This document shows positions 1 to 64,000 of a stretch of 64,000 nucleotides of DNA, piece by piece. Origin of the DNA: Tabrizicola caldifontis (GTDB lineage Bacteria > Pseudomonadota > Alphaproteobacteria > Rhodobacterales > Rhodobacteraceae). The notes beneath the pieces are model-generated. The model was not told the origin of the DNA. It made no database searches and worked only from the letters and a program-made list of their open reading frames with translations. The stretch spans positions 62,001 to 126,000 of the forward strand of contig NZ_SIJH01000012.1 of NCBI RefSeq assembly GCF_004762095.1. Reading direction: 5' to 3'. The stretch's first letter is position 1. Every line of letters begins with the position of its first letter. The position numbers and the translations under genes are program-made.

Positions 1-565
1 GCTGGCGGACATCCCGGGTCAGGACATGCGCCGGGACCGGCAGGCCCAAGCGCGCCAGCCGCCGCAGCACCTCGTCGTACAGCGTGGGGCGAGCGAGTTC
101 CGCCTCCAGCTTCTCCAGGATGTCGGGCCGGTGCGCATGGGGCTTCAGCATCGCCGCGTTCCGGTTGCCCACCGCATATTCAATCAGCCGGTATTGCCAG
201 GACTGGAAGCCCGAGCTTTGCCCCAGATCGTCGCGGAAGCGCGTATATTCCGAGGGCGTCATCGTGCGCAGCACGTCCCAGGCGGAATTGAGCTGTTCGA
301 AGATCCGGGCAATGCGGGCCAGCATCTTCGACGCCTCGGCCATGCGGTCGGCGGCAATGGCGCGGCGGGCCGCGTCCATTTCGTAAAGCGCCAGCTTCAT
401 CCAGAGTTCCGAGGTCTGGTGCTGGATGATGAACAGCATCTCGTCATGCGCGGGCGACAGCGGATGCTGCGCGGTCAGGATCTGGTCGATCCCTAGATAG
501 TCGCCATAGGACATGCGCCGCCGGAAATCGGTTTCCGCGCCGTCGGTGGAAGGGTTGTAGGTCAT
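1..565 (-). CDS. kynA: Tryptophan 2,3-dioxygenase, N-terminal part (cut by left edge)
   Basis: The ATG lies at 563-565 and 188 codons stay open to the window edge. The enzyme is a cytosolic heme protein that opens the indole ring of L-tryptophan to N-formylkynurenine, the first step of the kynurenine route to anthranilate. Residues 43-58 read [16 protein letters not shown], the family signature that carries the active-site histidine (His49 here), preceded by PLSPAHDE. Further on, SWQYRLIEY matches the segment holding the substrate-binding arginine. The C-terminal half, with the heme ligand, is outside the window. The gene lies downstream of, and in the same direction as, the 2-aminobenzoyl-CoA operon, so its product feeds that pathway. 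A near copy of that pathway's palindrome lies about 220 bp upstream. Confidence 0.95.
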
Positions 566-592
566 GGGTTGCCTCGGTCGCTGAAGAAAGTT

Positions 593-742
593 TCAGACGC
601 GGGCGGCACCCTTCCGGGATAGAACCGACAGCATCCCCATCTTGCGCCAGACCGCGACCCAGCCCGCATGGCGGCAGACCACCGGCAAGGCACGAGCCTC
701 GCGCCGGGTCTGTACGTTCCTCTGTGGCGCGGGCTTCAGCAT
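593..742 (-). CDS. Possible 49-residue ORF upstream of kynA
   Basis: An ATG at 740-742 opens 49 codons ending in TGA at 593-595, 27 bases before the kynA start. Third positions are mostly G or C, but that is true of most frames in this DNA. The peptide is arginine-rich, has no motif I recognise and has only a weak GGGGTG ribosome site. It could be a leader peptide, or simply untranslated kynA leader. I list it because it fills the otherwise empty 247-base gap between ridA and kynA. Confidence 0.2.
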   Translation of the reverse strand: MLKPAPQRNVQTRREARALPVVCRHAGWVAVWRKMGMLSVLSRKGAARV

Positions 743-767
743 GGCACCCCGGGGGTTGATGGTCAGC

Positions 768-804
768 AGGCTAACCGCTGGCCGATGAATTTCAAGTTCG
801 AAAT
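768..804 (-). promoter_or_regulatory. Candidate promoter and MarR-type operator upstream of kynA
   Basis: Positions 788-804 read AATTTCAAGTTCGAAAT, an imperfect palindrome. It differs at two positions from the perfect palindrome between the 2-aminobenzoyl-CoA operons at 7147-7164. On the minus strand it contains a -35-like TTGAAA (795-790). A TAGCCT box (773-768) follows after 16 bases, so a repressor bound here would cover the -35. The site falls just after the ridA stop codon. That the kynA region shares this regulator is an inference from the motif. Confidence 0.45.
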
Positions 805-812
805 ACCGCCGA

Positions 813-1217
813 TCAAGGGATCACGGCGGTGGCCTCGATCTCCACCTTCGCCCTGTCCTCGACCAGCGCCACAACCTGCACCAGCGCCATGGCCGGGTAA
901 TGCCGCCCGATCACCGACTTGTATATGCGCCCAAGCTCTTTCAGGTTGGCCAGGTATTCCCGCTTGTCGGTGACATACCAGGTCAGCCGGACAAGGTGTT
1001 CCGGCCCCGCCCCGGCGCAGGCCAGCACCTCGACGATGCTTTTCAGCGCCTGTTCCACCTGGCCCGCGAAATCGTCGGTCTCGAAGACCTGGTCCGCGTT
1101 CCAGCCGATGATGCCGCCGGTAAACACCATCCGACCGGTGGCGGCGACGCCGTTGGAATAGCCGATGGCGGGTTTCCAGTGCGCGGGATGCAGGAACTGG
1201 TGGGGGCTCTGGGTCAT
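813..1217 (-). CDS. RidA-family imine/enamine deaminase
   Basis: This 134-residue protein is the usual length for the RidA/YjgF/UK114 family, small cytosolic trimers that hydrolyse reactive enamines and imines to ketones plus ammonia. Visible features are the VFTGGIIGWNAD strand-loop near the N-terminus, VEQALKSIVEVLACAGA in the middle and ALVQVVALVEDRAKVEIEATA at the end, the family's typical C-terminal strand. Its ATG overlaps the stop of the upstream thioesterase (ATGA at 1214-1217), so it is the last gene of the operon. The operon's monooxygenase/reductase yields an amino-substituted cyclohexene-carboxyl-CoA, formally an enamine. A RidA that releases its ammonia would fit well, but this role is inferred. 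Confidence 0.88.
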   Translation of the reverse strand: MTQSPHQFLHPAHWKPAIGYSNGVAATGRMVFTGGIIGWNADQVFETDDFAGQVEQALKSIVEVLACAGAGPEHLVRLTWYVTDKREYLANLKELGRIYKSVIGRHYPAMALVQVVALVEDRAKVEIEATAVIP

Positions 1218-1621
1218 GCGTCCTCCAGATGGGCGGCAAGGGTGGTGCGGATGGCGTCCGGCCAGCGGCCGGGGCGGTGGTCGGGGCCAAGCCAGACCAG
1301 GGTCAGCCGGGCAGTCAGACGATGCTGCCCGGCGCAGCGGGCCTCCAGCCGAAAGGTGGCAGAAGAGGCGCCCAGCCGTTCCGCATCCAGCGTCCAGTCC
1401 AGCACCTCGCCCAGCCGCGAGGGCGCCTTGAAATCGGTTTCCACCCGGGCGGTCGGCACGCCGATGCCGTCGGCCATCATCGCGTGGTAGGAATAGCCGA
1501 CCACCTCGCGGAAGAAGTTCTCCATGACCGAGTTGGTCATCTCGAAATAGCGCGGGTAGAAGACGATCCCGGCCGGGTCGCAATGGTTGAACTCGATGCG
1601 GATCTGGCGACGGTAGGTCAT
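1214..1621 (-). CDS. Hotdog-fold acyl-CoA thioesterase (4-hydroxybenzoyl-CoA type)
   Basis: The 135-residue protein is a typical single hotdog domain. Residues 11-26, [16 protein letters not shown], contain the D-x-x-G-x-V-x(3)-Y core of the 4-hydroxybenzoyl-CoA thioesterase family with the catalytic aspartate. Such enzymes hydrolyse acyl- or aroyl-CoA thioesters in the cytosol. The gene overlaps both neighbours by four bases (ATGA junctions at 1214-1217 and 1618-1621), so it is translationally coupled between the acyl-CoA dehydrogenase and RidA. In a CoA-dependent aromatic pathway its likely job is to release CoA from a dead-end or final intermediate. The substrate cannot be read from the sequence. 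Confidence 0.88.
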
Positions 1622-2754
1622 GCCAGCACGCTGCGGGCGATGACGACGCGCTGCACGTCCGAGGCGCCCTCGTAGATGCGCAGCGCCCGGATCTCGCGAT
1701 ACAGGCTTTCGACGACCGAGCCATATCGGACCCCATCGCCGCCATGCAGCTGCACGGCCATGTCGATCACTTCCTGCGCGGCCTCGGTGGCGTAAAGCTT
1801 CGCCATCGCCGCCTCGCGCGTGACGCGGGCCGCGCCCATGTCCTTCACCCAGGCCGCGCGATAGACCAGAAGCGCGGCCGCGTCGATCTTCAGCGCCATG
1901 TCGGCAAGATGGCCCTGTACCATCTGCAGCTCGGCCAGCGCCTGCCCCTGGATGCGCCGCGCCCTGACGCGCGCCAGCGCCTCGTCCAGCGCGCGGCGGG
2001 CAAAGCCCAACGCCGCCGCGCCCACGGTCGGGCGGAACACGTCCAGGACCGACATGGCCAGCTTGAACCCCTCTCCCGGCGCGCCGATCAGCGCGTCTTC
2101 CGGCAGGACCATGCCCCGCATCCGCAGCGTGGCCAGCGGATGCGGGGCGATCACCTCCAGTCGCTCCACCACCTCAAGGCCGGGCGTATCGACGGGCATG
2201 AGGAAGGCCGACAGGCCGCGCGCGCCCGGTGCCTCGCCGGTGCGGGCGAACAGCACATAGACATCGGCGATCCCGCCGTTCGAGATCCAGGTCTTTTCTC
2301 CCTCGATCAGCCAGCCGCCCTGAACCCGCGTTGCGGTGGTCGCCGTTGCGGCCACGTCCGAGCCCGAACCGGGCTCGGTCAGCGCAAAGCCGGAAATAGC
2401 CCGCCCCTCCCGCGTCTGCTCCAGCCACGCGCGCTGCGACGGCGTACCGAACAGGCTGACCGCCCCCATTCCCAGCCCCTGCATCGCAAAGGCGAAATCG
2501 GCCAGCCCGTCGTGCCGCGCCAGCGTCTCCCGGATCAGGCACAGCGTGCGCACGTCGAGCCGCTCGCCCTCTCCCGCCCCGGAATGGCGCAGCCACCCCC
2601 CCTGCCCGAGGGCCACCACCAGCGCCCGGCAGGCCGCATCCACATCGCCATGATCCACCGGCAGATATCCGGCGCACCAGTCCTCCAGCCGCGCCGCAAG
2701 GTCGCGGTGGCGAGACTCGAAGAACGGCCAGTCAAGAAAGCTGCGATCGCTCAT
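1618..2754 (-). CDS. Acyl-CoA dehydrogenase
   Basis: This 378-residue FAD enzyme has standard family length. It carries the first signature in [13 protein letters not shown], followed by [15 protein letters not shown], and the second near the C-terminus in [11 protein letters not shown] and [18 protein letters not shown], where the glutamate of IYEG sits at the usual catalytic-base position. It desaturates a CoA thioester, passing electrons to electron-transfer flavoprotein. In this operon the substrate is probably a ring or ring-opened product of 2-aminobenzoyl-CoA. The gene overlaps the thioesterase by ATGA. It is separated from the upstream crotonase by 57 bases that hold a hairpin and a GGATATTTG element ending at its start codon. 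Confidence 0.93.
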
Positions 2755-2804
2755 TCTTCCGTTCCCAAATATCCCACGGGGGTGCGGGGGTGTGAAACCC
2801 CCGC
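2755..2804 (-). repeat. Intra-operon hairpin plus GGATATTTG element
   Basis: On the minus strand a perfect 8-bp stem (GCGGGGGT and ACCCCCGC, plus-strand 2784-2791 and 2797-2804) is followed by CCCGTGGGATATTTGGGAAC and then GGAAGA directly before the acyl-CoA dehydrogenase ATG. A very similar block lies at 22571-22620 before an ABC permease, and a looser one at 34750-34790. The stem could end or slow transcription after the crotonase gene, while the trailing GGAAG acts as ribosome site for the next gene. Confidence 0.55.
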
Positions 2805-2811
2805 TCCTCGC

Positions 2812-3627
2812 TCAGTCACCCTGAAACACCGGCTGTTCCCGGGCGACAAAGGCCCGATAGGCCCGTTCGAAGTCCTTCGTCTGCATGCAGATCGCCTGCG
2901 CCTGCGCCTCGGCCTCGATCGCCTGGTCCAGCCCCATGTTCCACTCCTGGTTCAGCTGGGTCTTGGTGATCCCATGCGCGAAGGTAGGCCCCGCCGCCAG
3001 TTGCCGGGCCAGCGTCATCGCCGCCTCTTCCAGCGCCTCGGGCGCATGGAGCGCGTTCCAGAACCCCCAGCGCTCGCCTTCCTCGGCCCGCATGACGCGC
3101 CCGGTATACAGAAGTTCCGCCGCCCGCCCCTGCCCGATGATCCGGGGCAGCATGGCGCAGGCGCCCATGTCGCAGCCGGCAAGGCCGACCCGTGTGAACA
3201 GGAAGGCGCATTTCGCACCAGGGGTTGCCAGCCGCAGGTCGGATGCCATGGCCATGATCGCCCCCGCGCCGACGCAGACCCCGTCCACCGCCGCGATCAC
3301 GGGCTTGCCGCAGCCGATCATCGCCTTGACCAGATCGCCGGTCATCCGGGTGAAGGCGAGAAGGCCCTTCATGTCCATGCCGACCAGCGGGCCGATGATG
3401 TCATGCACATCGCCGCCGGAACAGAAGTTGCCCCCGTTCGGGCCCAGCACAACCACATCAACATCGGTTGCATGGACCAGCGCGCGGAAGGTGTCGCGCA
3501 GCTCGGCATAGCTTTCGAAAGTCAGCGGGTTCTTCCGCTCGGGCCGGTTCAGACGGATGGTGGCGATCCGGTCGCGGACCTCCCACAGGAAATGGGCGGG
3601 CTTCAGCCCGGCAAGTTCGATCATCAC
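2812..3627 (-). CDS. Crotonase-fold enzyme of the 2-aminobenzoyl-CoA cluster
   Basis: A 271-residue member of the enoyl-CoA hydratase/isomerase superfamily. The CoA and oxyanion-hole segments are clear: [14 protein letters not shown] near residue 65 and [16 protein letters not shown] near residue 115. The two glutamates of classical hydratases are not evident: [11 protein letters not shown] replaces the usual GGGxELAxxxD, and GLAGCDMGA has an aspartate region where PExxLGxxPG is expected. It may therefore catalyse something other than hydration, for instance hydrolytic ring opening as crotonase-fold ring hydrolases do. It is coupled to the MarR gene by ATGA at 3624-3627. The family is certain, the reaction is not. 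Confidence 0.88.
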
Positions 3628-4058
3628 GCACCTCGCATGCGTTTGAGAATGTCAGTGAGGCTGTCCAGGTCCGCCTCGGACAGGCCCGCGAACAGGCGCG
3701 AGACCTCGGCCTCGTGTTCTGCCGCCAGCCCCTCGAACTGCGCCAGCCCCTCGGGCGTCAGTGCGACATGCACCGTGCGGCGGTCGGTTTCCGACGGCGT
3801 GCGGCGAACAAGGCCGTCCTTCTCCAGCCGGTCAACCACCGTGGTCGCATTGCCGTTTGAAACCAGCAACATGCGGCTGAGTTCGCTCATCGTCACGCCT
3901 TCGCGGCGACGGTAGAGCGCGGCCATCACGTCGAAACGCGGCAGCGTCGTGTCGTGCCGCACGCGCAGGAATTCGCGCAACTCGCCCTCGGCGGCGCGGG
4001 TGACACCCAGCAGGCGAATCCACATCTTCAGGCGGCGCTTGGACAGGGGGTCGCTCAT
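3624..4058 (-). CDS. MarR-family transcriptional regulator
   Basis: A 144-residue single-domain protein with a winged helix: [20 protein letters not shown] is the helix-turn-helix and [20 protein letters not shown] the wing with its DxR motif. Family members are dimers that repress operons until an aromatic ligand or CoA thioester releases them from a palindrome. It lies inside the leftward operon, overlapping SDR and crotonase genes by ATGA at each end. The palindrome TTTCAAGCTTGAAA between the two divergent operons (7149-7162) is the obvious candidate target. The likely inducer is 2-aminobenzoyl-CoA or anthranilate (inferred). Confidence 0.9.
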
Positions 4059-4798
4059 ACCTCACCCCCTGCAATGGTGATCGACTGCCCGTTGATCCCG
4101 TCGCTGCCCGGCCCGCACAGGAACAGCGCGGCGGCGGTCACCTCGTCGGGGCGGTAAAGGCGGTTCTGCGGACTGAGCGCCTCCAGCGCGGCGCGGGCCT
4201 CGGCCAGGCTGCGGCCAGTCTTTTCGCTGATGACGCGGATCGAGTTCTCCGTCATCTCGGTGTCCAGAAACCCCGGGCAGATAGCGTTCACCGTGACCGG
4301 TCTGCGGGCGACCTCCAGCGCAAGAGACCGGACCAGGCCCATCACCCCGTGCTTGGCTGCCGCATAGGGTGCAATCTTGGCATAGCCCTTCAGGCTCGCG
4401 GTCGAGGCTACGGCGACCAGCCGCCCCCAGCCGTCGAACTGCCGCAGACCTTCGCGAAAGGTCAGGAACACGCCGGTCAGGTTCACCGCCAGCATCCGGT
4501 TCCACTGGTCCAGCGTGGTGCGGACAAACGGCGCAGAATCGGCCTGCCCGGCGTTGGCGATGACGATGTCCACCCGCCCCGCCTGCGCATACAGCGCCTG
4601 AACCGAGGCCTCGTCCGTCACGTCGCAGGGCAGCGCGCGGATTGCGGGATGCTGCGCGGCGGTGGCCTCCAGGGCAGAGACCCGGCGACCGCATATCACG
4701 ACCTCTGCCGCACCGGCCCGGGCAAAACCCAGCGCAAGGTCGGCCCCTGCCCCGGAGCCCCCGCCTGTCACCAGTACCCGCCGCCTTGCAATGGTCAT
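4055..4798 (-). CDS. SDR-family dehydrogenase of the 2-aminobenzoyl-CoA operon
   Basis: A 247-residue classical short-chain dehydrogenase. The nucleotide-binding loop VTGGGSGAG is at residues 9-17, NAG follows at about 80, a serine lies in AVASTAS, and the catalytic tyrosine and lysine are in YAAAKHG. Start chosen at 4798 because its ATG overlaps the stop of the monooxygenase/reductase (ATGA at 4795-4798); longer readings in this frame run antisense-like through that gene. It probably oxidises or reduces a hydroxyl or keto group on the partly reduced ring. The acidic residue after the second strand that would fix NAD or NADP preference is not obvious. Confidence 0.9.
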
Positions 4799-7080
4799 GC
4801 CCGGATCACCTCGGTTGCCTTTTGCGCCAGCCGCCGCATCTGGTCGCGCCCCGCAAGATACGGCAGCGGCCAGTCGGTGGCCTGATCCTGCATGGCAACG
4901 GATGCATGCAGCGTCCAGTAGGGATTGGCCAGATGCGGCCGGGCAAGGCAGACCAGATCGGCCCGACCCGCCAGAAGGATCGAGTTCACATGGTCGGTCT
5001 CGGTGATGTTGCCCACGGCCATGGTGGCAAGGCCCGCCTCGTTGCGGATGCGGTCGCTGAAGGGCGTCTGGAACATCCGGCCATAGACCGGCCGCGCCTC
5101 GGTCGAGGTCTGGCCGGCGGAAACGTCGATGATGTCGGCGCCGGCTGCGGCGAACATCCTTGCGATCTGCACCGCCTCTTCCGGGGTCACGCCATGGTCG
5201 CCCACCCAGTCGGTTGCGCTGATACGGACCGAAAGCGGCTTCTCCTCGCCCCACGCCGCGCGCATGGCCCGCAGCACCTCCAGGGGCCAGCGCATCCTGT
5301 TCTCCAGCGATCCGCCATAGGCGTCGGTCCGGCGGTTCGACAGCGGGCTGATGAAGGACGACACAAGATAGCCGTGCGCCGCGTGCAGTTCGACCATGTC
5401 GAAGCCCACGCGTTTCGCCATTTCGGTGGCTGCGACGAATTCCGCGGTAACTGCCTCCATGTCGGCCCTGGTCATCTCGCGCGGGATGGCATTCCGTGGT
5501 GACCAAGGGATCGGCGAGGGGGCAATGATTTCCCAGTTTCCCGAGGGCAAGGGCGCATCGCCATCCTCCCAGCCGACCTGGGTGCTTGCCTTGCGGCCCG
5601 CGTGGCCGATCTGGCAGCAGATCTTTGCCGTGGTTTCGGCATGGACGAAATCGACGATCCGCTTCCAGGCAACCTCGTGTTCGGGGGCGTAAAGGCCGGG
5701 GCAGCCGGGGGTGATGCGGCCCTGCGCGCTGGTGCAGGTCATTTCGGTATAGACCAGTCCTGCGCCGCCCTTGGCGCGTTCGCCGTAATGCACCAGATGC
5801 CAGTCGGTCGGGCAGCCATCCACCGCCTTGTACTGCGCCATCGGCGAGACAACGACACGGTTCTTCAGTTCCATGTTCCGCAGCCGGAAGGGCGCGAACA
5901 TCGGCTTGCGTCCCTTCCGTCCGCCCGCCTGTTCCTGGAACCAGTCTTCGACCCCAGCCAGCCATTCGGGGTCGCGCAGGCGCAGGTTCTCGTGGCTGAT
6001 CCGCTGGCTGCGGGTCAGCAGCGAATAGGCGAACTGTTCCGGCGGCAGGTCGAGGTAGCGTTCCACCTGCTCGAACCATTCCAGGCTGTTGCGCGCGGCC
6101 GATTGCAGGCGCAGCACCTCGACCCGGCGTTCGTCCTGATAGCGCTGGAATGCGGCCTCCATCGTGGGCTCGCTGTGCAGGTATTCGGCCAGGGCGATCG
6201 CGCTGTCGAAGGCCAACCGCGTGCCCGAGCCGATCGAGAAATGCCCCGTCGCCGCCGCGTCGCCCATCAGCACGACATTCTGGTGATACCATTTCCCGCA
6301 GATCACCCGGGGGAAGTTCATCCAGACCGCCGATCCGCGCAGGTGGGCTGCGTTCGAGATCAGCTCATGCCCGCCAAGGTGACGCTCGAAGATCCTGCGG
6401 CAGGTTTCGACCGTTTCTTCCTTCGACATGCCGGCAAAGCCCCAGCGGTCCCAGGTCTGCTGAGTGCATTCCACAATGAATGTCGCAGTGTTCGCGTCGA
6501 ACTGGTAGGCATGGGCCCAGACCCAGCCGTGTTCGGTCTTCTCGAAAATGAAGGTAAAGGCGTCGTCGAACTTCTGATGTGTCCCAAGCCAGACGAACTT
6601 GCACAGGCGCATGTCGATGTCGGGCTGGAACACGTCCGCATATTCCTTGCGCACAGCCGAATTGATCCCGTCAGACGCGACGACAAGATCGTAGTCGTGA
6701 CGGTAGTCCTCGGCCGACTTGAACTCGGTCTCGAAGCGCATCTCGACCCCCAGTTCCCGCGCCCGGGCCTGCAACAGGATCAGCATCTGCTTGCGGCCGA
6801 TGCCCGCAAACCCGTGCCCGCCAGACACGGTGCGAACCCCGTTATGGACCACGGCGATATCGTCCCAGTAGGCAAAGTGGTCGCGGATCGCCTGGGCCGA
6901 GACGGGGTCGTTCTTCGTCATCCGCCCAAGCGCATCATCCGAAAGCACGACGCCCCAACCAAAGGTATCGTTGGCGCGGTTGCGCTCCAGCACGGTGATC
7001 TGATGCGCCGGATTGCGCAGCTTCATCGAGATCGCGAAGTAGAGACCGGCAGGACCGCCGCCAAGGCAGAGAATCTTCAT
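4795..7080 (-). CDS. 2-Aminobenzoyl-CoA monooxygenase/reductase (bifunctional)
   Basis: This 761-residue fusion has an N-terminal FAD aromatic hydroxylase domain (about 1-385; [15 protein letters not shown] at 7-21, then [10 protein letters not shown] and [19 protein letters not shown]) and a C-terminal Old Yellow Enzyme domain (about 393-761, from [16 protein letters not shown], with GHAGRKAST as flavin/substrate motif). This architecture is the described 2-aminobenzoyl-CoA monooxygenase/reductase, also annotated as salicylyl-CoA 5-hydroxylase/oxidoreductase. It hydroxylates 2-aminobenzoyl-CoA at C5 and then reduces the ring with NADH, dearomatising it without ring-cleaving dioxygenase chemistry. 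It heads the leftward operon. No aryl-CoA ligase gene is in the window. Confidence 0.93.
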
Positions 7081-7146
7081 GGGTCATGTTCCTGTTCTGG
7101 CGCACGGATGCTGCGCCGTTGCGGAAAGCTTGCACCGGCCCGCAAT

Positions 7147-7176
7147 AATTTCAAGCTTGAAATTTCATACTTGAAA
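7147..7176. promoter_or_regulatory. Tandem palindromic operators between divergent catabolic operons
   Basis: Positions 7147-7164 form the perfect 18-bp palindrome AATTTCAAGCTTGAAATT. It is abutted by a second, degenerate copy, TTTCATACTTGAAA, at 7163-7176. The pair sits in the 113-base gap between the leftward monooxygenase/reductase operon (start 7080) and the rightward hydratase operon (start 7194). Adjacent dyads of this kind are typical MarR-dimer sites, so the MarR protein encoded at 3624-4058 probably controls both operons here. A related dyad lies upstream of kynA at 788-804. Confidence 0.7.
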
Positions 7177-7193
7177 AAAATGCCGAAGGGGCG

Positions 7194-7961
7194 ATGATGC
7201 CGGACATGGACCTGATGATCGAAAGCATGCACGGATGGGCACGGCTGACGCTGAACCGTCCGGCACAGAGAAACGCGCTGAACACGGCCCTGCTGGCAGC
7301 GGTGGCGGATGCACTTGGCCGCCTGGCCGATGACCCCGCCTGCCGCGTCGTGGTGCTGACCGGGGCCGAAGGCAACTTTGCCGCCGGGGCAGATATCGGC
7401 GAGATCGAGCACAAGACCAGCGCCGAGGGCGCGGCCGACCCGCGCAAGGCGCATTGGGCGGCGATCCGCGCCTTCCCCAAGCCCCTGATCGCGGCGGTGG
7501 ATGGCTTCGCCCTGGGCGGAGGCTTCGAACTGGCGCTGATGGCCGACCTCATGGTGCTGGGTGCCACCGCCCGGCTGGGCCTGCCAGAGACCAACCTGGG
7601 CCTGATCCCCGGTGCGGGCGGCGGGCAGCGGCTGATGGCGCTGGCCGGACGCGCCCGGGCGATGCGCATGGTGCTGACGGGCGAAATCATCGACGCGCAG
7701 ACCGCAGTGGACTGGGGAATTGCTGCCTTTCTGTCCGAAGGCGCCGCCGCCGAGGCGGCAGAACCCCTTGCTGCGCGCCTCGCCGCCCGCGCCCCCCTCG
7801 CGCTGATGGCCGCCAAGCGTGCCCTGATCGCGGGCGAGGAAAGGGCTCTGGCCCTGGCCGAGGAACGCGCGGCCTTCGAGGCGCTCCTGGACACCGCCGA
7901 CAAGGCCGAAGGCATCCGCGCCTTCCGCGACCGTCGCAAGCCGGAGTTCAAGGGGCAATGA
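7194..7961 (+). CDS. Enoyl-CoA hydratase
   Basis: A 255-residue crotonase-fold protein of the PaaF type. NFAAGADIGEI carries the first oxyanion-hole segment. GGGFELALMADLMV and LPETNLGLIPGAGG hold the two expected catalytic glutamates, so ordinary syn-hydration of a trans-enoyl-CoA is well supported. This contrasts with the crotonase at 2812-3627. AAGGGG at 7185-7190 precedes the ATG at 7194; a second ATG follows directly. It is the first gene of the rightward operon and overlaps the dehydrogenase by ATGA (7958-7961). It acts on the ring-opened dicarboxylic CoA ester. Confidence 0.93.
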   Translation: MMPDMDLMIESMHGWARLTLNRPAQRNALNTALLAAVADALGRLADDPACRVVVLTGAEGNFAAGADIGEIEHKTSAEGAADPRKAHWAAIRAFPKPLIAAVDGFALGGGFELALMADLMVLGATARLGLPETNLGLIPGAGGGQRLMALAGRARAMRMVLTGEIIDAQTAVDWGIAAFLSEGAAAEAAEPLAARLAARAPLALMAAKRALIAGEERALALAEERAAFEALLDTADKAEGIRAFRDRRKPEFKGQ

Positions 7962-9066
7962 TCATCGGTGTCGTCGGCCTTGGCGCGATGGGTCTGGGGA
8001 TCGCGCAGGTGTTTGCCCAGGCAGGCCATCCGGTACGGGCAACCGATGCCGCGGACGCCGCCCGCGCATCGGCCCGCGAACGAATGGCGGCCGCCCTGGC
8101 CCCCAGGGTCGCCAAGGGAGCGATGACCGGGGCCGAGCGCGACGCCACGCTTGCCCGGCTGACCGTGGTGGACACGGTGGAGGACATCGCCCCCGCTGGT
8201 CTGGTGATCGAGGCTGTGGCCGAACGGCTGGAAGTCAAGCAGGCGGTGTTCCGATCTCTGGAGCCGCTTCTGCCCGCCGACGCGGTGCTGGCCACGAATA
8301 CCTCATCCCTTTCAGTCGCGGCGATCGCCGAAGGGCTGGCGCGGCCCGGTCAGGTGCTGGGCCTGCACTTCTTCAACCCCGCCCCGGTGATGAAGCTGGT
8401 AGAACTCGTGGCCCATGCCGGAACCACCGCCGCCGCGCTGGATCTGGCGCGCAGCCTTGCCGAAGGCGCGGGCAAGGTGGTCATCGCCTGCCCCGACCGT
8501 CCGGGCTTCATCGTCAACCGCTGCGCCCGGCCCTATTATGGCGAGGCACTGGCGCTGCTGGAGGAAGGCCGAACCGCCACCGAGATCGACGCGGCAATGG
8601 TGGCGGCAGGATACCGGCTTGGCCCCTTCGCGCTGATCGACCTGATCGGCGCCGACATCAACCTGGCCGCGACCGAAAGCCTTGCGGCGGCGATGGGGGG
8701 CCACCCGCGCTATCATGTGTTCAGGGCGCTGCGCGACCAGGTCGCGCGGGGCGAGCTGGGGCGCAAGAGCGGGCGGGGTTTCGTCTTTCCCGCCGAGCCG
8801 GCGCCACCTCCCGCCGACGCCGAGGCCATCGCCCTGCGGATCGAGGCCGCCTTGGCAAACGAGGCCGCCTGGCTACTGTCCGAAGGAGGGGTGACGGCTG
8901 AAGGCATCGACACGGCGATGAAGCTGGGCCTGAATTTCCCGCGTGGCCCCTTCGAGGCCCGCGCGCGGCACGGGGCAGACCGCATCCGCGCCACGCTCGC
9001 CGCGCTGGAGGCCGCCGCGCCCCCGCATCTGAAAACCCGCTACCTGCCCGCACCGGAGCCAAGCCC

Positions 9067-9070
<4 letters not shown>
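7958..9070 (+). CDS. 3-Hydroxyacyl-CoA dehydrogenase
   Basis: The 370-residue protein starts at the ATG overlapping the hydratase stop; the same frame stays open upstream but there is only antiparallel noise within the hydratase gene. GVVGLGAMGLGIAQVFAQAG is the NAD-binding loop. NTSSLSV and LHFFNPAPVMKLVELV contain the catalytic histidine-glutamate pair. A second C-terminal helical domain, beginning near residue 290, is present in the longer PaaH-like forms. It oxidises a 3-hydroxyacyl-CoA, probably 3-hydroxyadipyl-CoA-like, to the 3-oxo form. It overlaps the thiolase start by four bases. Confidence 0.93.
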
Positions 9071-10242
<1,172 letters not shown>

Positions 10243-10248
10243 CACGAC

Positions 10249-10278
10249 GGGCCAGGTGCAGCCGGACTGCACAGGCCC
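10249..10278 (+). terminator. Hairpin after the thiolase gene
   Basis: GGGCC (10249-10253) pairs with GGCCC (10274-10278), and GTGCAG (10256-10261) with CTGCAC (10267-10272), giving an 11-bp stem with small bulges and a five-base loop. It starts seven bases after the thiolase stop. No T-run follows, so termination may be inefficient or factor-aided. Confidence 0.45.
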
Positions 10279-10385
10279 GGCATCGCCGCAGGTTCATGAC
10301 TTCCGCGCTTTTCGCGCGTTGCCCTGCCGAAACGAAGACTTGGCAACCGGGAAGAGGCCGGGGCTGCGGCAACCGGGGGCATCGA

Positions 10386-10952
10386 CTAGCCCCGACGATG
10401 CGTTGCCGCCACCCGCGAGATTTCCTCATAGATCCCTGACATCAGGTTCAGTGTCCGCGTCGCCTCGGCCAGCCGGTCGGAAAAGCCGGGCACATTCGCC
10501 ACGGCCTGGATCAGAAGCCGCCGCCGCAGCGCGCCGTAGTCATCCGTCACGCGGCGGCCCTCGTCGGTGACTTCGTAGGTCACGCCGGACCGCCCCGCCC
10601 CCTTGCGGATCACCAGACCCGCGCCGATCAGCTTGCGCAGCGAATACTGGATGTTCGGCACGTCGTCGCGGTTGGTCAGCCGCGCCAGATCCTTTATCGA
10701 CTTCGGGCGGTCGTTCATGCGGATGATATGCAAAAGCGCATTCTCGGGCCCCGTCGCAGCCAGATCGCACACGGACGCAAGACATTCCGACTGCCAGCGC
10801 CCGAATCCCTCGAAACAGCGCATCAGGGCAAATTCCAGTTCGGTCGTGTCCACCTCGACCGGGCTCTCCGCCAGATGCCAGTGCCAGTCAAGACCGGGAA
10901 CCCGCCCCTGCGCCACGGCATCGTTTTGAACTTGAAGCTTTTTTTCCGGCAT
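10386..10952 (-). CDS. Winged-helix regulator divergent from the flavin monooxygenase pair
   Basis: A 188-residue protein with a MarR-like winged helix in its second half: KSIKDLARLTNRDDVPNIQYS fits helix-turn-helix, then LRKLIGAGLVIRKGAGRSG and VTYEVTDEGRRVTDDY form the wing and following helix. About 75 residues precede it, longer than usual for MarR; the segment DWHWHLAESPVEVDTTELEFALMR may bind ligand or form the dimer. It faces the monooxygenase gene across a 117-base promoter region, and probably represses it and itself. Its exact family assignment is less certain than for the two MarR proteins nearby. Confidence 0.8.
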   Translation of the reverse strand: MPEKKLQVQNDAVAQGRVPGLDWHWHLAESPVEVDTTELEFALMRCFEGFGRWQSECLASVCDLAATGPENALLHIIRMNDRPKSIKDLARLTNRDDVPNIQYSLRKLIGAGLVIRKGAGRSGVTYEVTDEGRRVTDDYGALRRRLLIQAVANVPGFSDRLAEATRTLNLMSGIYEEISRVAATHRRG

Positions 10953-10996
10953 CCGTCAGGCCCCCTGCTGCATCTGAGTCTTCCTGCATCGGACCG

Positions 10997-11024
10997 TTGA
11001 CGCAAATGGATTTTACGATAGACT
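10997..11024 (+). promoter_or_regulatory. Likely sigma-70 promoter of the flavin monooxygenase operon
   Basis: TTGACG (10997-11002) and TAGACT (11019-11024) are separated by 16 bases, within the divergent gap upstream of the ATG at 11070. Just downstream lies an AT-rich stretch with TTTCAAA (11024-11030) and a second TTCAAAA (11042-11048), a direct repeat that could bind the divergent regulator. Confidence 0.45.
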
Positions 11025-11069
11025 TTCAAACATAAAATACCTTCAAAAACTGCAACAGGGACCAAAGAC

Positions 11070-12161
11070 ATGCCGAACCACCCGATGCTTTCGGGCAACC
11101 GCTTCCGCCTGGGCACCTTCTCGACCAACTGCTCTTCGGGGATGACGCCGACCAAGGTGCCCGAACGCTGGGTCAACAGCTGGGACAACAACCTGAAGCT
11201 GGCGCAGATGCTGGACGAGGCGGGAATCGACTTCATGCTGCCGATCGCCCGTTGGATCGGCTACGGCGGCGAGACCGACTTTCACGGCGGCGTGCTCGAG
11301 ACGATGACCTGGGCCGCGGGCCTGCTGGCGGCGACCAAGAACATCGCCGTCTTCGCCACGATCCACACCGCCGCGAACCACCCGGTGGTCGTGGCCAAGC
11401 AGATCGCCACCATCGACCAGATCGGCCACGGCCGGGCGGGCCTGAACATCGTTGCGGGCTGGAACAAGCCGGAGTACGAGGCACTGGGGCTTGAGTTGCC
11501 GGACGACCACGAAACCCGCTATGCCTATGCGCAGGAATGGTTCGACCTGATCCGCAAGTTGTGGACCTCGGACGAGCATTTCGATTGGAACGGCAAGTAT
11601 TTCAAGGCAAAGAAGGTGAAGGGCGATCCGAAACCCCTGCGCGGATCGGTTCCCATCATCAATGCGGCGGGCAGCCCGCAAGGCCGCGAGTTCGCGACCG
11701 ACAATGCGAATTTCCTGTTCACGCCAGCCATCGACCTTGAGCGGTCGATGGGCGAGATTGCCGAACTGAAGGCGCAGGCGCGCGCAAAGGGCCGCGAGGT
11801 GAACGTGCTGACCTTCAGCCATGTGATCTGCCGCCCGACCGAGGCCGAGGCCAAGGCCTTTGCCGACTATACCGCCGTCCAGAACGCGGACACCGAGGCG
11901 GTGGACAATCTGGTGCGGTTGCAGTTCGCGCACGCTCACAGCTTTCCGCATGACCTGCTCGCGCAGATCAAGCACCTGTTCGCCCTGGGTCATGGCGGCT
12001 TCCCGTTGATCGGAACGCCGGATCAGGTGGCCGAAGGCATCCTGAAGCTGCATGCGGCGGGATTTGCGGGAACGACGCTGTCCTTTGTCGATTACGTCGA
12101 GGAATTCCCCTATTTCCGCGATACGGTGCTGCCGAAACTGGCCGCCGCCGGGATCAGGTAG
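11070..12161 (+). CDS. LLM-class FMNH2-dependent monooxygenase (RutA/DszA-like group)
   Basis: A 363-residue bacterial-luciferase-fold enzyme with the TIM-barrel features of group C flavin monooxygenases. MLPIARWIGYGG and then TMTWAAGLLAATKNI lead into ATIHTAANHPVVVAKQIATI, DQIGHGRAGLNIVAGWNKPEY and AAGSPQGREFA. The GWNKPEY block also occurs in the pyrimidine oxygenase RutA. Such enzymes use reduced FMN and oxygen, sometimes through a flavin-N5-peroxide, to open amide or heteroaromatic bonds. The next gene is a flavin reductase, so the pair should be a complete two-component monooxygenase. The substrate is unknown; an indole-derived compound would suit the neighbourhood. Confidence 0.88.
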   Translation: MPNHPMLSGNRFRLGTFSTNCSSGMTPTKVPERWVNSWDNNLKLAQMLDEAGIDFMLPIARWIGYGGETDFHGGVLETMTWAAGLLAATKNIAVFATIHTAANHPVVVAKQIATIDQIGHGRAGLNIVAGWNKPEYEALGLELPDDHETRYAYAQEWFDLIRKLWTSDEHFDWNGKYFKAKKVKGDPKPLRGSVPIINAAGSPQGREFATDNANFLFTPAIDLERSMGEIAELKAQARAKGREVNVLTFSHVICRPTEAEAKAFADYTAVQNADTEAVDNLVRLQFAHAHSFPHDLLAQIKHLFALGHGGFPLIGTPDQVAEGILKLHAAGFAGTTLSFVDYVEEFPYFRDTVLPKLAAAGIR

Positions 12162-12172
12162 GGAGACGCAGC

Positions 12173-12664
12173 ATGGCCGAAGAACCGACCGGGAAAGAAT
12201 TCCGGGACGCGATGCGCGCCTTTGTGGGCAACTGCAGCGTCATTACCGTTGGTGACGGCGAGGAAGCCTCGGGCCTGGTGGTGACTTCGGCCATTTCGCT
12301 TTCGGCCGACCCGCCCCTGCTGCTGGCCTGTGTGAACCGGTCGGCGTCGAGCCATCCGCTGCTGGTCCGATACGGCCGCTTCGGCTGGTCGTCGCTGGGT
12401 GCGGCGCATCAGGCGGTGGCCGAACGGTTCTCGGGCTTCGGCGGGGTCAAGGGCGCGGCGCGGTACGAGGGGGCCGAGTGGGAAACCGCCGTCACCGGCG
12501 CCCGGCTGCTGAAGGGCGCGCCCACGGCCTTCGACTGCACGGTAGAAGAGATGATCGATCGCGCAACCCATTCGATCCTGATCGGCCGGGTGCGGGCAAT
12601 CCGCACCACGCCGGGGGCGGGGGCGCTGATCTACTGGAACGGCAGCTACCGGGCGCTTGAGTGA
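12173..12664 (+). CDS. Flavin reductase-family protein (monooxygenase partner)
   Basis: The 163-residue protein matches the FMN-binding split-barrel flavin reductases of the HpaC/RutF type in length and order: FRDAMRAFVGNCSVITVGD at the N-terminus, SLSADPPLLLACVNRSASSH for FMN binding, and HSILIGRVRAI near the end. It reduces free FMN with NAD(P)H and supplies FMNH2 to the oxygenase encoded 11 bases upstream. A GGGAGACGC ribosome site precedes the ATG. Expression is presumably shared with the oxygenase. It converges on the 2-oxoacid oxidoreductase operon with no strong terminator visible, although a GGGGGGC/GCCGCCCCC-like stem follows its stop. Confidence 0.9.
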   Translation: MAEEPTGKEFRDAMRAFVGNCSVITVGDGEEASGLVVTSAISLSADPPLLLACVNRSASSHPLLVRYGRFGWSSLGAAHQAVAERFSGFGGVKGAARYEGAEWETAVTGARLLKGAPTAFDCTVEEMIDRATHSILIGRVRAIRTTPGAGALIYWNGSYRALE

Positions 12665-12743
12665 CACGGAAAGGGGGGCTGCCGCCCCCCTCGCCGCGGG
12701 CCGGCTCACATCTAGCGAGCATTTTCAAAGGGGCAAGACCGGC

Positions 12744-14306
12744 TCAGGCGAAGCTGCGGATCGTCTGGATAGCACCGTCGAGCGCCTTGCCTTCCTCATC
12801 CTTAAGGGCAGCCTCGCGCAGGCGGCGGCACCAGTCGGCTGCGTCGTCACGCCCGGCAATCATCAGCGTCGCAGCGATGACGCGGTCGAACTTAGACAGC
12901 CCCCGCGCGTGGGTGTCGGAATAGCCCTTGATCAGGCGGCGGCAGCGGATCAGTTCCACGGCAAGGTCATAGTTGCGCGGCACCTCGGCCAGGGCGGTTT
13001 CCAGCCAGCGGGCAAGATGCGCCTGTTCCTGCGCGTGGCGCAGGGTGCGGCGGCGCCAGCCCTTCAGGCCACCCAGCACATGCAGCATCAGGAAGGCGCG
13101 CAAGGAGTCGGTGCGCAGGTGCCGCCCCTTGTCGAACCAGCGCGTCAGGCGGGCCATCCATTTCGGGCTGGCCTCGACCTTTGCGCCCAGCCGCGCAGGG
13201 AACATGCCGACGATCTCTTCCGCCCTCGGGTGGAAGAATTCGGTCAGGTGCAGCAGGTTGCCGTCCTTCACGCGCATTTCACCACGGATGCGGTCGAAAC
13301 GGCGGGCGCGGGTCTTGAGGTCGGCCACCCGGATCACGTCGTCATAGGCCATCGCATTGGCAATGTATTTCGCTGCCTCTCGGGTCAGCACCCAGCCCTT
13401 TTCTGCGCTGTCGCGGGCCTGCACCGTGGCCAACCGGTCGAGGTATTCGGCGCCATAGGCAAGATCCTGGAACTCCACCACCTTGCGCAGGCCGGGCATG
13501 GCCATCTCGGCGGCAGGCTCTGGCAGGGCCGAGACGCGGGCGGCCAGCGCGTTCCATTGTGCCATCAGTCGCGCCGGGCCTGACACTGCCGTCGCCGTGC
13601 GGGAAGGCGGCGCAGCCACCGCTTCCGCCGCAGGATTGGCCGCGACCTCGAAGGCGGCAGCGAAAGCGCGCAGCGACCCCTCTACCCCCTTGCCGCTTGC
13701 GCGGATCGCGGCCTCGAAGGCCTCGCGCGGGAAGGGCAGCACCCCCGACCCGGCCAGCGCCCCGAACAGTGAGGCCGAGATGACCGAACCGTTTCGTACG
13801 GCCACCGCATCGAAATCGGCCGCAATGAAACGGCGTGCGGCGATTTCGGCTGCTGCGCGCACCTCTTCGGCAGGGGCGATGCCGTCACCCGGCACCATCT
13901 TTTCCGACACCGCCAGCGCGCGGTGGGTCGAGGCGATCAGCGTGGTCCGGTCGGGCGTGACGAAACCGCGGATGATGGCGCGACCGGCCTCCATCATCTC
14001 GGCGGCGATCATGATGTCCACGTCGCCGGGCGCGGGCATCAGGGAAAAGACCTGCACCGGGTCGCCGGGACGGTGCGGGGCCATCTCGACGTAGTAGACC
14101 GTGGCGCCGGTGCGCTGCGACACGCCCGCGACCGAGGTCGCCTGGGCGGCATAACCTTGCGAGCGCGCCACATCCTCGACCCAGCCGGTCAGCACCCCGC
14201 CGCCCTGCCCGCCCACCGCAAGTATCGCCAGCTTGATGATGCCGGACAGGCGCGGATCGAGCGTGCCTTTGCCCAACTGGTCGGACAGTGTTTCATGCAG
14301 CGTCAT
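12744..14306 (-). CDS. iorB: Indolepyruvate ferredoxin oxidoreductase, beta subunit with C-terminal extension
   Basis: A 520-residue protein. Residues 21-200 are the gamma-like domain of 2-oxoacid:acceptor oxidoreductases, with AVGGQGGGVLTGWVEDVARS as the CoA/nucleotide loop and ATSVAGVSQRTGATVYYVEM as the following conserved block. A long helical C-terminal extension resembles the extra domain fused to proteobacterial IorB proteins. The start at 14306 overlaps the alpha-subunit stop (ATGA at 14303-14306). With IorA it decarboxylates an aryl 2-oxoacid and transfers the acyl group to CoA, giving an acyl-CoA. Indolepyruvate is the textbook substrate; given the neighbours, isatinate (2-aminophenylglyoxylate) is an attractive alternative. 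Confidence 0.9.
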   Translation of the reverse strand: MTLHETLSDQLGKGTLDPRLSGIIKLAILAVGGQGGGVLTGWVEDVARSQGYAAQATSVAGVSQRTGATVYYVEMAPHRPGDPVQVFSLMPAPGDVDIMIAAEMMEAGRAIIRGFVTPDRTTLIASTHRALAVSEKMVPGDGIAPAEEVRAAAEIAARRFIAADFDAVAVRNGSVISASLFGALAGSGVLPFPREAFEAAIRASGKGVEGSLRAFAAAFEVAANPAAEAVAAPPSRTATAVSGPARLMAQWNALAARVSALPEPAAEMAMPGLRKVVEFQDLAYGAEYLDRLATVQARDSAEKGWVLTREAAKYIANAMAYDDVIRVADLKTRARRFDRIRGEMRVKDGNLLHLTEFFHPRAEEIVGMFPARLGAKVEASPKWMARLTRWFDKGRHLRTDSLRAFLMLHVLGGLKGWRRRTLRHAQEQAHLARWLETALAEVPRNYDLAVELIRCRRLIKGYSDTHARGLSKFDRVIAATLMIAGRDDAADWCRRLREAALKDEEGKALDGAIQTIRSFA

Positions 14307-16450
14307 GGTGTGGCCTCGAAGGTCAGGCAGCGGGCGGCGCGGCGGGCTTGCAGCCAGGCGATGATCCGGGCACGGAACCGGGCAAAGCGCGCCTCCCACG
14401 GGCCGGGGTTGTGCACCACGTCGGCGCGGTAGAACGACGGGCAGAGGACGGCGGCATCTGCCACTTCGCCGCAGTTCCCGCAGCCGACACAGCTTTGGTC
14501 GATATGGGCCACGGGGTCGTCGCGCAGTGGATCGTCAAGCTTCTTCAGCGACAGCGAGGGGCAGCCCGACAGCCGCATGCAGGCGTGGTCGCCTGTGCAG
14601 ACCTCCTCATCCACGCCGAAGCGGGGGGCTTCGACCCGGCGCCCTTCCCTTATCGCCTTCTGCATCAGCGGCTTTTCGCGGCGTTGCCGGTTCAGCATGC
14701 ATTCGGATGATGCGACAATGACCTTCGGCCCCGGAGTGTCGGTCGTCAGCGCCTCGCGCAGGACATCGCGCATCCGGCCCACGTCATAGGTCCGGTCCAC
14801 CTGGCGCACCCAGTCGATGCCAATGCCCTTGAGCGCCTTGGCGATGGGATGTCTGGTGGACTTGGTCGGGTTCTCGGCGCGACTGGACATGATGTCCTGC
14901 CCACCCGTTGCGGCGGAATAGTAGTTGTCGACGATCACCGCCACGCCATCCGACTTGTTGAAGGCCATGTTGGTGAAGCTGGAGGAAAGGCCGTTGTGCC
15001 AGAACCCGCCGTCACCGATGATCGCAACCGGGCGGCGTTCGCCCCCCCCGTCGAAGGCGGCATTGGCGGCGGGGCCCAGGCCATAGCCCATTGTCGCCCC
15101 GCCGATTTCGAACGGGGGCAGCGCGGCGAACAGATGGCAGCCAATGTCCGCGCTGATCTGCAGCTTGCCGGTTTCCTTCTGCACCAGCTTCATCGCGGCG
15201 AAGATCGGGCGTTCCGGGCAGCCGGTGCAGAAGCCGGGCGGGCGGATCGGCACCGTCTTCGTCAGGTCCGGGATCTGCGGCCGATCCTCGTTTGGCGCGC
15301 GCACCATGGCAGGCAGCATCTCGGGCGCGGCCTCCTTCAGGAAGGCACCGATCGCGTCCAGCATGACCTGGCCGGTATATTCTCCGGCCATCGGGAAGAT
15401 GTCCTTTCCGCGCAGGCGAACGGTGGAGCCCGCGCGATACAGGAAGGTGGAAAGCTGCTGTTCGATGAACTCTGGCTGGCCTTCCTCGACCACCAGCACC
15501 TGATCCTTGCCAGCGCAGAATTCAAGAAACTCGGACGACAGCAGCGGGTAGGTCACGTTCAGGACGTAGAGTGGAACCTGCGTGTTCCCCCAGATGTCCG
15601 CCAGACCCAGCCGCTGCAACGCGCGGATGACGCCGTTGTACATGCCGCCCTGCAGGATCAGCCCGACCTTGGCTGCCTTCGGCCCGAACACCTCGTTCAA
15701 GCCGCGTTCGCGGATGAATTTCTCGGCGTTGGGCCAACGGTTCCTGATCTTGTCCTGCTCATGCGCATAGGACATCGGCGGCAGCACGACGCGGGCGAAA
15801 TCGGACTGCGGATCCGACAGTGCCTCTTTCACCGTAAGCTTCGGGCGCTGGTTGTCGCGGGTCGTGAAACTGCCGGTCACATGGCAGGACCGGATGCGCA
15901 CCATAAGCATGACGGGGGTGTTCGAGGCCTCGGACAGTTCGAATCCGTCCTTAACCGACTTGACGATGCTGGGCAGGTTCGGCCGAGGGTCCAGAAGCCA
16001 GAACTGCGATTTCATCGCAAAGGCGTGGCTGCGTTCCTGCATGATCGAGGAACCCTCGCCGTAATCCTCGCCCACGATGATCAGGGCGCCGCCGTTCACG
16101 CCGCTTGAGGCAAGGTTCGCCAAGGCGTCCGAGGCGACGTTCACGCCCACCGAGCCTTTGAACGTCACCGCCCCGCGGATCGGATAATGGACCGAGGCCG
16201 CCAGCATCGCCGCTGCCGCTGCCTCGTTCGCGTTGGCCTCGAAGCGGATGCCAAGCTCCGAGAGCAGTTCCTCGGCATCGGCCAGCACGTCCATCAGATG
16301 GCTGATCGGCGCGCCCTGGTAGCCGCCGACATAGCCGACACCGTTTTCCAGCAGCGCCTTGGTGATCGCCAGAATGCCTTCGCCGGTGAAGGTCTGGCCC
16401 TCGCCCAGCCTCAGATGCTCTACCTCTGCCTTGAAGGACCGTTCGGCCAT
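14303..16450 (-). CDS. iorA: Indolepyruvate ferredoxin oxidoreductase, alpha subunit
   Basis: A 715-residue subunit with the full family order. The pyrimidine-type domain carries GYVGGYQGAPISHLMDVL near residue 40. The thiamine-diphosphate domain has CTGCPERP near 415 and GDGGFWHNGLSSSFTNMAF followed by DNYYSAATGGQD. The C-terminal ferredoxin-like part has CTGDHACMRLSGC and CVGCGNC, the cysteines for two iron-sulfur clusters; the spacing of the first set is looser than the classical CxxCxxC. It performs thiamine-dependent oxidative decarboxylation of an aryl 2-oxoacid with transfer to CoA. It lies directly downstream of MarR in the leftward isatin-hydrolase operon. Confidence 0.93.
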   Translation of the reverse strand: MAERSFKAEVEHLRLGEGQTFTGEGILAITKALLENGVGYVGGYQGAPISHLMDVLADAEELLSELGIRFEANANEAAAAAMLAASVHYPIRGAVTFKGSVGVNVASDALANLASSGVNGGALIIVGEDYGEGSSIMQERSHAFAMKSQFWLLDPRPNLPSIVKSVKDGFELSEASNTPVMLMVRIRSCHVTGSFTTRDNQRPKLTVKEALSDPQSDFARVVLPPMSYAHEQDKIRNRWPNAEKFIRERGLNEVFGPKAAKVGLILQGGMYNGVIRALQRLGLADIWGNTQVPLYVLNVTYPLLSSEFLEFCAGKDQVLVVEEGQPEFIEQQLSTFLYRAGSTVRLRGKDIFPMAGEYTGQVMLDAIGAFLKEAAPEMLPAMVRAPNEDRPQIPDLTKTVPIRPPGFCTGCPERPIFAAMKLVQKETGKLQISADIGCHLFAALPPFEIGGATMGYGLGPAANAAFDGGGERRPVAIIGDGGFWHNGLSSSFTNMAFNKSDGVAVIVDNYYSAATGGQDIMSSRAENPTKSTRHPIAKALKGIGIDWVRQVDRTYDVGRMRDVLREALTTDTPGPKVIVASSECMLNRQRREKPLMQKAIREGRRVEAPRFGVDEEVCTGDHACMRLSGCPSLSLKKLDDPLRDDPVAHIDQSCVGCGNCGEVADAAVLCPSFYRADVVHNPGPWEARFARFRARIIAWLQARRAARCLTFEATP

Positions 16451-16453
16451 GGC

Positions 16454-16942
16454 TCAGATCTCGTGCTTGCGGATGTTGGTCAGCATCTTCTGCAGCGTGC
16501 CTACGAAGGCGCGGCGCTCGTCGTCGGGGATGCCGCGGAACATGCGGGCATGCGCCTCGGCCATGCGGGGCCAGAGCGTTTCAAAGGCCGCGCGCCCGGC
16601 TTCGGTGATGTAGACCCGCGTCGCGCGGCTGTCGGCGGCGTCGGCCTCGCGGCGGACCAGCCCGTCAGCCGCCAGCTGGTCCAGCGCACGCGACAGGGTG
16701 GACTGTTCGACCACCGAATAGACCGCCAGTTCGCGGATCAGCGGCCCCTCGATCACCGACAGGACAGCAAGGGCCCGCATCTTCGGCGTGGTCAGGCCAA
16801 GGCTGGCCATTTCTTCACGCAGAGAGGCGTTGTAGCGCCCCATGATGCGGTTCATCAGATAGGGTGCATAGTTCGAAAGGCCGATCTCACCCAGCCGCGG
16901 CAGGGTTTCGGGCGGCCGGTCAGGGGGCGACTGGTCGGTCAT
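16454..16942 (-). CDS. MarR-family regulator of the isatin-hydrolase divergon
   Basis: The 162-residue protein has the MarR layout: an N-terminal helix (YLMNRIMGRYNASLREEMAS), helix-turn-helix in GPLIRELAVYSVVEQSTLSR, and wing in DGLVRREADAADSRATRVYI with the conserved DSR. The start at 16942 overlaps the stop of the FAD oxidoreductase (ATGA at 16939-16942); a much longer frame upstream is antisense noise. MarR proteins are known sensors of indole-3-acetate in auxin-degradation loci. Here the gene sits within the operon it probably controls, and the overlapping palindromes at 19379-19398 are its likely site. Confidence 0.9.
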   Translation of the reverse strand: MTDQSPPDRPPETLPRLGEIGLSNYAPYLMNRIMGRYNASLREEMASLGLTTPKMRALAVLSVIEGPLIRELAVYSVVEQSTLSRALDQLAADGLVRREADAADSRATRVYITEAGRAAFETLWPRMAEAHARMFRGIPDDERRAFVGTLQKMLTNIRKHEI

Positions 16943-18504
16943 GCGCCCAGCCTCTTTGCCGCGAGAAAGCCCGAGCCGCCGCCCAGACCGGGGCCGGGAT
17001 GGGTGGAGGCGCCGATGTGGATCAGACCACGTACGAGGCCGGTGCCGTTCGTCGAATGCGGATAAGGACGGAATATGAAGAACTGGTCGATGGTGCAAAG
17101 GCCACCATAGGGGTCGCCACCGACAAGATTGACATTCATCCGCTCCAGATCGGCGGGGGAATAGGCCCGCCGCGCCAGCTTGATCCGGTCGAAATCCTTG
17201 ATGTGCCGTTTCAGGATCGTCTCGATCCGGTCGGCGAAGGCTTCGCGGGTGGCCTCGCTCCATGTGCCATCGGTGGCGATCTCGTCTGCCGCATCGCCCT
17301 TCACCACGCGGGGCGCGTCGGGGATCTGCAGCCACAGGATCGCCTTGCCCTCCGGGCAGCGCGAGGGGTCCAGCCGGTGCGGCTGACCCACGCAGATCGT
17401 GGGCGTGGCAGGCAGCATTCCCCGCTCTGCTTCGTTCGAGGCTTTCGAGACGGAATCGATCCCGTCCGCCAAGTGGATCAGCGCCACGTCGTCCAGCCCC
17501 GGCGACAGCCATTTCGGGTGCTGGTCGAGCGCGTAATGCAGCTGAAAGTTTCCCCGGCCGTGGCGGAAGGCCTTCGCCGCCGCCTGATCTTCGGGCAGGT
17601 TCACGTCGCGCAGCAGGCGGCCCTGCAATTGCCCCGGCGCGACAGAAGCCAGAACCGAGGCGCAGCCGATCTCTTCTCCGTCGGCCAGAGCCACACCCCG
17701 CACCTTGCCATCACGCACGACGATCCGGTCCACATCGGCCCCGCAGCGGATTTCGCCACCCTTCTCCTCGATCAGCGCCTTGAACGCAGACACCCCGGCA
17801 CCCGAGCCACCCTTGACGATCGGTGCCCCCGCTGCCTCCAGCGCAAAGGCGATGACCTTGCCCATCTGTCCGGAATAGGTGCTTTCCGGCGTCAGCCCGC
17901 AGTGCAGCACCCACGGCGCATAGAGCGCCTGGACGGCAGGCGAGGCGTAGGTCGTCTCCAGCCAGCCCCGCGCCGGTACCAGCGCCCGGCCGAACCAGGC
18001 AGCCAAGCCCCGCAGCCCCCGCTTGCGCACCTGACCCCACATGAGCTTTGCCGTGGGCCAGGACCACAGGGAACCGCCGAGAAGTGCAAACAGGAAGGGC
18101 GCGTCGGCCTCGATGCCACCGACATCGCGGGCATGGGCATCGCCATCCCCCGGAGCAAGCGCATTGAAGGCGGCGATGTTCTTCGCCCGGTCGGTGGTCA
18201 GCACCAGCGCCTCGCCGTTCGACCGCAGGACAGCCGTGGGGTGCGGCGTGTGGCAGTAGTCGAAACCATGCCGTGCGAGGTGGGGGCCAAGCATGGCCCC
18301 CGCCGGCGAAGTCATGAACAGAACCCAAGTCGCGGCCATCACGTCGTGGCGGAAGCCGGGCAGAGTGATCTCTTCCGTGCGCAGGCATCCCCCGGGGGTT
18401 GCCTCGCGTTCCAGAATCAGCACGCGGTCGCCTTTCAGCGCCAGCATTGCACCTGCGACCAGCGCGTTGATCCCGCTGCCGACAATGACGTGATCGGGCC
18501 GCAT
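16939..18504 (-). CDS. CrtI/PYROXD2-like FAD oxidoreductase (first copy)
   Basis: A 521-residue flavoprotein of the phytoene-desaturase-related class. The dinucleotide-binding loop is VGSGINALVAGAMLALKGDR at residues 8-27, then ATPGGCLRTEEITLPGFRHD. The C-terminal FAD block includes NVNLVGGDPYGGL and GASTHPGPGLGGGSGFLAAK. It has no membrane segment or export signal. The class performs flavin-dependent dehydrogenation, but its substrates are rarely known. A paralogue of nearly equal length (522 residues) is encoded divergently at 19427-20995 and shares the LVGGD and GxG end motifs, so the two may act on successive intermediates or pair up. The stop lies one base before the isatin hydrolase stop region begins, giving tight operon spacing. 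Confidence 0.85.
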   Translation of the reverse strand: MRPDHVIVGSGINALVAGAMLALKGDRVLILEREATPGGCLRTEEITLPGFRHDVMAATWVLFMTSPAGAMLGPHLARHGFDYCHTPHPTAVLRSNGEALVLTTDRAKNIAAFNALAPGDGDAHARDVGGIEADAPFLFALLGGSLWSWPTAKLMWGQVRKRGLRGLAAWFGRALVPARGWLETTYASPAVQALYAPWVLHCGLTPESTYSGQMGKVIAFALEAAGAPIVKGGSGAGVSAFKALIEEKGGEIRCGADVDRIVVRDGKVRGVALADGEEIGCASVLASVAPGQLQGRLLRDVNLPEDQAAAKAFRHGRGNFQLHYALDQHPKWLSPGLDDVALIHLADGIDSVSKASNEAERGMLPATPTICVGQPHRLDPSRCPEGKAILWLQIPDAPRVVKGDAADEIATDGTWSEATREAFADRIETILKRHIKDFDRIKLARRAYSPADLERMNVNLVGGDPYGGLCTIDQFFIFRPYPHSTNGTGLVRGLIHIGASTHPGPGLGGGSGFLAAKRLGA

Positions 18505-18505
18505 C

Positions 18506-19297
18506 TTATGCCCTGGGAACCAGCGCCAGCGCCCGGATGGGCGAGCCCGTGCCCTGCTTGATCTTCAGCGGCGCCGCAATCAGGATTGCCCCTTTGGGCG
18601 GCAGCCTGTCGAGGTTGGCAAGGCTGGCAAGGCCGAAGCAGTTATGCTTGTGCAGCAGGTTGTGCGCAGGGAAAGGCGGGTTCATCCCCCCGGCTTGGCC
18701 CGCATCGGTGCCGATGCACTGGCTGCCCCAGCCCACGATGCCCTTGTCCAGAAGATACTGGATCACCTCGGCCGTCGGCCCCGGGGTGTGCGGGCCGGTT
18801 TCGTTGGCGTTGAGGAACAGCGCCTCGTCATGTGCGCGCTTGTCCCAATCGGACCGCAGCACGACCCATTCGCCCTTGCCAATGGCGCCATGCTGCGCCT
18901 CCCATGCCTTCACATGGTCGATGGTCAGCAGGAAATCAGGGTCGGCTGCGCATTCCTTGCTGAAGTCCAGCACGTTCACCGGCGCGATCAGCCGCTGCAC
19001 GTCCAGCGTGTCGGTATAGCCGTCGGGATAGTCCTTGCCGGTGATCCAGTGATGCGGCGCATCAAAGTGCGTGCCGGAATGTTCCCCCAGTTCCAGCCAG
19101 TTCCAGGCCCAGAAGGGGCCGTCCTTGTCGTATTCGCTGATCCGGTGAATCTTGATCGGCGGGGTGTCCTTCGCCAGTTCCGGCGGCAGCTTCAGCAGAG
19201 GCGTTTCGGGGCCAAGCACGCCCGAACAGTCCACCACCTCGATCCCGCCCGAGGCGAGCATCCCGGCAAGGGACGAAAGCACGTTCGCAGAGGTCAT
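18506..19297 (-). CDS. Isatin hydrolase (cyclase/kynurenine formamidase superfamily)
   Basis: A 263-residue metal-dependent hydrolase with the family motif HSGTHFDAPHH at residues 73-83, giving His73, His77, Asp79 and His83. His212 (in PAHNLLH) and Ser225 (in FGLAS) also fall at the numbers I recall for the metal ligands, water channel and proton wire of the Labrenzia isatin hydrolase structure. Length and flanking blocks (SEYDKDGPFWAWNW, GSQCIGTDAGQAGG) agree. The enzyme opens isatin, an indole breakdown product, to isatinate (2-aminophenylglyoxylate). It is first in the leftward operon, followed within two bases by the FAD oxidoreductase. Kynurenine formamidase, usually near 210 residues, is the main alternative. 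Confidence 0.75.
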   Translation of the reverse strand: MTSANVLSSLAGMLASGGIEVVDCSGVLGPETPLLKLPPELAKDTPPIKIHRISEYDKDGPFWAWNWLELGEHSGTHFDAPHHWITGKDYPDGYTDTLDVQRLIAPVNVLDFSKECAADPDFLLTIDHVKAWEAQHGAIGKGEWVVLRSDWDKRAHDEALFLNANETGPHTPGPTAEVIQYLLDKGIVGWGSQCIGTDAGQAGGMNPPFPAHNLLHKHNCFGLASLANLDRLPPKGAILIAAPLKIKQGTGSPIRALALVPRA

Positions 19298-19367
19298 AGG
19301 AATCTCCCTGTTGGCCGGACCAGTCCGGCTGTCCCATGCGCCGGTTTCGATCCGGCGTCATGGAATC

Positions 19368-19400
19368 ATGCTAGACAGATTTAAATGCATTTGCAAATAT
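19368..19400. promoter_or_regulatory. Face-to-face promoters over overlapping palindromes
   Basis: Three palindromes overlap: ATTTAAAT (19379-19386), AAATGCATTT (19383-19392) and ATTTGCAAAT (19389-19398). Rightward, TAGACA (19372-19377) and AAATAT (19395-19400) are 17 bases apart. Leftward, TTGCAA (19396-19391) and TAGCAT (19373-19368) are also 17 apart. The two promoters therefore occupy the same 33 bases and the palindromes fill their shared spacer. A MarR dimer bound here would shut both operons at once. Confidence 0.65.
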
Positions 19401-19426
19401 CCCCGCGTCATGGGTGGCGGAGGAAC

Positions 19427-20995
19427 ATGGCCAACGACTTTGACGCAGTCCTGATCGGGGCGGGCCACAACACGCTGGCCGCTGCCCTGCACCTTTCCGC
19501 AAGGGGCTGGAAGGTCGGGGTGTTCGAACAGGCAGGCGTGGCAGGGGGCGCGGTCAAGACCGGCGAATACACCCTGCCGGGCTTTCGCCACGACTGGGCG
19601 GCGATGAACCTTTCGCTTTTTGCCGGAAGCGCGTTTTTCCAGAGATATGGTGAAGAACTGGGCCGCCACGGCTGCGCCTTCGTTCCTGTGGACCGGCCCT
19701 TTTCATCCTCCTTCCCTGACGGCTCATGGGTCGGCGTCTCGACTGACCGGACCGAGACGCTGGCCGCAATCCGCGCAGTGTCGCCGCGTGATGCCGAAAC
19801 CTGGACACGCCTGTGTGACGGCTTCGGGGCAGAGGCGCCGCATCTGTTCGGCCTTCTCGGCTCGCCCATGCGCTTTCGTGCGCTTGCATATTTCATGTTC
19901 AAAACACTGCGTGCAAAGGGTATTGGCGGCACGCTGGACATGGGCCGGTTCCTTCTGTCCTCTCCCCGCGCCTGGCTGGAGGAAACCTTCGAGCACCCGC
20001 ATGTCCGTGCGATGCTGGGCGCCTGGGGGATGCACCTGGATTTCGCCCCCGATGTCGCTGGCGGCGCAATGTTCCCCTATCTGGAGGGGATGGCGGGCCA
20101 GGCCTTCGGGATGGTCATCGGCCAGGGCGGCGCGGATACGGTGACGCGGGCGCTGGTCGCTGCAATCAAGGCGCGCGGCGGGATGGTGGAAACCGGGGCT
20201 ACCGTCACCCGCATCCTGCATCAGGGTGGCAGGGCGTCAGGAATCGAGCTGGCCGACAGCCGACGGATCGCGGCCCGACGGGCCGTGATCGCCGGTGTCG
20301 CCCCCCGGGCCCTGGCCCGGCTGACCCGCGGCACAACCCCTGCCTTCGACGGCGCTTTGCAGACGTTCCGTCATGCGCCTGGCACCATGATGATCCATCT
20401 GGCAATGGACGCGCTGCCCGACTGGCGCGCGGGCGCGGTGCTACAGCGCCATGCCTATGTCCACCTGGCCCCCAGCCTGGACCAGATGGCGCGAACCTAT
20501 GCCCAGGCGCTGGCGGGCCAGTTGCCGGACGAGCCGATCCTTGTCGTGGGCCAGCCCACCGTGTTCGACCCCTCCCGCGCGCCAGAGGGGAAACACGTCC
20601 TCTGGGTGCAGGTCCGCATGGCCCCCGGCACCATCGCCGGCGACGCGAAGGGCGAAATCAGCGCGACCGGCTGGGCCGAGGCCGCCGAACCCTTTGCCGA
20701 ACGCGCGCTGTCGATCCTTGAGGCCCACGCCCCCGGCACCCGCGCGAAGATCCTGGCGCGCCGGATCGTGACGCCGGTCGAGCTGGAGGCCGACAACCCC
20801 AACCTCGTCGGGGGCGATCAGGTCTGCGGAAGCCACCATCTGGCGCAGCATTTCCTGTTCCGCCCCGTGCGCGGCCATGCCGACGGATCAACCCCCATTG
20901 CCAACCTGCACCTGACCGGAGCCGCCGTCTGGCCCGGCGCGGGCACCGGCGCAGGGCCGGGGTTTCTGCTTGCGCGGAAGCTGGCCGGCAACTGA
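19427..20995 (+). CDS. CrtI/PYROXD2-like FAD oxidoreductase (second copy)
   Basis: The start at 19427 follows the ribosome site GGCGGAGGA; an ATG 42 bases upstream lies inside the operator. The 522-residue product begins with a dinucleotide loop (VLIGAGHNTLAAALHLSARG), then GVAGGAVKTGEYTLPGFRHD. It ends with LVGGDQVCGSHHLAQHFLFR and GAAVWPGAGTGAGPGFLLAR. It is a clear paralogue of the protein at 16939-18504. The class catalyses FAD-dependent dehydrogenation; the substrate is unknown. It is the first gene of the rightward operon, 35 bases before the ABC substrate-binding protein, which suggests that it acts on the imported compound early in the pathway. Confidence 0.85.
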   Translation: MANDFDAVLIGAGHNTLAAALHLSARGWKVGVFEQAGVAGGAVKTGEYTLPGFRHDWAAMNLSLFAGSAFFQRYGEELGRHGCAFVPVDRPFSSSFPDGSWVGVSTDRTETLAAIRAVSPRDAETWTRLCDGFGAEAPHLFGLLGSPMRFRALAYFMFKTLRAKGIGGTLDMGRFLLSSPRAWLEETFEHPHVRAMLGAWGMHLDFAPDVAGGAMFPYLEGMAGQAFGMVIGQGGADTVTRALVAAIKARGGMVETGATVTRILHQGGRASGIELADSRRIAARRAVIAGVAPRALARLTRGTTPAFDGALQTFRHAPGTMMIHLAMDALPDWRAGAVLQRHAYVHLAPSLDQMARTYAQALAGQLPDEPILVVGQPTVFDPSRAPEGKHVLWVQVRMAPGTIAGDAKGEISATGWAEAAEPFAERALSILEAHAPGTRAKILARRIVTPVELEADNPNLVGGDQVCGSHHLAQHFLFRPVRGHADGSTPIANLHLTGAAVWPGAGTGAGPGFLLARKLAGN

Positions 20996-21030
20996 TACAT
21001 GACCAAGAACCACCAACAGGGAAAACGGAA

Positions 21031-22554
21031 ATGAACCTCAACCGCCGCAGCCTTCTGAAGCTGTCCGCCGCATCGGCTGCCTTGGGCGGCCTCGGCCTGC
21101 CCGCCGCCGCGCAAGGAATCGACGAGCTGGTGATCGCCTACAACGTCAACCTGCCCTCGTGGGATCCGACGGTGGGCCCTAGCGCGGTGAACCCGACGAT
21201 CCAGGGGATCTACCAGTCGGTCTTCGACCAGTACATCCTGCAACAGCCCGACCTGAAACCCGCCCCCGGCCTTCTGACCGAATGGGGCTGGAACGATGAC
21301 AAGACCCAGGTCTGGATGACCGTGCGCGAGGGCGTGACCTGGCATGACGGCAGCCCCTTCACCGCCGAGGACGTGGCCTGGAACCTCGCGCGCGTGGCAA
21401 ATCCTGAAACCGGCAGCCCGATCCAGTTCGTCTGGGGGACGCTGGCCAACCACCGGGTCGAGGGCAACCGCGTGATTGCCGATGTGGTGCAGTTCGACCC
21501 GACGATCTTCAAGTGGATGTATTTCCTGACCGGCTATGTCCTGCCCAAGGCCTATTACGAAAAGGTCGGCCCCGAGGGCTTCGAGGCCAAACCCATCGGC
21601 ACCGGCCCCTACATGGTGGACAGCTTCGAAAGGAACGCCTTCGTGCGGCTGAAGGCCAACCCCAACTACTGGGGCAGCAAGCCGGAATTCGAGACCGTAA
21701 CGATCAAGTTCGTCCCCGACGCCGCCGCCCGGGTGGCCGAGGTGGAATCAGGCAACAGCCACGTCACGCTGGAAATGCCGTACGAGGAATATGACCGGCT
21801 CAAGGGCGGCCCGCTGGCCGGCGTTGCGGCGCCGATCTCGGACATCGGGATGATCTTCCTGAACGACATCGACGTGATGCTGGACCCGAACGTCCGCAAG
21901 GCCGCGGCCCATGCGATCGACAAGCAGGCGATCATCGACCGGCTTCTGTCGGGCTATGGCGTGAAGATCGACACGCTGCAAACCCCCGAATACGACGCCT
22001 ACGATCCCTCGATCACCGTAGAATACAACCCCGAGAAGGCGATGGAACTGCTGGCGGCCTCGGGCTACGGGCCGGACAATCCGGTGAAGTTCAAGATCCA
22101 GACCACCAAGGGCTTCAAGCCCAAGGATTACGAGATGATCCAGGCCATCGTCGGGCTGTGGCGCAAGGTCGGGATCGAGGCCGAGATCGAGGTCTACGAG
22201 ATCGCCAAGCATTACGAACTGCGCGCGGCCGACCAGCTGGCCCCGGCGGCCTTCTACAACTGGGGCAACTCGGTGGGCGACCCGACGACCTCGACGGGAT
22301 TTGCCATGTTCGGCCCCAGCCCGCATTCGGTCTGGGACGGGCAGGATCTGATCGACATGATCGGGCCGCTGTGGGGTGAGAAGGACGAGGAGAAGCGGAT
22401 CGAGGGCTGGAAGGCGGTGGACCGTTACATCGCGGAAAACGCGCTGGTCATCCCGCTTCTGCAATATGTCCAGCCGATCCTGCACGCCCCGGGCGTGGTG
22501 GTGACGCCGCATGCCTCGGGCGCACTGCTGCCGCATCTGATGAAGCGGGCGTAA
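21031..22554 (+). CDS. ABC transporter substrate-binding protein, peptide/opine family (SBP_bac_5)
   Basis: A 507-residue periplasmic binding protein. The N-terminus MNLNRRSLLKLSAASAALGG is a twin-arginine signal ending near AAAQG, so it is exported folded. LVIAYNVNLPSWDPTVGPSA, the YQSVFDQ region, and VWMTVREGVTWHDGSPFTAEDVAWNLAR are characteristic of family 5 (DppA/OppA/NikA). Despite the family name many members bind opines, sugars or other solutes. It is the binding partner of the permeases and ATPases that follow. Two strong hairpins separate it from the first permease, a common way to make more binding protein than membrane complex. Confidence 0.92.
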   Translation: MNLNRRSLLKLSAASAALGGLGLPAAAQGIDELVIAYNVNLPSWDPTVGPSAVNPTIQGIYQSVFDQYILQQPDLKPAPGLLTEWGWNDDKTQVWMTVREGVTWHDGSPFTAEDVAWNLARVANPETGSPIQFVWGTLANHRVEGNRVIADVVQFDPTIFKWMYFLTGYVLPKAYYEKVGPEGFEAKPIGTGPYMVDSFERNAFVRLKANPNYWGSKPEFETVTIKFVPDAAARVAEVESGNSHVTLEMPYEEYDRLKGGPLAGVAAPISDIGMIFLNDIDVMLDPNVRKAAAHAIDKQAIIDRLLSGYGVKIDTLQTPEYDAYDPSITVEYNPEKAMELLAASGYGPDNPVKFKIQTTKGFKPKDYEMIQAIVGLWRKVGIEAEIEVYEIAKHYELRAADQLAPAAFYNWGNSVGDPTTSTGFAMFGPSPHSVWDGQDLIDMIGPLWGEKDEEKRIEGWKAVDRYIAENALVIPLLQYVQPILHAPGVVVTPHASGALLPHLMKRA

Positions 22555-22570
22555 TGGCCTGACGACGGAA

Positions 22571-22635
22571 CCGGGGGGCACCCCCCGGCCCCCCGTAGGA
22601 TACTTGTGGAAAGAATGAAGGGGCAGATTGCCCCT
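22571..22635 (+). repeat. Two hairpins and GGATACTTG element between binding protein and permease
   Basis: CCGGGGGG (22571-22578) and CCCCCCGG (22581-22588) form a perfect 8-bp stem around CA. AGGGGCA (22619-22625) and TGCCCCT (22629-22635) form a perfect 7-bp stem around GAT. Between them GTAGGATACTTGTGGAAAGA resembles the element at 2755-2790. The stems probably attenuate readthrough or protect the upstream mRNA. Confidence 0.6.
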
Positions 22636-22645
22636 ACCGGGGCCG

Positions 22646-23656
22646 ATGCCAATCCTTCGCATCCTTCTTCTGCGGCTTCTGACGACCGTCGTCACCCTTG
22701 CGGGTGTTGCGGTGATCGTCTTCTTCGTGATCCGGGTCGTGCCCGGCAACCCCATCGCCATGATGTTGCCGCCGGGTGCAACCGAGGCAGACATCGCCCG
22801 GTTGTCGGCACTTTACGGCCTGGACAAGCCGTTGGTGACCCAGTTCTGGATCTGGGTTTCAGGCGTCCTGCAGGGCGACTTCGGCACCTCGATCTCCACG
22901 CGCCAGCCGGTGCTCGGGCTGGTCCTTGGCCGGTTGCCCGCGACACTGGAGCTGTCGGTCATGGCACTGGTCATGGCCGTGGTGCTGGGCGGAGCGGCGG
23001 CACTGACCGGCACGCGCTACCGCGGCGGGCGGACAGAAGGCGCGATCGACGTGGCCAACGGCATGGCGCTGTCGGTGCCGGATTTTCTGTGGGGGCTGAT
23101 CCTGATCCTGCTGTTTGGCGTTCTGATGCCGGTCTTCCATATCTCGGGCCGGGTGACGCCCTCGCTCGACCTGCCCTTCTCCACGAACTTCTACCTGTTC
23201 GAAAGCCTGATCCGGCTGCGCTTCGACCTGTGGGCCGACATCGTGGCGCACATGTTCATGCCCGCGCTGGCGCTGGCGATCCCGCTGGCCGCGATCATCG
23301 GGCAGCTCCTGAAGCAGAGCCTGAAGGAAACGATGAACCTGGATTACGTCACGCTTGCCCGCACCAAGGGCTATGGCGAGACGCGCGTGATCCTGCGCGA
23401 GGCCCTGCGCAACGCAGCCCTGCCTACGCTGACGCTGGTTGGCGTACAGTTCACCTTCCTGATCGGCGGCACGGTGATCATCGAGCGGCTGTTCAGCTAT
23501 GAGGGCCTTGGCAACATGGCCATCGACGCGGTGATCAACCGCGACCTGCCGCTGATCCAGGGGATCGTGCTGTTGTTTGCCGTGATCTTCACCGCAGTGA
23601 ACCTGATCGTGGATCTGCTTTATGCCGTCCTGAACCCGAGGCTGCGCCATGCTTGA
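22646..23656 (+). CDS. ABC transporter permease, DppB type
   Basis: A 336-residue inner-membrane permease from the ATG at 22646; an earlier in-frame TTG at 22628 lies within a hairpin and is less likely. A first membrane segment (VVTLAGVAVIVFFVIRVVPG) is followed by the periplasmic GDFGTSISTRQPV block, several hydrophobic segments, and the cytoplasmic coupling loop DYVTLARTKGYGETRVILRE. GTVIIERLFSYEGLG is the usual C-terminal signature. It forms the channel with the permease at 23649-24500. Its stop overlaps that gene's start by eight bases. Confidence 0.92.
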   Translation: MPILRILLLRLLTTVVTLAGVAVIVFFVIRVVPGNPIAMMLPPGATEADIARLSALYGLDKPLVTQFWIWVSGVLQGDFGTSISTRQPVLGLVLGRLPATLELSVMALVMAVVLGGAAALTGTRYRGGRTEGAIDVANGMALSVPDFLWGLILILLFGVLMPVFHISGRVTPSLDLPFSTNFYLFESLIRLRFDLWADIVAHMFMPALALAIPLAAIIGQLLKQSLKETMNLDYVTLARTKGYGETRVILREALRNAALPTLTLVGVQFTFLIGGTVIIERLFSYEGLGNMAIDAVINRDLPLIQGIVLLFAVIFTAVNLIVDLLYAVLNPRLRHA

Positions 23657-24500
23657 CGGACGCACCCTTGTCCGGCGCCGCGCGGGGCTGCGGCTGTGGC
23701 TGTCGGCCGGGTGGCTGACCCTGCTCTGCCTTGCTGCCCTGCTTGCACCCTGGGTCGCGCCGAAGGATCCCCTGGCGCAGGATCTGTTCCTTGGCCGAAT
23801 GCCCCCGTTCTGGATGACCGGCGCGGAACCCGGCTACTGGCTGGGCACGGATTCGCTGGGGCGTGATGTGCTTTCGCGCCTCATCCATGGCGCGCGGGTG
23901 GCGCTTACTGTGGCGCTGGTCGCCGGGACGATCACTTGTATTGTCGGGGCGACCCTGGGGCTTCTGGCCGGGTTCCTGCGCGGCTGGGTCGATATGGTGA
24001 TCAGCCGCCTGATCGACATATGGATGGCCTTTCCGCCGGTCCTGTTCTCGATCCTTCTCATTGCCGTACTCGGCCCTGGCCTGATGTCGATCATCATCGC
24101 CATCGTCGTCATCGACTGGACCCGCTTTGCGCGCGTCGTCCGGGCCGAGGCAATGGCCCAGGGCGCGATGGATTACGTTGCCTCGGCCCGCGTGGCCGGG
24201 CGCGGGCGGATCAGCACCTTGATCCGCGAGATACTGCCCAACGTGCTGCCGACCATCGTGGTGCTCTTGACGCTGGAAATGGGCATCGCAGTGATCGTCG
24301 AGGCGATCCTCAGCTTCGTGAACCTGTCGATCTCGACCGACGACCCGACCTGGGGCGGCATGATCTCGGAAGGCCGGGCCTCCATACATCAAGCGTGGTG
24401 GGTGCTGGTCGCGCCCCTGGTCACGCTGTTCCTTACTGTCCTGTCCTTCAGCCAGCTGGGCGAAGGATTGAAGGACCGCTTCGACCCGGTGCTGCGATGA
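23649..24500 (+). CDS. ABC transporter permease, DppC type
   Basis: A 283-residue inner-membrane permease with the N-terminal LRLWLSAGWLTLLCLAALLA segment and the motif LGTDSLGRDVLSRLIHGAR before the transport domain, typical of DppC/OppC. The coupling loop MDYVASARVAGRGRISTLIR and the final FSQLGEGLKDRFDPVLR are also standard. It overlaps the DppB-type gene by eight bases and the first ATPase gene by ATGA (24497-24500). It is therefore translated with them as one importer for the ligand bound by the family-5 binding protein. Confidence 0.92.
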   Translation: MLDGRTLVRRRAGLRLWLSAGWLTLLCLAALLAPWVAPKDPLAQDLFLGRMPPFWMTGAEPGYWLGTDSLGRDVLSRLIHGARVALTVALVAGTITCIVGATLGLLAGFLRGWVDMVISRLIDIWMAFPPVLFSILLIAVLGPGLMSIIIAIVVIDWTRFARVVRAEAMAQGAMDYVASARVAGRGRISTLIREILPNVLPTIVVLLTLEMGIAVIVEAILSFVNLSISTDDPTWGGMISEGRASIHQAWWVLVAPLVTLFLTVLSFSQLGEGLKDRFDPVLR

Positions 24501-25366
24501 CCGCGCTGGTGATCCGCAACCTGTCCGTCCGGCTGCGGAAGGGCCCGCCGCTTTTGCGGCGCGTCTCGCTGGACCTTGCCCCTGGCGAGGTGCGGGGGCT
24601 GGTGGGCGAATCCGGCGCCGGCAAGTCGATGATCGGCAAGGCGGTGCTGGGCATCCTGCCGCCATCGGTGGAGATCACGGGGGGCGAGATCCTGCTGGAG
24701 GGCACCGATCTTCTGCGCCTGCCCCCGGCCGACCGGCGCCGCCGCATCGGGGCCAGTTGCGCGCTGATCCCGCAAGACCCGCTGACCGCGCTGAACCCCA
24801 GCCACCGGATCGGGCCCCAGATCACCGACCGGCTGGTGGACATCCTTGGCTGGACGCGCCGAAACGCTGACGCCCGGGCCCGCGAACTGCTGGCCGAGGT
24901 GCAGATCCCTGATCCCGATCGGGTGATGCGATCCTACCCGCACGAGCTTTCGGGAGGCATGCGCCAGCGCATCCTGATCGCCTCGGCCTTTGCGGCCGAA
25001 CCGCGGCTGATCGTGGCGGATGAACCAACCACGGCGCTGGACGTTACGGTGCAGAAGCAGATCCTGAAGCTGATCGCCGGCATGCAGGCGCGGCACGGCA
25101 CCGCGATCCTGTTCGTCACACATGACCTGGGCGTGGTCTCGAAGGTTTGCCAGCGGCTCTCGGTCCTCTATTCCGGCATGGTGGTCGAGGATGCCCGCGT
25201 GGCCGATTTCTTCCGCGCACCGCGCCATCCCTATTCGGCGGCCCTTCTTGCGGCCACGCCGAAATACACCGACCCCACCGCTGGGCTGAACCCCGTGCCC
25301 GACGCCGTGATCGAGGCCGTCAGGGCCGAGGTCGCCGCCTTCGATCGGGAGGTGGCGCATGGCTGA
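24497..25366 (+). CDS. ABC transporter ATP-binding protein, DppD type
   Basis: The 289-residue ATPase starts at the ATG overlapping the upstream permease stop; the open frame further upstream is a shadow of that permease. Walker A is GESGAGKS near residue 38, the Q-loop is in ALIPQDPLTALNP, the signature is LSGGMRQRI, Walker B is LIVADEPTTALDV, and the switch histidine is in VTHDLGVV. A C-terminal region with PRHPYSAALLAATPK is the oligopeptide-specific extension, although its iron-sulfur cysteines are not evident. It powers import together with the second ATPase. Confidence 0.92.
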   Translation: MTALVIRNLSVRLRKGPPLLRRVSLDLAPGEVRGLVGESGAGKSMIGKAVLGILPPSVEITGGEILLEGTDLLRLPPADRRRRIGASCALIPQDPLTALNPSHRIGPQITDRLVDILGWTRRNADARARELLAEVQIPDPDRVMRSYPHELSGGMRQRILIASAFAAEPRLIVADEPTTALDVTVQKQILKLIAGMQARHGTAILFVTHDLGVVSKVCQRLSVLYSGMVVEDARVADFFRAPRHPYSAALLAATPKYTDPTAGLNPVPDAVIEAVRAEVAAFDREVAHG

Positions 25367-26159
25367 CCTTTACGAGGTGCAGAATCTGCGCCTGTCGCTG
25401 GCGGACATGACCGCGAAGCCGCTGCTGGGTGCCGCCCCACGGATCGAGATCCTGAAGGGCCTGACCTTCACCATACCAAAAGGCGCGGCAGTCGGCATCG
25501 TCGGCGGTTCGGGATCGGGCAAGTCCACGCTGGGCCGGGCACTTGTGCGGCTGCTGGAGCCATCGGGCGGGGCGATCCGCTTCGGCGGCACCGACCTCAC
25601 CCACCTTTCCGATGCGGCCCTGCGGCCATTGCGGCGGCGGTTCCAGATGATCTTTCAGGATCCGTTATCCTCGCTGAACCCGCGCCACAGGGTCGGCACG
25701 ATTATCGCCGAACCCCTTCGCCTGCACGGTTTCGACGGCATTCCCGCCCGTGTCGCCCGCGCGCTGGATCAGGTTGGACTGCCGCAGTCCTTCGCCGCCC
25801 GCTACCCGCACGAACTGTCCGGCGGCCAGCGCCAGCGCGTGGGCATCGCCCGCGCCATCGCGCTGGAACCTGATTTCATCCTTGCCGACGAAATCGTGTC
25901 CGGCCTGGACGTGTCGTCGCAGGCGCAGGTGCTGAACCTGCTGGAGCGCCTCGTGAAGGATCTCGGCCTGACGCTGGCCTTCATCAGCCACGACCTGTCG
26001 GTGATCCGGCGGCTTTGCCAGCACACCATCGTGCTTTACCAGGGCACGATCGTCGAGAACCGTCCGACGCCGGACCTGTTCTGCGAACCCCGGGCCGACT
26101 ACACGCGCGAACTGCTGTCAGCGATCCCGTTGCCCGATCCCAATCAGCCGTGGGGCTGA
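25359..26159 (+). CDS. ABC transporter ATP-binding protein, DppF type
   Basis: A 266-residue ATPase with Walker A GGSGSGKST near residue 51, Q-loop in MIFQDPLSSLNPRH, signature LSGGQRQRVGIARAI, Walker B LILADEIVSGLDVSSQ-type segment (FILADEIVSGLD) and switch histidine in ISHDLSVI. The extension PRADYTRELLSAIPLPDP is that of the DppF/OppF family. It overlaps the DppD-type gene by eight bases and is the last gene of the rightward operon. Its 3' end overlaps the converging thioesterase by 16 bases. Confidence 0.93.
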   Translation: MADLYEVQNLRLSLADMTAKPLLGAAPRIEILKGLTFTIPKGAAVGIVGGSGSGKSTLGRALVRLLEPSGGAIRFGGTDLTHLSDAALRPLRRRFQMIFQDPLSSLNPRHRVGTIIAEPLRLHGFDGIPARVARALDQVGLPQSFAARYPHELSGGQRQRVGIARAIALEPDFILADEIVSGLDVSSQAQVLNLLERLVKDLGLTLAFISHDLSVIRRLCQHTIVLYQGTIVENRPTPDLFCEPRADYTRELLSAIPLPDPNQPWG

Positions 26160-26602
26160 GGCGCACCCACGGGACGGTGTTCGGCTGCGGGCTGGTGCAT
26201 CAGGCTTTCCAGCTTCGCCTTCACCTCTTCCGGCCAGGGCATCGAGGTGTGGCTGTCCAGCCAGCTTGCCGCCAGCACCTGTTCTACCGACCAGCGGTGC
26301 TCATCGCCGCAGTGGATCGTATGGCGCAGCCGGACCGAAGATCTGCCGACCTTGAGGATCGAGACCCGGAAGGTCAGCCGGTCACCGAAGAACGAAGGTT
26401 TCGAGAAATCGCAGGACAGATGTACCGTCGGCGTGCCCCAACGTTCCTTCCAGATGATTTCGTGCCAGGGCCAACCGATGTGGGCCCAGAATTCCTCGAC
26501 CACGCCGTTCAGGATGTTCAGATAGGCCGGGTAATAGGCGGTGCCGGAAATGTCGCAGTCGCCGAAGCGAAGGTCTCTGTCGGTCACGAAACAGACTGTC
26601 AT
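26144..26602 (-). CDS. Hotdog-fold acyl-CoA thioesterase
   Basis: A 152-residue single hotdog domain. RFGDCDISGTAYYPAYLNIL near residue 12 is the 4-hydroxybenzoyl-CoA thioesterase core with its conserved aspartate, and HLSCDFSKPSFFGDRLTF follows. It should hydrolyse an acyl- or aroyl-CoA in the cytosol. The gene converges on the ABC ATPase with a 16-base overlap of coding ends, so the two transcripts are complementary there. It is a distant relative of the thioesterase at 1214-1621. If the oxidoreductase makes an aryl-CoA, this enzyme could release the free acid, but no sequence feature proves that link. Confidence 0.88.
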   Translation of the reverse strand: MTVCFVTDRDLRFGDCDISGTAYYPAYLNILNGVVEEFWAHIGWPWHEIIWKERWGTPTVHLSCDFSKPSFFGDRLTFRVSILKVGRSSVRLRHTIHCGDEHRWSVEQVLAASWLDSHTSMPWPEEVKAKLESLMHQPAAEHRPVGAPQPHG

Positions 26603-26805
26603 TCGGGCCTCCCTTGAACTGCGCCGGTCTCAGGCCGGTCTGGCACCAGAATATGCGGCGCTTCATGTTCTGGCCACAAGGGATTGCCGCTTTCATCGGG
26701 CGGCTTCAGCTGGCAGCACCCATCGCCGGGCCAAGGCGGGCCTGGACCCGGATCAGAACGCAAAAAATTGTCAGGAAGGACGGTCGGCACGCAGGCCTGT
26801 TCGGA

Positions 26806-26882
26806 TGGTACCGCCTCCCCGGCTCGAACGGGGGACCCCCAGATCCACAATCTGGTGCTCTAACCAACTGAGCTAAGGCGGC
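26806..26882 (-). tRNA. tRNA-His (anticodon GTG)
   Basis: Read on the minus strand, the 77 bases fold as a full cloverleaf. The acceptor stem GCCGCCT pairs with AGGCGGT, the D-arm holds AGCTCAGTTGGTTAGAGC, the anticodon stem CCAGA/TCTGG encloses TTGTGGA with anticodon GTG, and the T-arm contains GTTCGAGC. The 3' CCA is encoded. The base before G1 is T, so no G-1 is encoded, and the discriminator is A73 with a G1-U72 pair. This is the unusual alphaproteobacterial tRNA-His form, recognised by a co-adapted histidyl-tRNA synthetase. Confidence 0.97.
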
Positions 26883-27006
26883 ACTCGCGGGCGATTTAGC
26901 CCCCCTCCCCCGGGATTGCAAGCACCTTCGCGGGGCATGACGCTATGATTCCGCTTGCGCCGCATGACCCCGACCGCTACGTGGCCGAAAACCGCCGGAG
27001 AGAGAC

Positions 27007-27225
27007 ATGGGCATCAACTCCCCCAGCGACATCGCCGCCAATCTGCAGATCGGACCGACCGACGCGGGCATGGTAAGGATCTATGTCGAAGCCGAGGGCG
27101 GGATCGAGCTGCCGCTGGACTTCGATCCCGACGAGGCCGAGGAAATCGCCGAGGAACTGCGCGCTGCGGCCGAAGTCGCGCGGTCAATGGGCGCAGGACC
27201 GGCCGGGAAACCGAAGAAACGCTGA
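27007..27225 (+). CDS. Small conserved protein (DUF6324-like)
   Basis: A 72-residue acidic protein preceded by a strong GGAGAGAG ribosome site. The sequence MGINSPSDIAANLQIGPTDA and the run FDPDEAEEIAEELRAAAEVA, which should be one helix, look like a small family I associate with Rhodobacteraceae (DUF6324). No catalytic motif, signal peptide or membrane segment is visible. It lies between tRNA-His and the converging mmcB gene, 34 bases from the latter's stop, and appears to be a single-gene unit. Function unknown; the family label is from memory. Confidence 0.7.
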   Translation: MGINSPSDIAANLQIGPTDAGMVRIYVEAEGGIELPLDFDPDEAEEIAEELRAAAEVARSMGAGPAGKPKKR

Positions 27226-27259
27226 CAGACGGGTCAGGCCGGTTTCCGCAACTGATCCG

Positions 27260-27748
27260 TCAGGGAAACCTGTCCAATTCCGTGACCGCGGCAAAGCCCG
27301 GATCGCGCAGATCCTGCAGTCGGCTGGCCGCCACGCGCGCGAAGGTGCGCAGCACGACCCTGCGCCGCGCCCCCGACAGGGGCGCTTCGGGTGCCATGCG
27401 CACCACTTCCGCATCCCAGGGATCGGCAAGGATAAGCCCGGTATCTTCGGGCAGAAGCTCGACCGGGAAATCCGCATCCACTGCCCAGAAGAAGCGGTCG
27501 CACCAGTCCAGATAACCCTGCCACTTCCGGTCGGCGCGAAAATCGGCGCGGCCCGACTTGCATTCGACGACCCAGACCTCGCCCCTGGGGCCCAGCGCCA
27601 TCACATCGACGCGCAGGCCGGGGGCAGGGATCAGCTCCTCGACACAGACGAAATCCAGCGCGCGAAGACCGCGACAGACACCGCGTTGCAGCCGCTGGCC
27701 GGGACGCGGCGGCAGGTCTTCGAAAGCAGGAATGGAAGGCTGATCCAT
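27260..27748 (-). CDS. mmcB: MmcB-family DNA-repair protein
   Basis: From the ATG at 27748 the product has 162 residues. RVDVMALGPRGEVWVVECKS has the D-x(n)-E-x-K arrangement of a PD-(D/E)xK nuclease fold, followed by WQGYLDWCDRFFWAVD and GLILAD, which mark the MmcB family (formerly DUF1052). In Caulobacter this family belongs to the mitomycin-C damage response. A LexA-type box, GAAC-N7-GAAC, lies 12 bases upstream of the start codon, so damage-inducible expression is expected. A longer reading from 27817 would run through that box and is rejected. Confidence 0.9.
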   Translation of the reverse strand: MDQPSIPAFEDLPPRPGQRLQRGVCRGLRALDFVCVEELIPAPGLRVDVMALGPRGEVWVVECKSGRADFRADRKWQGYLDWCDRFFWAVDADFPVELLPEDTGLILADPWDAEVVRMAPEAPLSGARRRVVLRTFARVAASRLQDLRDPGFAAVTELDRFP

Positions 27749-27759
27749 GCGCAAGATAT

Positions 27760-27774
27760 GAACCAAAGGTGAAC
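27760..27774 (-). promoter_or_regulatory. LexA (SOS) box of mmcB
   Basis: Positions 27760-27774 read GAACCAAAGGTGAAC, an exact GAAC-N7-GAAC on the plus strand and therefore GTTC-N7-GTTC facing mmcB. This is the direct-repeat LexA operator of alphaproteobacteria. It lies 12 bases before the mmcB ATG, where LexA would block transcription. Confidence 0.85.
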
Positions 27775-27858
27775 ATCTGTCCACCCCGCCTGCTGACCCA
27801 GGCAATCGGCCACGCACGGACCCGAAATTGTCTGCCCGGACCCTTCGGGCGCGATGGG

Positions 27859-27887
27859 TTGCGGCGCGCTGCTTCGGCGCCTATGTT
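27859..27887 (+). promoter_or_regulatory. Sigma-70 promoter of the 6S RNA candidate
   Basis: TTGCGG (27859-27864) and TATGTT (27882-27887) are exactly 17 bases apart and end six bases before the predicted RNA 5' end. No ORF with a ribosome site follows, which fits an RNA gene. Confidence 0.65.
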
Positions 27888-27892
27888 CTACA

Positions 27893-28057
27893 ATGGCGGG
27901 TGCTGCTCCTCGCGTGCGGGGCCAATTTTCCAGTGGCCGATAAGCAAGCGAACGGGGGCTGGCTCTGCCCGGATCCTGGTCCGGGTATCTGGCGCCCACC
28001 TGAGACCTCTGGCTCTCGGGAAAACCCCGGCTCTCACGGTTGCTGCGGGCCCGCCAC
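27893..28057 (+). ncRNA. ssrS: Probable 6S RNA
   Basis: About 165 bases without credible coding lie between mmcB and the DUF481 gene. The ends pair (TGGCGGG at 27894-27900 with CCCGCCA at 28050-28056), giving one long closed rod. Inside, GGGGCCA and then GTGGCCGATAAGCAAGCG resemble the GGGCCAGTCCCC...GCCGATA part of E. coli 6S RNA, and GGTTGCTGCGGGC resembles its 3' strand. A sigma-70 promoter sits directly upstream. 6S RNA mimics an open promoter and sequesters the housekeeping RNA polymerase in stationary phase. I recognise it by structure and local similarity, not by a covariance-model match. Confidence 0.7.
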
Positions 28058-28069
28058 CCCCAGACATGG

Positions 28070-28104
28070 AAACAGAAAGACCGGAGCAGGTCACCCTGCC
28101 CCGG
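28070..28104 (-). terminator. Rho-independent terminator of the DUF481 gene
   Basis: On the minus strand, CCGGGGCAGGGTGACCTGCT then CCGG folds as a stem of nine pairs with one mismatch (plus 28081-28104). It is followed by TCTTTCTGTTT. It lies 28 bases after the DUF481 stop. Confidence 0.7.
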
Positions 28105-28131
28105 CCTGGATGGTGCCTTGGGCATCCGGGG

Positions 28132-28959
28132 TCAGAAGCCGACCACCAGCGACACACCCAGTCGATTGTCCGTTCTGATGTCACGCGCGTCGTTGTAGTC
28201 GGTCAGATAGCTGACCCTGGTCGACAGCGTGTCGCTGACCTTGAAGTTCACGCCGAAATCGTTGCTGGCGCGCAGCGCGGCGCTGGAGTTCAGAACGTCA
28301 GTATCGTTGGTCAGAAACACGGAATCGGAGAGCCTGTAGAAGAACCGGGACGAGGCGATGACACCTTCCTCGGTGGTCGAGGCGCCGGTGCCATCCTGAA
28401 GATAGCTTACCCCCACACCCGCCTGGATGCGCCAGGCCATGTCCTCGGTGTTCACCAGGCGGTAGCCCGGACCCACGCCGACAAATCCATCGCGCGCGAT
28501 CTCGCCCGCGGTCGAGGCCAGGCCGTCACGTTCGGCACGCGCCAGACCGAACAGGTAGAAGCGGTCGTTCAGGTAGTAGTTGGCGTCATAGACCATGAAG
28601 ATGTCTTCCCTGGTCCTGGTGCCCCCATCCTCGGCAAAGTCGACCGCGACGCCCAGGGTCTGCACCCAGGGGCCCTGCGCATAGCGCAGCCGGACGCCCA
28701 GATTGAAATCCTGGCTTTCGGTGTTGCCGGTGCGGGCCGTGTAACCGAGCGCCGCGCTGCCAGAAAAGCCCGGGCGGAATTCGGGGAAGGCAAAGCGCGC
28801 CGCGTCTTCTGACCGCGCAAGATCGTCGGCGACATCGGTTTCGATTTCCTCGATCCGGTCGTTCAGATCGCGGATGCCGGTGATGCTGTCCTGCGCGACA
28901 GCGGGCAGCGCCATGGTCAGTGCCAAGGCGGGAACCGTCAGAAGAAGCGTCTTTTTCAT
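28132..28959 (-). CDS. DUF481 outer-membrane beta-barrel protein (YdiY-like)
   Basis: A 275-residue protein with an N-terminal signal peptide, MKKTLLLTVPALALTMALPA, cleaved near AVAQD. A short acidic helix (DLNDRIEEIETDVADDLARS) precedes alternating polar/hydrophobic strands such as FSGSAALGYTARTGNTESQD, a DUF481 hallmark. The last residue is phenylalanine (LGVSLVVGF), the usual outer-membrane insertion signal. No enzymatic residue is evident, and its role in the outer membrane is unknown. It is a single-gene unit with its own terminator. An inverted repeat lies about 95 bases upstream of the start. Confidence 0.9.
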   Translation of the reverse strand: MKKTLLLTVPALALTMALPAVAQDSITGIRDLNDRIEEIETDVADDLARSEDAARFAFPEFRPGFSGSAALGYTARTGNTESQDFNLGVRLRYAQGPWVQTLGVAVDFAEDGGTRTREDIFMVYDANYYLNDRFYLFGLARAERDGLASTAGEIARDGFVGVGPGYRLVNTEDMAWRIQAGVGVSYLQDGTGASTTEEGVIASSRFFYRLSDSVFLTNDTDVLNSSAALRASNDFGVNFKVSDTLSTRVSYLTDYNDARDIRTDNRLGVSLVVGF

Positions 28960-29052
28960 CGTCAGACCTCACTTGGTTATGGCGGGCCGGGATGGCCCCG
29001 CTTCGGTGAGGCAGAGATAAGATGCTGATTTCTCGAAGAAAAATTTGAAATA

Positions 29053-29069
29053 CTTGAGAGGGTCTCAAG
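29053..29069 (-). repeat. Inverted repeat upstream of the DUF481 gene
   Basis: CTTGAGA (29053-29059) and TCTCAAG (29063-29069) are perfect 7-bp arms around GGG, in the AT-rich 223-base gap before the DUF481 gene. Position and symmetry suit a regulator site. The LysR gene on the other side points away from it, so a link to LysR is only possible, not shown. Confidence 0.45.
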
Positions 29070-29182
29070 AATTATTCGTGACCCCTCGCTCTTGATCCGG
29101 CCGCCGAAAATCCCAGGCGCTGCCACTGCTCCGGCAAAAACCCGGGAAAATCAGGCCTATGCACGGAGGTGATCTCAAGTGC

Positions 29183-30064
29183 TCACAGATGTTCAAGCAC
29201 CTCGCTTGCCTCCTCGCGGACGGCGGCAAGGGTTTCGGACAGTGCGCTTTCCGCAACAGACCGCAGGCTTTCATCGGTGTCCTCGCGCCAGACTACCCAA
29301 GAGGCAAGGCTGAACCCGGGCGCGTCCTGCACCGCGAAAAGCTGCCCTGTTTCCAGCGAGGCATGGGCTAGCCGCGTCGGAATATAGGCCGCGCAGGGCC
29401 GCGAGCGCAGGAACCAGGCGGCCATCGCCCCGTCATTCAGCATCAGTCGCGGCGTGGCAAGCCCCGGCAGCGCAGCTTCGTGAAAGCGCAGGAACTCTGG
29501 TCCCCAGTCGACCAGCGTGTAGGCAGGGGTCACGCTTTCCACTGTGGCGTCGGGCCAGGGGCAGACCATGACCAGCTGTTCCTCGATCAGCCGTTCCGAA
29601 TGCAGCCCCGGCCGGTCGAGCGGCCCGTGCGTCAGCATCACCTGCACCTCGCCCGACAGTGCCATCTGCACCAGGCTGTCGGGTTCGGCCAGCACGGCCC
29701 TGATCTCAAGCTCGGGGTGCTGTTCGCGCAACCGGTCGATCCAGCGGAAACCGAACCGAGGCCACAGCGTGCTTTCGGCCCCGATCGCCAGGCTGTTTGC
29801 CGCGCCATCCAGGGCGCTGACACGCTGACGTGCCTGTTCCCAGTTGCGCAGGATCATCGTGGCGAAACCCCGGAACTCTCGGCCCGCAGGCGTCAGGATG
29901 ACGCCACCCTTCGTGCGTTCGAACAGCGGCCGGCCAAGCTGATCCTCCAACCGCTGCACCCGCAGGGATACGGCCGATTGGGTCACGAACAGCCGCCCGG
30001 CAGCGGCCCCGAACGACCCGGTAGCAGCCACTTCCAGAAAGGTCTTGATCAGTTGCAGGTCCAA
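29183..30064 (-). CDS. LysR-family transcriptional regulator
   Basis: A 293-residue protein of standard LysR length. The N-terminal winged helix is clear: FLEVAATGSFGAAAGRLFVT, then QSAVSLRVQRLEDQLGRPLF, then ERTKGGVILTPAG. The effector domain spans about 90-293. The gene stands alone; its downstream neighbour is the DUF481 gene in the same direction, 223 bases away with its own regulatory region, and upstream is a small membrane-protein gene. The target and inducer are unknown. Confidence 0.92.
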   Translation of the reverse strand: MDLQLIKTFLEVAATGSFGAAAGRLFVTQSAVSLRVQRLEDQLGRPLFERTKGGVILTPAGREFRGFATMILRNWEQARQRVSALDGAANSLAIGAESTLWPRFGFRWIDRLREQHPELEIRAVLAEPDSLVQMALSGEVQVMLTHGPLDRPGLHSERLIEEQLVMVCPWPDATVESVTPAYTLVDWGPEFLRFHEAALPGLATPRLMLNDGAMAAWFLRSRPCAAYIPTRLAHASLETGQLFAVQDAPGFSLASWVVWREDTDESLRSVAESALSETLAAVREEASEVLEHL

Positions 30065-30221
30065 ACGTTCCCCTCCAGGCGAACAGCTTGGATACCTGCA
30101 TCATCAGGGCGGAAAGCCAAGCCCCGCACGTCACACGACGCGCCAAGCCGCCCGAGTGCATGTCTGCGGATCAACACTTCGGAGATGTCGCGATACACGG
30201 CGCAGCAATTGCGCGCACGGG

Positions 30222-30536
30222 CTAGCGGCGGATAAACCTTGCCTTGCGGCTGACCGCAGGCACCGGAACCAAGACCGGCTCGCGCGCGCCATGGCCGCCG
30301 CCGGGCCCATCCTGGTCTTCCGCCATGGCCATGACCTTGAAGCCGAACTGCACGCCCGAAAAGACGATGCCGTTGAACACCACCATCATCACCGCAGCGA
30401 CCAGGCCGATGTCCGACCCCAGGATCAGATGCCCGATACCTGCCACATCCCACCAGACAAGGCCGCCCGTAAAGACAGCCGAGACTGCAAAACCCAAGGC
30501 GACGCTGCGGATGTACAGGCGGACGAGCTCTGGCAT
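30222..30536 (-). CDS. Small two-segment membrane protein
   Basis: The frame offers two ATGs. The second (30536) has GGAGGG just upstream and is chosen, giving 104 residues. Two hydrophobic segments, VALGFAVSAVFTGGLVWW and LVAAVMMVVFNGIVFSGVQF, flank a short loop. The C-terminal tail, rich in glycine, proline and arginine, should be cytoplasmic. No family with a known function is recognised. It lies 56 bases downstream of the Anbu gene in the same direction, so it may be cotranscribed with that operon. Confidence 0.75.
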   Translation of the reverse strand: MPELVRLYIRSVALGFAVSAVFTGGLVWWDVAGIGHLILGSDIGLVAAVMMVVFNGIVFSGVQFGFKVMAMAEDQDGPGGGHGAREPVLVPVPAVSRKARFIRR

Positions 30537-30591
30537 CGGACCCTCCATGCTATGATCCCAAGGTAGGCGCGGATTGCGGCAATTCCAAGCC

Positions 30592-31314
30592 TCAGATCAC
30601 GATCCGCGCGAATCCGTCGCGGAGCGCGTTGGACCAGGCATCGCTCATCGCGCGGAAGGCGGGGTCACCGGCCTCGATCCGGCGTTTCAGGGTCACACGG
30701 CAGGCATCCCGTTCGATCACGCAAAGATCCAGCGGCATGCCAACGGAAAGATTCGATCGCAGCGTCGAATCCATCGACAAGAGAACCGCCTTCTGTGCAT
30801 CGGCCAGGCTGGTCTCGGGCCGCACCACGCGGTCGAGAATCGGCTTGCCGTACTTGTGCTCTCCGATCTGCAGGAAGGGGGTGTCCTCGGTCGCCTCGAT
30901 GAAATTGCCCTCGGGGTAGATAAGGAACAGCCGCATCGCCCCGCCCCGGCGCTGGCCGGCCACGATCATGCTGGCCGAGGCGCCCTGCGCGGCGGAAAGC
31001 TTGTGGTCGATGTCGGCCCGGACCTTCGCCAGCCGGTCACCGACGATCTCTGCCACCTTCAGCATGGTCGGTGCCAGCATGATGCTGGTATCTGGCGTGG
31101 CATCGGGATCCTCGATCGCCTCGCGCAGTTCGGCAAGCGTTGTCTGGCTGACCGACAGGCTGCCCGCCGTCATGATGACGATGACACGCTCGCCAGGCTC
31201 CTCGAAGGCAAACATCTTGCGGTAGGTGGAGATGTTGTCGAGCCCCGCATTGGTGCGCGTATCCGACAGCAGCACCATCCCCTCGTTCAGCAAAAGGCCC
31301 ACGCAGTAGGTCAT
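30592..31314 (-). CDS. Anbu proteasome-like peptidase
   Basis: A 240-residue protein of the ancestral proteasome beta-subunit family. It begins MTYCVGLLLNEGMVLLSDTR. The threonine at position 2 becomes the N-terminal nucleophile after methionine removal, with the conserved SDTR and TAGSLSVSQ following as in proteasome-type proteases. Published Anbu structures show open helical rings rather than closed barrels. The three upstream genes (transglutaminase-like, alpha-E domain, circularly permuted ATP-grasp) are its conserved partners, suggesting a peptide-bond-making and -breaking system. Its physiological substrate is not established. Confidence 0.93.
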   Translation of the reverse strand: MTYCVGLLLNEGMVLLSDTRTNAGLDNISTYRKMFAFEEPGERVIVIMTAGSLSVSQTTLAELREAIEDPDATPDTSIMLAPTMLKVAEIVGDRLAKVRADIDHKLSAAQGASASMIVAGQRRGGAMRLFLIYPEGNFIEATEDTPFLQIGEHKYGKPILDRVVRPETSLADAQKAVLLSMDSTLRSNLSVGMPLDLCVIERDACRVTLKRRIEAGDPAFRAMSDAWSNALRDGFARIVI

Positions 31315-31341
31315 CGTCCGTCCCCTTGATCCCGCGCCACC

Positions 31342-32148
31342 CTATTGGGCGGCTTGCAGGACCGCAACGGTCACATCCATAGCTTCCCGCGCCCCTCCCC
31401 GGGCGACACCGCGAATGGGCGCCGCATCCTGCGCATCGAAGCCAGAACCAAGGCGGATATAGCGGTCATCCGGGCAGCAGCGGTTTGCGGGGTCGAAGCC
31501 GATCCAGCCCAGCCCCGGAACATGCAGTTCCGCCCAGGCATGCGCCGCCTCGTGCGGGGTGCCATCCTGTGCGGCGAAGAGGTAGCCCGAGACATAGCGC
31601 GCCGCGATGCCGCGGACCCGCGCCATTGCGATCAGTGCATGGGCATGATCCCGGCAGACGCCCTCGCCGAGCGCCAGCGCCTCGGCGGCGGTGGTATGGG
31701 CATGGGTGACGCCGGGGCGATAGGCGATCGCTTCGGAAACCAGGGTACTCAGCGAATGGGCGAGGGAAAGCAGGTCGGAATCGCCGACAGTCCGCGCCAG
31801 ACTTTCAAGCGCCACATCGGCGCGGGTCGGGGCGGTCGTGCGCAGATAGACCTCGGGCGCGACCGTCTCGCGATGTCCGCGCAGAACGCCGGCAAGGTCG
31901 GTCGTATCGACCGTGCCGCGTACCCGGACCTCGACAGCCGAGACCGGCCCGGCAATGGTCCAGCCCTGCACCTGATCCCCAGCCCCGTCGCGGTGGGTGG
32001 AACCCTTAGTGCCCTCGCTGACCGTGATCTCCCAGTCGATGACCTGCTGTCCGGCAAAGACCGAGGGGGTCAGCCGGTGGCTCTGCACCACTGACCGCAC
32101 CGGATGGTCATAGCTGTAGCGCGTCACATGATCGACCGTCAGCCGCAT
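31342..32148 (-). CDS. Transglutaminase-like protease of the Anbu operon
   Basis: A 268-residue cytosolic protein. The N-terminal part (about 1-85, RLTVDHVTRYSYDHPVRSVV) is the transglutaminase-like N domain. The catalytic triad is visible as Cys165 in GEGVCRDHAH, His203 in EAAHAWAEL and Asp219 in IGFDPANR. Such proteins cleave or form isopeptide bonds. Its start codon shares one base with the stop of the alpha-E gene (TGATG), so it is translationally coupled to it. In Anbu operons it presumably handles the same peptide conjugates as the neighbouring ligase. Confidence 0.92.
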   Translation of the reverse strand: MRLTVDHVTRYSYDHPVRSVVQSHRLTPSVFAGQQVIDWEITVSEGTKGSTHRDGAGDQVQGWTIAGPVSAVEVRVRGTVDTTDLAGVLRGHRETVAPEVYLRTTAPTRADVALESLARTVGDSDLLSLAHSLSTLVSEAIAYRPGVTHAHTTAAEALALGEGVCRDHAHALIAMARVRGIAARYVSGYLFAAQDGTPHEAAHAWAELHVPGLGWIGFDPANRCCPDDRYIRLGSGFDAQDAAPIRGVARGGAREAMDVTVAVLQAAQ

Positions 32149-33098
32149 CAGCGCATTTCTCCGCTCAGATAGGCATCATGGATTGACAGCGCGAGGTCGG
32201 ACACATCGCGGATGAAGCGCGTCAGGTATTCGTGCAGTCCCTCGTCGAAGATCGCATCAACCGTTGTCCCTTCCACTTCTGCCAGCAGTGCCCGGGCCTT
32301 CGCCTGGGCCGGCGTTTCGCGGCCATAGGCTTTTGCGATCCGGCCAAGATGATTCACGACTCCCGCGGTACACGTGGCCAGCGACCGGGGTGACTGCGGG
32401 TTCAGGATCAGGAAGTCGGCGATCTTCGCCGCTGTCACTTCGCCGCCATAGGCCCAGTGAAAGGCGCGTTGTGCCCCCATCGCGCGGAGCAGGGTGGACC
32501 ACTGGTAGTTGTCAAGCCCCGAGCCCACGAAATCCACACGAGGCAAAAGGACATAGTATTTCACATCCATCAGCCGCGCCGTGCTGTCGCCGCGTTCCAG
32601 ATAATAGCCGATGTTCAGGAAGTTGAACCCGTCGTTCCGAAGCTGCGTCGCGTCGATTTCCCCCCGCACCATTGCGGCATGGCGGGTGATCCAGTCGGTC
32701 AGGCGGGACAGCTCCAGTTCCGACCGGGGGGTGCGTTCAAGCTGCTTCAGCTCCTGAAACGCGGTGTTCAGCGCGTCCCAGACCTGGCTTGTCAGCGCCG
32801 TGCGCACGATCCGCCCGTTTTCCCGTGCCGCCGTGATGCAGCTTGCGACCGACGAGGGGTTGTCCCGGTCGAAGAAGAGAAAGCTTTCGATGTTGCGCTG
32901 CACCGGGTCGCCGTATTTCTGCGCAAAGGCAGCAGCCATGCCGCTGGCCTGCAACAGGCTGTCCCATTCGCTGCGGTAGCCGTGGGCCGACGGGATCAGG
33001 CTGATCCGGCTGCCCACTTCCAGAAGTCGGGCAACCGTATCGGCACGTTCCATGTAGCGCGCGATCCAGTAGAGGTTGTCGGCGGTGCGGCTCAGCAT
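32148..33098 (-). CDS. Alpha-E domain protein of the Anbu operon
   Basis: The start at 33098 follows a strong AGGAGG site, giving 316 residues; the longer frame upstream has no support. MLSRTADNLYWIARYMERAD is the diagnostic opening of alpha-E domain proteins, with a near repeat in FLNIGYYLERGDSTARLMDV, suggesting two related helical halves. The all-helical fold has no known catalytic residues. It always accompanies the circularly permuted ATP-grasp protein and the transglutaminase, so a structural or adaptor role in peptide synthesis is inferred. Confidence 0.92.
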   Translation of the reverse strand: MLSRTADNLYWIARYMERADTVARLLEVGSRISLIPSAHGYRSEWDSLLQASGMAAAFAQKYGDPVQRNIESFLFFDRDNPSSVASCITAARENGRIVRTALTSQVWDALNTAFQELKQLERTPRSELELSRLTDWITRHAAMVRGEIDATQLRNDGFNFLNIGYYLERGDSTARLMDVKYYVLLPRVDFVGSGLDNYQWSTLLRAMGAQRAFHWAYGGEVTAAKIADFLILNPQSPRSLATCTAGVVNHLGRIAKAYGRETPAQAKARALLAEVEGTTVDAIFDEGLHEYLTRFIRDVSDLALSIHDAYLSGEMR

Positions 33099-33201
33099 GG
33101 GCGGACCTCCTGCCTGGCGGCAATCCCCTCTGCGTGGGGGAGGGCTGGGGACGGGGGGCACCGCCCAGCCGGAAACTGCGGCGACATGAGCCCGGCGTCC
33201 C

Positions 33202-34611
33202 TCATTCCGCCAGCACCCAGGTATCCTTGACCCCGCCACGCTGGCTGGAGTTCACCACCAGCGACCCCTCCTTCAAGGCCACGCGGGTCAGCCCGCCGGG
33301 CACCAGTTCGATCCGCTCGCCCACCAGGCAATAGGGGCGCAGGTCCACATGGCGCGGCGCCAGCCCTTCCTCGACAAAGGTCGGCACGGTGGACAGGGCC
33401 AGCGTCGGCTGCGCGATGTAGTTGCCAGGATCCTCGATCAGCTTCGCGCGGAACCGCTCAACCTCCTCGCGGCTCGATTTCGGCCCGACCAGCATTCCGT
33501 AACCACCGGAGCCATGCACCTCCTTCACCACTAGGTCGGGCAGGTGGTCCAGCACATAGGCCAGATCCTCGGCCCTGCCGCACTGCCAGGTTGGCACGTT
33601 CTTCAGGATCGGCTCTTCCCCCAGATAGAAGCGCACCATTTCAGGCACGTAAGTGTAGACGGCCTTGTCGTCTGCGACCCCCGCCCCCGGCGCCGAACAG
33701 ATCGTCACCCCGCCCGAGCGGTAGACGTCCATCAGCCCCGGCACGCCCAGCATGCTGTCGGGGCGAAAGCACAAGGGGTCGAGAAAGGCATCGTCGATCC
33801 GCCGGTAGATCACATCCACCCGGCGCGGGCCCTCGGTCGTGCGCATGTAGACAAACTCGCCATCCACGAACAGGTCCTGCCCCTCGACCAGTTCCACCCC
33901 CATCAGGTCGGCCAAGAGGCTGTGCTCGTAATAGGCGCTGTTGAAATGCCCCGGGGTCAGGATCACCACCACCGGATCGCCCTTGCACTTCTTCGGCGCC
34001 ACGCTGGCCAGCGTCCGGCGCAGCTTTTCGGAATAGCCGTCCACCGGCTCGATCCGGTTTTCCCGGAACAGGCCCGGGAACATCCGCATCATGATCTCGC
34101 GGCTCTCCAGCATGTAACTCACGCCCGAGGGCGTGCGGCAGTTGTCCTCGAGGACGTAGAACTCGTCCGGGCCGGTGCGCACGATGTCGATGCCGACGAT
34201 GTGGGAATAGACCCCCTTCGGCGGCACGAACCCGACGACCGCCTTCTCGTAGGCCTCGTTCTGCCAGACCAGCTGCCCGGGGATGCGGCCCGCGCGGATG
34301 ATCTCGCCGCGCCCGTAGACATCGACGAGGAAGGCGTTCAGCGCCCGCGCGCGCTGCTTGATTCCCTTTTCCAGCCGCGCCCATTCGGCGCCCGAAAAGA
34401 CGCGGGGAAACATGTCGAAGGGGATCAGCCGGTCGGGGTCGCCCCCCTCGCCATAGACGGCGAAGGTGATCCCGATCCGGCGGAACAGCGCCTCGGCCTC
34501 GGCCTGCTTCAGGCTGCGCAGTTCCTGCGGCATGGCTGCGACCCAGTCCTGCAGCCGCGCATAGGGTGCCCGCACCGCCGTGCCCTGGTACATCTCGTTG
34601 AACTGCGCCAC
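33202..34611 (-). CDS. Circularly permuted ATP-grasp protein of the Anbu operon
   Basis: A 469-residue protein read from a GTG start at 34611; the next in-frame ATG is six codons later. The sequence holds the markers of circularly permuted type 2 ATP-grasp ligases: EALFRRIGITFAVYGEGGD, FYVLEDNCRTPSGVSYMLES and VVKEVHGSGGYGMLVGPKSS. The family is expected to ligate a carboxylate to an amine at the expense of ATP, probably building a peptide. It heads the four-gene Anbu operon, with 103 bases between it and the alpha-E gene. Confidence 0.92.
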   Translation of the reverse strand: MAQFNEMYQGTAVRAPYARLQDWVAAMPQELRSLKQAEAEALFRRIGITFAVYGEGGDPDRLIPFDMFPRVFSGAEWARLEKGIKQRARALNAFLVDVYGRGEIIRAGRIPGQLVWQNEAYEKAVVGFVPPKGVYSHIVGIDIVRTGPDEFYVLEDNCRTPSGVSYMLESREIMMRMFPGLFRENRIEPVDGYSEKLRRTLASVAPKKCKGDPVVVILTPGHFNSAYYEHSLLADLMGVELVEGQDLFVDGEFVYMRTTEGPRRVDVIYRRIDDAFLDPLCFRPDSMLGVPGLMDVYRSGGVTICSAPGAGVADDKAVYTYVPEMVRFYLGEEPILKNVPTWQCGRAEDLAYVLDHLPDLVVKEVHGSGGYGMLVGPKSSREEVERFRAKLIEDPGNYIAQPTLALSTVPTFVEEGLAPRHVDLRPYCLVGERIELVPGGLTRVALKEGSLVVNSSQRGGVKDTWVLAE

Positions 34612-34749
34612 CCGTCACCCCCGGCCCGCCTGTACCCAATAGAACAGCGGTCCCGGCCCGCGAAAAGCCCCCCGGACGGAAAATCCGCCCGCCGTCTGAC
34701 CAACTGCCCTTTTTTCAGGCATTCGGCGATCCCGCACTTGCTCCTTGCG

Positions 34750-34790
34750 CAAATACCCTGGTGAGCGCGAGGGGCAGCTCCCCTTGCCCC
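34750..34790 (-). repeat. Hairpin plus GGGTATTTG element in the gap before the ATP-grasp gene
   Basis: The 249-base gap 34612-34860 has no gene I can support. It contains a stem GGGGCA (34771-34776) with TGCCCC (34785-34790). On the minus strand, CCAGGGTATTTGCGCAAGGA then follows, a looser relative of the elements at 2755-2804 and 22571-22635. The stem could end the upstream exonuclease/phosphatase-family transcript. Confidence 0.4.
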
Positions 34791-34860
34791 CGAGGAGAAG
34801 GCGCAACCCGACAACAAGAGGACAAACGGCTTGCCCGCCGGCGCTCCTGTCGCAAGCCGC

Positions 34861-35565
34861 CTAAAGCCAGCGCATCTGCGCCAGCAGGGGCAGGTGGTCC
34901 GAAACCTGCACCCCCTGCCGCCAGGGAACGGCCAGGGGTTCCAGTTCCAGGTCGTGCGAATGGGCGATGCGGTCCAGGGCCAGCGTCGGCCGTCGCGAGG
35001 GATAAGTCGGCGCGGGATCCATCAGCCGGAAGGCGCGCGTCAGGCGGCCAAGGCCGACCCGCCGAGAATATTCGTTGAAGTCGCCCAGGATCAGGGTCGG
35101 CCGCGCCGGGTGACGCAGAACCGCCTCGCGGATCGCGTCCAGCTGCTTGCGGCGCGATCCCCGCCACAGGCCCAGATGCACACCCACCAGCCGCAAGGCA
35201 CCGGGTCCGTCCAGGTCGGCGATCACCGCACCGCGCGGTTCGATCCCGGGCAGGTCAAGCCGTTCAAGCCCGACAAGACGGAAGTCGGGCCGGACCAGCA
35301 GGGCATTTCCGTGCCAGCCGATGCTGGCCGAGTTGCGACCGACCGGCAGGGGCAGCAGACCTGTCCGCTCGGTGATCTCGTCGCGCGGCAGGGCCGAGGG
35401 GCGCGCGCCCAGTCGGAAGTCGGCCTCCTGCAGGGCCAGGATATCGGCGCGCAGCGCGGCGATTGCATCAAGCACCCGCTGCGCGTCCCGGCGCAGGTCT
35501 GTGCCCAGCCCGGCCCTGATGTTCCAGGTGGCAACGCGCAGCTGTGGCTTTGACTCCGGCTCCAT
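34861..35565 (-). CDS. Endonuclease/exonuclease/phosphatase-family protein
   Basis: From the ATG at 35565 the product has 234 residues. RVATWNIRAGLGTD, ILALQEADF, LVGVHLGLWRGSRRKQLDAI, LILGDFNE and VSDHLPLL give the complete metal-binding and catalytic set of the DNase I-like fold (N, E, H, DxN and the final DH). There is no signal peptide. Substrates in this family range from DNA to phospholipids and cannot be told apart here. It is divergent from the membrane-protein gene at 35607, with only 41 bases between the two start codons. Confidence 0.9.
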   Translation of the reverse strand: MEPESKPQLRVATWNIRAGLGTDLRRDAQRVLDAIAALRADILALQEADFRLGARPSALPRDEITERTGLLPLPVGRNSASIGWHGNALLVRPDFRLVGLERLDLPGIEPRGAVIADLDGPGALRLVGVHLGLWRGSRRKQLDAIREAVLRHPARPTLILGDFNEYSRRVGLGRLTRAFRLMDPAPTYPSRRPTLALDRIAHSHDLELEPLAVPWRQGVQVSDHLPLLAQMRWL

Positions 35566-35606
35566 GACCCCAATATAGGGCTGACGCCCTTCCAACCGGA
35601 ACCCCG

Positions 35607-36257
35607 ATGCCTGCGCCCTCCGTACTGCTTCTGACCGCGATACGCCTGTTCCTCGGTGCCGAGGCGCTGATCGGCGTGGTCACCGGAAACGGGCTGGCGA
35701 TCTTTGTCGCGACCTCGGCCCTGGCGCTGACTTTCCTGCCGCAGCTTGTCGCCAGCCGGATGCGTCTGCGTCTGCCGAACAGCTTCCTGGCCGCCGCCGC
35801 CGCCTTCGTGCTGTCCACGATCTATCTTGGCGAGATGCACGATTTTTACAACCGGCTCTGGTGGTGGGATCTGGTGCTGCATGGAAGTTCGGCCATGGGC
35901 TTCGGCATTCTGGGCTTCCTACTGATCTTCATGCTGTTCGAGGGCGACCGCTATGCGGCGCCGCCCTGGGCGATCGGGGTGCTTTCGTTCTGCGTCGCAA
36001 TGACCGTTGGCGCCCTTTGGGAGGTGTTCGAATACGGGATGGACCAGATCTTCGGCCTGAACATGCAGAAGTCGGGACTGGACGACACGATGAGCGACAT
36101 CATGGTGAATGCGCTTGGCGCGGCGATTGCCGGCCTTGCGGGGGCGGCCTATCTGAAGGGACGGGCAAGCGGACTTGGCGCTGCCTTCGACCATTTCGTC
36201 AGCGAGAACCGGACCCGGTTCCGCAAGCTGATCGCGCGTGGCCGTCCGCAGGGCTGA
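35607..36257 (+). CDS. Integral membrane protein, YjdF/DUF2238-like
   Basis: A 216-residue protein with several hydrophobic segments: LLLTAIRLFLGAEALIGVV, LAIFVATSALALTFLPQLV, FLAAAAAFVLSTIYLG, GFGILGFLLIFMLF and AIGVLSFCVAMTVGALWEVF. Conserved polar motifs lie near the membrane: WWWDLVLHGSSAMG, WEVFEYGMDQ and DDTMSDIMVNALGA. These resemble YjdF-family inner-membrane proteins, whose function is unknown. It is 59 bases upstream of the exonuclease gene and may be cotranscribed with it. Confidence 0.82.
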   Translation: MPAPSVLLLTAIRLFLGAEALIGVVTGNGLAIFVATSALALTFLPQLVASRMRLRLPNSFLAAAAAFVLSTIYLGEMHDFYNRLWWWDLVLHGSSAMGFGILGFLLIFMLFEGDRYAAPPWAIGVLSFCVAMTVGALWEVFEYGMDQIFGLNMQKSGLDDTMSDIMVNALGAAIAGLAGAAYLKGRASGLGAAFDHFVSENRTRFRKLIARGRPQG

Positions 36258-36316
36258 GCCCCGGGGGAAGCGGCCGCCTCTCTTGCGGGGCAAACCGCGC
36301 GTGCTACCCTTCCGGC

Positions 36317-37333
36317 ATGGCCGGTCCCGTCCTCAGCTTCACCGATCGCGGCATCTACTGCGCGGCGGGAGACTTCTACATCGACCCCTGGCGCCCGGTG
36401 GCCCGTGCCCTGATCACTCACGGCCACAGCGACCACGCCCGCTGGGGGATGGGTGCCTATCTGGCAACCCATCAGGCCCTGCCGGTGATGCGCAAGCGGC
36501 TGGGCCAGATCACCGCAGAGGGGATCGCATATGGCGAAACGCGGGTGATCGGCGGGGCCGAGGTCTCGTTTCATCCTGCGGGGCATGTGCCGGGATCGGC
36601 CCAGATCCGTGTGACCGTGGGCGGGCAGACCTGGGTCGTTTCGGGCGACTACAAGACCGAAGCCGACGGTCTGGCCGAAGGGTTCGAGCCCGTCCCCTGT
36701 CACGCCTTCGTCAGCGAATGCACCTTCGGCCTGCCCGTCTTCCGCTGGGAACCCCAGCCTGTGACCATGGATCGGATCGCACGCTGGTGGGCCGCAAACG
36801 CCGCCGAAGGCAAGACCTCGATCCTTGGCGCCTACAGCTTCGGCAAGGCGCAGCGGCTGCTGGCCGCCCTGCCCGACCTGGGCCCGATCCTGACCCACGG
36901 CGCGGTCGAGGAAATGACGCAGGTGCTGCGTGATCAGGGCTACCCCCTGCCCCCCACGATCCGCGTCACACCCGAGGTGACCGGGAAAACCCACCCCGGC
37001 GCCATCGTGATCGCGCCGCCAGCGGCCCTGGGATCGGCCTGGTCGGCCCGGCTCGGCCCTTCGGAAGAAACCTTCGTCTCGGGCTGGATGGCCGTGCGTG
37101 GCATCCGCCGGCGTCGTGCGCTTGGAACGGGCTTCGTGCTGTCGGACCATGCCGACTGGCCGGGCCTGAATGCGGCGATCCGGGCCACGGGGGCGGAACG
37201 TGTCTTTGTCACCCACGGATACACTGCGGTCTTCCGGAAGTGGCTTCAGACCCGGGGCTACGACGCCGGGATCGTCGAAACCCGGTTCGGAGACGAGGCG
37301 GAAGCAGAGGTGGACACCGCGGTGGTCGGATGA
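36317..37333 (+). CDS. Ligase-associated DNA exonuclease (metallo-beta-lactamase fold)
   Basis: A 338-residue protein. HGHSDHA at residues 35-41 is the H-x-H-x-D-H zinc motif of the metallo-beta-lactamase fold. HPAGHVPGSAQI, VSGDYKTE and the beta-CASP-like region ending in SDHADW and VTHG complete the site. Such proteins are found beside ATP-dependent DNA ligases as repair exonucleases acting on DNA ends. The ATG at 36317 is the first in frame. Its stop overlaps the ligase start by ATGA (37330-37333), so the two are made together. Confidence 0.92.
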   Translation: MAGPVLSFTDRGIYCAAGDFYIDPWRPVARALITHGHSDHARWGMGAYLATHQALPVMRKRLGQITAEGIAYGETRVIGGAEVSFHPAGHVPGSAQIRVTVGGQTWVVSGDYKTEADGLAEGFEPVPCHAFVSECTFGLPVFRWEPQPVTMDRIARWWAANAAEGKTSILGAYSFGKAQRLLAALPDLGPILTHGAVEEMTQVLRDQGYPLPPTIRVTPEVTGKTHPGAIVIAPPAALGSAWSARLGPSEETFVSGWMAVRGIRRRRALGTGFVLSDHADWPGLNAAIRATGAERVFVTHGYTAVFRKWLQTRGYDAGIVETRFGDEAEAEVDTAVVG

Positions 37334-38922
37334 AACGCTTTGCCGCCCTCTTCGCCGCGCTCGACGCCACCACGAAGACCGGTGCCAAGATCGCGGCGCT
37401 GACCGACTATTTCCGGCATGCCCCCGAGGCCGACAGGGTCTGGACCGTGGCACTTCTGACCGGGCGGCGCCCGCAGCGCAGCGTGACTGCTACCGAGCTG
37501 CGGCTGTGGGCGGCCGAGGCGGCGGGCATCCCGGACTGGCTGTTCGAAGAAAGCTATGCCGTGGTGGGCGACCTGGCCGAAACCATCGCCCTCTTGCTGC
37601 CCCCGCCTGATGCCGCCGCCGATCTGAAGCTTGATGAGGCGATCCGTGGCCTGGTCCGGCTGTCCGGCCAGCCACCCGAGGCGCGCAAAGCCGCCGTGCT
37701 GGCGGCCTGGGCCGGACTGGGCGCAACCGAACGCCTCCTTTACAACAAACTTCTGACTGGCGGCTTCCGCATGGGTGTGGCGCAGGGGCTGATGACCCGG
37801 GCGCTGGCACAGGCAACCGGGGTGGAGGAATCCACCCTGGCCCACCGCCTGATGGGTGACTGGGATCCTGCGACCACAAGTTTTGCCACCTTGATCAGTG
37901 GGGAAGCCGGTAGCGATGCCAGGCCCTATCCATTCGCGCTGGCCAGCCAGCTTGAGGGCGGACCCGAAACGCTCGGCCCGCCCGGCGGCTGGCTGGCAGA
38001 ATGGAAGTGGGACGGCATCCGGGGCCAGCTGATCGCCCGGCCCTGCGCCTTTGCGCTGTGGTCGCGCGGCGAAGAGCTGATCACCGACCGCTTCCCCGAC
38101 CTTGCACCGCTCGCCGATTTCCTGCCCGCCGGCACGGTGATCGATGGCGAGGTGCTCGCCTGGGATGCGGACCGGGGCCGGCCGCTGCCCTTTGCCGCGC
38201 TGCAACGGCGGATCGGGCGAAAGACGGTGCCGAAGGCGCTTCTGGCCGAGGCCCCGGCGCGGCTTCTGGCCTATGACCTGCTGGAGGACCGGGGCGAGGA
38301 CATCCGCGACCGGCCCTTCACTGACCGCCGCGCACGGCTGGAGGCGATCCTGACCGCGCTCCCCCCGGGCCTGCCGCTGGCACCCTCGCCGCTGGTCGCC
38401 TTCGCCGACTGGGGGGCGTTGGCCGCGACCCGGGCCGCGGCCCGCGGCGAAGGCGCGGAGGGCGTGATGCTGAAGCGTGCGACCAGCGCCTACTTCGCCG
38501 GACGCAGGCGGGGCGACTGGTGGAAGTGGAAGCTCGATCCCTTCTCGGTCGATGCGGTTATGCTCTACGCGCAGGCCGGGCACGGGCGGCGCGCGAACCT
38601 GTTCACCGATTTCACCTTCGGCGTGCGAGACGGCAACACCATCGTGCCGTTCACCAAGGCCTATTCCGGCCTGACAGACGCCGAATTCGCGGAAATCACC
38701 CGCTGGGTGCAGCAGAACACGCTGGAACGCTTCGGACCCGTGCGCAAGGTGCCAGCCGAGCTGGTGTTCGAGATCGGCTTCGAGGGGATCCAGCAAAGCC
38801 AGCGACACAAGAGCGGGATCGCCCTTCGCTTTCCACGCATGCTACGCTGGCGCCGTGACAAGGGTGTGGAAGAGATCGACACGCTGGAGTCGTTGCGCGC
38901 TCTGCTACGGGCCGCGGGATAA
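37330..38922 (+). CDS. ATP-dependent DNA ligase (exonuclease-associated type)
   Basis: A 530-residue ligase. An N-terminal DNA-binding domain occupies about 1-200. The adenylation domain holds the nucleophile Lys226 in EWKWDGIRG, followed by DGEVLAW, EGVMLKR and WWKWKLDPF. The OB-fold domain ends with AELVFEIGFEGIQ and RFPRMLRWRRDK. It seals nicks using ATP and acts in repair rather than replication. The usual partner genes for an Lhr-type helicase and a PdeM phosphoesterase are not next to it here; an M3 peptidase follows after 155 bases. Confidence 0.93.
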   Translation: MKRFAALFAALDATTKTGAKIAALTDYFRHAPEADRVWTVALLTGRRPQRSVTATELRLWAAEAAGIPDWLFEESYAVVGDLAETIALLLPPPDAAADLKLDEAIRGLVRLSGQPPEARKAAVLAAWAGLGATERLLYNKLLTGGFRMGVAQGLMTRALAQATGVEESTLAHRLMGDWDPATTSFATLISGEAGSDARPYPFALASQLEGGPETLGPPGGWLAEWKWDGIRGQLIARPCAFALWSRGEELITDRFPDLAPLADFLPAGTVIDGEVLAWDADRGRPLPFAALQRRIGRKTVPKALLAEAPARLLAYDLLEDRGEDIRDRPFTDRRARLEAILTALPPGLPLAPSPLVAFADWGALAATRAAARGEGAEGVMLKRATSAYFAGRRRGDWWKWKLDPFSVDAVMLYAQAGHGRRANLFTDFTFGVRDGNTIVPFTKAYSGLTDAEFAEITRWVQQNTLERFGPVRKVPAELVFEIGFEGIQQSQRHKSGIALRFPRMLRWRRDKGVEEIDTLESLRALLRAAG

Positions 38923-39077
38923 GCCCGGCGCAGGTTCGTCGATGACCTCATCACGCCTTGCGCCGCTCTGCCCAGAAGACGAAACGGCAGGCTGAGCTGT
39001 TCCCGGCAGAGCCCTCGGGGTTGCACATCCCGGCCCTAGGCCCCTAGATGAACCGCAATCGTCACCGGAGGTCTGCC

Positions 39078-40904
39078 ATGTCCCTGCCCCTGCCCCTGCC
39101 CGTCTTCGATGCCAATACCAGCGGTGGGGGATTTGGCGATCTGCCGGAATGGGATCTGACCGATCTCTATTCATCCCCCGATGCGCCGGAATTCGCCGCC
39201 GACATGGCGGAACTGGAACGGGCTTGTGCAGCCTTTGCAGCGACTTATGAGGGCAAGCTCGGCCGGCTGGATGCGGCCGGGCTTCTGGCCTGCGTGCGCG
39301 AATACGAACGCATCGACGTGATCGCCGGGCGGCTGATGTCCTATGCCGGACTGCGCTATTATCAGAACACCATCGACCCCGAACGCGCCCAGTTCATGGG
39401 CAATGCGCAGGACCGGGTGACCAATGCCACCACGCCGTTGGTCTTCTTCAGCCTCGAGTTCAACCGACTGGACGACGACCACCTGGCCCGCCTTCTGGCG
39501 CAAAACGCGGACCTTGCCCGCTACAAGCCGGTCTTCGACCGGATGCGCGCGATGCGGCCGCACCAGCTGTCGGACGAGCTGGAACGCTTCCTGCACGACG
39601 AAAGCGTGGTGGGCGCCAGCGCCTGGAACAAGCTGTTCGACGAAACCATGGCGGGGCTGATGTTCGCCGTCGAGGGCGAGCCCGAAGAGCTGAACCTGGA
39701 AGCCACCCTGAACCTGCTGACCGACCCGGCGCGTTCTCGGCGCGAGGCAGCGGCCCATGCGCTGGCCGAGGTGTTCCGGAGGAACATCAAACTCTTTACC
39801 CGCATCCACAACACGCTGGCCAAGGAAAAGGAAATCCACGACCGCTGGCGCAAGATGCCCACGCCGCAACATGCCCGCCACCTGTCGAACCATGTCGAGC
39901 CCGAGGTGGTCGAGGCCCTGCGCAACGCTGTAGTCGCGGCCTATCCGAAGTTGTCGCACCGCTACTACCGGCTGAAGGCGAAATGGCTGGGGCTTGAGAA
40001 GCTGCAGGTCTGGGACCGCAACGCGCCCCTGCCGATCGAGACCCCGAAGACGGTGGACTGGGCCACCGCGCGCAAGACCGTGACCGAGGCCTATGCAGCC
40101 TTCGATCCCCGCATGGCGGACTTGGCAAAGCCGTTCTTTGAAAAGGGCTGGATCGACGCAGGCGTAAAGCCCGGCAAGGCACCGGGGGCCTTCGCGCACC
40201 CGACCGTCACCACCGTCCATCCCTATGTGATGCTGAACTATCTGGGCAAGCCGCGCGACGTGATGACCCTGGCGCATGAACTGGGCCACGGCGTGCATCA
40301 GGTGCTGGCCGCCGGTCAGGGCGAGCTTCTGGCCTCGACCCCGCTTACTCTGGCCGAAACGGCATCGGTGTTCGGCGAGATGCTGACCTTCCGGCGGCTT
40401 CTGGATCAGGCCAGAACCCCGGCCGAGAAGAAGACGCTTCTGGCTGGCAAGGTCGAGGACATGATCAACACCGTCGTCCGGCAGATCGCCTTCTATGACT
40501 TCGAATGCAAACTTCATGGCGCGCGAGCGCAGGGCGAACTGACACCGGATGACATCAACGCCCTTTGGATGAGCGTTCAGGCCCAGTCGCTGGGCGACGC
40601 CTTCGAATTCATGGACGGATACGAGACGTTCTGGTCCTATATCCCCCACTTCGTCCATTCGCCGTTCTACGTCTATGCCTATGCCTTCGGCGACGGGCTG
40701 GTGAACGCGCTTTATGCCGCCTATGCCGGCGGCCTGCCGGATTTCCAGGAGAAATATTTTGCCATGCTGAAGGCAGGCGGGTCGAAGCACCACAAGGAAT
40801 TGCTGGCGCCCTTCGGACTGGACGCCAGCGACCCGACCTTCTGGGACAAGGGCCTGTCGATGATCGCGGGGTTCATCGACGAACTCGAGGCGATGGAGGC
40901 CTAG
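39078..40904 (+). CDS. M3-family oligoendopeptidase F
   Basis: The start at 39078 follows the ribosome site GGAGGT; an ATG ten codons upstream lacks one. The 608-residue enzyme carries the zinc motif HELGH at residues 400-404 and the third ligand in TLAETASVFGE. The N-terminal LPEWDLTDLYSSPDAPEF and the helical domain are typical of PepF. It degrades short peptides in the cytosol. Its TAG stop overlaps the TAG of the converging host-attachment-family gene in the shared CTAG at 40901-40904. Confidence 0.94.
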   Translation: MSLPLPLPVFDANTSGGGFGDLPEWDLTDLYSSPDAPEFAADMAELERACAAFAATYEGKLGRLDAAGLLACVREYERIDVIAGRLMSYAGLRYYQNTIDPERAQFMGNAQDRVTNATTPLVFFSLEFNRLDDDHLARLLAQNADLARYKPVFDRMRAMRPHQLSDELERFLHDESVVGASAWNKLFDETMAGLMFAVEGEPEELNLEATLNLLTDPARSRREAAAHALAEVFRRNIKLFTRIHNTLAKEKEIHDRWRKMPTPQHARHLSNHVEPEVVEALRNAVVAAYPKLSHRYYRLKAKWLGLEKLQVWDRNAPLPIETPKTVDWATARKTVTEAYAAFDPRMADLAKPFFEKGWIDAGVKPGKAPGAFAHPTVTTVHPYVMLNYLGKPRDVMTLAHELGHGVHQVLAAGQGELLASTPLTLAETASVFGEMLTFRRLLDQARTPAEKKTLLAGKVEDMINTVVRQIAFYDFECKLHGARAQGELTPDDINALWMSVQAQSLGDAFEFMDGYETFWSYIPHFVHSPFYVYAYAFGDGLVNALYAAYAGGLPDFQEKYFAMLKAGGSKHHKELLAPFGLDASDPTFWDKGLSMIAGFIDELEAMEA

Positions 40905-41335
40905 ACCCCCGGCAGATCGGCAAGATGGCCGGGCAGATCATGCACCGGCGTCTTGACCAGATCCTTCGGCAGCTCGGACACGACCTTGCCGGCCAAGGCC
41001 TTGGGCATCAGGTCGCGCAAGACACCCAGCATCTTCGGGCCGGCGACCAGGACGATGCCGTCGTCATTGCCGTTGGCCCATTCGGCTTCAAGCGCGCTGA
41101 TGGCATGACGGGCGAAGCGGCGGCGTTCTTCCTCCTCGTTCGCGCCGCGCTCCTTTGTGCCGAACGACACGCCGGTGGCATGGCTGCGATACGGTTCCGA
41201 GCCGAAGGGGTTCTCGACATCGGGAAATTCATCGGCGCGGCGATGGGCAAGTTCGGTGAAAGCCCCACGACTGCCCCGCAGAAGGCGGAAATCCTGATCC
41301 GCGGCCAGAAGATACAGGGTCTGTCGGGCTTTCAT
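40901..41335 (-). CDS. Host-attachment family protein (baeRF-like)
   Basis: A 144-residue protein matching the family named for a protein required for attachment to host cells. It has an N-terminal strand (TLYLLAADQDFRLLRGSRG), a charged middle (GTKERGANEEEERRRFARHA) and IVLVAGPKMLGVLRDLMPKA. The fold is now linked to archaeal release factor 1-like domains, so the name may mislead. No signal peptide or membrane segment is present. It converges on the peptidase gene with four shared bases and stands 114 bases from the B12-binding gene behind it. Confidence 0.82.
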   Translation of the reverse strand: MKARQTLYLLAADQDFRLLRGSRGAFTELAHRRADEFPDVENPFGSEPYRSHATGVSFGTKERGANEEEERRRFARHAISALEAEWANGNDDGIVLVAGPKMLGVLRDLMPKALAGKVVSELPKDLVKTPVHDLPGHLADLPGV

Positions 41336-41449
41336 GCTTTCCTCCTGCTAGAAGACGGGGCGGTTCGCGGCCCCTGACCATTGTTACCTTGCCCGGCCGA
41401 CAGGGCAACCGCGCTGATGCAGATCAAACCATTCCGGCCCGAAGGCCTG

Positions 41450-42289
41450 TCACCGGAAAAGCCCGTTCAGATAGTCCAGATGCCCGGCCAGCAGCGCCGC
41501 CCCTTCTTCGATGTCCCTGGCCCCGGCATCTGCGTCAACCGCGTTTGCGACTTCGGGATCATCGGCAACGATCGTGCCGCCCAGAATGATCCAGACCTGC
41601 GGGCAGCGCATCCTCAGCGCCACGATCAGCCGCGCGGCGGGCAGGATCCTGCTTTGCATCGACACCGAAAGTCCCACCATGCTGGGCTTGAGAGAGGCGA
41701 TCTCTTCCACCAGTTCTTCGTGTTCCAGCCCCACGCGCAGGGCGATATCCCACCCCTTTCGTCGCAGGGTATCGGCGGCAATCATCACCCCCAAGCCATG
41801 CACTTCGCCCGGAACCGTGGCAAACACGGCCTCGGCCCCGCGCGGGGCACGAAGGCTTTCGGAAATGAAGACAGCACGCAACTCGCGCAGGATCGAATAG
41901 ACCCGCCCTGCTGCTATGATCACCTGGGCTGCCGTTGCCTCGTCTCTTTCCCAACGGTCGCCAAACTGGCACACGGCCCCGGCGATATAAAGGTGATACA
42001 GTGTATCGGTCGGCATCCCCCCAAGCCGGGCCTGATGCACCAGATCTGCTGCCGCCGTCTCGTCGCGGGACAACAGGGCGTCGCACAGCAGGTCGATCTC
42101 CGAACGAAGCGACAGGTTCGTCCGCCGCTCGATGTGCGTGCCGGCGCGCGAGACCCGCAGAATCACCTCGCGCGCCAGAATGCGCAGCGCCGCCACCGGC
42201 AACTGTTGTCCGCGACGTTCCAGATAGTCCCTTGCGCGCAGGATCGGCGGAGCCAACGGACCGGGAAATACTGCGTGATCTTCGGACAT
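41450..42289 (-). CDS. Cobalamin-binding regulator (AerR/PpaA-like)
   Basis: Read from the ATG at 42289, the product has 279 residues. A helical N-terminal part (with YHLYIAGAVCQFGDRWERDE near 98-117) precedes a B12-binding Rossmann domain whose motif is EVHGLG at 162-167, the equivalent of DxHxxG with a possible cobalt-ligand His164. SLKPSMVGLSVSM and ILGGTIVADD follow. The arrangement resembles AerR/PpaA, which in purple bacteria use cobalamin to tune photosynthesis genes, but no photosynthesis gene is in the window. Upstream starts in the same frame are possible; the ribosome site is weak. Confidence 0.75.
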   Translation of the reverse strand: MSEDHAVFPGPLAPPILRARDYLERRGQQLPVAALRILAREVILRVSRAGTHIERRTNLSLRSEIDLLCDALLSRDETAAADLVHQARLGGMPTDTLYHLYIAGAVCQFGDRWERDEATAAQVIIAAGRVYSILRELRAVFISESLRAPRGAEAVFATVPGEVHGLGVMIAADTLRRKGWDIALRVGLEHEELVEEIASLKPSMVGLSVSMQSRILPAARLIVALRMRCPQVWIILGGTIVADDPEVANAVDADAGARDIEEGAALLAGHLDYLNGLFR

Positions 42290-42502
42290 TGGCAGACTTT
42301 CCGGCAGAAGAGACCATGGCGAACGAAGCGCGGCAACGGCCACCAGCAAAGGACGACTGGCGAAACACCGGGACAAGTCGCCCGAGACGAGGCAGCGCCA
42401 AACTTCCGTCCGACCATATCACAGCAGCGTGAAAGTCGAGCAGTTTTCGCAAAACCGGGTCGAAAAGGTTTACACCTTGCCTGCGGCCCGACGGCGGCAG
42501 GT

Positions 42503-43486
42503 TCAGATATCCACGGCCACGTCGTAGACCCGATCCATCATCGCCTGGGTGCCGCGCACGAATTCCAGCGGGCAGGGATAGGCGGCACCTTCGCGCACCG
42601 TCCGACAGAAGGCCTCGACCTGCAGCTTGTAGTGGTTTGCCGTCGGAAAGCGTTCGACGATCACCCGGTTCCCGTTCTGATGCAGCTCTATCTCGGCCAG
42701 ATCGTTGACATTGGCGTTGAAGGGGCCGCCTTCCAACCTGATCATCCCCTTCGTTCCCTGGAAGGTTGCGACCTGACGGTTGTACATGCGCATCGACGTC
42801 ATCGAGCCATAGGTGAAACGACCCCGCGGCCCCTCCATCACCGCCGCCACCTGGGCAAACACGTCCACCCCGTTCTCGCGTCGGACCCGGGCCGACAGGT
42901 CCACGGGTTCCGCCCCGGTCACGAACCGGGTGCAGCCGAAGGTATAGACACCGATGTCGCGCAGGCTGCCGCCACCGGTTTCGGGACGGTTGCGAATGTT
43001 GCCGGCCTCGGTCAGGTTGAAGCTGAAGGCCACATCGGCATGAACCAGTTCGCCGATCTCGCCGGCCTCGAACAATTCCTTTGCGCGCTGCCACTGTGGA
43101 TGGTGGACGATCATGTAGGCCTCGGCCGCCAGAAGTCCGGTCCGGTCGCGCGCGGCGATGATCTGGTCGATCTCGCGCGCCTTCAGCGCGATTGGCTTTT
43201 CCGTAAGCACATGCTTGCCGGCGGCCAGGGTCTTCAACGTCCATTCCACATGCATGTGGTTCGGCAGCGGAATGTAGACCGCGTCGATGGACGGATCGGC
43301 CAGTAGCGCCTCGTAGCTGTCATGCACGGCAAGGGTCGGGCAGAACGCGCGGAAGCCTTCGGCCTTGGCCGGGTCCGATGTGGCAAGCGCGGCAAGCTCT
43401 GCGCCCTCGGCGGCATGAATCGCCGGCGCCATGTGTTCCCGCGCAAAGCGGGCCGCACCCAGAACACCCCATCTGACCGGTTGCAT
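42503..43486 (-). CDS. Gfo/Idh/MocA-family oxidoreductase
   Basis: The ATG at 43486 is preceded by GGAGGG seven bases away, so it is preferred over the ATG at 43507, giving 327 residues. The Rossmann fold starts with WGVLGAARFAREHMAPAIH. TEKPIAL contains the family's EKP motif, and GGGSLRDIGVYTFGCTRFV leads into the second domain. These enzymes oxidise or reduce sugars and related polyols with NAD(P); the substrate is unknown. It is 48 bases after the pmtA stop in the same direction, possibly cotranscribed but functionally unrelated. Confidence 0.88.
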   Translation of the reverse strand: MQPVRWGVLGAARFAREHMAPAIHAAEGAELAALATSDPAKAEGFRAFCPTLAVHDSYEALLADPSIDAVYIPLPNHMHVEWTLKTLAAGKHVLTEKPIALKAREIDQIIAARDRTGLLAAEAYMIVHHPQWQRAKELFEAGEIGELVHADVAFSFNLTEAGNIRNRPETGGGSLRDIGVYTFGCTRFVTGAEPVDLSARVRRENGVDVFAQVAAVMEGPRGRFTYGSMTSMRMYNRQVATFQGTKGMIRLEGGPFNANVNDLAEIELHQNGNRVIVERFPTANHYKLQVEAFCRTVREGAAYPCPLEFVRGTQAMMDRVYDVAVDI

Positions 43487-43534
43487 GACCTGACCCTCCG
43501 CTGACATGTCAGAGGCAATAGGTCAGATTCGGCG

Positions 43535-44155
43535 TCATGCTGCAAGCCGTCGAAAGCGCAGGAAGGTCATCAGGCCGAAGGGGCGGACCTGGCGCTGTTC
43601 CTCCAGCTTCAGTCCGGGGTGGCCGAGAACCCGGTCGATGGGAAAGTCGGAATGCCAGCCCAGAAGGTTCGCAAGCGGCGCTGCCAGCCGTTCGGCAAGG
43701 CGCCAGCCCTCGGCCCGGCCCGCGAAATGGTTCGCAATCAGGACCGAGCCGCCTGGCCGGCAAAGACGCACCATCTCGTCCAGCACGCGCTCGGGCTCGG
43801 GCACGACAGACATGATGTGCATCGCGGCGACATGGTCGAAAGACGCCTCCGGCAGGTCTATGGCTCGGGCGTCCATCTGGTAAAGCCCAGCAACATTGCG
43901 CAGGCCCAGCGTCCGCGCGCGCCGCTCGGCCGCGCGCAGCATTTCGGACGACAAGTCGATGCCTGTGACCTGCACCTTAGGGCTGTAATAGGACAGGGCG
44001 AGGCCGGTGCCGATGCCGACCTCGAGCACCGCGCCGCCTTGCGCATTCACATGCTGCGCGGCCAGCAGGCGCCCGCCTTGGGTGATTCGTCCGAAAGCCA
44101 GGTCATAGACCGGTGCCCAGCGACGGTAGGTCCTCTGGATGGCCTCTACCTGCAT
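43535..44155 (-). CDS. pmtA: Phosphatidylethanolamine N-methyltransferase
   Basis: A 206-residue SAM-dependent methyltransferase with motif I LEVGIGTGLALSYY near residue 44, then GIDLSSEMLRAAERRA and PGGSVLIANHF. The N-terminus RTYRRWAPVYDLAFGRITQG is typical of the Rhodobacter-type soluble Pmt enzyme. It methylates phosphatidylethanolamine three times to phosphatidylcholine. The adjacent genes make its substrate, phosphatidylserine synthase at 44230 and the decarboxylase at 44989, which supports this over the ubiquinone-type alternatives with a similar domain. It follows pssA after 74 bases. Confidence 0.82.
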   Translation of the reverse strand: MQVEAIQRTYRRWAPVYDLAFGRITQGGRLLAAQHVNAQGGAVLEVGIGTGLALSYYSPKVQVTGIDLSSEMLRAAERRARTLGLRNVAGLYQMDARAIDLPEASFDHVAAMHIMSVVPEPERVLDEMVRLCRPGGSVLIANHFAGRAEGWRLAERLAAPLANLLGWHSDFPIDRVLGHPGLKLEEQRQVRPFGLMTFLRFRRLAA

Positions 44156-44229
44156 GCGTAGGTTCCCCTTGGACGTTCAACCCAAGAATGCGCAGCCCGG
44201 CAGGTTATGCAAGAGGAAACGGCCCCTCG

Positions 44230-44985
44230 TCAGGCAGGGGGCGCCTTCGGCACGCGCAATCCTCGCAGGAAAAGATAAAGGATCCCCGAAAGATATACCA
44301 ATGTCATTGCCGTCAGTGTGACCCAGGGATAGGTCAGCACCGCCGCGACCAGCACCACGGCCCCGACCAGGGCATAGCGGGCATAATCCGCAGCGATCGT
44401 GATGCGCTTCAGCGAGGGTGTGCGCACACGGCTGATCATCAGGGCACCGACGGTCATCATCCAGATCGCCGTCATCGCCGGCGGCAACTGAAGCGCGCCT
44501 TCGGTCGCGCGGGTCAGGTAAATCGGCAGAAGCACCAGCATGGCCCCGGCGGGCGAGGGCACACCGATGAAGCTGGTTTTCTCGGCGGCCTCGCCTGCCG
44601 CACGGCTGCCGACGTTGAAGCGGGCAAGCCGCAGCATGCAGCAGACGGCATAGACCAGGACCGCGATCCAGCCGAAGCTGCTTTCCGGGCGCAGTCCCCA
44701 CAAATACAGGACCAGCGCCGGGGCGACCCCGAAATTCACCAGATCACACAACGAATCCAGCTCGGCCCCGATTGCGCTTTCCGATTTCAGCATTCGCGCA
44801 AGCCGGCCATCCAGACCATCCAGCGCCGCAGCCACCCCGATCAGCAGCACCGCCATCGACACATTGCCGCCGATCGCATAACGGATCGCCGTCAGCCCGG
44901 CGCACAACGCGAGGATCGAGACGAAATTCGGCAGCAGCTTCAGCAGAAGCATGTTGCGCGGCGCTTCGCGGGGCTGGCTGGCCAT
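44230..44985 (-). CDS. pssA: CDP-diacylglycerol-serine O-phosphatidyltransferase
   Basis: A 251-residue integral membrane enzyme. DGLDGRLARMLKSESAIGAE followed by LDSLCD is the complete CDP-alcohol phosphotransferase motif (DGxxAR-x8-GxxxDxxxD). Multiple hydrophobic segments surround it, from LPNFVSILALCAGLTAIRYA to VGAVVLVAAVLTYPWVTLTA. It makes phosphatidylserine from CDP-diacylglycerol and L-serine in the inner membrane. The gene starts three bases after the psd stop, so the two are one transcription unit, with pmtA downstream. Confidence 0.94.
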   Translation of the reverse strand: MASQPREAPRNMLLLKLLPNFVSILALCAGLTAIRYAIGGNVSMAVLLIGVAAALDGLDGRLARMLKSESAIGAELDSLCDLVNFGVAPALVLYLWGLRPESSFGWIAVLVYAVCCMLRLARFNVGSRAAGEAAEKTSFIGVPSPAGAMLVLLPIYLTRATEGALQLPPAMTAIWMMTVGALMISRVRTPSLKRITIAADYARYALVGAVVLVAAVLTYPWVTLTAMTLVYLSGILYLFLRGLRVPKAPPA

Positions 44986-44988
44986 GGC

Positions 44989-45681
44989 CTATTCGATCCG
45001 AGCGGCGCGGGCGGGGACATCCTGCCCAATGAAGGCGATCACCGTTTCGCCTGCTACCATGGTCTGGCCCAGCGCCACCTGCGGGGTCACCCCTTCGGGC
45101 AGATAGACATCCAGCCGGCTGCCGAAGCGGATCAGACCGAAACGCTCTCCCGTGCGCAGCATCTCGCCCGGCTGGACCCAGCAGAGGATGCGCCGCGCAA
45201 CAAGGCCGGCGATCTGCACCACCGCAATCCTGCGGCCATCGGCCATCTCGATCGCCAGCGCGTTGCGTTCATTTTCCTCCGAGGCCTTGTCAAGCGAGGC
45301 GTTGAAGAATTTGCCCGGCCGGTAGGCGACGGCCGTGACCTTGCCGGCGATGGGCGCGCGGTTCACATGGCAGTTGAATACCGACATGAATACCGAAATG
45401 CGCACAAGCGGTTCCGGCCCCATGCCCAGCTCCGCCGGCGGCACGGCGCGTTCGATCAGGCTGACCACCCCATCGGCAGGGCTGACCAGCAGACCGGCGT
45501 TCTCTGGAACCGCGCGGCGTGGGTCGCGGAAGAAGTAATAGCACCAGACGGTCAATCCGACCCCCAGCCAGCCCAGGGGTTCCCAGATTAGGAACAGCAC
45601 CAAGGTCGCTGCCGCGAATGCGGGGACGAATTTCCACCCCTCGGGGTGCATCGGCTTGAGGAAGGTATCGGTCATCTTCAT
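44989..45681 (-). CDS. psd: Phosphatidylserine decarboxylase proenzyme
   Basis: A 230-residue short-form Psd. [20 protein letters not shown] is the usual start, followed by a membrane hairpin. The proenzyme cleavage site is the GS in [13 protein letters not shown], whose serine becomes the pyruvoyl cofactor. [10 protein letters not shown] and [20 protein letters not shown] are conserved. It converts phosphatidylserine to phosphatidylethanolamine at the membrane. It leads the psd-pssA-pmtA unit, starting 85 bases after the rpoH stop. A second ATG two codons later is an alternative start. Confidence 0.93.
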
Positions 45682-45766
45682 GCCGCGCGGTCTAGCGTCC
45701 TGCGGCGCGCAGGGCAAACGAAAAGGCCGTGACCCGCGGCCACGGCCCTTTCCGTTCGGCACGGCC

Positions 45767-46663
45767 TTACGCCGGGACGGCCATGCCCTTGCCCTTGGCC
45801 AGTTCGCGCATCTTCGCCTGAAGCTTCTCGAAGGCGCGCACCTCGATCTGGCGGATGCGTTCGCGGCTGACGCCGTAGCTTTCCGACAGTTCCTCCAACG
45901 TCACAGGCTCTTCCGACAGACGACGGCGCGTCAGCACATCCTTTTCGCGGTCGTTCAACACGCTCATCGCCTGCGCAAGCAGTTCGCGGCGGGCGTCGAG
46001 TTCATCCTTTTCGGCGTAGGCCTCGGCCTGGTCGCTGTCCTCGTCCTCCAGCCAGTCCTGCCACTGGGTCGAGCTGTCGCCGTCCGAGCCGACCGTTGCG
46101 TTCAGGCTGGCGTCCGAGCCCGAGAGCCGGCGGTTCATGTCGATGACCTCTTCCTCGGAAACCGACAGGTCATGCGCGATCTGCTTGACGTTCTCGGGAC
46201 GCAGATCGCCTTCCTCCAGCGCGCCGACCTTGGCCTTGGCCTTGCGAAGGTTGAAGAACAGCTTCTTCTGGGCACTTGTCGTGCCAAGCTTCACCAGAGA
46301 CCAGGACCGCAGAATGTATTCCTGGATCGAGGCGCGGATCCACCACATCGCATAGGTCGCAAGGCGGAACCCCTTTTCGGGATCGAACCGCTTGACCGCC
46401 TGCATCAGACCGACGTTCGCCTCGCTGATGACCTCGGCCTGCGGCAGGCCATAACCGCGATAGCCCATGGCGATCTTGGCAGCCAGACGCAGGTGGCTGG
46501 TCACCAGCTTGTGCGCGGCCTCCGGGTCCTGATGATCGACCCAGCGCTTGGCCAGCATGTATTCCTCTTCCGGCTCCAGCAGCGGGAACTTGCGGATTTC
46601 CTGCAGATAGCGGTTCAGCCCCTGTTCGGGACTGGGTGCAGGAAGGTTGGTGTAGGTGCTCAT
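45767..46663 (-). CDS. rpoH: RNA polymerase sigma-32 factor
   Basis: The ATG at 46663 gives 298 residues. Region 2 includes [20 protein letters not shown] and the core-binding and -10-recognition [32 protein letters not shown] is the RpoH box that distinguishes this factor from RpoD. Region 4, [20 protein letters not shown], is the -35-binding helix-turn-helix. It directs heat-shock transcription; many Rhodobacteraceae keep two RpoH proteins and this may be either. A candidate sigma-70 promoter and several inverted repeats lie upstream. Confidence 0.95.
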
Positions 46664-46746
46664 GTCGTGCCCCCTCTGTTCGCCCGGTGCGACTGCGCCC
46701 CCGGGCGGACGGTCGAACCTAAGTATTGCGGCATCCGATCGCAAGC

Positions 46747-46774
46747 AGTGTAGCCCGGATCGGCCGATTTTGAA
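46747..46774 (-). promoter_or_regulatory. Candidate rpoH promoter
   Basis: On the minus strand TTCAAA (46774-46769) and TACACT (46752-46747) are 16 bases apart, about 85-110 bases before the rpoH ATG. The match to sigma-70 is moderate, four of six in each box. Confidence 0.4.
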
Positions 46775-46811
46775 CCGAGATGTTCATTTGACACCCTTAT
46801 GTGAAGCTTTG

Positions 46812-46836
46812 TGACATTCCTTTCACGGGAATGTCA
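46812..46836. repeat. Perfect 9-bp inverted repeat upstream of rpoH
   Basis: TGACATTCC (46812-46820) and GGAATGTCA (46828-46836) flank TTTCACG. Lying about 40 bases beyond the candidate rpoH -35, it suits an activator or repressor site. No T-run follows on either strand, so a terminator is less likely. Confidence 0.5.
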
Positions 46837-46850
46837 GGCTTGTTGCAGGG

Positions 46851-46950
46851 CGCGGCATACGTCGCACTGACTGACATGCCGCGTAAGCACTGAACGGGGG
46901 CCTGCAGGGTCTCCGGCACTGGTGGCCCCATGGCGGGCAGTACCATGGGG
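46851..46950. repeat. Two further perfect stems in the rluD-rpoH gap
   Basis: CGCGGCAT (46851-46858) pairs with ATGCCGCG (46876-46883), and CCCCATGG (46926-46933) with CCATGGGG (46943-46950). With the repeat at 46812-46836, three stems lie in a row. The gap 46664-47003 holds no ORF I can support. The stems may end the rluD transcript, or fold within an undescribed small RNA. Confidence 0.45.
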
Positions 46951-47003
46951 CGACAACAGGGCCTCTCGTGGCAGGCGGCAAGGCGGCAAACGTTCCGCCG
47001 GGG

Positions 47004-48038
47004 CTAGGTCCCGCGCAGGGCGGCGATCAGATCTGCCATGTCGGCAGGCAGGGGCGCGGCAAATTCCAGACGTTCCCCGGTCACCGGGTGGTCGAATCCC
47101 AGCGTCGCGGCATGCAAGGCCTGGCGGGGAAATGCGTTGGCGATCTCTGCCCCTGGCGCCGTGCCGGCCAGCCTGCGCCGCCCGCCATAGGTCTGATCGC
47201 CGATCAGCCCATGGCCCGCATAGGCCATGTGGACGCGGATCTGATGCGTCCTTCCCGTCTCCAGCCAGCATTCGACCAGCGCCGCCTGCATGCCGAAGGG
47301 CTCTGCCACCCGCAGGCGCGTCACGGCGTGGCGGCCTTCCTCCCATACAACGGCCTGGCGCTGCCGGTCGGTGCGGTGCCGGGCAAGATTCGTCGCAATG
47401 CGGATCACGCCACCTGTTTCCATCGTGACCCCGCGCAACCCGCGCAGCCGCGGGTCAGAGGCCATGGGAACCCCATGCACGACGGCCAGATAGCGGCGGG
47501 TGACGGTGTGTTCCTCGAACTGGCGGGCCAGGCCGTGATGCGCACGGTCGGACTTGGCGACGACCAGAAGGCCCGATGTATCCTTGTCGATCCGGTGCAC
47601 GATGCCCGGCCGCCGCTCCCCCCCGACACCCGAAAGCGTGTCACCGCAATGATGCAGAAGCGCGTTCACCAGCGTGCCCGACGGGGTGCCCGGCGCGGGG
47701 TGGACGACCATGCCGACAGGCTTGTCGATGACGATCAGATCGGCATCCTCCCAGATGACAGCCAAGGGAATCGGCTCGGGCTGGATCTCGACCGGAAGGG
47801 CCGGATCAAGGCGGATGATGTAGACCTCGCCTGGTGCCACCTTGGCCTTCAGGTCGGTGACAGGCTGCCCGTCGCGGCTGACGGCGCCTTCCGCGATCAT
47901 CCGGGCAAGGCGCGAACGGGAAAGCGCCGCTCCCTCTGGCACGGCGGCAGCAAGGGCCTTATCAAGACGGACGGGGGCGCCGTCGCCGATGGTGACGGAA
48001 AGGCTGCCGGTGTCCTCGTCATCAAAAGGCTCGCCCAT
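47004..48038 (-). CDS. RluA-family 23S rRNA pseudouridine synthase
   Basis: From the ATG at 48038 the product has 344 residues. An N-terminal S4 RNA-binding domain (about 20-80, LDKALAAAVPEGAALSRSRL) precedes the catalytic domain. HRIDKDTSGLLVVAKS carries the catalytic aspartate, and ETGRTHQIRVHMAYAGHGLI is the second family motif. Fused S4 and catalytic domains suggest RluD, which modifies helix 69 of 23S rRNA, over RluA or RluC, though these are hard to separate by eye. Its start codon overlaps the start of a divergent gene (CATG at 48036-48039). Confidence 0.93.
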   Translation of the reverse strand: MGEPFDDEDTGSLSVTIGDGAPVRLDKALAAAVPEGAALSRSRLARMIAEGAVSRDGQPVTDLKAKVAPGEVYIIRLDPALPVEIQPEPIPLAVIWEDADLIVIDKPVGMVVHPAPGTPSGTLVNALLHHCGDTLSGVGGERRPGIVHRIDKDTSGLLVVAKSDRAHHGLARQFEEHTVTRRYLAVVHGVPMASDPRLRGLRGVTMETGGVIRIATNLARHRTDRQRQAVVWEEGRHAVTRLRVAEPFGMQAALVECWLETGRTHQIRVHMAYAGHGLIGDQTYGGRRRLAGTAPGAEIANAFPRQALHAATLGFDHPVTGERLEFAAPLPADMADLIAALRGT

Positions 48039-48351
48039 GTCTGATTCCACAGATGCCCCCGATCCGGCCCTGCCGCCCAGCCTGCGGCTATTGAAGTGGC
48101 TGGTCGTCGCGCTGACACTGACGATGATCGGCGGCGTCATAACCGTCGTGGCGCTGCTTGTCACCCGGATGCCGCAGGCGTTTTCGGCCGTTGGTCCGCA
48201 CCTGCCGGAGGGTATCGTCCTGCCCGAGGGGGCCGAGGCGCAGGCGGTGACCTTCGGCGAGGGCTGGATTGCGGTGGTGACCGCGGATCAGCGCATCCTG
48301 ATCTTCGGGCAGGACGGGCGGTTGAAGCAGGAAGTGGCGCTGAGCGACTGA
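48037..48351 (+). CDS. Small single-span membrane protein (DUF6476-like)
   Basis: The 104-residue product starts at 48037, one base inside the rluD start codon on the other strand. One membrane segment, WLVVALTLTMIGGVITVVAL, follows a 20-residue proline- and aspartate-rich cytoplasmic head. The periplasmic part has short repeated beta-like strands (GEGWIAVVTADQRILIFGQD) as in a single propeller blade. I associate it with DUF6476 of Rhodobacteraceae, which has no known function. The divergent pairing with rluD may be conserved and would be useful for recognition. Confidence 0.75.
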   Translation: MSDSTDAPDPALPPSLRLLKWLVVALTLTMIGGVITVVALLVTRMPQAFSAVGPHLPEGIVLPEGAEAQAVTFGEGWIAVVTADQRILIFGQDGRLKQEVALSD

Positions 48352-48582
48352 GGAGCACCCGGAAGCGGGACGATTGCCATGCCGTCCAGCTGGCGCGGCA
48401 GGGATCCGGCGCTGCCCTTGCGCGATCAACATCCCGACAGGGTGCCGCAATGCTGCCTGCAAGCCGGGATGATTTCGCGGCAAGCAAGCCTTGGGTGGCG
48501 GAAACACGCCTTCGGGTGGCGGGGATGGGCATGACCCCAGGGGTTTGCGACGGCAGGGTTGGGCGACTGGATGGAGGACAGG

Positions 48583-50019
48583 ATGATCGGCGATCTGGGT
48601 GCGACGGATGCGACAGAACTGGCGGGGCTGGTGGCAAGGGGCGAGGTAACGCCAGAGGAACTTCTCGATGCGGCGCTGGCCGCAGTCGAGGCGCGGAACC
48701 CCGCGATCAACGCGGTGGTGCTGATACAGGAAGATGTCGCGCGGAGATCCATTGCCGAAGGCTTGCCGCCGGGGCCGTTCCGGGGGGTTCCGTTCCTGAT
48801 CAAGGATCTGGGCGTCGAGGCAAGGGACTTTCCGTCCCACAACGGCAGTCGCCTGCTGGCCAACACGCGCTATCCGGGGGATTCCAGCATCTTCACACGG
48901 ATGAAGGCGACGGGGGTGGTGACCTTCGGCCGCACCACCAGCCCGGAAGGCGGGATCGGCGCCGCAACCGAGGCCGCCGTTTACGGCGGGCCGACGCGCA
49001 ACCCCTGGAACCTTGACCGCACGCCCGGCGGATCATCTGGCGGAGCTGGGGCGGCGGTTGCTGCGGGAATCGTGGCCTTTGCACACGGCTCGGACGGCGG
49101 GGGATCGGTGCGGATTCCCGCTTCATCCTGCGGGCTGTTCGGGTTCAAGCCCACGCGCGCCCGGCTGCCGGACGGGCCCTATGCGGGCGAAGGATGGGCG
49201 GGAATGGCGATCGACGGGTTTCTCACGCGCTCGGTCCGGGATACGGCGGTGATGCTGGACGCCTGCGAGGGCGCGGACCTGGGCGCACCCTACTGGGCTC
49301 CGCCGCTCGACCGCGGCCATGCGGCGGCGATCAGCCGCCCGCCCCGGCGGCTGCGGATCGGAATCTGCGACACGACCTTTACGGGAGAGCCGATTCATCC
49401 CGAGGTGGCCGATGCCGTCCGCGCGACGGGACGTCTGCTGGAGGCGCTGGGGCATCATGTCGAACCCGCCCGTCCTCAGGCCGACGTGCCGGGCATGATG
49501 CGCGCCTGGACCGATATCGTCGCCGTAGGCACAGCACTGGGGATCCGCAGCGCCCTTAAGGGGCGTCCGCTGACCCCGGATCTCGTCGAAGGCGTCGGGC
49601 GCGGGGCCGTCGCCCATGCCGAGACGCTGCACCCGACCCGCTATCTGGAGGCAGTGGGCCAGATTCACGCCTTCGGACGCGAGATGGCGCGTTTCTTCGA
49701 TCGGGGCCCCGACATTCTTCTGTCTGCCACCCTGGCCGAACCGCCGGCAAGGGTGGGCCGGTTCAACCACGCGACCGAGGATTACGTCGCCTATCGCACA
49801 GGGCCGGAAGGGATTTTTGCCTATTCCCCCTTCTGTGCCGTCTTCAACGCCAGCGGCCAGCCCGCCGCCAGCCTGCCCCTTGCATGGTCGTCGGATGGCC
49901 TGCCGATCGGCATTCATCTGGCCGCCGCATTCGGGCAGGATGAAACCCTCATCGCTTTGTGCGCAGAAGTTGAGCGCGCCACGCCTTGGGCGGAAAAACG
50001 TGCGCCGATGGCAGCATGA
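48583..50019 (+). CDS. Amidase-signature family hydrolase (upstream copy)
   Basis: GGAGG five bases before the ATG at 48583 selects this start over an ATG twelve bases upstream; the product has 478 residues. The Ser-cisSer-Lys triad is visible: lysine in PFLIKDLG, the glycine-serine loop [15 protein letters not shown], and serine in [13 protein letters not shown]. It hydrolyses an amide or ester, releasing ammonia or an amine. Amidase-signature enzymes include aryl-amide, aminoacyl-tRNA and N-carbamoyl hydrolases, so the substrate is open. The ABC importer starts 76 bases downstream in the same direction, suggesting it acts on the imported compound. Confidence 0.9.
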
Positions 50020-50095
50020 GGGGAAGGAATCGCTTGTCACCGGCGGCTTGCCCCGCCCAATATGATCAAAACATGACCTTGGGGAGGGTCCGGGA

Positions 50096-51157
50096 TTGAC
50101 CGAGGCAGTTACGATCTCTGCCCGCAATGTGGTGAAGGCTTTCGGCCAGGGTGCGAATGTCGTCCGTGCGCTGGACGATGTGTCGGTCGATATCCGGCGC
50201 GGAGAGTTCTTCACCCTCCTTGGCCCTTCGGGTTGCGGCAAGACCACGCTGTTGCGGCTTATTGCGGGGTTCGAGATGCCGACCGAAGGCACGATCCTGC
50301 TCGACGGGGCCGACATCACCACCCTGCCCCCGAACAAGCGACCGGTGAACACGGTATTCCAGAGCTATGCGCTGTTTCCGCACCTGACGGTGGCGCAGAA
50401 CGTGGCCTTCGGGCTTGAGATGCTGGGCCGACCGACGGCTGAGGTCAAGGCACGCACGTCCGAGATGCTGGCTCTGGTGAAGCTCGAGGCCATGGCGGGG
50501 CGCAAGACCAGTCAGCTGTCGGGCGGCCAGCAGCAGCGGGTGGCGCTGGCGCGTGCTCTTGCGCCGCAGCCCAAGGTGCTGCTTCTGGACGAACCCCTGT
50601 CGGCCCTTGACCTGAAGCTGCGCAAGGAAATGCAGGTCGAACTGAAGCGCCTGCAACTTGAGACCGGCATCACCTTCATCTTCGTGACCCACGATCAGGA
50701 AGAAGCCTTGACCATGTCCGATCGCATCGCGGTGATGAGCGCCGGCAAGATCCAGCAGGTCGGGACGGCAAAGGACATCTACATCCATCCGAAGAACCGC
50801 TTCGTCGCCAGTTTCATCGGCGACACGAATTTCCTGCACGGCCAGGCCGAGGCGGGGGCACTGCGGCTGGGCACGGGCGAGCGGATCGAGGTGCCCGGAC
50901 TGTCTGCCGGCGGCACGGTGACAGTCAGCGTCCGCCCCGAACAGGTTCGGCTGGTGCTGCCCACCGACGGGCTGAAGGCGACGGTCGGCAACCTGGTCTA
51001 TTTTGGCACCGACACGCATTGCCACCTGCATCTTGCTGACGGCACCGAAGTTGTCGCACGGTTGCAGAGCCCGGCCTCTGGTGATGCGGGGCTGACCCCG
51101 GGCCAGGTGGTCGGAATCCGCTTTGCCGAGGGCGCGGTGCAGCGGGTGGAGGACTGA
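50096..51157 (+). CDS. ABC transporter ATP-binding protein, PotA-like
   Basis: A 353-residue ATPase that starts with TTG at 50096, preceded by GGGGAGGG. Walker A is GPSGCGKTT near residue 44, the Q-loop is in [14 protein letters not shown], the signature is [15 protein letters not shown], Walker B is [12 protein letters not shown] and the switch histidine is in VTHDQEEAL. The C-terminal TOBE domain (about 270-353) is that of spermidine/putrescine and related importers. It opens a four-gene transporter operon. The rare TTG start may lower the amount of ATPase relative to the other subunits. Confidence 0.92.
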
Positions 51158-51158
51158 G

Positions 51159-52073
51159 ATGAGCCCCGCCGAAGAGAATGCGATCCGCCAATCCGCCCGC
51201 AACGGCTGGCTGCTTTCGGCGCCGGCGCTGATCGTCCTGTTCCTGGCGGCCTCGGGTCCGCTGCTGATCGTGGTCTGGTATTCCTTCCTGACCGCGAACG
51301 ATACGGGCGGGGTGATCCACAAGTTCTCGACCGACGGCTGGGTAGGGATCCTGTTCAGCTACGACATCTTCGAGGAAAAGTGGGTGCTGGCCGATGCGCA
51401 CCTGACCATCTTCTGGCGCTCTGTCTGGCTGTCCCTGGCCACGACGGCGCTGACCTTCGCCATCGGCTTTCCCACGGCATGGTTCATCGCAACCCGGCCC
51501 GCGAAGGAACGTGCGCTGTGGCTGTTCCTGATCACGATCCCGTTCTGGACGAACCTGCTGATCCGGACCTTCGCGATCAACGAGGTTATCCGCAACGAGG
51601 GCATCCTGAACACGGCCCTGATCTGGGCCGGACTCATCGAGACGCCCCTGCGCATCAACTATACCGAGACAGCGGTGCTGATCGGTATGACATATGTCTA
51701 TCTGCCTCTGATGGTGCTGCCGCTCTACGCCACCATAGAACGGTTCGACATGCGACTGCTTGAGGCCGCCTATGACCTTTACGCCAGCCGCTGGCGCACC
51801 CTGCGGCAGGTGATCCTGCCCATCGTCAAGCCGGGGATCATCGCCGGCTCGATCCTTGTCTTCGTGCCATCGCTGGGCGCCTATGTCACGCCGCGCATCC
51901 TGGGGGGCGGCAAGAACATGATGATCGGCAACTTCATCGAACTTCAGTTCCTGCAAGGGCGGAACTGGCCGCTGGGTGCGGCGCTGTCGGTGACGCTGCT
52001 GGTGATCGTGATGGCGGCGCTGCTGGTATACGTTCGCGTCGCCAGCCGCGACCGGGGGACGGGCCATGGCTGA
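51159..52073 (+). CDS. ABC transporter permease, PotB-like
   Basis: The ATG at 51159, one base after the ATPase stop and preceded by GTGGAGGA, gives 304 residues. Six hydrophobic segments are visible, from LLSAPALIVLFLAASGPLLI to LGAALSVTLLVIVMAALLVY. The cytoplasmic coupling loop includes LEAAYDLYASRWRTLRQVIL. VPSLGAYVTPRILGGGKNMM is the PotB/PotH-type conserved stretch. It overlaps the next permease by eight bases. Confidence 0.92.
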   Translation: MSPAEENAIRQSARNGWLLSAPALIVLFLAASGPLLIVVWYSFLTANDTGGVIHKFSTDGWVGILFSYDIFEEKWVLADAHLTIFWRSVWLSLATTALTFAIGFPTAWFIATRPAKERALWLFLITIPFWTNLLIRTFAINEVIRNEGILNTALIWAGLIETPLRINYTETAVLIGMTYVYLPLMVLPLYATIERFDMRLLEAAYDLYASRWRTLRQVILPIVKPGIIAGSILVFVPSLGAYVTPRILGGGKNMMIGNFIELQFLQGRNWPLGAALSVTLLVIVMAALLVYVRVASRDRGTGHG

Positions 52074-52869
52074 GAAGGGCTTTCAGATCAACCGTCTGCC
52101 CGGCTTTGCCACCATTGCCGTGGCAGCCTTCGTGCTGCTTTACCTGCCGATCGTCACGCTGGTGGTCTATTCCTTCAACGCCTCGAACTCGGTCGCGGTC
52201 TGGGGCGGCTTCTCGCTGCACTGGTATGCGGACGCATGGGCGAACCAGGCAGTCAAGGACGCTACGGTGCGATCGCTGGTGATCGGTGTCTCGGCAGCCT
52301 TCCTGTCCACGGTCCTTGCCACGCTGGCGGCACTGGGAACCACGCGGCGCAGGGCCTTCCGGGGCCAGACCTTCATCTATGTGATCATCAACCAGCCTCT
52401 CATGGTGCCCGAAGTGGTGACCGCGGTCGCGCTGATGATCTTCTTTGGTATCATCAAGGTGGCGACGGGCTATCAGGGCCTGGGCTACCTGATCGCGGCA
52501 CATACCGCTTTCTGCATTCCCTTCGCCTATCTGCCCATCCGGGCGCGGTTGGAAAGCATGGACCTGACGCTGGAAACCGCAGCCGCCGACCTTTACGCAA
52601 CGCCCTGGCAGACGTTCCGGCGCGTGACGCTGCCAAACCTTGCCCCGGGCATAACGGCAGGGGCGATGCTGGCCTTCGTGATCAGCCTTGATGACGTGGT
52701 GATCACCGAATTCGTCAAATCCGGCGGACAGGACACGCTGCCAACCTATATGCTGGGCCAGCTGCGCCGGGCCTTCACGCCCGAAGTCAATGCGATCTCG
52801 ACCATGCTTCTGGCGGTGACGGTGGTTCTGCTGACTGCCTTCTTCCTGCTGACGCGCAAGAAAGACTGA
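52066..52869 (+). CDS. ABC transporter permease, PotC-like
   Basis: A 267-residue inner-membrane permease. The first segment is FATIAVAAFVLLYLPIVTLV, after which YSFNASNSVAVWGGFSLHWY is the conserved periplasmic loop of PotC/PotI. The coupling loop LETAAADLYATPWQTFRRVT precedes ISLDDVVITEFVKSGGQDTL, also diagnostic. It forms the channel with the PotB-like protein and overlaps its gene by eight bases. The binding-protein gene follows after 18 bases with a GGGAG site. Confidence 0.92.
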   Translation: MAEKGFQINRLPGFATIAVAAFVLLYLPIVTLVVYSFNASNSVAVWGGFSLHWYADAWANQAVKDATVRSLVIGVSAAFLSTVLATLAALGTTRRRAFRGQTFIYVIINQPLMVPEVVTAVALMIFFGIIKVATGYQGLGYLIAAHTAFCIPFAYLPIRARLESMDLTLETAAADLYATPWQTFRRVTLPNLAPGITAGAMLAFVISLDDVVITEFVKSGGQDTLPTYMLGQLRRAFTPEVNAISTMLLAVTVVLLTAFFLLTRKKD

Positions 52870-52887
52870 CCAACTGGGAGACCAAGA

Positions 52888-53916
52888 ATGAAACAGCTTC
52901 TATCCGCAACCGCGATGCTGCTGGCCTCGGCCACACTGGCCGCAGCCGAGGGGCAATTGCAGCTTTACAACTGGGGCAATTACACCAGCCCCGAGTTGCT
53001 GGCCAAGTTCGAGAAGGAGACGGGGATCAAGGTCACCGTCACTGACTATGACAGCAACGACGTGGCCCTTGCCAAGGTCGAGGCCGGCGGGTCGGGGTTC
53101 GACCTTGTGGTGCCCTCGGCAAATTATGTGCCGATCTGGATCGAGAAGGGCCTGATCCAGGAACTGGACCTGACAAGGCTGCCCAACCACAAGAACATTG
53201 CGCCCGAATGGCAGAACGTCGATTGGGATCCGGGCCGCAAGTTCACCATTCCATGGCAGTGGGGTTCCACCGGGATTGCGGTGAACACCAAGGTCTATTC
53301 GGGCGACATCAACACCTCGGCCGTCTTCCTGGACGTACCGCCGGAACTGGTCGGCAAGATCAACGTCGTGCCAGAGATGAACGATATCGTTGCGCTGGCA
53401 ACGATGTATGTGGGTGGCAAGCCCTGCAGCGAAGACCCCGAAATCATGAAGAAGGCCCGCGACGCGCTGCTGGCCGCCAAGCCCAACTGGATCAGCATGG
53501 ATTACGGCGCGACCGAGCGTCTGTCGAACGGCGACTGGGCTGCATCGGTCAACTGGAACGGATCGACCATGCGGGTCAGGATCAACACCAATGGCGACGT
53601 GCAGTATGGCTACCCCCGTGAAGGCTATCCGCTGTTCATGGATTCGGTTGCGCTGCTGTCGGATGCCAAGAACGTGGATGAGGCCTACAAGTTCCTGGAC
53701 TTCATCATGGTGCCGGAGAACGCTGCGCTGATCTCGAACTTCGCGCGCTACGCGAACGGGATCGCCGGCTCGGAAGAGTTCATGGACCCCGAGATGCGTG
53801 ACGCCCCCGAGGTGATGATCCCGGAAGAACACAAGGCAGCGGGTGTCTTCCTGCCTACCTGCACGGGCAAGGCGCTGGAATATATCACGGCCATCTGGAC
53901 CGAATTGCAAAAGTAG
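52888..53916 (+). CDS. ABC transporter substrate-binding protein, PotD/PotF-like
   Basis: A 342-residue periplasmic protein with a Sec signal (MKQLLSATAMLLASATLAAA) cleaved near AAAEG. LQLYNWGNYTSPELLAKFEK is the opening of the PotD/PotF family, and the acidic/aromatic residues in WQWGSTGIAVNTK and FMDSVALLSDAKNVDEAYKF are usual for polyamine pockets. The ligand may be a polyamine or another cationic amine; the flanking amidases suggest an amide-bearing compound. A short gap of 121 bases separates it from the downstream amidase. Confidence 0.9.
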   Translation: MKQLLSATAMLLASATLAAAEGQLQLYNWGNYTSPELLAKFEKETGIKVTVTDYDSNDVALAKVEAGGSGFDLVVPSANYVPIWIEKGLIQELDLTRLPNHKNIAPEWQNVDWDPGRKFTIPWQWGSTGIAVNTKVYSGDINTSAVFLDVPPELVGKINVVPEMNDIVALATMYVGGKPCSEDPEIMKKARDALLAAKPNWISMDYGATERLSNGDWAASVNWNGSTMRVRINTNGDVQYGYPREGYPLFMDSVALLSDAKNVDEAYKFLDFIMVPENAALISNFARYANGIAGSEEFMDPEMRDAPEVMIPEEHKAAGVFLPTCTGKALEYITAIWTELQK

Positions 53917-54037
53917 GCCGCCGCCTGCGCTGTGCCGGGGCCGCCTTGGCCCCGGCACGATCCTTTCGTGACGCGGCCCGCTGGCCGCAGATAGGGGCCT
54001 GCCCCGACCCGCAGCGAACAATTCGAGAAAGGCAGCC

Positions 54038-55459
54038 ATGCTGGAATGGTCGGCCACCAGGCTTTCCGACGCGATCCACAAGCGGAAGGTCGCGCCGTCC
54101 GAGGTGATGGCAGTCTGGCTGGCGCAGGTTGAGGCGGCGAACAGAACCGTCAACGCCCTTGTATCGCTGCGCGATCCCGATGTGCTGATGGCAGAGGCCC
54201 GCGCACTGGATGACGCCATACCCGCGGGCTGGCTGCACGGCTTTCCCTTCGCGGTGAAGGATCTGGTCGCAACGGCTGGCATCCGGACGACATGGGGATC
54301 GCCGCTTTACCGCAACCATGTTCCGACACAGGACGATCTGGTTGCAGCCCGGCTGCGCGCTGCCGGGGCGGTGCTGGCAGCCAAGACGAACGTGCCGGAA
54401 TGGGGACAGGGCTCGCATTCTTTCAACCCCGTGTTCGGCGTCACCCGGAACCCTTACGATCCGGCGCGCAGCGCGGGTGGATCTTCGGGCGGGGCAGCGG
54501 CGGCCCTGGCTTGCCGGATGGCCTGGGTGGCAGACGGGTCGGACATGATGGGGTCGCTCCGCAACCCCGCCGCCTTCTGCAACGTCTATGGCTTCCGTCC
54601 GACTTGGGGCCTTGTGCCGCAGGATGCCGAGGGCGACACCTATCTTGCCACGCTGGCCACCGACGGCCCCATGGCGCGGACGGTCGAGGATGTGGCGCAC
54701 CTGCTTCTGGTACTTGCGGGCAAGAATCCCGAGGTTCCCTTTCCCCGCGCCGTGCCGGATGTCTTGTCGGGGCTCGACCGCGGGATGACGGGGTGCCGCA
54801 TCGGCTGGCTGGCCGACTGGGGCGGCGCCTATGCGATGGAGCCGGGGATACTTGGCCTGTGCGAGGCCGCGCTTCGGCAGATGCAAGAGATGGGCGCGGT
54901 AGTCGAGCCACTGGCGCCACCCTTTCCGGCGGAAAGGCTCTGGTCCTCCTGGGTCACCCTGCGCGCCATGCTGAACGCCGGGGGCAAGCGCGCCCTGGCC
55001 GAAGACCCGGCAAAGCGCGCCCTGACCAAACCCGAGACGATCTGGGAAATCGAGCAGGGCATGGGTCTGTCGGCACAGGCCGTGCATGAGGCCAGCGTGA
55101 TCCGCAGCCGATGGCACGCCCAAGCGGCGCGGCTGTTCGACCGCTACGATGCGATTGTCCTGCCCTCGGCCCAGGTCTGGCCTTTCCCGGCCGAATGGCG
55201 CTGGCCGCAAGAGATCGCAGGGCGGCGGATGGACACCTATCACCGCTGGATGGAGGTCGTGGTGCCCGCCAGCCTGATCGGCCTGCCTGCCCTCTCGGTG
55301 CCGGTTGGATTCTCCGATAGCGGTCTGCCGATGGGCATGCAGATCATTGGCCGTTCCGGTGATGACGCCGGGGTGCTGGCGATCGGCCAGGCCTGGCATA
55401 GGGCTACCGAGTGGCCACAGAAGCGCCCGCCTCTGGCGGCAGGCGCGGATTCGCGCTAG
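54038..55459 (+). CDS. Amidase-signature family hydrolase (downstream copy)
   Basis: A 473-residue amidase. Lysine in FAVKDLVATAG, the loop SAGGSSGGAAAALACRM and GSDMMGSLRNPAAFC provide the Ser-cisSer-Lys triad. An MGMQIIG block close to the C-terminus is also typical. It is about the same length as the amidase at 48583-50019 but only distantly similar. Both flank the PotABCD-like operon in the same direction, so the two enzymes may process one imported amide in sequence or two related ones. GAAAGG upstream is the likely ribosome site. Confidence 0.9.
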   Translation: MLEWSATRLSDAIHKRKVAPSEVMAVWLAQVEAANRTVNALVSLRDPDVLMAEARALDDAIPAGWLHGFPFAVKDLVATAGIRTTWGSPLYRNHVPTQDDLVAARLRAAGAVLAAKTNVPEWGQGSHSFNPVFGVTRNPYDPARSAGGSSGGAAAALACRMAWVADGSDMMGSLRNPAAFCNVYGFRPTWGLVPQDAEGDTYLATLATDGPMARTVEDVAHLLLVLAGKNPEVPFPRAVPDVLSGLDRGMTGCRIGWLADWGGAYAMEPGILGLCEAALRQMQEMGAVVEPLAPPFPAERLWSSWVTLRAMLNAGGKRALAEDPAKRALTKPETIWEIEQGMGLSAQAVHEASVIRSRWHAQAARLFDRYDAIVLPSAQVWPFPAEWRWPQEIAGRRMDTYHRWMEVVVPASLIGLPALSVPVGFSDSGLPMGMQIIGRSGDDAGVLAIGQAWHRATEWPQKRPPLAAGADSR

Positions 55460-55480
55460 GGCTTCCGAAAAGGGGGCGAC

Positions 55481-56416
55481 ATGCGCGTTCTTGTCATCGG
55501 ATCCGGGTCCATCGGGCGGCGGCATCACAACAATCTTCAGGCGTTGGGGGCCAGCTCCAGGCTGCTCTCGTGGCGGGCCGAGGGGCTGGGGGGGGCGCTG
55601 GCAGCGATGACGGATGCCGAGGCGGTGGTTGTGGCGACTGCCACCGACATTCGCCTGCCGCTGATCGAGGCGGTCGCTGCGCGGGGGCTGCCGCTTTATG
55701 TCGAAAAACCGCTTGCCTTCCGGCCCGATGAGGTTGAGGCGATTGCCGAGGTCGCAGCTTCCGTCGCGGACCGCTCGATGCTGGGCTACATGCTGCGCTA
55801 TCATCCGGCTGTGCGCGCGCTGGCCGAGGCCGACCTGTCGGACGTGTTCCAGTTCGCGCTGACCATAGGCCACGACGTCACGCAATGGCGACAGAACTGG
55901 CGCTTTTCCGAAAGCTACGCCGCAAGGGCCGAAGGCGGCGGTGTGCTGCTGGACCTGTGCCACGAGCTGGACCTTGCTGCCTGCCTGTTTGTGGGTCTTG
56001 AGATCACGCGGGTCGAAAGTCTGGGTCATCCCGCCTTCCCCGGGGTAGATTTCGCCAGCCGGATTTCCTTGCGTCGTCAAGGGCTTGTTGGTGACGTGTC
56101 GATGGATTACCTGACCCCGCTGCTGCACCGCCGCACGACGCTGCGCGGGACGGAAAGGATGCACGACTTCGACTTCGCCGCGCAGATCTATCAGGTGACC
56201 GAAGACACGGGCCTGCGGCAGATGGATCATCCGCTGGAACGCAACGCCATGTTCCTTGCCGCGATGCGGGATTTTCTCGCGCTGGCATCCGGGGGGGCGC
56301 CCTCGGATAATCCGCTGCTGCCGCGGCTTGATCTCTGCCTGCCATCGGCCCGCCTCGTCGCCGAAGCCTGGTCGCAGCGCACCTTCGTTGGCGAGATCAC
56401 GAAGGAGATTCCATGA
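55481..56416 (+). CDS. Gfo/Idh/MocA-family oxidoreductase of the nonulosonate operon (PtmF-like)
   Basis: The 311-residue protein has a Rossmann start VLVIGSGSIGRRHHNNLQAL, then VEKPLAFRPDEVE with the EKP motif, and a second domain from QFALTIGHDVTQWRQNWRFS. It is coupled to the cytidylyltransferase gene by ATGA (56413-56416), which in turn overlaps an SDR gene. An oxidoreductase-cytidylyltransferase-SDR trio recalls ptmF, ptmB and ptmA of the Campylobacter legionaminic-acid locus. A role in preparing an amino-sugar precursor is inferred from that resemblance. Confidence 0.85.
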   Translation: MRVLVIGSGSIGRRHHNNLQALGASSRLLSWRAEGLGGALAAMTDAEAVVVATATDIRLPLIEAVAARGLPLYVEKPLAFRPDEVEAIAEVAASVADRSMLGYMLRYHPAVRALAEADLSDVFQFALTIGHDVTQWRQNWRFSESYAARAEGGGVLLDLCHELDLAACLFVGLEITRVESLGHPAFPGVDFASRISLRRQGLVGDVSMDYLTPLLHRRTTLRGTERMHDFDFAAQIYQVTEDTGLRQMDHPLERNAMFLAAMRDFLALASGGAPSDNPLLPRLDLCLPSARLVAEAWSQRTFVGEITKEIP

Positions 56417-57108
56417 TCCTTGGCCACATCGGCGCGCGGAAGGGCTCGAAAGGCGTGCCGCGCAAGAACTTCCGCATGATCCACGGCAAGCCGCTGATCG
56501 ACTGGTCGCTGGACCAGTTGCTGCAACATCCGATGGTCGATGCCGTGGTGGTTTCGACCGATGACGAGGAAATCTACGAACACGCGGTTGCGAGGGGCTG
56601 CCTGAAGATCGGCCTGCGCCCGGCGCATCTGGCAACAGACACGGCGGGCAAATGGGGGGTCTGGCAGCACGCGCTGGCTGCGTCCGAGGCGCTGATCGGC
56701 CCGGTGGATGTGTTCCTGGATCTCGACTGCACGTCGCCCCTGCGGCTGCCGGAGGACATAACGAATGCCTTGGTGCTTTACAAAAACGAACATCCAGACC
56801 TGGTTATGAGTTGCTGCGAGGCCCGAAAGAATCCATATTTCAACCTTGTCGAACCGGATGCCACCGGGGCACTGCATGTGTCGAAACCGCTGCCCGGAGG
56901 TGTGGTCGCACGGCAGCAGGCGCCGGTGGTCTATGAACATGCGGCATCGACCTATGTGGTCGATCCGGCCTATCTGAAACGGGCGAAAGGGCTGTGGGAA
57001 GGGCGCGTCATTCCCTATCTGATGCCGCCAGAACGCTGCGTCGATATCGATACGCCGCTTGATTTCCGAATTGTCGAATGCCTGATGCAGGAGGCCCGGA
57101 ATGGCTGA
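56413..57108 (+). CDS. Acylneuraminate cytidylyltransferase family protein (NeuA/LegF-like)
   Basis: A 231-residue nucleotidyltransferase. GARKGSKGVPRKNFRMIHGK at residues 7-26 is the CTP-binding motif of the family (usually ARxGSKxxxxKN). VVVSTDDEEI and DVFLDLDCTSPLRLPEDITN supply the other conserved acidic residues. It activates a nonulosonic acid as CMP-sugar for a surface glycan. Length is that of NeuA/PseF/LegF enzymes. It overlaps the SDR start by eight bases. The type of nonulosonate cannot be decided from this gene alone. Confidence 0.9.
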   Translation: MILGHIGARKGSKGVPRKNFRMIHGKPLIDWSLDQLLQHPMVDAVVVSTDDEEIYEHAVARGCLKIGLRPAHLATDTAGKWGVWQHALAASEALIGPVDVFLDLDCTSPLRLPEDITNALVLYKNEHPDLVMSCCEARKNPYFNLVEPDATGALHVSKPLPGGVVARQQAPVVYEHAASTYVVDPAYLKRAKGLWEGRVIPYLMPPERCVDIDTPLDFRIVECLMQEARNG

Positions 57109-57892
57109 GCAACTGAAGGGGCGCACCGTCTTCATCACCGGGTCGGGGGGGGTGCTTGGCTCTACCTATGTGAGGCGGATGCTGGCCGAGGGGGCGCGGG
57201 TCATCGCATCCGATCTTCCCGGCAAGCGCGCCGAGGCCCTGATCGAGGCACATGGGGCAAACCCTGACTTCCGCTTCTATCCGCTGGACGTGGCGAACGA
57301 GGATGAGGTGACCAGTATCTTCCAGCGCATCCTGAAGGATGGCTGGGAGCCGAACGTGGTGCTGAACAATGCAGCCATCACCGGGGAACTGTTGATGGGT
57401 GCAGGACAGCCCTTCCCCGACTTCGCCGATCTCAAGGTCAGCGACTGGGAAAAGACCCTGCGGACGAACCTGACGGGGCCTTTCATGATCGCCCGGCAGA
57501 TGGACCGCGACATCGTGGGCAAATGGCCCTGTACGCTGATCAACGTGGCCAGCATGTATGCCCTGAATGGCGCGCATCACAGGATCTACGAAGGGATGCC
57601 GTTCAAGAACTTCTCGGCCTACGGGGTGACCAAGGCGGGGATTCACGGGCTGACGGTCTGGCTTGCCGGCTATTGGGCGCCGAGAGGGGCGACGGTGAAC
57701 ACCATCGCGCCGGGGGCCGTGTTCAACGGCCATTCCGAGGAATTCCAGCGCCGGGTGGGCGAACTGATCATGCTGGAACGGATGGCAAGGCCCGACGAGA
57801 TCGCCGATGCAATGCTGTTCCTGGCCAGCGCCCAGGCCGGTTACATGACCGGACAGATGATCAACGTGGACGGCGGCTTCAGCGCCTGGTGA
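57101..57892 (+). CDS. SDR-family oxidoreductase of the nonulosonate operon (PtmA-like)
   Basis: A 263-residue short-chain dehydrogenase. FITGSGGVLGSTYVRRMLAE contains the TGxxxxxG loop; LNNAAITG, a serine in NVASMYAL and the catalytic YGVTKAG (Tyr and Lys four residues apart) complete the site. The family C-terminus YMTGQMINVDGGFSAW is intact. It is the last gene of the rightward trio and converges on a GT30 gene with a 14-base overlap. With the preceding two genes it probably makes or modifies an amino-sugar precursor, as PtmA is thought to do. Confidence 0.88.
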   Translation: MAEQLKGRTVFITGSGGVLGSTYVRRMLAEGARVIASDLPGKRAEALIEAHGANPDFRFYPLDVANEDEVTSIFQRILKDGWEPNVVLNNAAITGELLMGAGQPFPDFADLKVSDWEKTLRTNLTGPFMIARQMDRDIVGKWPCTLINVASMYALNGAHHRIYEGMPFKNFSAYGVTKAGIHGLTVWLAGYWAPRGATVNTIAPGAVFNGHSEEFQRRVGELIMLERMARPDEIADAMLFLASAQAGYMTGQMINVDGGFSAW

Positions 57893-59195
57893 GCGCGCGG
57901 TCCAGGGCAGCCAGCGTACGCGCCGTCGCCCCGGCATGGGCGGCAAAGAAGCTTTCGATCGCCTCGGGCGGCGGGCCTGGCCAGCCGGTCAGGGCCTCGC
58001 TCAGGGCCTCGGGCGTTTCCACCCGCAGGCAGACACCGGCCGCGATGGCCTCGACAGCCGGGTATTCGATGGTGTGGATCTCGGGGCCAACGATCACGGG
58101 GCGCTTCAGGGCCAGCGGCTCGATGATGTTGTGCGCCCCGTAAGGGGTGAAGCCACCTCCGGTCACCACGCGGTCGGCAAGGGCGATGTAGAAATACATC
58201 TCGCCAAGGGAATCGCCCAGAAGAAGATCGGGGCCGCTGCCCGACAAGGCCCCCCCTTCCCACAAGGGGAAGGCGGGCGTCTTCGGGGCAAGTGTGGCGT
58301 CAAGGCTTTCGGACCGTCGGATTGCCGCAAGACCGCGCCTTGCGACCAGCCGGGCCACATCGTCAAACCGTTCGGGCTTCCGCGGCACATAGACCACGAA
58401 GGGCCGCGAGGGATGACCAAGGGCGGCGATGATCGCATCAAGATAAAGCTCATCTTCGCCCTCGACCGCAGAGGCGAAGGTGACGACCGGGCGCCCTTCG
58501 GCCAGCAAGGGGCGAACCCTTTCGGCGGCGCCCAGCAGATGCGCCGGGATGGGCTGGTCAAAGCGCAGCTCTCCGGTCACGGCGATGTTCGGAACACCGA
58601 CCGAGGCGAAGCGCCGCGCCTGAAGGTCGGATTTCACGAATGCCCCGGCATAGTTCTGCATCAGCTTGTGACGCAAGGTGAACCTTGCATCCCTGGTCAT
58701 TGATTTCGTGGGATATTGTGCGTTGCACATGAAAAGCGGGACAGCCGATTTTCGCGCGGCAAAGATCATGCGCGGCCAGATTTCGATTTCCATGACCAGC
58801 CCGGCCCGCGGCCGGAAGGCGCGGAAGAAGCCGGCATAGGCCCAGGATGTTTCGAAGGGAACCCACACCGCGGCCATCCGCCCGGCGGCAATCTCGGCGG
58901 GGAAGGCGCGTTCTGCCTCACGCCGGCCGGCGGGGGTGAAATGCGTGGTTACGACCGTCTCGCCCCGATCCAGCAGGGCGCGGATCAGCGGAACGGCCGA
59001 GCGCATCTCGCCCAGTGACACGGCGTGGACCCAGACCGAACCGGGCAGGCGCTGGCGGTAGCGGCCGAAGCGTTCGGCAAGGTGGCGACCATAAAGTGCA
59101 TCCTTTCGCCCGCGCCAGACAAGGTAAAGCAGCACAACCGGCAGGCCCAGATGCCACAGAAGCGACCAGAGGCGCAGGAACACCCACAGCGTCAT
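57879..59195 (-). CDS. GT30 glycosyltransferase, Kdo-transferase-like (first of two)
   Basis: A 438-residue protein with an N-terminal membrane anchor (LWSLLWHLGLPVVLLYLVWR) and the GT30 fold. HAVSLGEMRSA includes the conserved glutamate, VMEIEIWPRMI matches the METELWP motif, and the C-terminal half has VGPEIHTIEYPAVEAI. In lipid A biosynthesis WaaA transfers CMP-Kdo. Usually the C-terminal signature reads GGHNPLEPA; here it is GAHNIIEPLAL. Its ATG overlaps the stop of the next gene (59192-59195), so the two GT30 genes are a coupled pair. Which one is the housekeeping Kdo transferase cannot be decided by eye. Confidence 0.85.
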   Translation of the reverse strand: MTLWVFLRLWSLLWHLGLPVVLLYLVWRGRKDALYGRHLAERFGRYRQRLPGSVWVHAVSLGEMRSAVPLIRALLDRGETVVTTHFTPAGRREAERAFPAEIAAGRMAAVWVPFETSWAYAGFFRAFRPRAGLVMEIEIWPRMIFAARKSAVPLFMCNAQYPTKSMTRDARFTLRHKLMQNYAGAFVKSDLQARRFASVGVPNIAVTGELRFDQPIPAHLLGAAERVRPLLAEGRPVVTFASAVEGEDELYLDAIIAALGHPSRPFVVYVPRKPERFDDVARLVARRGLAAIRRSESLDATLAPKTPAFPLWEGGALSGSGPDLLLGDSLGEMYFYIALADRVVTGGGFTPYGAHNIIEPLALKRPVIVGPEIHTIEYPAVEAIAAGVCLRVETPEALSEALTGWPGPPPEAIESFFAAHAGATARTLAALDRALTRR

Positions 59196-60445
59196 GCCAG
59201 GCCCGCCAGATCGAGAAGCTCTTCGGCCAGAGGGGCCAGGGCCCCCTGTGCCGCCTGCGACAGCGCCAGTGCGCGACTGGCCATCTCCGAATGGTCGGTT
59301 TTGAGGGCGGTGACAAGCGTTTCGGCCTGAACGGGCAACGCGGCCCCTGCGTGATGCAGGGTGGCAAAGTCGGCAGCGAAGTTGCCGACCCGCGGTCCGT
59401 GCAGGATGGCCGAGCCAAGCGCGGCAGGCTCCCACGGGTTATGGCCCTCGGTCGGGCCGAAGGTTCCGCCGATCAGGGTAGCAGGACAGACGCGATACCA
59501 CAGGCCCATTTCGCCGAGAGTATCCACGACCCAGATGTCACCGGTCGGCCCCGCACCTGAACTGCGCAGAGTGGCTGCAAGACCGTGTTCGGCAGCGCGG
59601 GCGGCGATTTCCGCCCCCCGACGGGGGTCTCGGGGTGCAATAAGGACCGGCGGCATCGCTTCGGCGTCGCGCAGCGCGGACAGGACAACGAATTCGTCCT
59701 CGGGGTGGGACGAGGCAATCAGAACCGGCCGACGCCCCGCCAGCAGGTTCCGCGCCTCTGCCAGCGCCCTAGGATCGGCTGCAAGTGGCGGAGCGGCCGC
59801 TTTGAATGACCCGGTCACGCGGACATCACGCGCGCCCAGCGCGGCAAGATGGCGCGCTGTCGCTTCATCCTGTGCGGCGACAAGGCGGAACCGACCGAAA
59901 AGATCGGCGTACAGCCCCTGCCAGCGCGCGCGCCGGCCAAAGGCCGCGGCGTTCATTCGGGCGTTCACCAGGGCCAGCGGAATCTGCCGGGCATCGGCGG
60001 CGACAACCGCACCTGGCCAGAGGTCCTGTTCGGCCCAGACCGACAGAGAGGGACGCCAGTGATCGAGGAATCGGTTCAGATAGGCCGGGGCATCCAGCGG
60101 CAGGAACTGGTGGCAGGTGCGCGGCGGCAGATTGGCCGCAAACACCTCGGCCGACCCCCGGGTTGTGGAAGTGACCAGGAAGTGCGCATCCGACGCTGCG
60201 GCCAGGGCGGCGATCAGGCCTCGCAGCGCAAGGGTTTCGCCAAGCCCGACAGCATGAAGCCAGACCAGCGGCCCGTCCGGTCGGGCCCTGGTCGGCTGGC
60301 CAAGCTTTTCCTGCCACCTGTCCGGCAGTTCCTTTCCCCGGGCAAGGCGGCGCCGCAGCAGCATCGGTGCGACCAGCGGTATCCCGCGGGACGCCGCAAG
60401 ATAGGCTGCCAGTGCGGGGCTTCGGACAGCCGGGGGCCTAGTCAC
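59192..60445 (-). CDS. GT30 glycosyltransferase, Kdo-transferase-like (second of two)
   Basis: A 417-residue paralogue of the preceding protein. HAVGLGETLAL keeps the conserved glutamate. The METELWP motif has become WAEQDLWPGAV, whereas the C-terminal GPTEGHNPWEPAALGSAILH is close to the classical GGHNPLEPA block. So each member of the pair retains a different half of the canonical signature set. The gene overlaps the epimerase gene upstream by eight bases. Since Kdo and nonulosonates are both CMP-activated 3-deoxy-2-ulosonic acids, one of the two could use the CMP-nonulosonate made nearby (inferred). Confidence 0.85.
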   Translation of the reverse strand: MTRPPAVRSPALAAYLAASRGIPLVAPMLLRRRLARGKELPDRWQEKLGQPTRARPDGPLVWLHAVGLGETLALRGLIAALAAASDAHFLVTSTTRGSAEVFAANLPPRTCHQFLPLDAPAYLNRFLDHWRPSLSVWAEQDLWPGAVVAADARQIPLALVNARMNAAAFGRRARWQGLYADLFGRFRLVAAQDEATARHLAALGARDVRVTGSFKAAAPPLAADPRALAEARNLLAGRRPVLIASSHPEDEFVVLSALRDAEAMPPVLIAPRDPRRGAEIAARAAEHGLAATLRSSGAGPTGDIWVVDTLGEMGLWYRVCPATLIGGTFGPTEGHNPWEPAALGSAILHGPRVGNFAADFATLHHAGAALPVQAETLVTALKTDHSEMASRALALSQAAQGALAPLAEELLDLAGLA

Positions 60446-61553
60446 GGAAGGCCTTCTGCAGGCTCAGCGTCCAGAACTCGGGTCGGGCCAGCGTCTTGAC
60501 GAAGCGTTCGGCGGCAGTGCCCTGGCCGAAACCTGCATGCGGCTTGGTCTGCCGGCCCCAGTGGGTGCGCAGGAACTCGAGTATGGTGGCGCGGTCGTCG
60601 GCCTCGCAGGCGGTGACCGAGGGGGCATCCGACCGGTTGGACTGGCGGGTGCCGATATCCAGCGAAGGCAGGCCGAGGAAGGGCGCCTCGCGGACCCCGG
60701 CGGAAGAGTTGCCGACCATGCAGGCGGCATTCTTCATCAACTCCGAGAAATGAGCGAAGCGCATCGAGGGCAGCAGACGGAAACGGTCCTTCGGAAGCCT
60801 TTCGAGAACGTCAAAGATCGCGGCACTGCCGGGGTCGTTGTTTGGGGCAATCACTACGAAGTGGCGGCCACTTTCGATCAGCGCGTCAAAAAGCTGCTGT
60901 GCCTGATGTCCGATGGTGTCCTGTTCGCTGGTCACGGGATGGAAGGTGACGATGCCGTATTCGTCGAAGGGGATGGCATAATGAGCGCGCACCTCGTCCA
61001 GCGTGACGCCCGAGGGGCGGGCGTGAAAGTCAAGCTCGGGTGACCCGATGACATGGATCGTCTCGTCCGGTTCCCCCAGCGCGCGGACGCGGCGGGCGGC
61101 GGTGTCAGAGGAGACGAAATGGTAGGTGCAGAGCTTGGTGTTGCAGTGGCGGAAGACCTCGTCGATGGTGCCCGAGACCTCGCCCCCCTCGACATGGGCC
61201 GAGCGGATGTAATTCGTGGCCGCCACCAGCGCACCGGCCAGCGCCTCGACCCGATCGCCATGCAGGATGATCAGATCCGGCCGCGCCCGGTGGACGAAGG
61301 CAGAAAAGCCGGTGACCGTTCGGGCAAGGATCAGATCCTGCGGGTCGCCTTCCCGCTGGTTGACGAACTCCTCGACCCCGACACCGGCCATGCGGCGCAC
61401 CTCGTTCCGGGTCAGGCCATAGCGGTCCATCATGTGCATGCCGGTGACGAAGAAGGTGACCCGGTGGCCTGCATCCCGCGCAGCGGCGGCCAGCGGCTCC
61501 AGCTTGCCGAAATCGGCGCGCGTGCCGGTGAGGAAGAGGAGGTGGCGGGTCAT
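60438..61553 (-). CDS. Hydrolysing UDP-N-acetylglucosamine 2-epimerase (NeuC/LegG-like)
   Basis: A 371-residue cytosolic enzyme. FLTGTRADFGKLEPLAAAAR at the N-terminus, ILHGDRVEALAGALVAATNY, AHVEGGEVSGTIDEVFRH and SSDTAARRV make the nucleotide-binding and catalytic set of the hydrolysing 2-epimerases. GNSSAGVREAPFLGLPSLDI is the UDP-binding end motif. It converts a UDP-GlcNAc-type sugar to free ManNAc-type sugar plus UDP, the first committed step to sialic or legionaminic acid. It is the first gene of the leftward unit with the two GT30 genes. Confidence 0.92.
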   Translation of the reverse strand: MTRHLLFLTGTRADFGKLEPLAAAARDAGHRVTFFVTGMHMMDRYGLTRNEVRRMAGVGVEEFVNQREGDPQDLILARTVTGFSAFVHRARPDLIILHGDRVEALAGALVAATNYIRSAHVEGGEVSGTIDEVFRHCNTKLCTYHFVSSDTAARRVRALGEPDETIHVIGSPELDFHARPSGVTLDEVRAHYAIPFDEYGIVTFHPVTSEQDTIGHQAQQLFDALIESGRHFVVIAPNNDPGSAAIFDVLERLPKDRFRLLPSMRFAHFSELMKNAACMVGNSSAGVREAPFLGLPSLDIGTRQSNRSDAPSVTACEADDRATILEFLRTHWGRQTKPHAGFGQGTAAERFVKTLARPEFWTLSLQKAFRD

Positions 61554-61655
61554 GGGGCCAGCCCTGTTTGTCGTGCAGGTAGCGGGTATGGACAGGATGC
61601 GCCCGATTGTCTAGCCATGCAGTCCACCGAAGCGCCTCTCATGCCCGGAGGGCCG

Positions 61656-62444
61656 ATGCCGCAAGACCGCGTCGTTCTATGCATGAAATGGGGAACGCTG
61701 TTTCCTGCCGATTATGTGAACGTCCTGTTTAGGGCTGCCAGCAGGCATCTGACCCCAGGCTTCCGCTTCATTTGCCTGACCGACCGGACAGAGGGGCTGG
61801 ACTCGGGGATCGTCACCGCACCGATCCCCGACATCGGTCTGACACCCGGGCAGATTCGTGCGCCAGGAGTGTGGAGGAAGCTCGCCCTGTTCCACCCCGA
61901 TGTTGCCGCGCTTGCTCCGGGTGCGCGTGCGCTGGTCATCGACCTGGACATGGTGATCCTTGGCCCGCTCGACCAGTTCTTTGCGACGAAGGGCGGAATT
62001 ATCTTGCTGGACACCGGACACGACTGGCGCGGGCGTGACCCTGTGCAGCCATCGACCGGGGTCTTTGCTTTCACTTTAGGGGAACAGCACCACATCCTAC
62101 GCCTATTTCAGGCTGACCCGACAGGCGCAATGGCAAGGTTTCGTAACGAACAGGATTTCGTCGCCGCGCACGCAACGGATGTTTCGCTTTGGCCGACGGG
62201 TGCAGTCATCAGCTTCAAGCGCCACCTGGCGCGTCGGTATGGTCGCGATTTGATACTGCTGCCGCCAGCTCCCGCCCCCGGCCCTTCGATTCTGGCTTTT
62301 CACGGCGACCCGCGCCCAGCGGACTTGTTGCGGGCCGGGATCTGGGGCCGGTTTCCGCATGTCGGCCGGGGACCAGTTGGCTGGCTACAAGAATATTGGA
62401 TCAGACACGGCGCATCACTAGAGTTCATACGAAAACAATCATGA
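61656..62444 (+). CDS. Predicted glycosyltransferase
   Basis: Start chosen at 61656, just after GGAGGG, giving 262 residues. The protein opens with VVLCMKWGTLFPADYVNVLF and contains VIDLDMVILGPLDQF, whose D-x-D is typical of metal-dependent sugar transferases. STGVFAF and ILAFHGDPRP follow. I associate the pattern with a poorly described GT family common in Rhodobacteraceae surface-glycan loci. The gene is divergent from the epimerase gene (102 bases) and overlaps the pyruvyltransferase gene by ATGA (62441-62444). The acceptor is unknown. Confidence 0.75.
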   Translation: MPQDRVVLCMKWGTLFPADYVNVLFRAASRHLTPGFRFICLTDRTEGLDSGIVTAPIPDIGLTPGQIRAPGVWRKLALFHPDVAALAPGARALVIDLDMVILGPLDQFFATKGGIILLDTGHDWRGRDPVQPSTGVFAFTLGEQHHILRLFQADPTGAMARFRNEQDFVAAHATDVSLWPTGAVISFKRHLARRYGRDLILLPPAPAPGPSILAFHGDPRPADLLRAGIWGRFPHVGRGPVGWLQEYWIRHGASLEFIRKQS

Positions 62445-63283
62445 GGATTTCTGTTTTTCGAAAAGACAGGAAGAATGTCGGGGACTGGTGGTCGGTCCCC
62501 GCGCGGTATTTTGACGTTTCGAAGGATGGCAATTACGATCTTGCTCGGCCGGAAGAAATTCCGAATGAACCAGGTATAGTCGTCCTGGGAGGTGGAGGCT
62601 TGGGTCGGAAAAATTTCGAGCCATTCATCCGATCACTACTGCGAGAGGACCGGAAGTACATCGTCATAGGTTGGGGAATAGGGGCTGACTCGGTTACGCT
62701 GTCCGGCAAAATCCTTCCAAAACCCACTGATATGCAACAATTGTTGTCTTATTTTGATGGACTAGACGAAATCGGCACACGCATTCATAACGGAATTGCC
62801 AGCTATCCGGACGCAAGATACCGCTGGGTTCCATGTGCCTCATGCTTGAGTCCCTTTTTCGACGAACTGCGTGAAACTCCAATTAAATATCGGATGGGCT
62901 TTTACGAACACCTCCGGGAACCTCTTGCCAAGCATCTTGGCGGCCGTGGATGGATATTGAGGCGGCTTGTCGGCGGTTGCAGATTTCTTTCCAATCGCGG
63001 GATTGACCTGCGGTCGAAACTACAATTTCTGGCTGAATCGGAATTCGTAATTACCAACAGCTATCACGGTGTGTTCTGGGGCACACTTCTTGCTCGTAAA
63101 GTAGTCTGCGTACCGTTCAAGAACGGCCTATTCTCATTCAAGCACGCCCCCGCATATCTCGATATTGACGGGATCGAGTCAGCCATGGATAGGGCAGTTT
63201 CCTACCCTGATGCCTTGGAAGAGTGTCGCAACGCAAACAAGGCCTTCCATGCAGAAATGACAGCCAAGTACGGCGCCCTGTGA
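62441..63283 (+). CDS. Polysaccharide pyruvyl transferase family protein
   Basis: A 280-residue protein. ISVFRKDRKNVGDWWSVPAR, IVVLGGGGLG, VIGWGIGADS, IGTRIHNGIAS, and later FVITNSYHGVFWGTLLARKV are the typical sequence of PS_pyruv_trans proteins; the NSYHG histidine is conserved. Members add pyruvate ketals to sugars or act as glycosyltransferases. The coding DNA is AT-richer than its neighbours: 62701-62760 contains 24 G or C of 60, against 38 of 60 at 60061-60120. That suggests recent acquisition, perhaps with the glycosyltransferase it overlaps. Confidence 0.85.
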   Translation: MRISVFRKDRKNVGDWWSVPARYFDVSKDGNYDLARPEEIPNEPGIVVLGGGGLGRKNFEPFIRSLLREDRKYIVIGWGIGADSVTLSGKILPKPTDMQQLLSYFDGLDEIGTRIHNGIASYPDARYRWVPCASCLSPFFDELRETPIKYRMGFYEHLREPLAKHLGGRGWILRRLVGGCRFLSNRGIDLRSKLQFLAESEFVITNSYHGVFWGTLLARKVVCVPFKNGLFSFKHAPAYLDIDGIESAMDRAVSYPDALEECRNANKAFHAEMTAKYGAL

Positions 63284-63318
63284 TTTTCTTGCCGGGATCA
63301 TCATACTGGCATTCTGGC

Positions 63319-64000
63319 TCACCCCAAGTCCTCCCATCTCAACTGCGTGTTCCGCGTCACGGCCCGCTTCAGCCGCTTGCCCACCACCTTGTCGAAGTCA
63401 TAGGCCGCGATCTCGCCCGAGCCCGGACGCCGCGCCCAGATGTCGGCCTCGGCGATCACATGGCCCTCGGGCAGGTCGCGGTCGACCACAACCGAGCCGC
63501 GGGCGAAGCGATAGACATCCTCCTCGGGCGCGGACCGTTGCTTGGGGTTGTTCGCGGCGATCCAGATCTCCTTCGACCGGTCGATCAGGAAGCGCAGTTC
63601 CGCCGGGTCCATCGAGTTGATGATGTCCGGCCCCTTGCGATAGCGCGTGTCGGTGTAATGCCGTTCCAGGATGCAGGCGCCCAGCGCCACCGAGGCCAGT
63701 GCCATTTCCGGCCCGATGGAATGGTCGGAAAAGCCCACCACCGCTTTCGGGAAGGCCTCGCGCAGTTCGGTCACCCCGCGCAGGCTGACGATCTCGGCCG
63801 GGCTGGGGTAAAGGTTGGTGCATTCCAGCAGCGCATAATCCACCCCGGCCCGGTCGAGGATGTCCACGCTGGCGCGGATCGTCTCGATCGTCTGCATCCC
63901 CGTGGACAGGATCACCGGCTTGCCCTTCCGCGCGATGTGGCGGATCAGCGGCAGGTTGTCGGCCTCGCCCGAGCCGATCTTGTAGGCCGGCACGTCCAGC
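63319..64000 (-). CDS. N-acetylneuraminate synthase family protein (NeuB/LegI-like), C-terminal part
   Basis: The frame continues past the right edge; 226 complete codons of its 3' end are visible. YKIGSGEADNLPLIRHIARK, ILSTGMQTIETIRASV and ECTNLYPSPAE belong to the TIM barrel, and VGFSDHSIGPEMALASVALG contains the conserved histidine. GACILERHYT resembles the usual GAxxxEKHFT motif. The C-terminal SAF domain follows (residues around VVVDRDLPEGHVIAEADIWA). It condenses a ManNAc-type sugar with phosphoenolpyruvate. It completes the precursor route with the epimerase and cytidylyltransferase nearby. Confidence 0.9.
   Translation of the reverse strand, partial: LDVPAYKIGSGEADNLPLIRHIARKGKPVILSTGMQTIETIRASVDILDRAGVDYALLECTNLYPSPAEIVSLRGVTELREAFPKAVVGFSDHSIGPEMALASVALGACILERHYTDTRYRKGPDIINSMDPAELRFLIDRSKEIWIAANNPKQRSAPEEDVYRFARGSVVVDRDLPEGHVIAEADIWARRPGSGEIAAYDFDKVVGKRLKRAVTRNTQLRWEDLG

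Follow-up and report, generated by a model that had tools for sequence, protein, structure and literature searches.

Our analysis indicates that Tabrizicola caldifontis probably has a second, ligase-free route into 2-aminobenzoyl-CoA, provided by an isatin hydrolase (IsaH) and a two-gene 2-oxoacid oxidoreductase (IorAB) encoded in the same operon. The stretch analysed, referred to below as the window, comprises 64,000 nucleotides (C4:62001-126000) of a 3.48 Mb genome. According to the proposed scheme, IsaH would open isatin, which arises in indole breakdown, to isatinate (2-aminophenylglyoxylate), a reaction established in the literature for this enzyme type, and IorAB would convert isatinate and CoA into 2-aminobenzoyl-CoA and CO2 by decarboxylation and oxidation without expenditure of ATP, passing the electrons to its own iron-sulfur clusters and then to a carrier. 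A 2-aminobenzoyl-CoA monooxygenase/reductase-type protein (ACMR), together with beta-oxidation genes, would then consume the CoA ester. The scheme builds on the chemistry of 2-oxoacid oxidoreductases and of ACMR, whose putative substrate is 2-aminobenzoyl-CoA. In this regard, phenylglyoxylate:acceptor oxidoreductase converts an aryl-glyoxylate and CoA to aroyl-CoA and CO2, benzoyl-CoA being its product, although it differs from IorAB in subunit make-up and substrate. We consider it likely that IorAB is an isatinate:CoA oxidoreductase, and we infer its use of isatinate and its CoA-ester product from the genes and their conserved order.

Gene content of the window

IsaH (18506-19297, minus strand, 263 aa), the first gene of its operon, was identified by its PDB match and by PF04199 (113.5 bits). 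It matches isatin hydrolase B of Labrenzia aggregata (4j0n/4m8d) along its whole length (residues 2-263 of 263, E 1.2e-146), and the metal-site residues are identical. Residues H73, H77, D79, H83, D198 and H212 are invariant in an alignment of 13 sequences and, by our own matching of residue numbers, appear to be the counterparts of His69, His73, Asp75, His79, Asp193 and His207, the metal and catalytic residues of LaIHA (PMC6117287); the accessible portion of that paper does not discuss a consumer of isatinate. Kynurenine formamidases match IsaH at 8e-7 only in the PDB comparison, and this identity was rejected, the arylformamidase model scoring 30.8 of 223 bits. Sequence comparison thus assigns IsaH as an isatin hydrolase of the characterised type.

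The operon continues on the same strand with a CrtI/CrtO-like FAD oxidoreductase (FADox1, 16939-18504; Pfam, NCBIfam), a MarR regulator (16454-16942; Pfam), IorA (14303-16450) and IorB (12744-14306). Only 1 base separates IsaH from FADox1 and 3 bases separate MarR from IorA, FADox1 and MarR overlap, and the ATG of IorB overlaps the stop codon of IorA; because all gaps are of at most 3 bases or are replaced by short overlaps, the five genes very likely form one transcript. Divergently, on the plus strand, a second FAD oxidoreductase (FADox2, 19385-20995) and a peptide-type ABC transporter (21031-26159; substrate-binding protein, SBP, two permeases and two ATPases) make up the transporter arm of the module, which ends with a 4HBT thioesterase on the minus strand (26144-26602; Pfam).

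IorA was recognised by Pfam, alignment and tree as the large, ThDP-binding subunit (TPP_enzyme_C, PF02775, 54.4 bits), which bears ferredoxin-like cysteines at its C-terminus. Its ThDP motif GDGG (479-482) and N509 are kept in at least 98% of 128 aligned rows, as are C618, C624, C630, C654, C657, C660 and C670 together with C408, C411 and C438, which are putative iron-sulfur ligands. IorB combines POR (PF01558, gamma-type, 57.5 bits) and DUF6537 domains and belongs to the PRK08312 subfamily (NF006179, 688.7 bits, above the 348 cut-off). The pair is accordingly predicted to be a two-gene 2-oxoacid oxidoreductase. IorA falls outside the indolepyruvate ferredoxin oxidoreductase equivalog TIGR03336 (IOR_alpha), since it scores 281 bits against a cut-off of 650.9, and neither subunit has a PDB relative at E<=0.001, IorA having also been searched by profile.

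ACMR (4795-7080, minus strand; NF006101, 1293 bits over 1078) heads a second operon, 11 kb from that of IsaH, and consists of an FAD monooxygenase half (PF01494) and an old-yellow-enzyme half (PF00724). The NCBIfam name of NF006101 is bifunctional salicylyl-CoA 5-hydroxylase/oxidoreductase; the genomic context of ACMR, which bears on the choice between 2-aminobenzoyl-CoA and salicylyl-CoA as substrate, comprises a tryptophan dioxygenase, an anthranilate-CoA-ligase-like gene and RidA. Downstream, on the same strand, lie a short-chain dehydrogenase (SDR, 4055-4798; PF13561, 154 bits), a MarR regulator (3624-4058; PF12802/PF01047), an enoyl-CoA hydratase (crotonase) family protein of PRK08258 type (2812-3624; NF006107, 484 bits over 330), an acyl-CoA dehydrogenase (1618-2754; PF00441, 149 bits), a 4HBT acyl-CoA thioesterase (1214-1621; PF13279) and a RidA-type protein (813-1217; PF01042, 73 bits). 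Divergent from ACMR, a beta-oxidation set on the plus strand encodes an enoyl-CoA hydratase (7194-7961; PF00378, 195 bits), a 3-hydroxyacyl-CoA dehydrogenase (7958-9070; PF02737, 189 bits) and a thiolase near 3-oxoadipyl-CoA thiolase (9067-10242; PF00108, 215 bits; NF006551, 547 bits, below the 605 cut-off). The set of IsaH, IorA, IorB and ACMR genes that the original prediction had named is therefore real, as judged from PDB, Pfam and NCBIfam matches.

Conserved linkage of isatin hydrolase and the oxidoreductase

A survey of 385 genomes of the class found IorB above the NF006179 cut-off in 59, and an IsaH match in 15, of which 13 show at least 44% identity and two are weak and partial. All 13 strong-IsaH genomes carry IorB over the cut-off (hypergeometric 7.6e-12 against the background of 59/385, the genomes not being independent), and the two with weak matches are not among the IorB-positive ones. 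Leaving aside the window's own, IorB exceeds the cut-off at 63 places; of the 60 examined, five have IsaH within about 9 kb. Because IsaH is near so few IorB places and yet is accompanied by IorB in every strong case, the IorAB family appears to be broader than isatin metabolism, with IsaH nonetheless tied to it.

We also inspected the best 80 IsaH relatives among the matches listed, counting neighbours within 10 kb. IorA was found in 69 of these loci, IorB in 66, FADox1 and FADox2 in 55 each, the transporter SBP in 51, ACMR in 21 and the ligase in one. In all 69 IorA-bearing loci, IorA lies downstream of IsaH on the same strand, at a distance of 469-2784 bases. As for the 11 loci lacking IorA, three are cut by a contig end within 1.6 kb (L232, L274 and L278), L248 and L284 show IsaH-FADox1-MarR but lack IorA although 10 kb of sequence follow on the right, and L250, L254, L256, L259, L270, L282 and the contig-cut L274 carry frames in which IsaH is joined to a kynureninase-like protein (KYNL, see below).

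The linkage is mirrored in the phylogeny of IorA. We built a quick maximum-likelihood tree from 128 sequences, in which all 73 IsaH-linked rows fall inside one clade of 85 (SH-aLRT 100) and label changes number 4, compared with 41.6 in shuffles; for the remaining 12 rows of the clade, no IsaH gene lies within about 9 kb, and one of these genomes carries IsaH on another contig. Tabrizicola sp. TH137 has the IorA nearest to that of the window (93% identity).

ACMR accompanies the pair as well. It is present in 48 of 49 genomes with IsaH and IorA (drawn from 50 of the best 80 loci, L236 being left out), and in 28 of 29 once the 20 genomes chosen for having ACMR within 10 kb are excluded. Co-occurrence of IorB and ACMR alone is not specific, since ACMR is also found in 28 of 46 genomes that have IorB and lack IsaH.

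Two entries into the ACMR pathway

The original prediction had explained the apparent lack of an aryl-CoA ligase by a ligase-free route. The genome contains nine AMP-binding places, none of them within C4:62001-126000 and one at C4:60507-61550, so that the statement holds for the window itself and not for the locus, a ligase-like gene starting 303 bp outside. This gene (G000:C4:60072-61697, minus strand) lies directly after tryptophan 2,3-dioxygenase; its frame of 585 aa spans window positions -1928 to -171, with the likely ATG at -303. Its nearest PDB chain is anthranilate-CoA ligase (4wv3, 1.6e-83), it scores 362 bits with the benzoate-CoA ligase family model TIGR02262, just under the cut-off of 375, and no NCBIfam model for 2-aminobenzoate occurs among the best 25 of its 105 rows. 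The dioxygenase (276 aa, minus strand; TIGR03036, 424 bits over 390.7) occupies positions 1-565 and extends 265 bases past the left edge, giving the order RidA, tryptophan 2,3-dioxygenase, ligase on one strand; the kynureninase of this genome is on contig 1, unlinked. We therefore reject the notion that the ligase is missing from the locus: the argument from its absence was an effect of the window edge, and a ligase gene just left of the window, which the prediction had itself named as the first half of what would speak against it, is represented by this anthranilate/benzoate-CoA-ligase-like gene. As judged from its genes, this genome would have a normal ligase entry belonging with tryptophan breakdown. 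The ligase would thus provide a separate entry for free anthranilate, probably derived from tryptophan through the adjacent dioxygenase and the unlinked kynureninase.

Evidence for entry at the CoA level comes instead from related genomes. Of the 49 IsaH and IorA genomes, 45 have the ligase (at least 73% identity); it was not found at E<=1e-60 in Mesorhizobium sp. WSM4313, B2-4-3 and WSM3860 and in one 2.3 Mb MAG, which lacks ACMR as well. A ligase of at least 50% identity occurs in 41 of 46 class genomes searched (ACMR is present in 45 of the 46); none was found at E<=1e-80 in G202, G294 and G193 (64% complete), and G292 and G289 have matches at 37-38% identity only. The search proposed earlier, for related genomes with IsaH, IorAB and ACMR and no such ligase, thus yielded five, in two lineages: the three Mesorhizobium and two drafts of family f91 (G202, 92% complete, and G294, 83%), the only two of its five genomes with IsaH. 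Best scores in the benzoate-CoA-ligase family are 192-273 bits in these five genomes against 352-374 for ligase orthologues.

Contig 18 of G202 carries an IadF-like ligase, a thiolase-like gene, an SDR, Rieske genes of IadDE type (matching 9O71 at E 3.7e-139), IsaH, IorA and IorB, followed in converging orientation by RidA, thioesterase, acyl-CoA dehydrogenase, crotonase, MarR, SDR and ACMR, with no ligase between IorB and this complete ACMR operon. In G294, a fragmentary ACMR shares a short contig with IsaH, and IorAB is found with Rieske genes on another. The Mesorhizobium loci examined read IorB-IorA-MarR-FADox1-IsaH, followed by FADox2-transporter-ACMR-SDR-MarR-crotonase-acyl-CoA dehydrogenase-RidA, without a ligase. 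A nearby AMP ligase was considered as a substitute in the ligase-less Mesorhizobium and rejected, because the gene in L317 encodes a ligase for long-chain fatty acids (NF005463, 1030 over 869 bits). These three strains are close kin and may reflect one single loss. The ligase is missing from the IsaH cluster where ACMR has joined it; it is linked in 5 of 20 such genomes versus 24 of 28 elsewhere (Fisher 5e-5, uncorrected for kinship and including some draft contigs).

Among 17 genomes searched, tryptophan dioxygenase is present in all 12 ligase-positive ones, and beside the ligase in four (the window's own genome, G391, G154 and G389); it has no match in the ligase-less G202 and G294, and matches of 71-75 bits, weak and still over the Pfam cut-off, in the three ligase-less Mesorhizobium. 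Kynureninase is absent in G202, G294 and G403 and present in G395 and G396. Reading by eye, we found the ligase adjoining kynureninase on another contig in the nine other core Mesorhizobium genomes, and within about 10 kb of it in 12 of 22 ligase-positive genomes examined. Since the ligase-less genomes have no or weak matches to tryptophan dioxygenase, it is probable that the ligase handles tryptophan-derived anthranilate and that IorAB handles isatinate. We take the pattern to mean that two routes feed a single ACMR pathway; it is a correlation among related genomes, for which the Fisher values ignore kinship.

Together, the ligase-less relatives and the fixed order of IsaH and IorA are the main reasons why the chemical idea is now better supported than from the window alone. 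The proposed link from IsaH through IorAB to ACMR gains comparative support (IorA behind IsaH in 69 and ACMR within 10 kb in 21 of the best 80 loci listed, and five ligase-less genomes), even as the argument from ligase absence falls.

Alternative readings, auxin loci and implications

A conventional oxidoreductase for arylpyruvates (indolepyruvate, phenylpyruvate) is, in our view, an unlikely identity for IorAB; on this reading, isatinate would reach anthranilate otherwise and the ligase would make 2-aminobenzoyl-CoA. The family name and the NF006179 match agree with such a role, as do the ligase beside ACMR here and its presence in 45 of 49 related genomes. In L049, an IorAB from the same clade lies close to a PaaK-like gene (67%) and to what we take to be a prephenate dehydratase frame, and anthranilate forms without iadAB in Variovorax, as discussed below. 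Against it stand the constant place behind IsaH and the occurrence of ACMR in genomes without the ligase; moreover, no indolepyruvate-forming gene was recognised by Pfam and NCBIfam among the operon genes scanned, and the same genome has a distinct IOR-type frame, fused and 1185 aa long, with POR_N, as is usual for enzymes of aromatic 2-oxoacids. Quite improbable is a reaction of IorAB with isatinate that yields free anthranilate or 2-aminobenzaldehyde, or hydrolysis of the CoA ester by the thioesterase at 1214-1621 or 26144-26602, the ligase being needed afterwards. The two 4HBT thioesterases of the module, the thioesterase between the KYNL-IsaH frame and IorA in L262 and the detection of C7H7NO and anthranilate in iad strains (PMC12633357) fit this sequence of events, which is opposed by the retention of ACMR in ligase-less genomes and would spend ATP to no purpose.

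KYNL bears on the origin of isatin. It is a kynureninase-like PLP protein, found outside the window, whose best PDB match is kynureninase (1qz9, 5.1e-19) and which is 28% identical to the kynureninase of the window's genome. Among the best 80 loci listed, it is in frame with an IsaH-like domain in 8 and encoded separately, no more than 10 kb from IsaH, in 10 more. Of the 8, two were verified by Pfam, L262 was additionally translated as a single frame, and L250 and L274 were assigned from frame spacing alone. In L262, one strand carries KYNL-IsaH, thioesterase, IorA and IorB, and in the Hoeflea loci L258 and L260 KYNL adjoins ACMR. By analogy with kynureninase chemistry, KYNL could release isatin and alanine from dioxindolylalanine. 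The association of KYNL with IsaH-like domains in these 18 loci, as well as the peptide-type transporter, would also suit an action of IsaH and IorAB on another lactam and another 2-oxoacid from oxidised tryptophan; this we hold to be very improbable indeed, given that the window's IsaH matches a solved and assayed isatin hydrolase along its whole length and that PLP enzymes could themselves release isatin. Returning to isatin as the substrate, we tentatively suggest, as a possibility that we rate well below even, that the module is a ligase-free path from oxidised tryptophan (e.g., dioxindolylalanine, imported or enzymically oxidised) to the TCA cycle, through KYNL, isatin and alanine, IsaH, IorAB and dearomatisation by ACMR, in which the IorAB step would be the missing IadAB reaction of iad auxin degraders.

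In this regard, IorA and IorB are described as exclusive markers of iad-like (isatin-route auxin) operons, and the portions available of the two reports give no reaction for IadAB (PMC9613470, PMC12633357). The iad loci of Variovorax, Bradyrhizobium and Achromobacter resemble the present module in IorA/IorB, in a route passing through isatin and isatinic acid (PMC9613470) and in a cyclase-family hydrolase, IadI, annotated as kynurenine formamidase (PMC12633357). They differ in that, in the same portions, their route ends at anthranilate and ACMR is not mentioned. No IadDE-type Rieske oxygenase was detected among the Pfam-scanned window genes in 1-30064; such genes are present in G202, G335, G294 and L247. 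According to the accessible text of a 2025 preprint, a Variovorax iad deletion carrying iadC-K2 only restored anthranilate in full, and C8H7NO3 (the formula of isatinic acid) and C7H7NO accumulated only in the iadC-K2 overexpression strain (PMC12633357); the names iadA, iadB and iorA do not occur in that text. By gene numbers, iadA lies within the deleted region, and we infer the same for iadB. Since the iadC-K2-only strain still makes anthranilate in full, IadAB appears to be dispensable for anthranilate in Variovorax. The result cuts both ways, as isatinic acid seems to pile up where IadAB is missing. The iad genes of PMC8383072 follow, in the part accessible, another nomenclature and are organised like iac genes, with no bearing on IorAB.

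Among other known systems, that of PMC6221969, as far as its accessible text describes it, shares ACMR and beta-oxidation genes and a ligase, here just outside the window, and differs by the second, ligase-free entry from isatin proposed here. The anaerobic indoleacetate (iaa) pathway of Aromatoleum, as outlined in the available part of PMC9613470, likewise leads from an indole compound to 2-aminobenzoyl-CoA, with other genes and anaerobically. No statement of the reaction from isatinate to 2-aminobenzoyl-CoA was found in the literature searched, whose scope left out most subscription journals.

The ligase-less Mesorhizobium offer a natural yes/no test of the ligase-free entry. If the proposal is true, IorAB (IadAB), an exclusive iad marker, would gain isatinate as substrate and 2-aminobenzoyl-CoA as product, and aerobic 2-aminobenzoyl-CoA metabolism would have an ATP-sparing entry, which would explain how genomes with ACMR and no 2-aminobenzoate-CoA ligase function.

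Genes accompanying isatin hydrolase and IorAB

Two CrtI/CrtO-like FAD oxidoreductases lie on either side of the isatin hydrolase gene isaH in the window (16939-18504 and 19385-20995), and each is kept with it in 55 of the 80 loci that hold the best 80 IsaH relatives listed. The MarR regulator of the IsaH-IorAB operon (16454-16942) matches the structures 3cjn (1e-58) and 7kym (1.6e-22); 7kym belongs to the set presented in the paper on the auxin MarR. Next to IorB, a luciferase-like monooxygenase and a flavin reductase (11070-12664) are distant from SfnG/RutA and RutF, as none of the profile scores (186, 162 and 103 bits) reaches its cut-off; a role in ring-amide or oxindole oxygenation is possible. 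A relative of this monooxygenase (43-44%) adjoins the Mesorhizobium operon of the 2-aminobenzoyl-CoA monooxygenase/reductase (ACMR). At the left edge, which it spans, a tryptophan 2,3-dioxygenase gene (1-565 and left flank) lies 37 bases upstream of the likely start of the 2-aminobenzoate-CoA-ligase-like gene left of the window.

Kynureninase-like fusions and unusual loci

Among the same 80 loci, a kynureninase-like PLP domain is fused to an isatin-hydrolase-like domain in eight (among them L254, 8819-10789; L262, 8807-10792; and L259), and it is encoded as a separate copy within 10 kb of an IsaH-like gene in ten (among them L258, 1953-3056; L260; L237; and L241). In L262 the fusion is followed by a thioesterase, IorA and IorB, in that order. 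A single locus of an uncultured Sedimentitalea (L247) holds the Rieske oxygenase genes of the auxin-degrading iad pathway, IorAB, the ligase, ACMR-operon genes and two IsaH-like genes (49% and 73%). Loci L248 and L284 carry IsaH-FADox1-MarR, and no IorAB lies within 10 kb on the right-hand side; that side of L248 yielded no frames from the gene caller, and among the frames of L284 no ThDP-dependent replacement for IorAB was recognised.

2-Oxoacid oxidoreductases and residues of the isatin clade

Elsewhere in the window's own genome (G000, C18, 13124-13813; L001 and L004), a separate 1185-aa frame with a POR_N domain is probably a fused indolepyruvate-type oxidoreductase. Genome G160 (L094) encodes an IorAB outside the isatin clade of the IorA tree, upstream of confirmed tryptophan dioxygenase and kynureninase frames, with further downstream frames read as RidA, SDR and crotonase and with ACMR near; no IsaH is present at this locus.

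Directly C-terminal to the ThDP motif of the window IorA (14303-16450, reverse strand), Gly517 and Asp519 are invariant in the alignment across 74 IsaH-linked and 11 further IorA rows of the same clade, and these positions are different in most of the 43 rows outside it. Judged from sequence, both residues are candidates for substrate choice.
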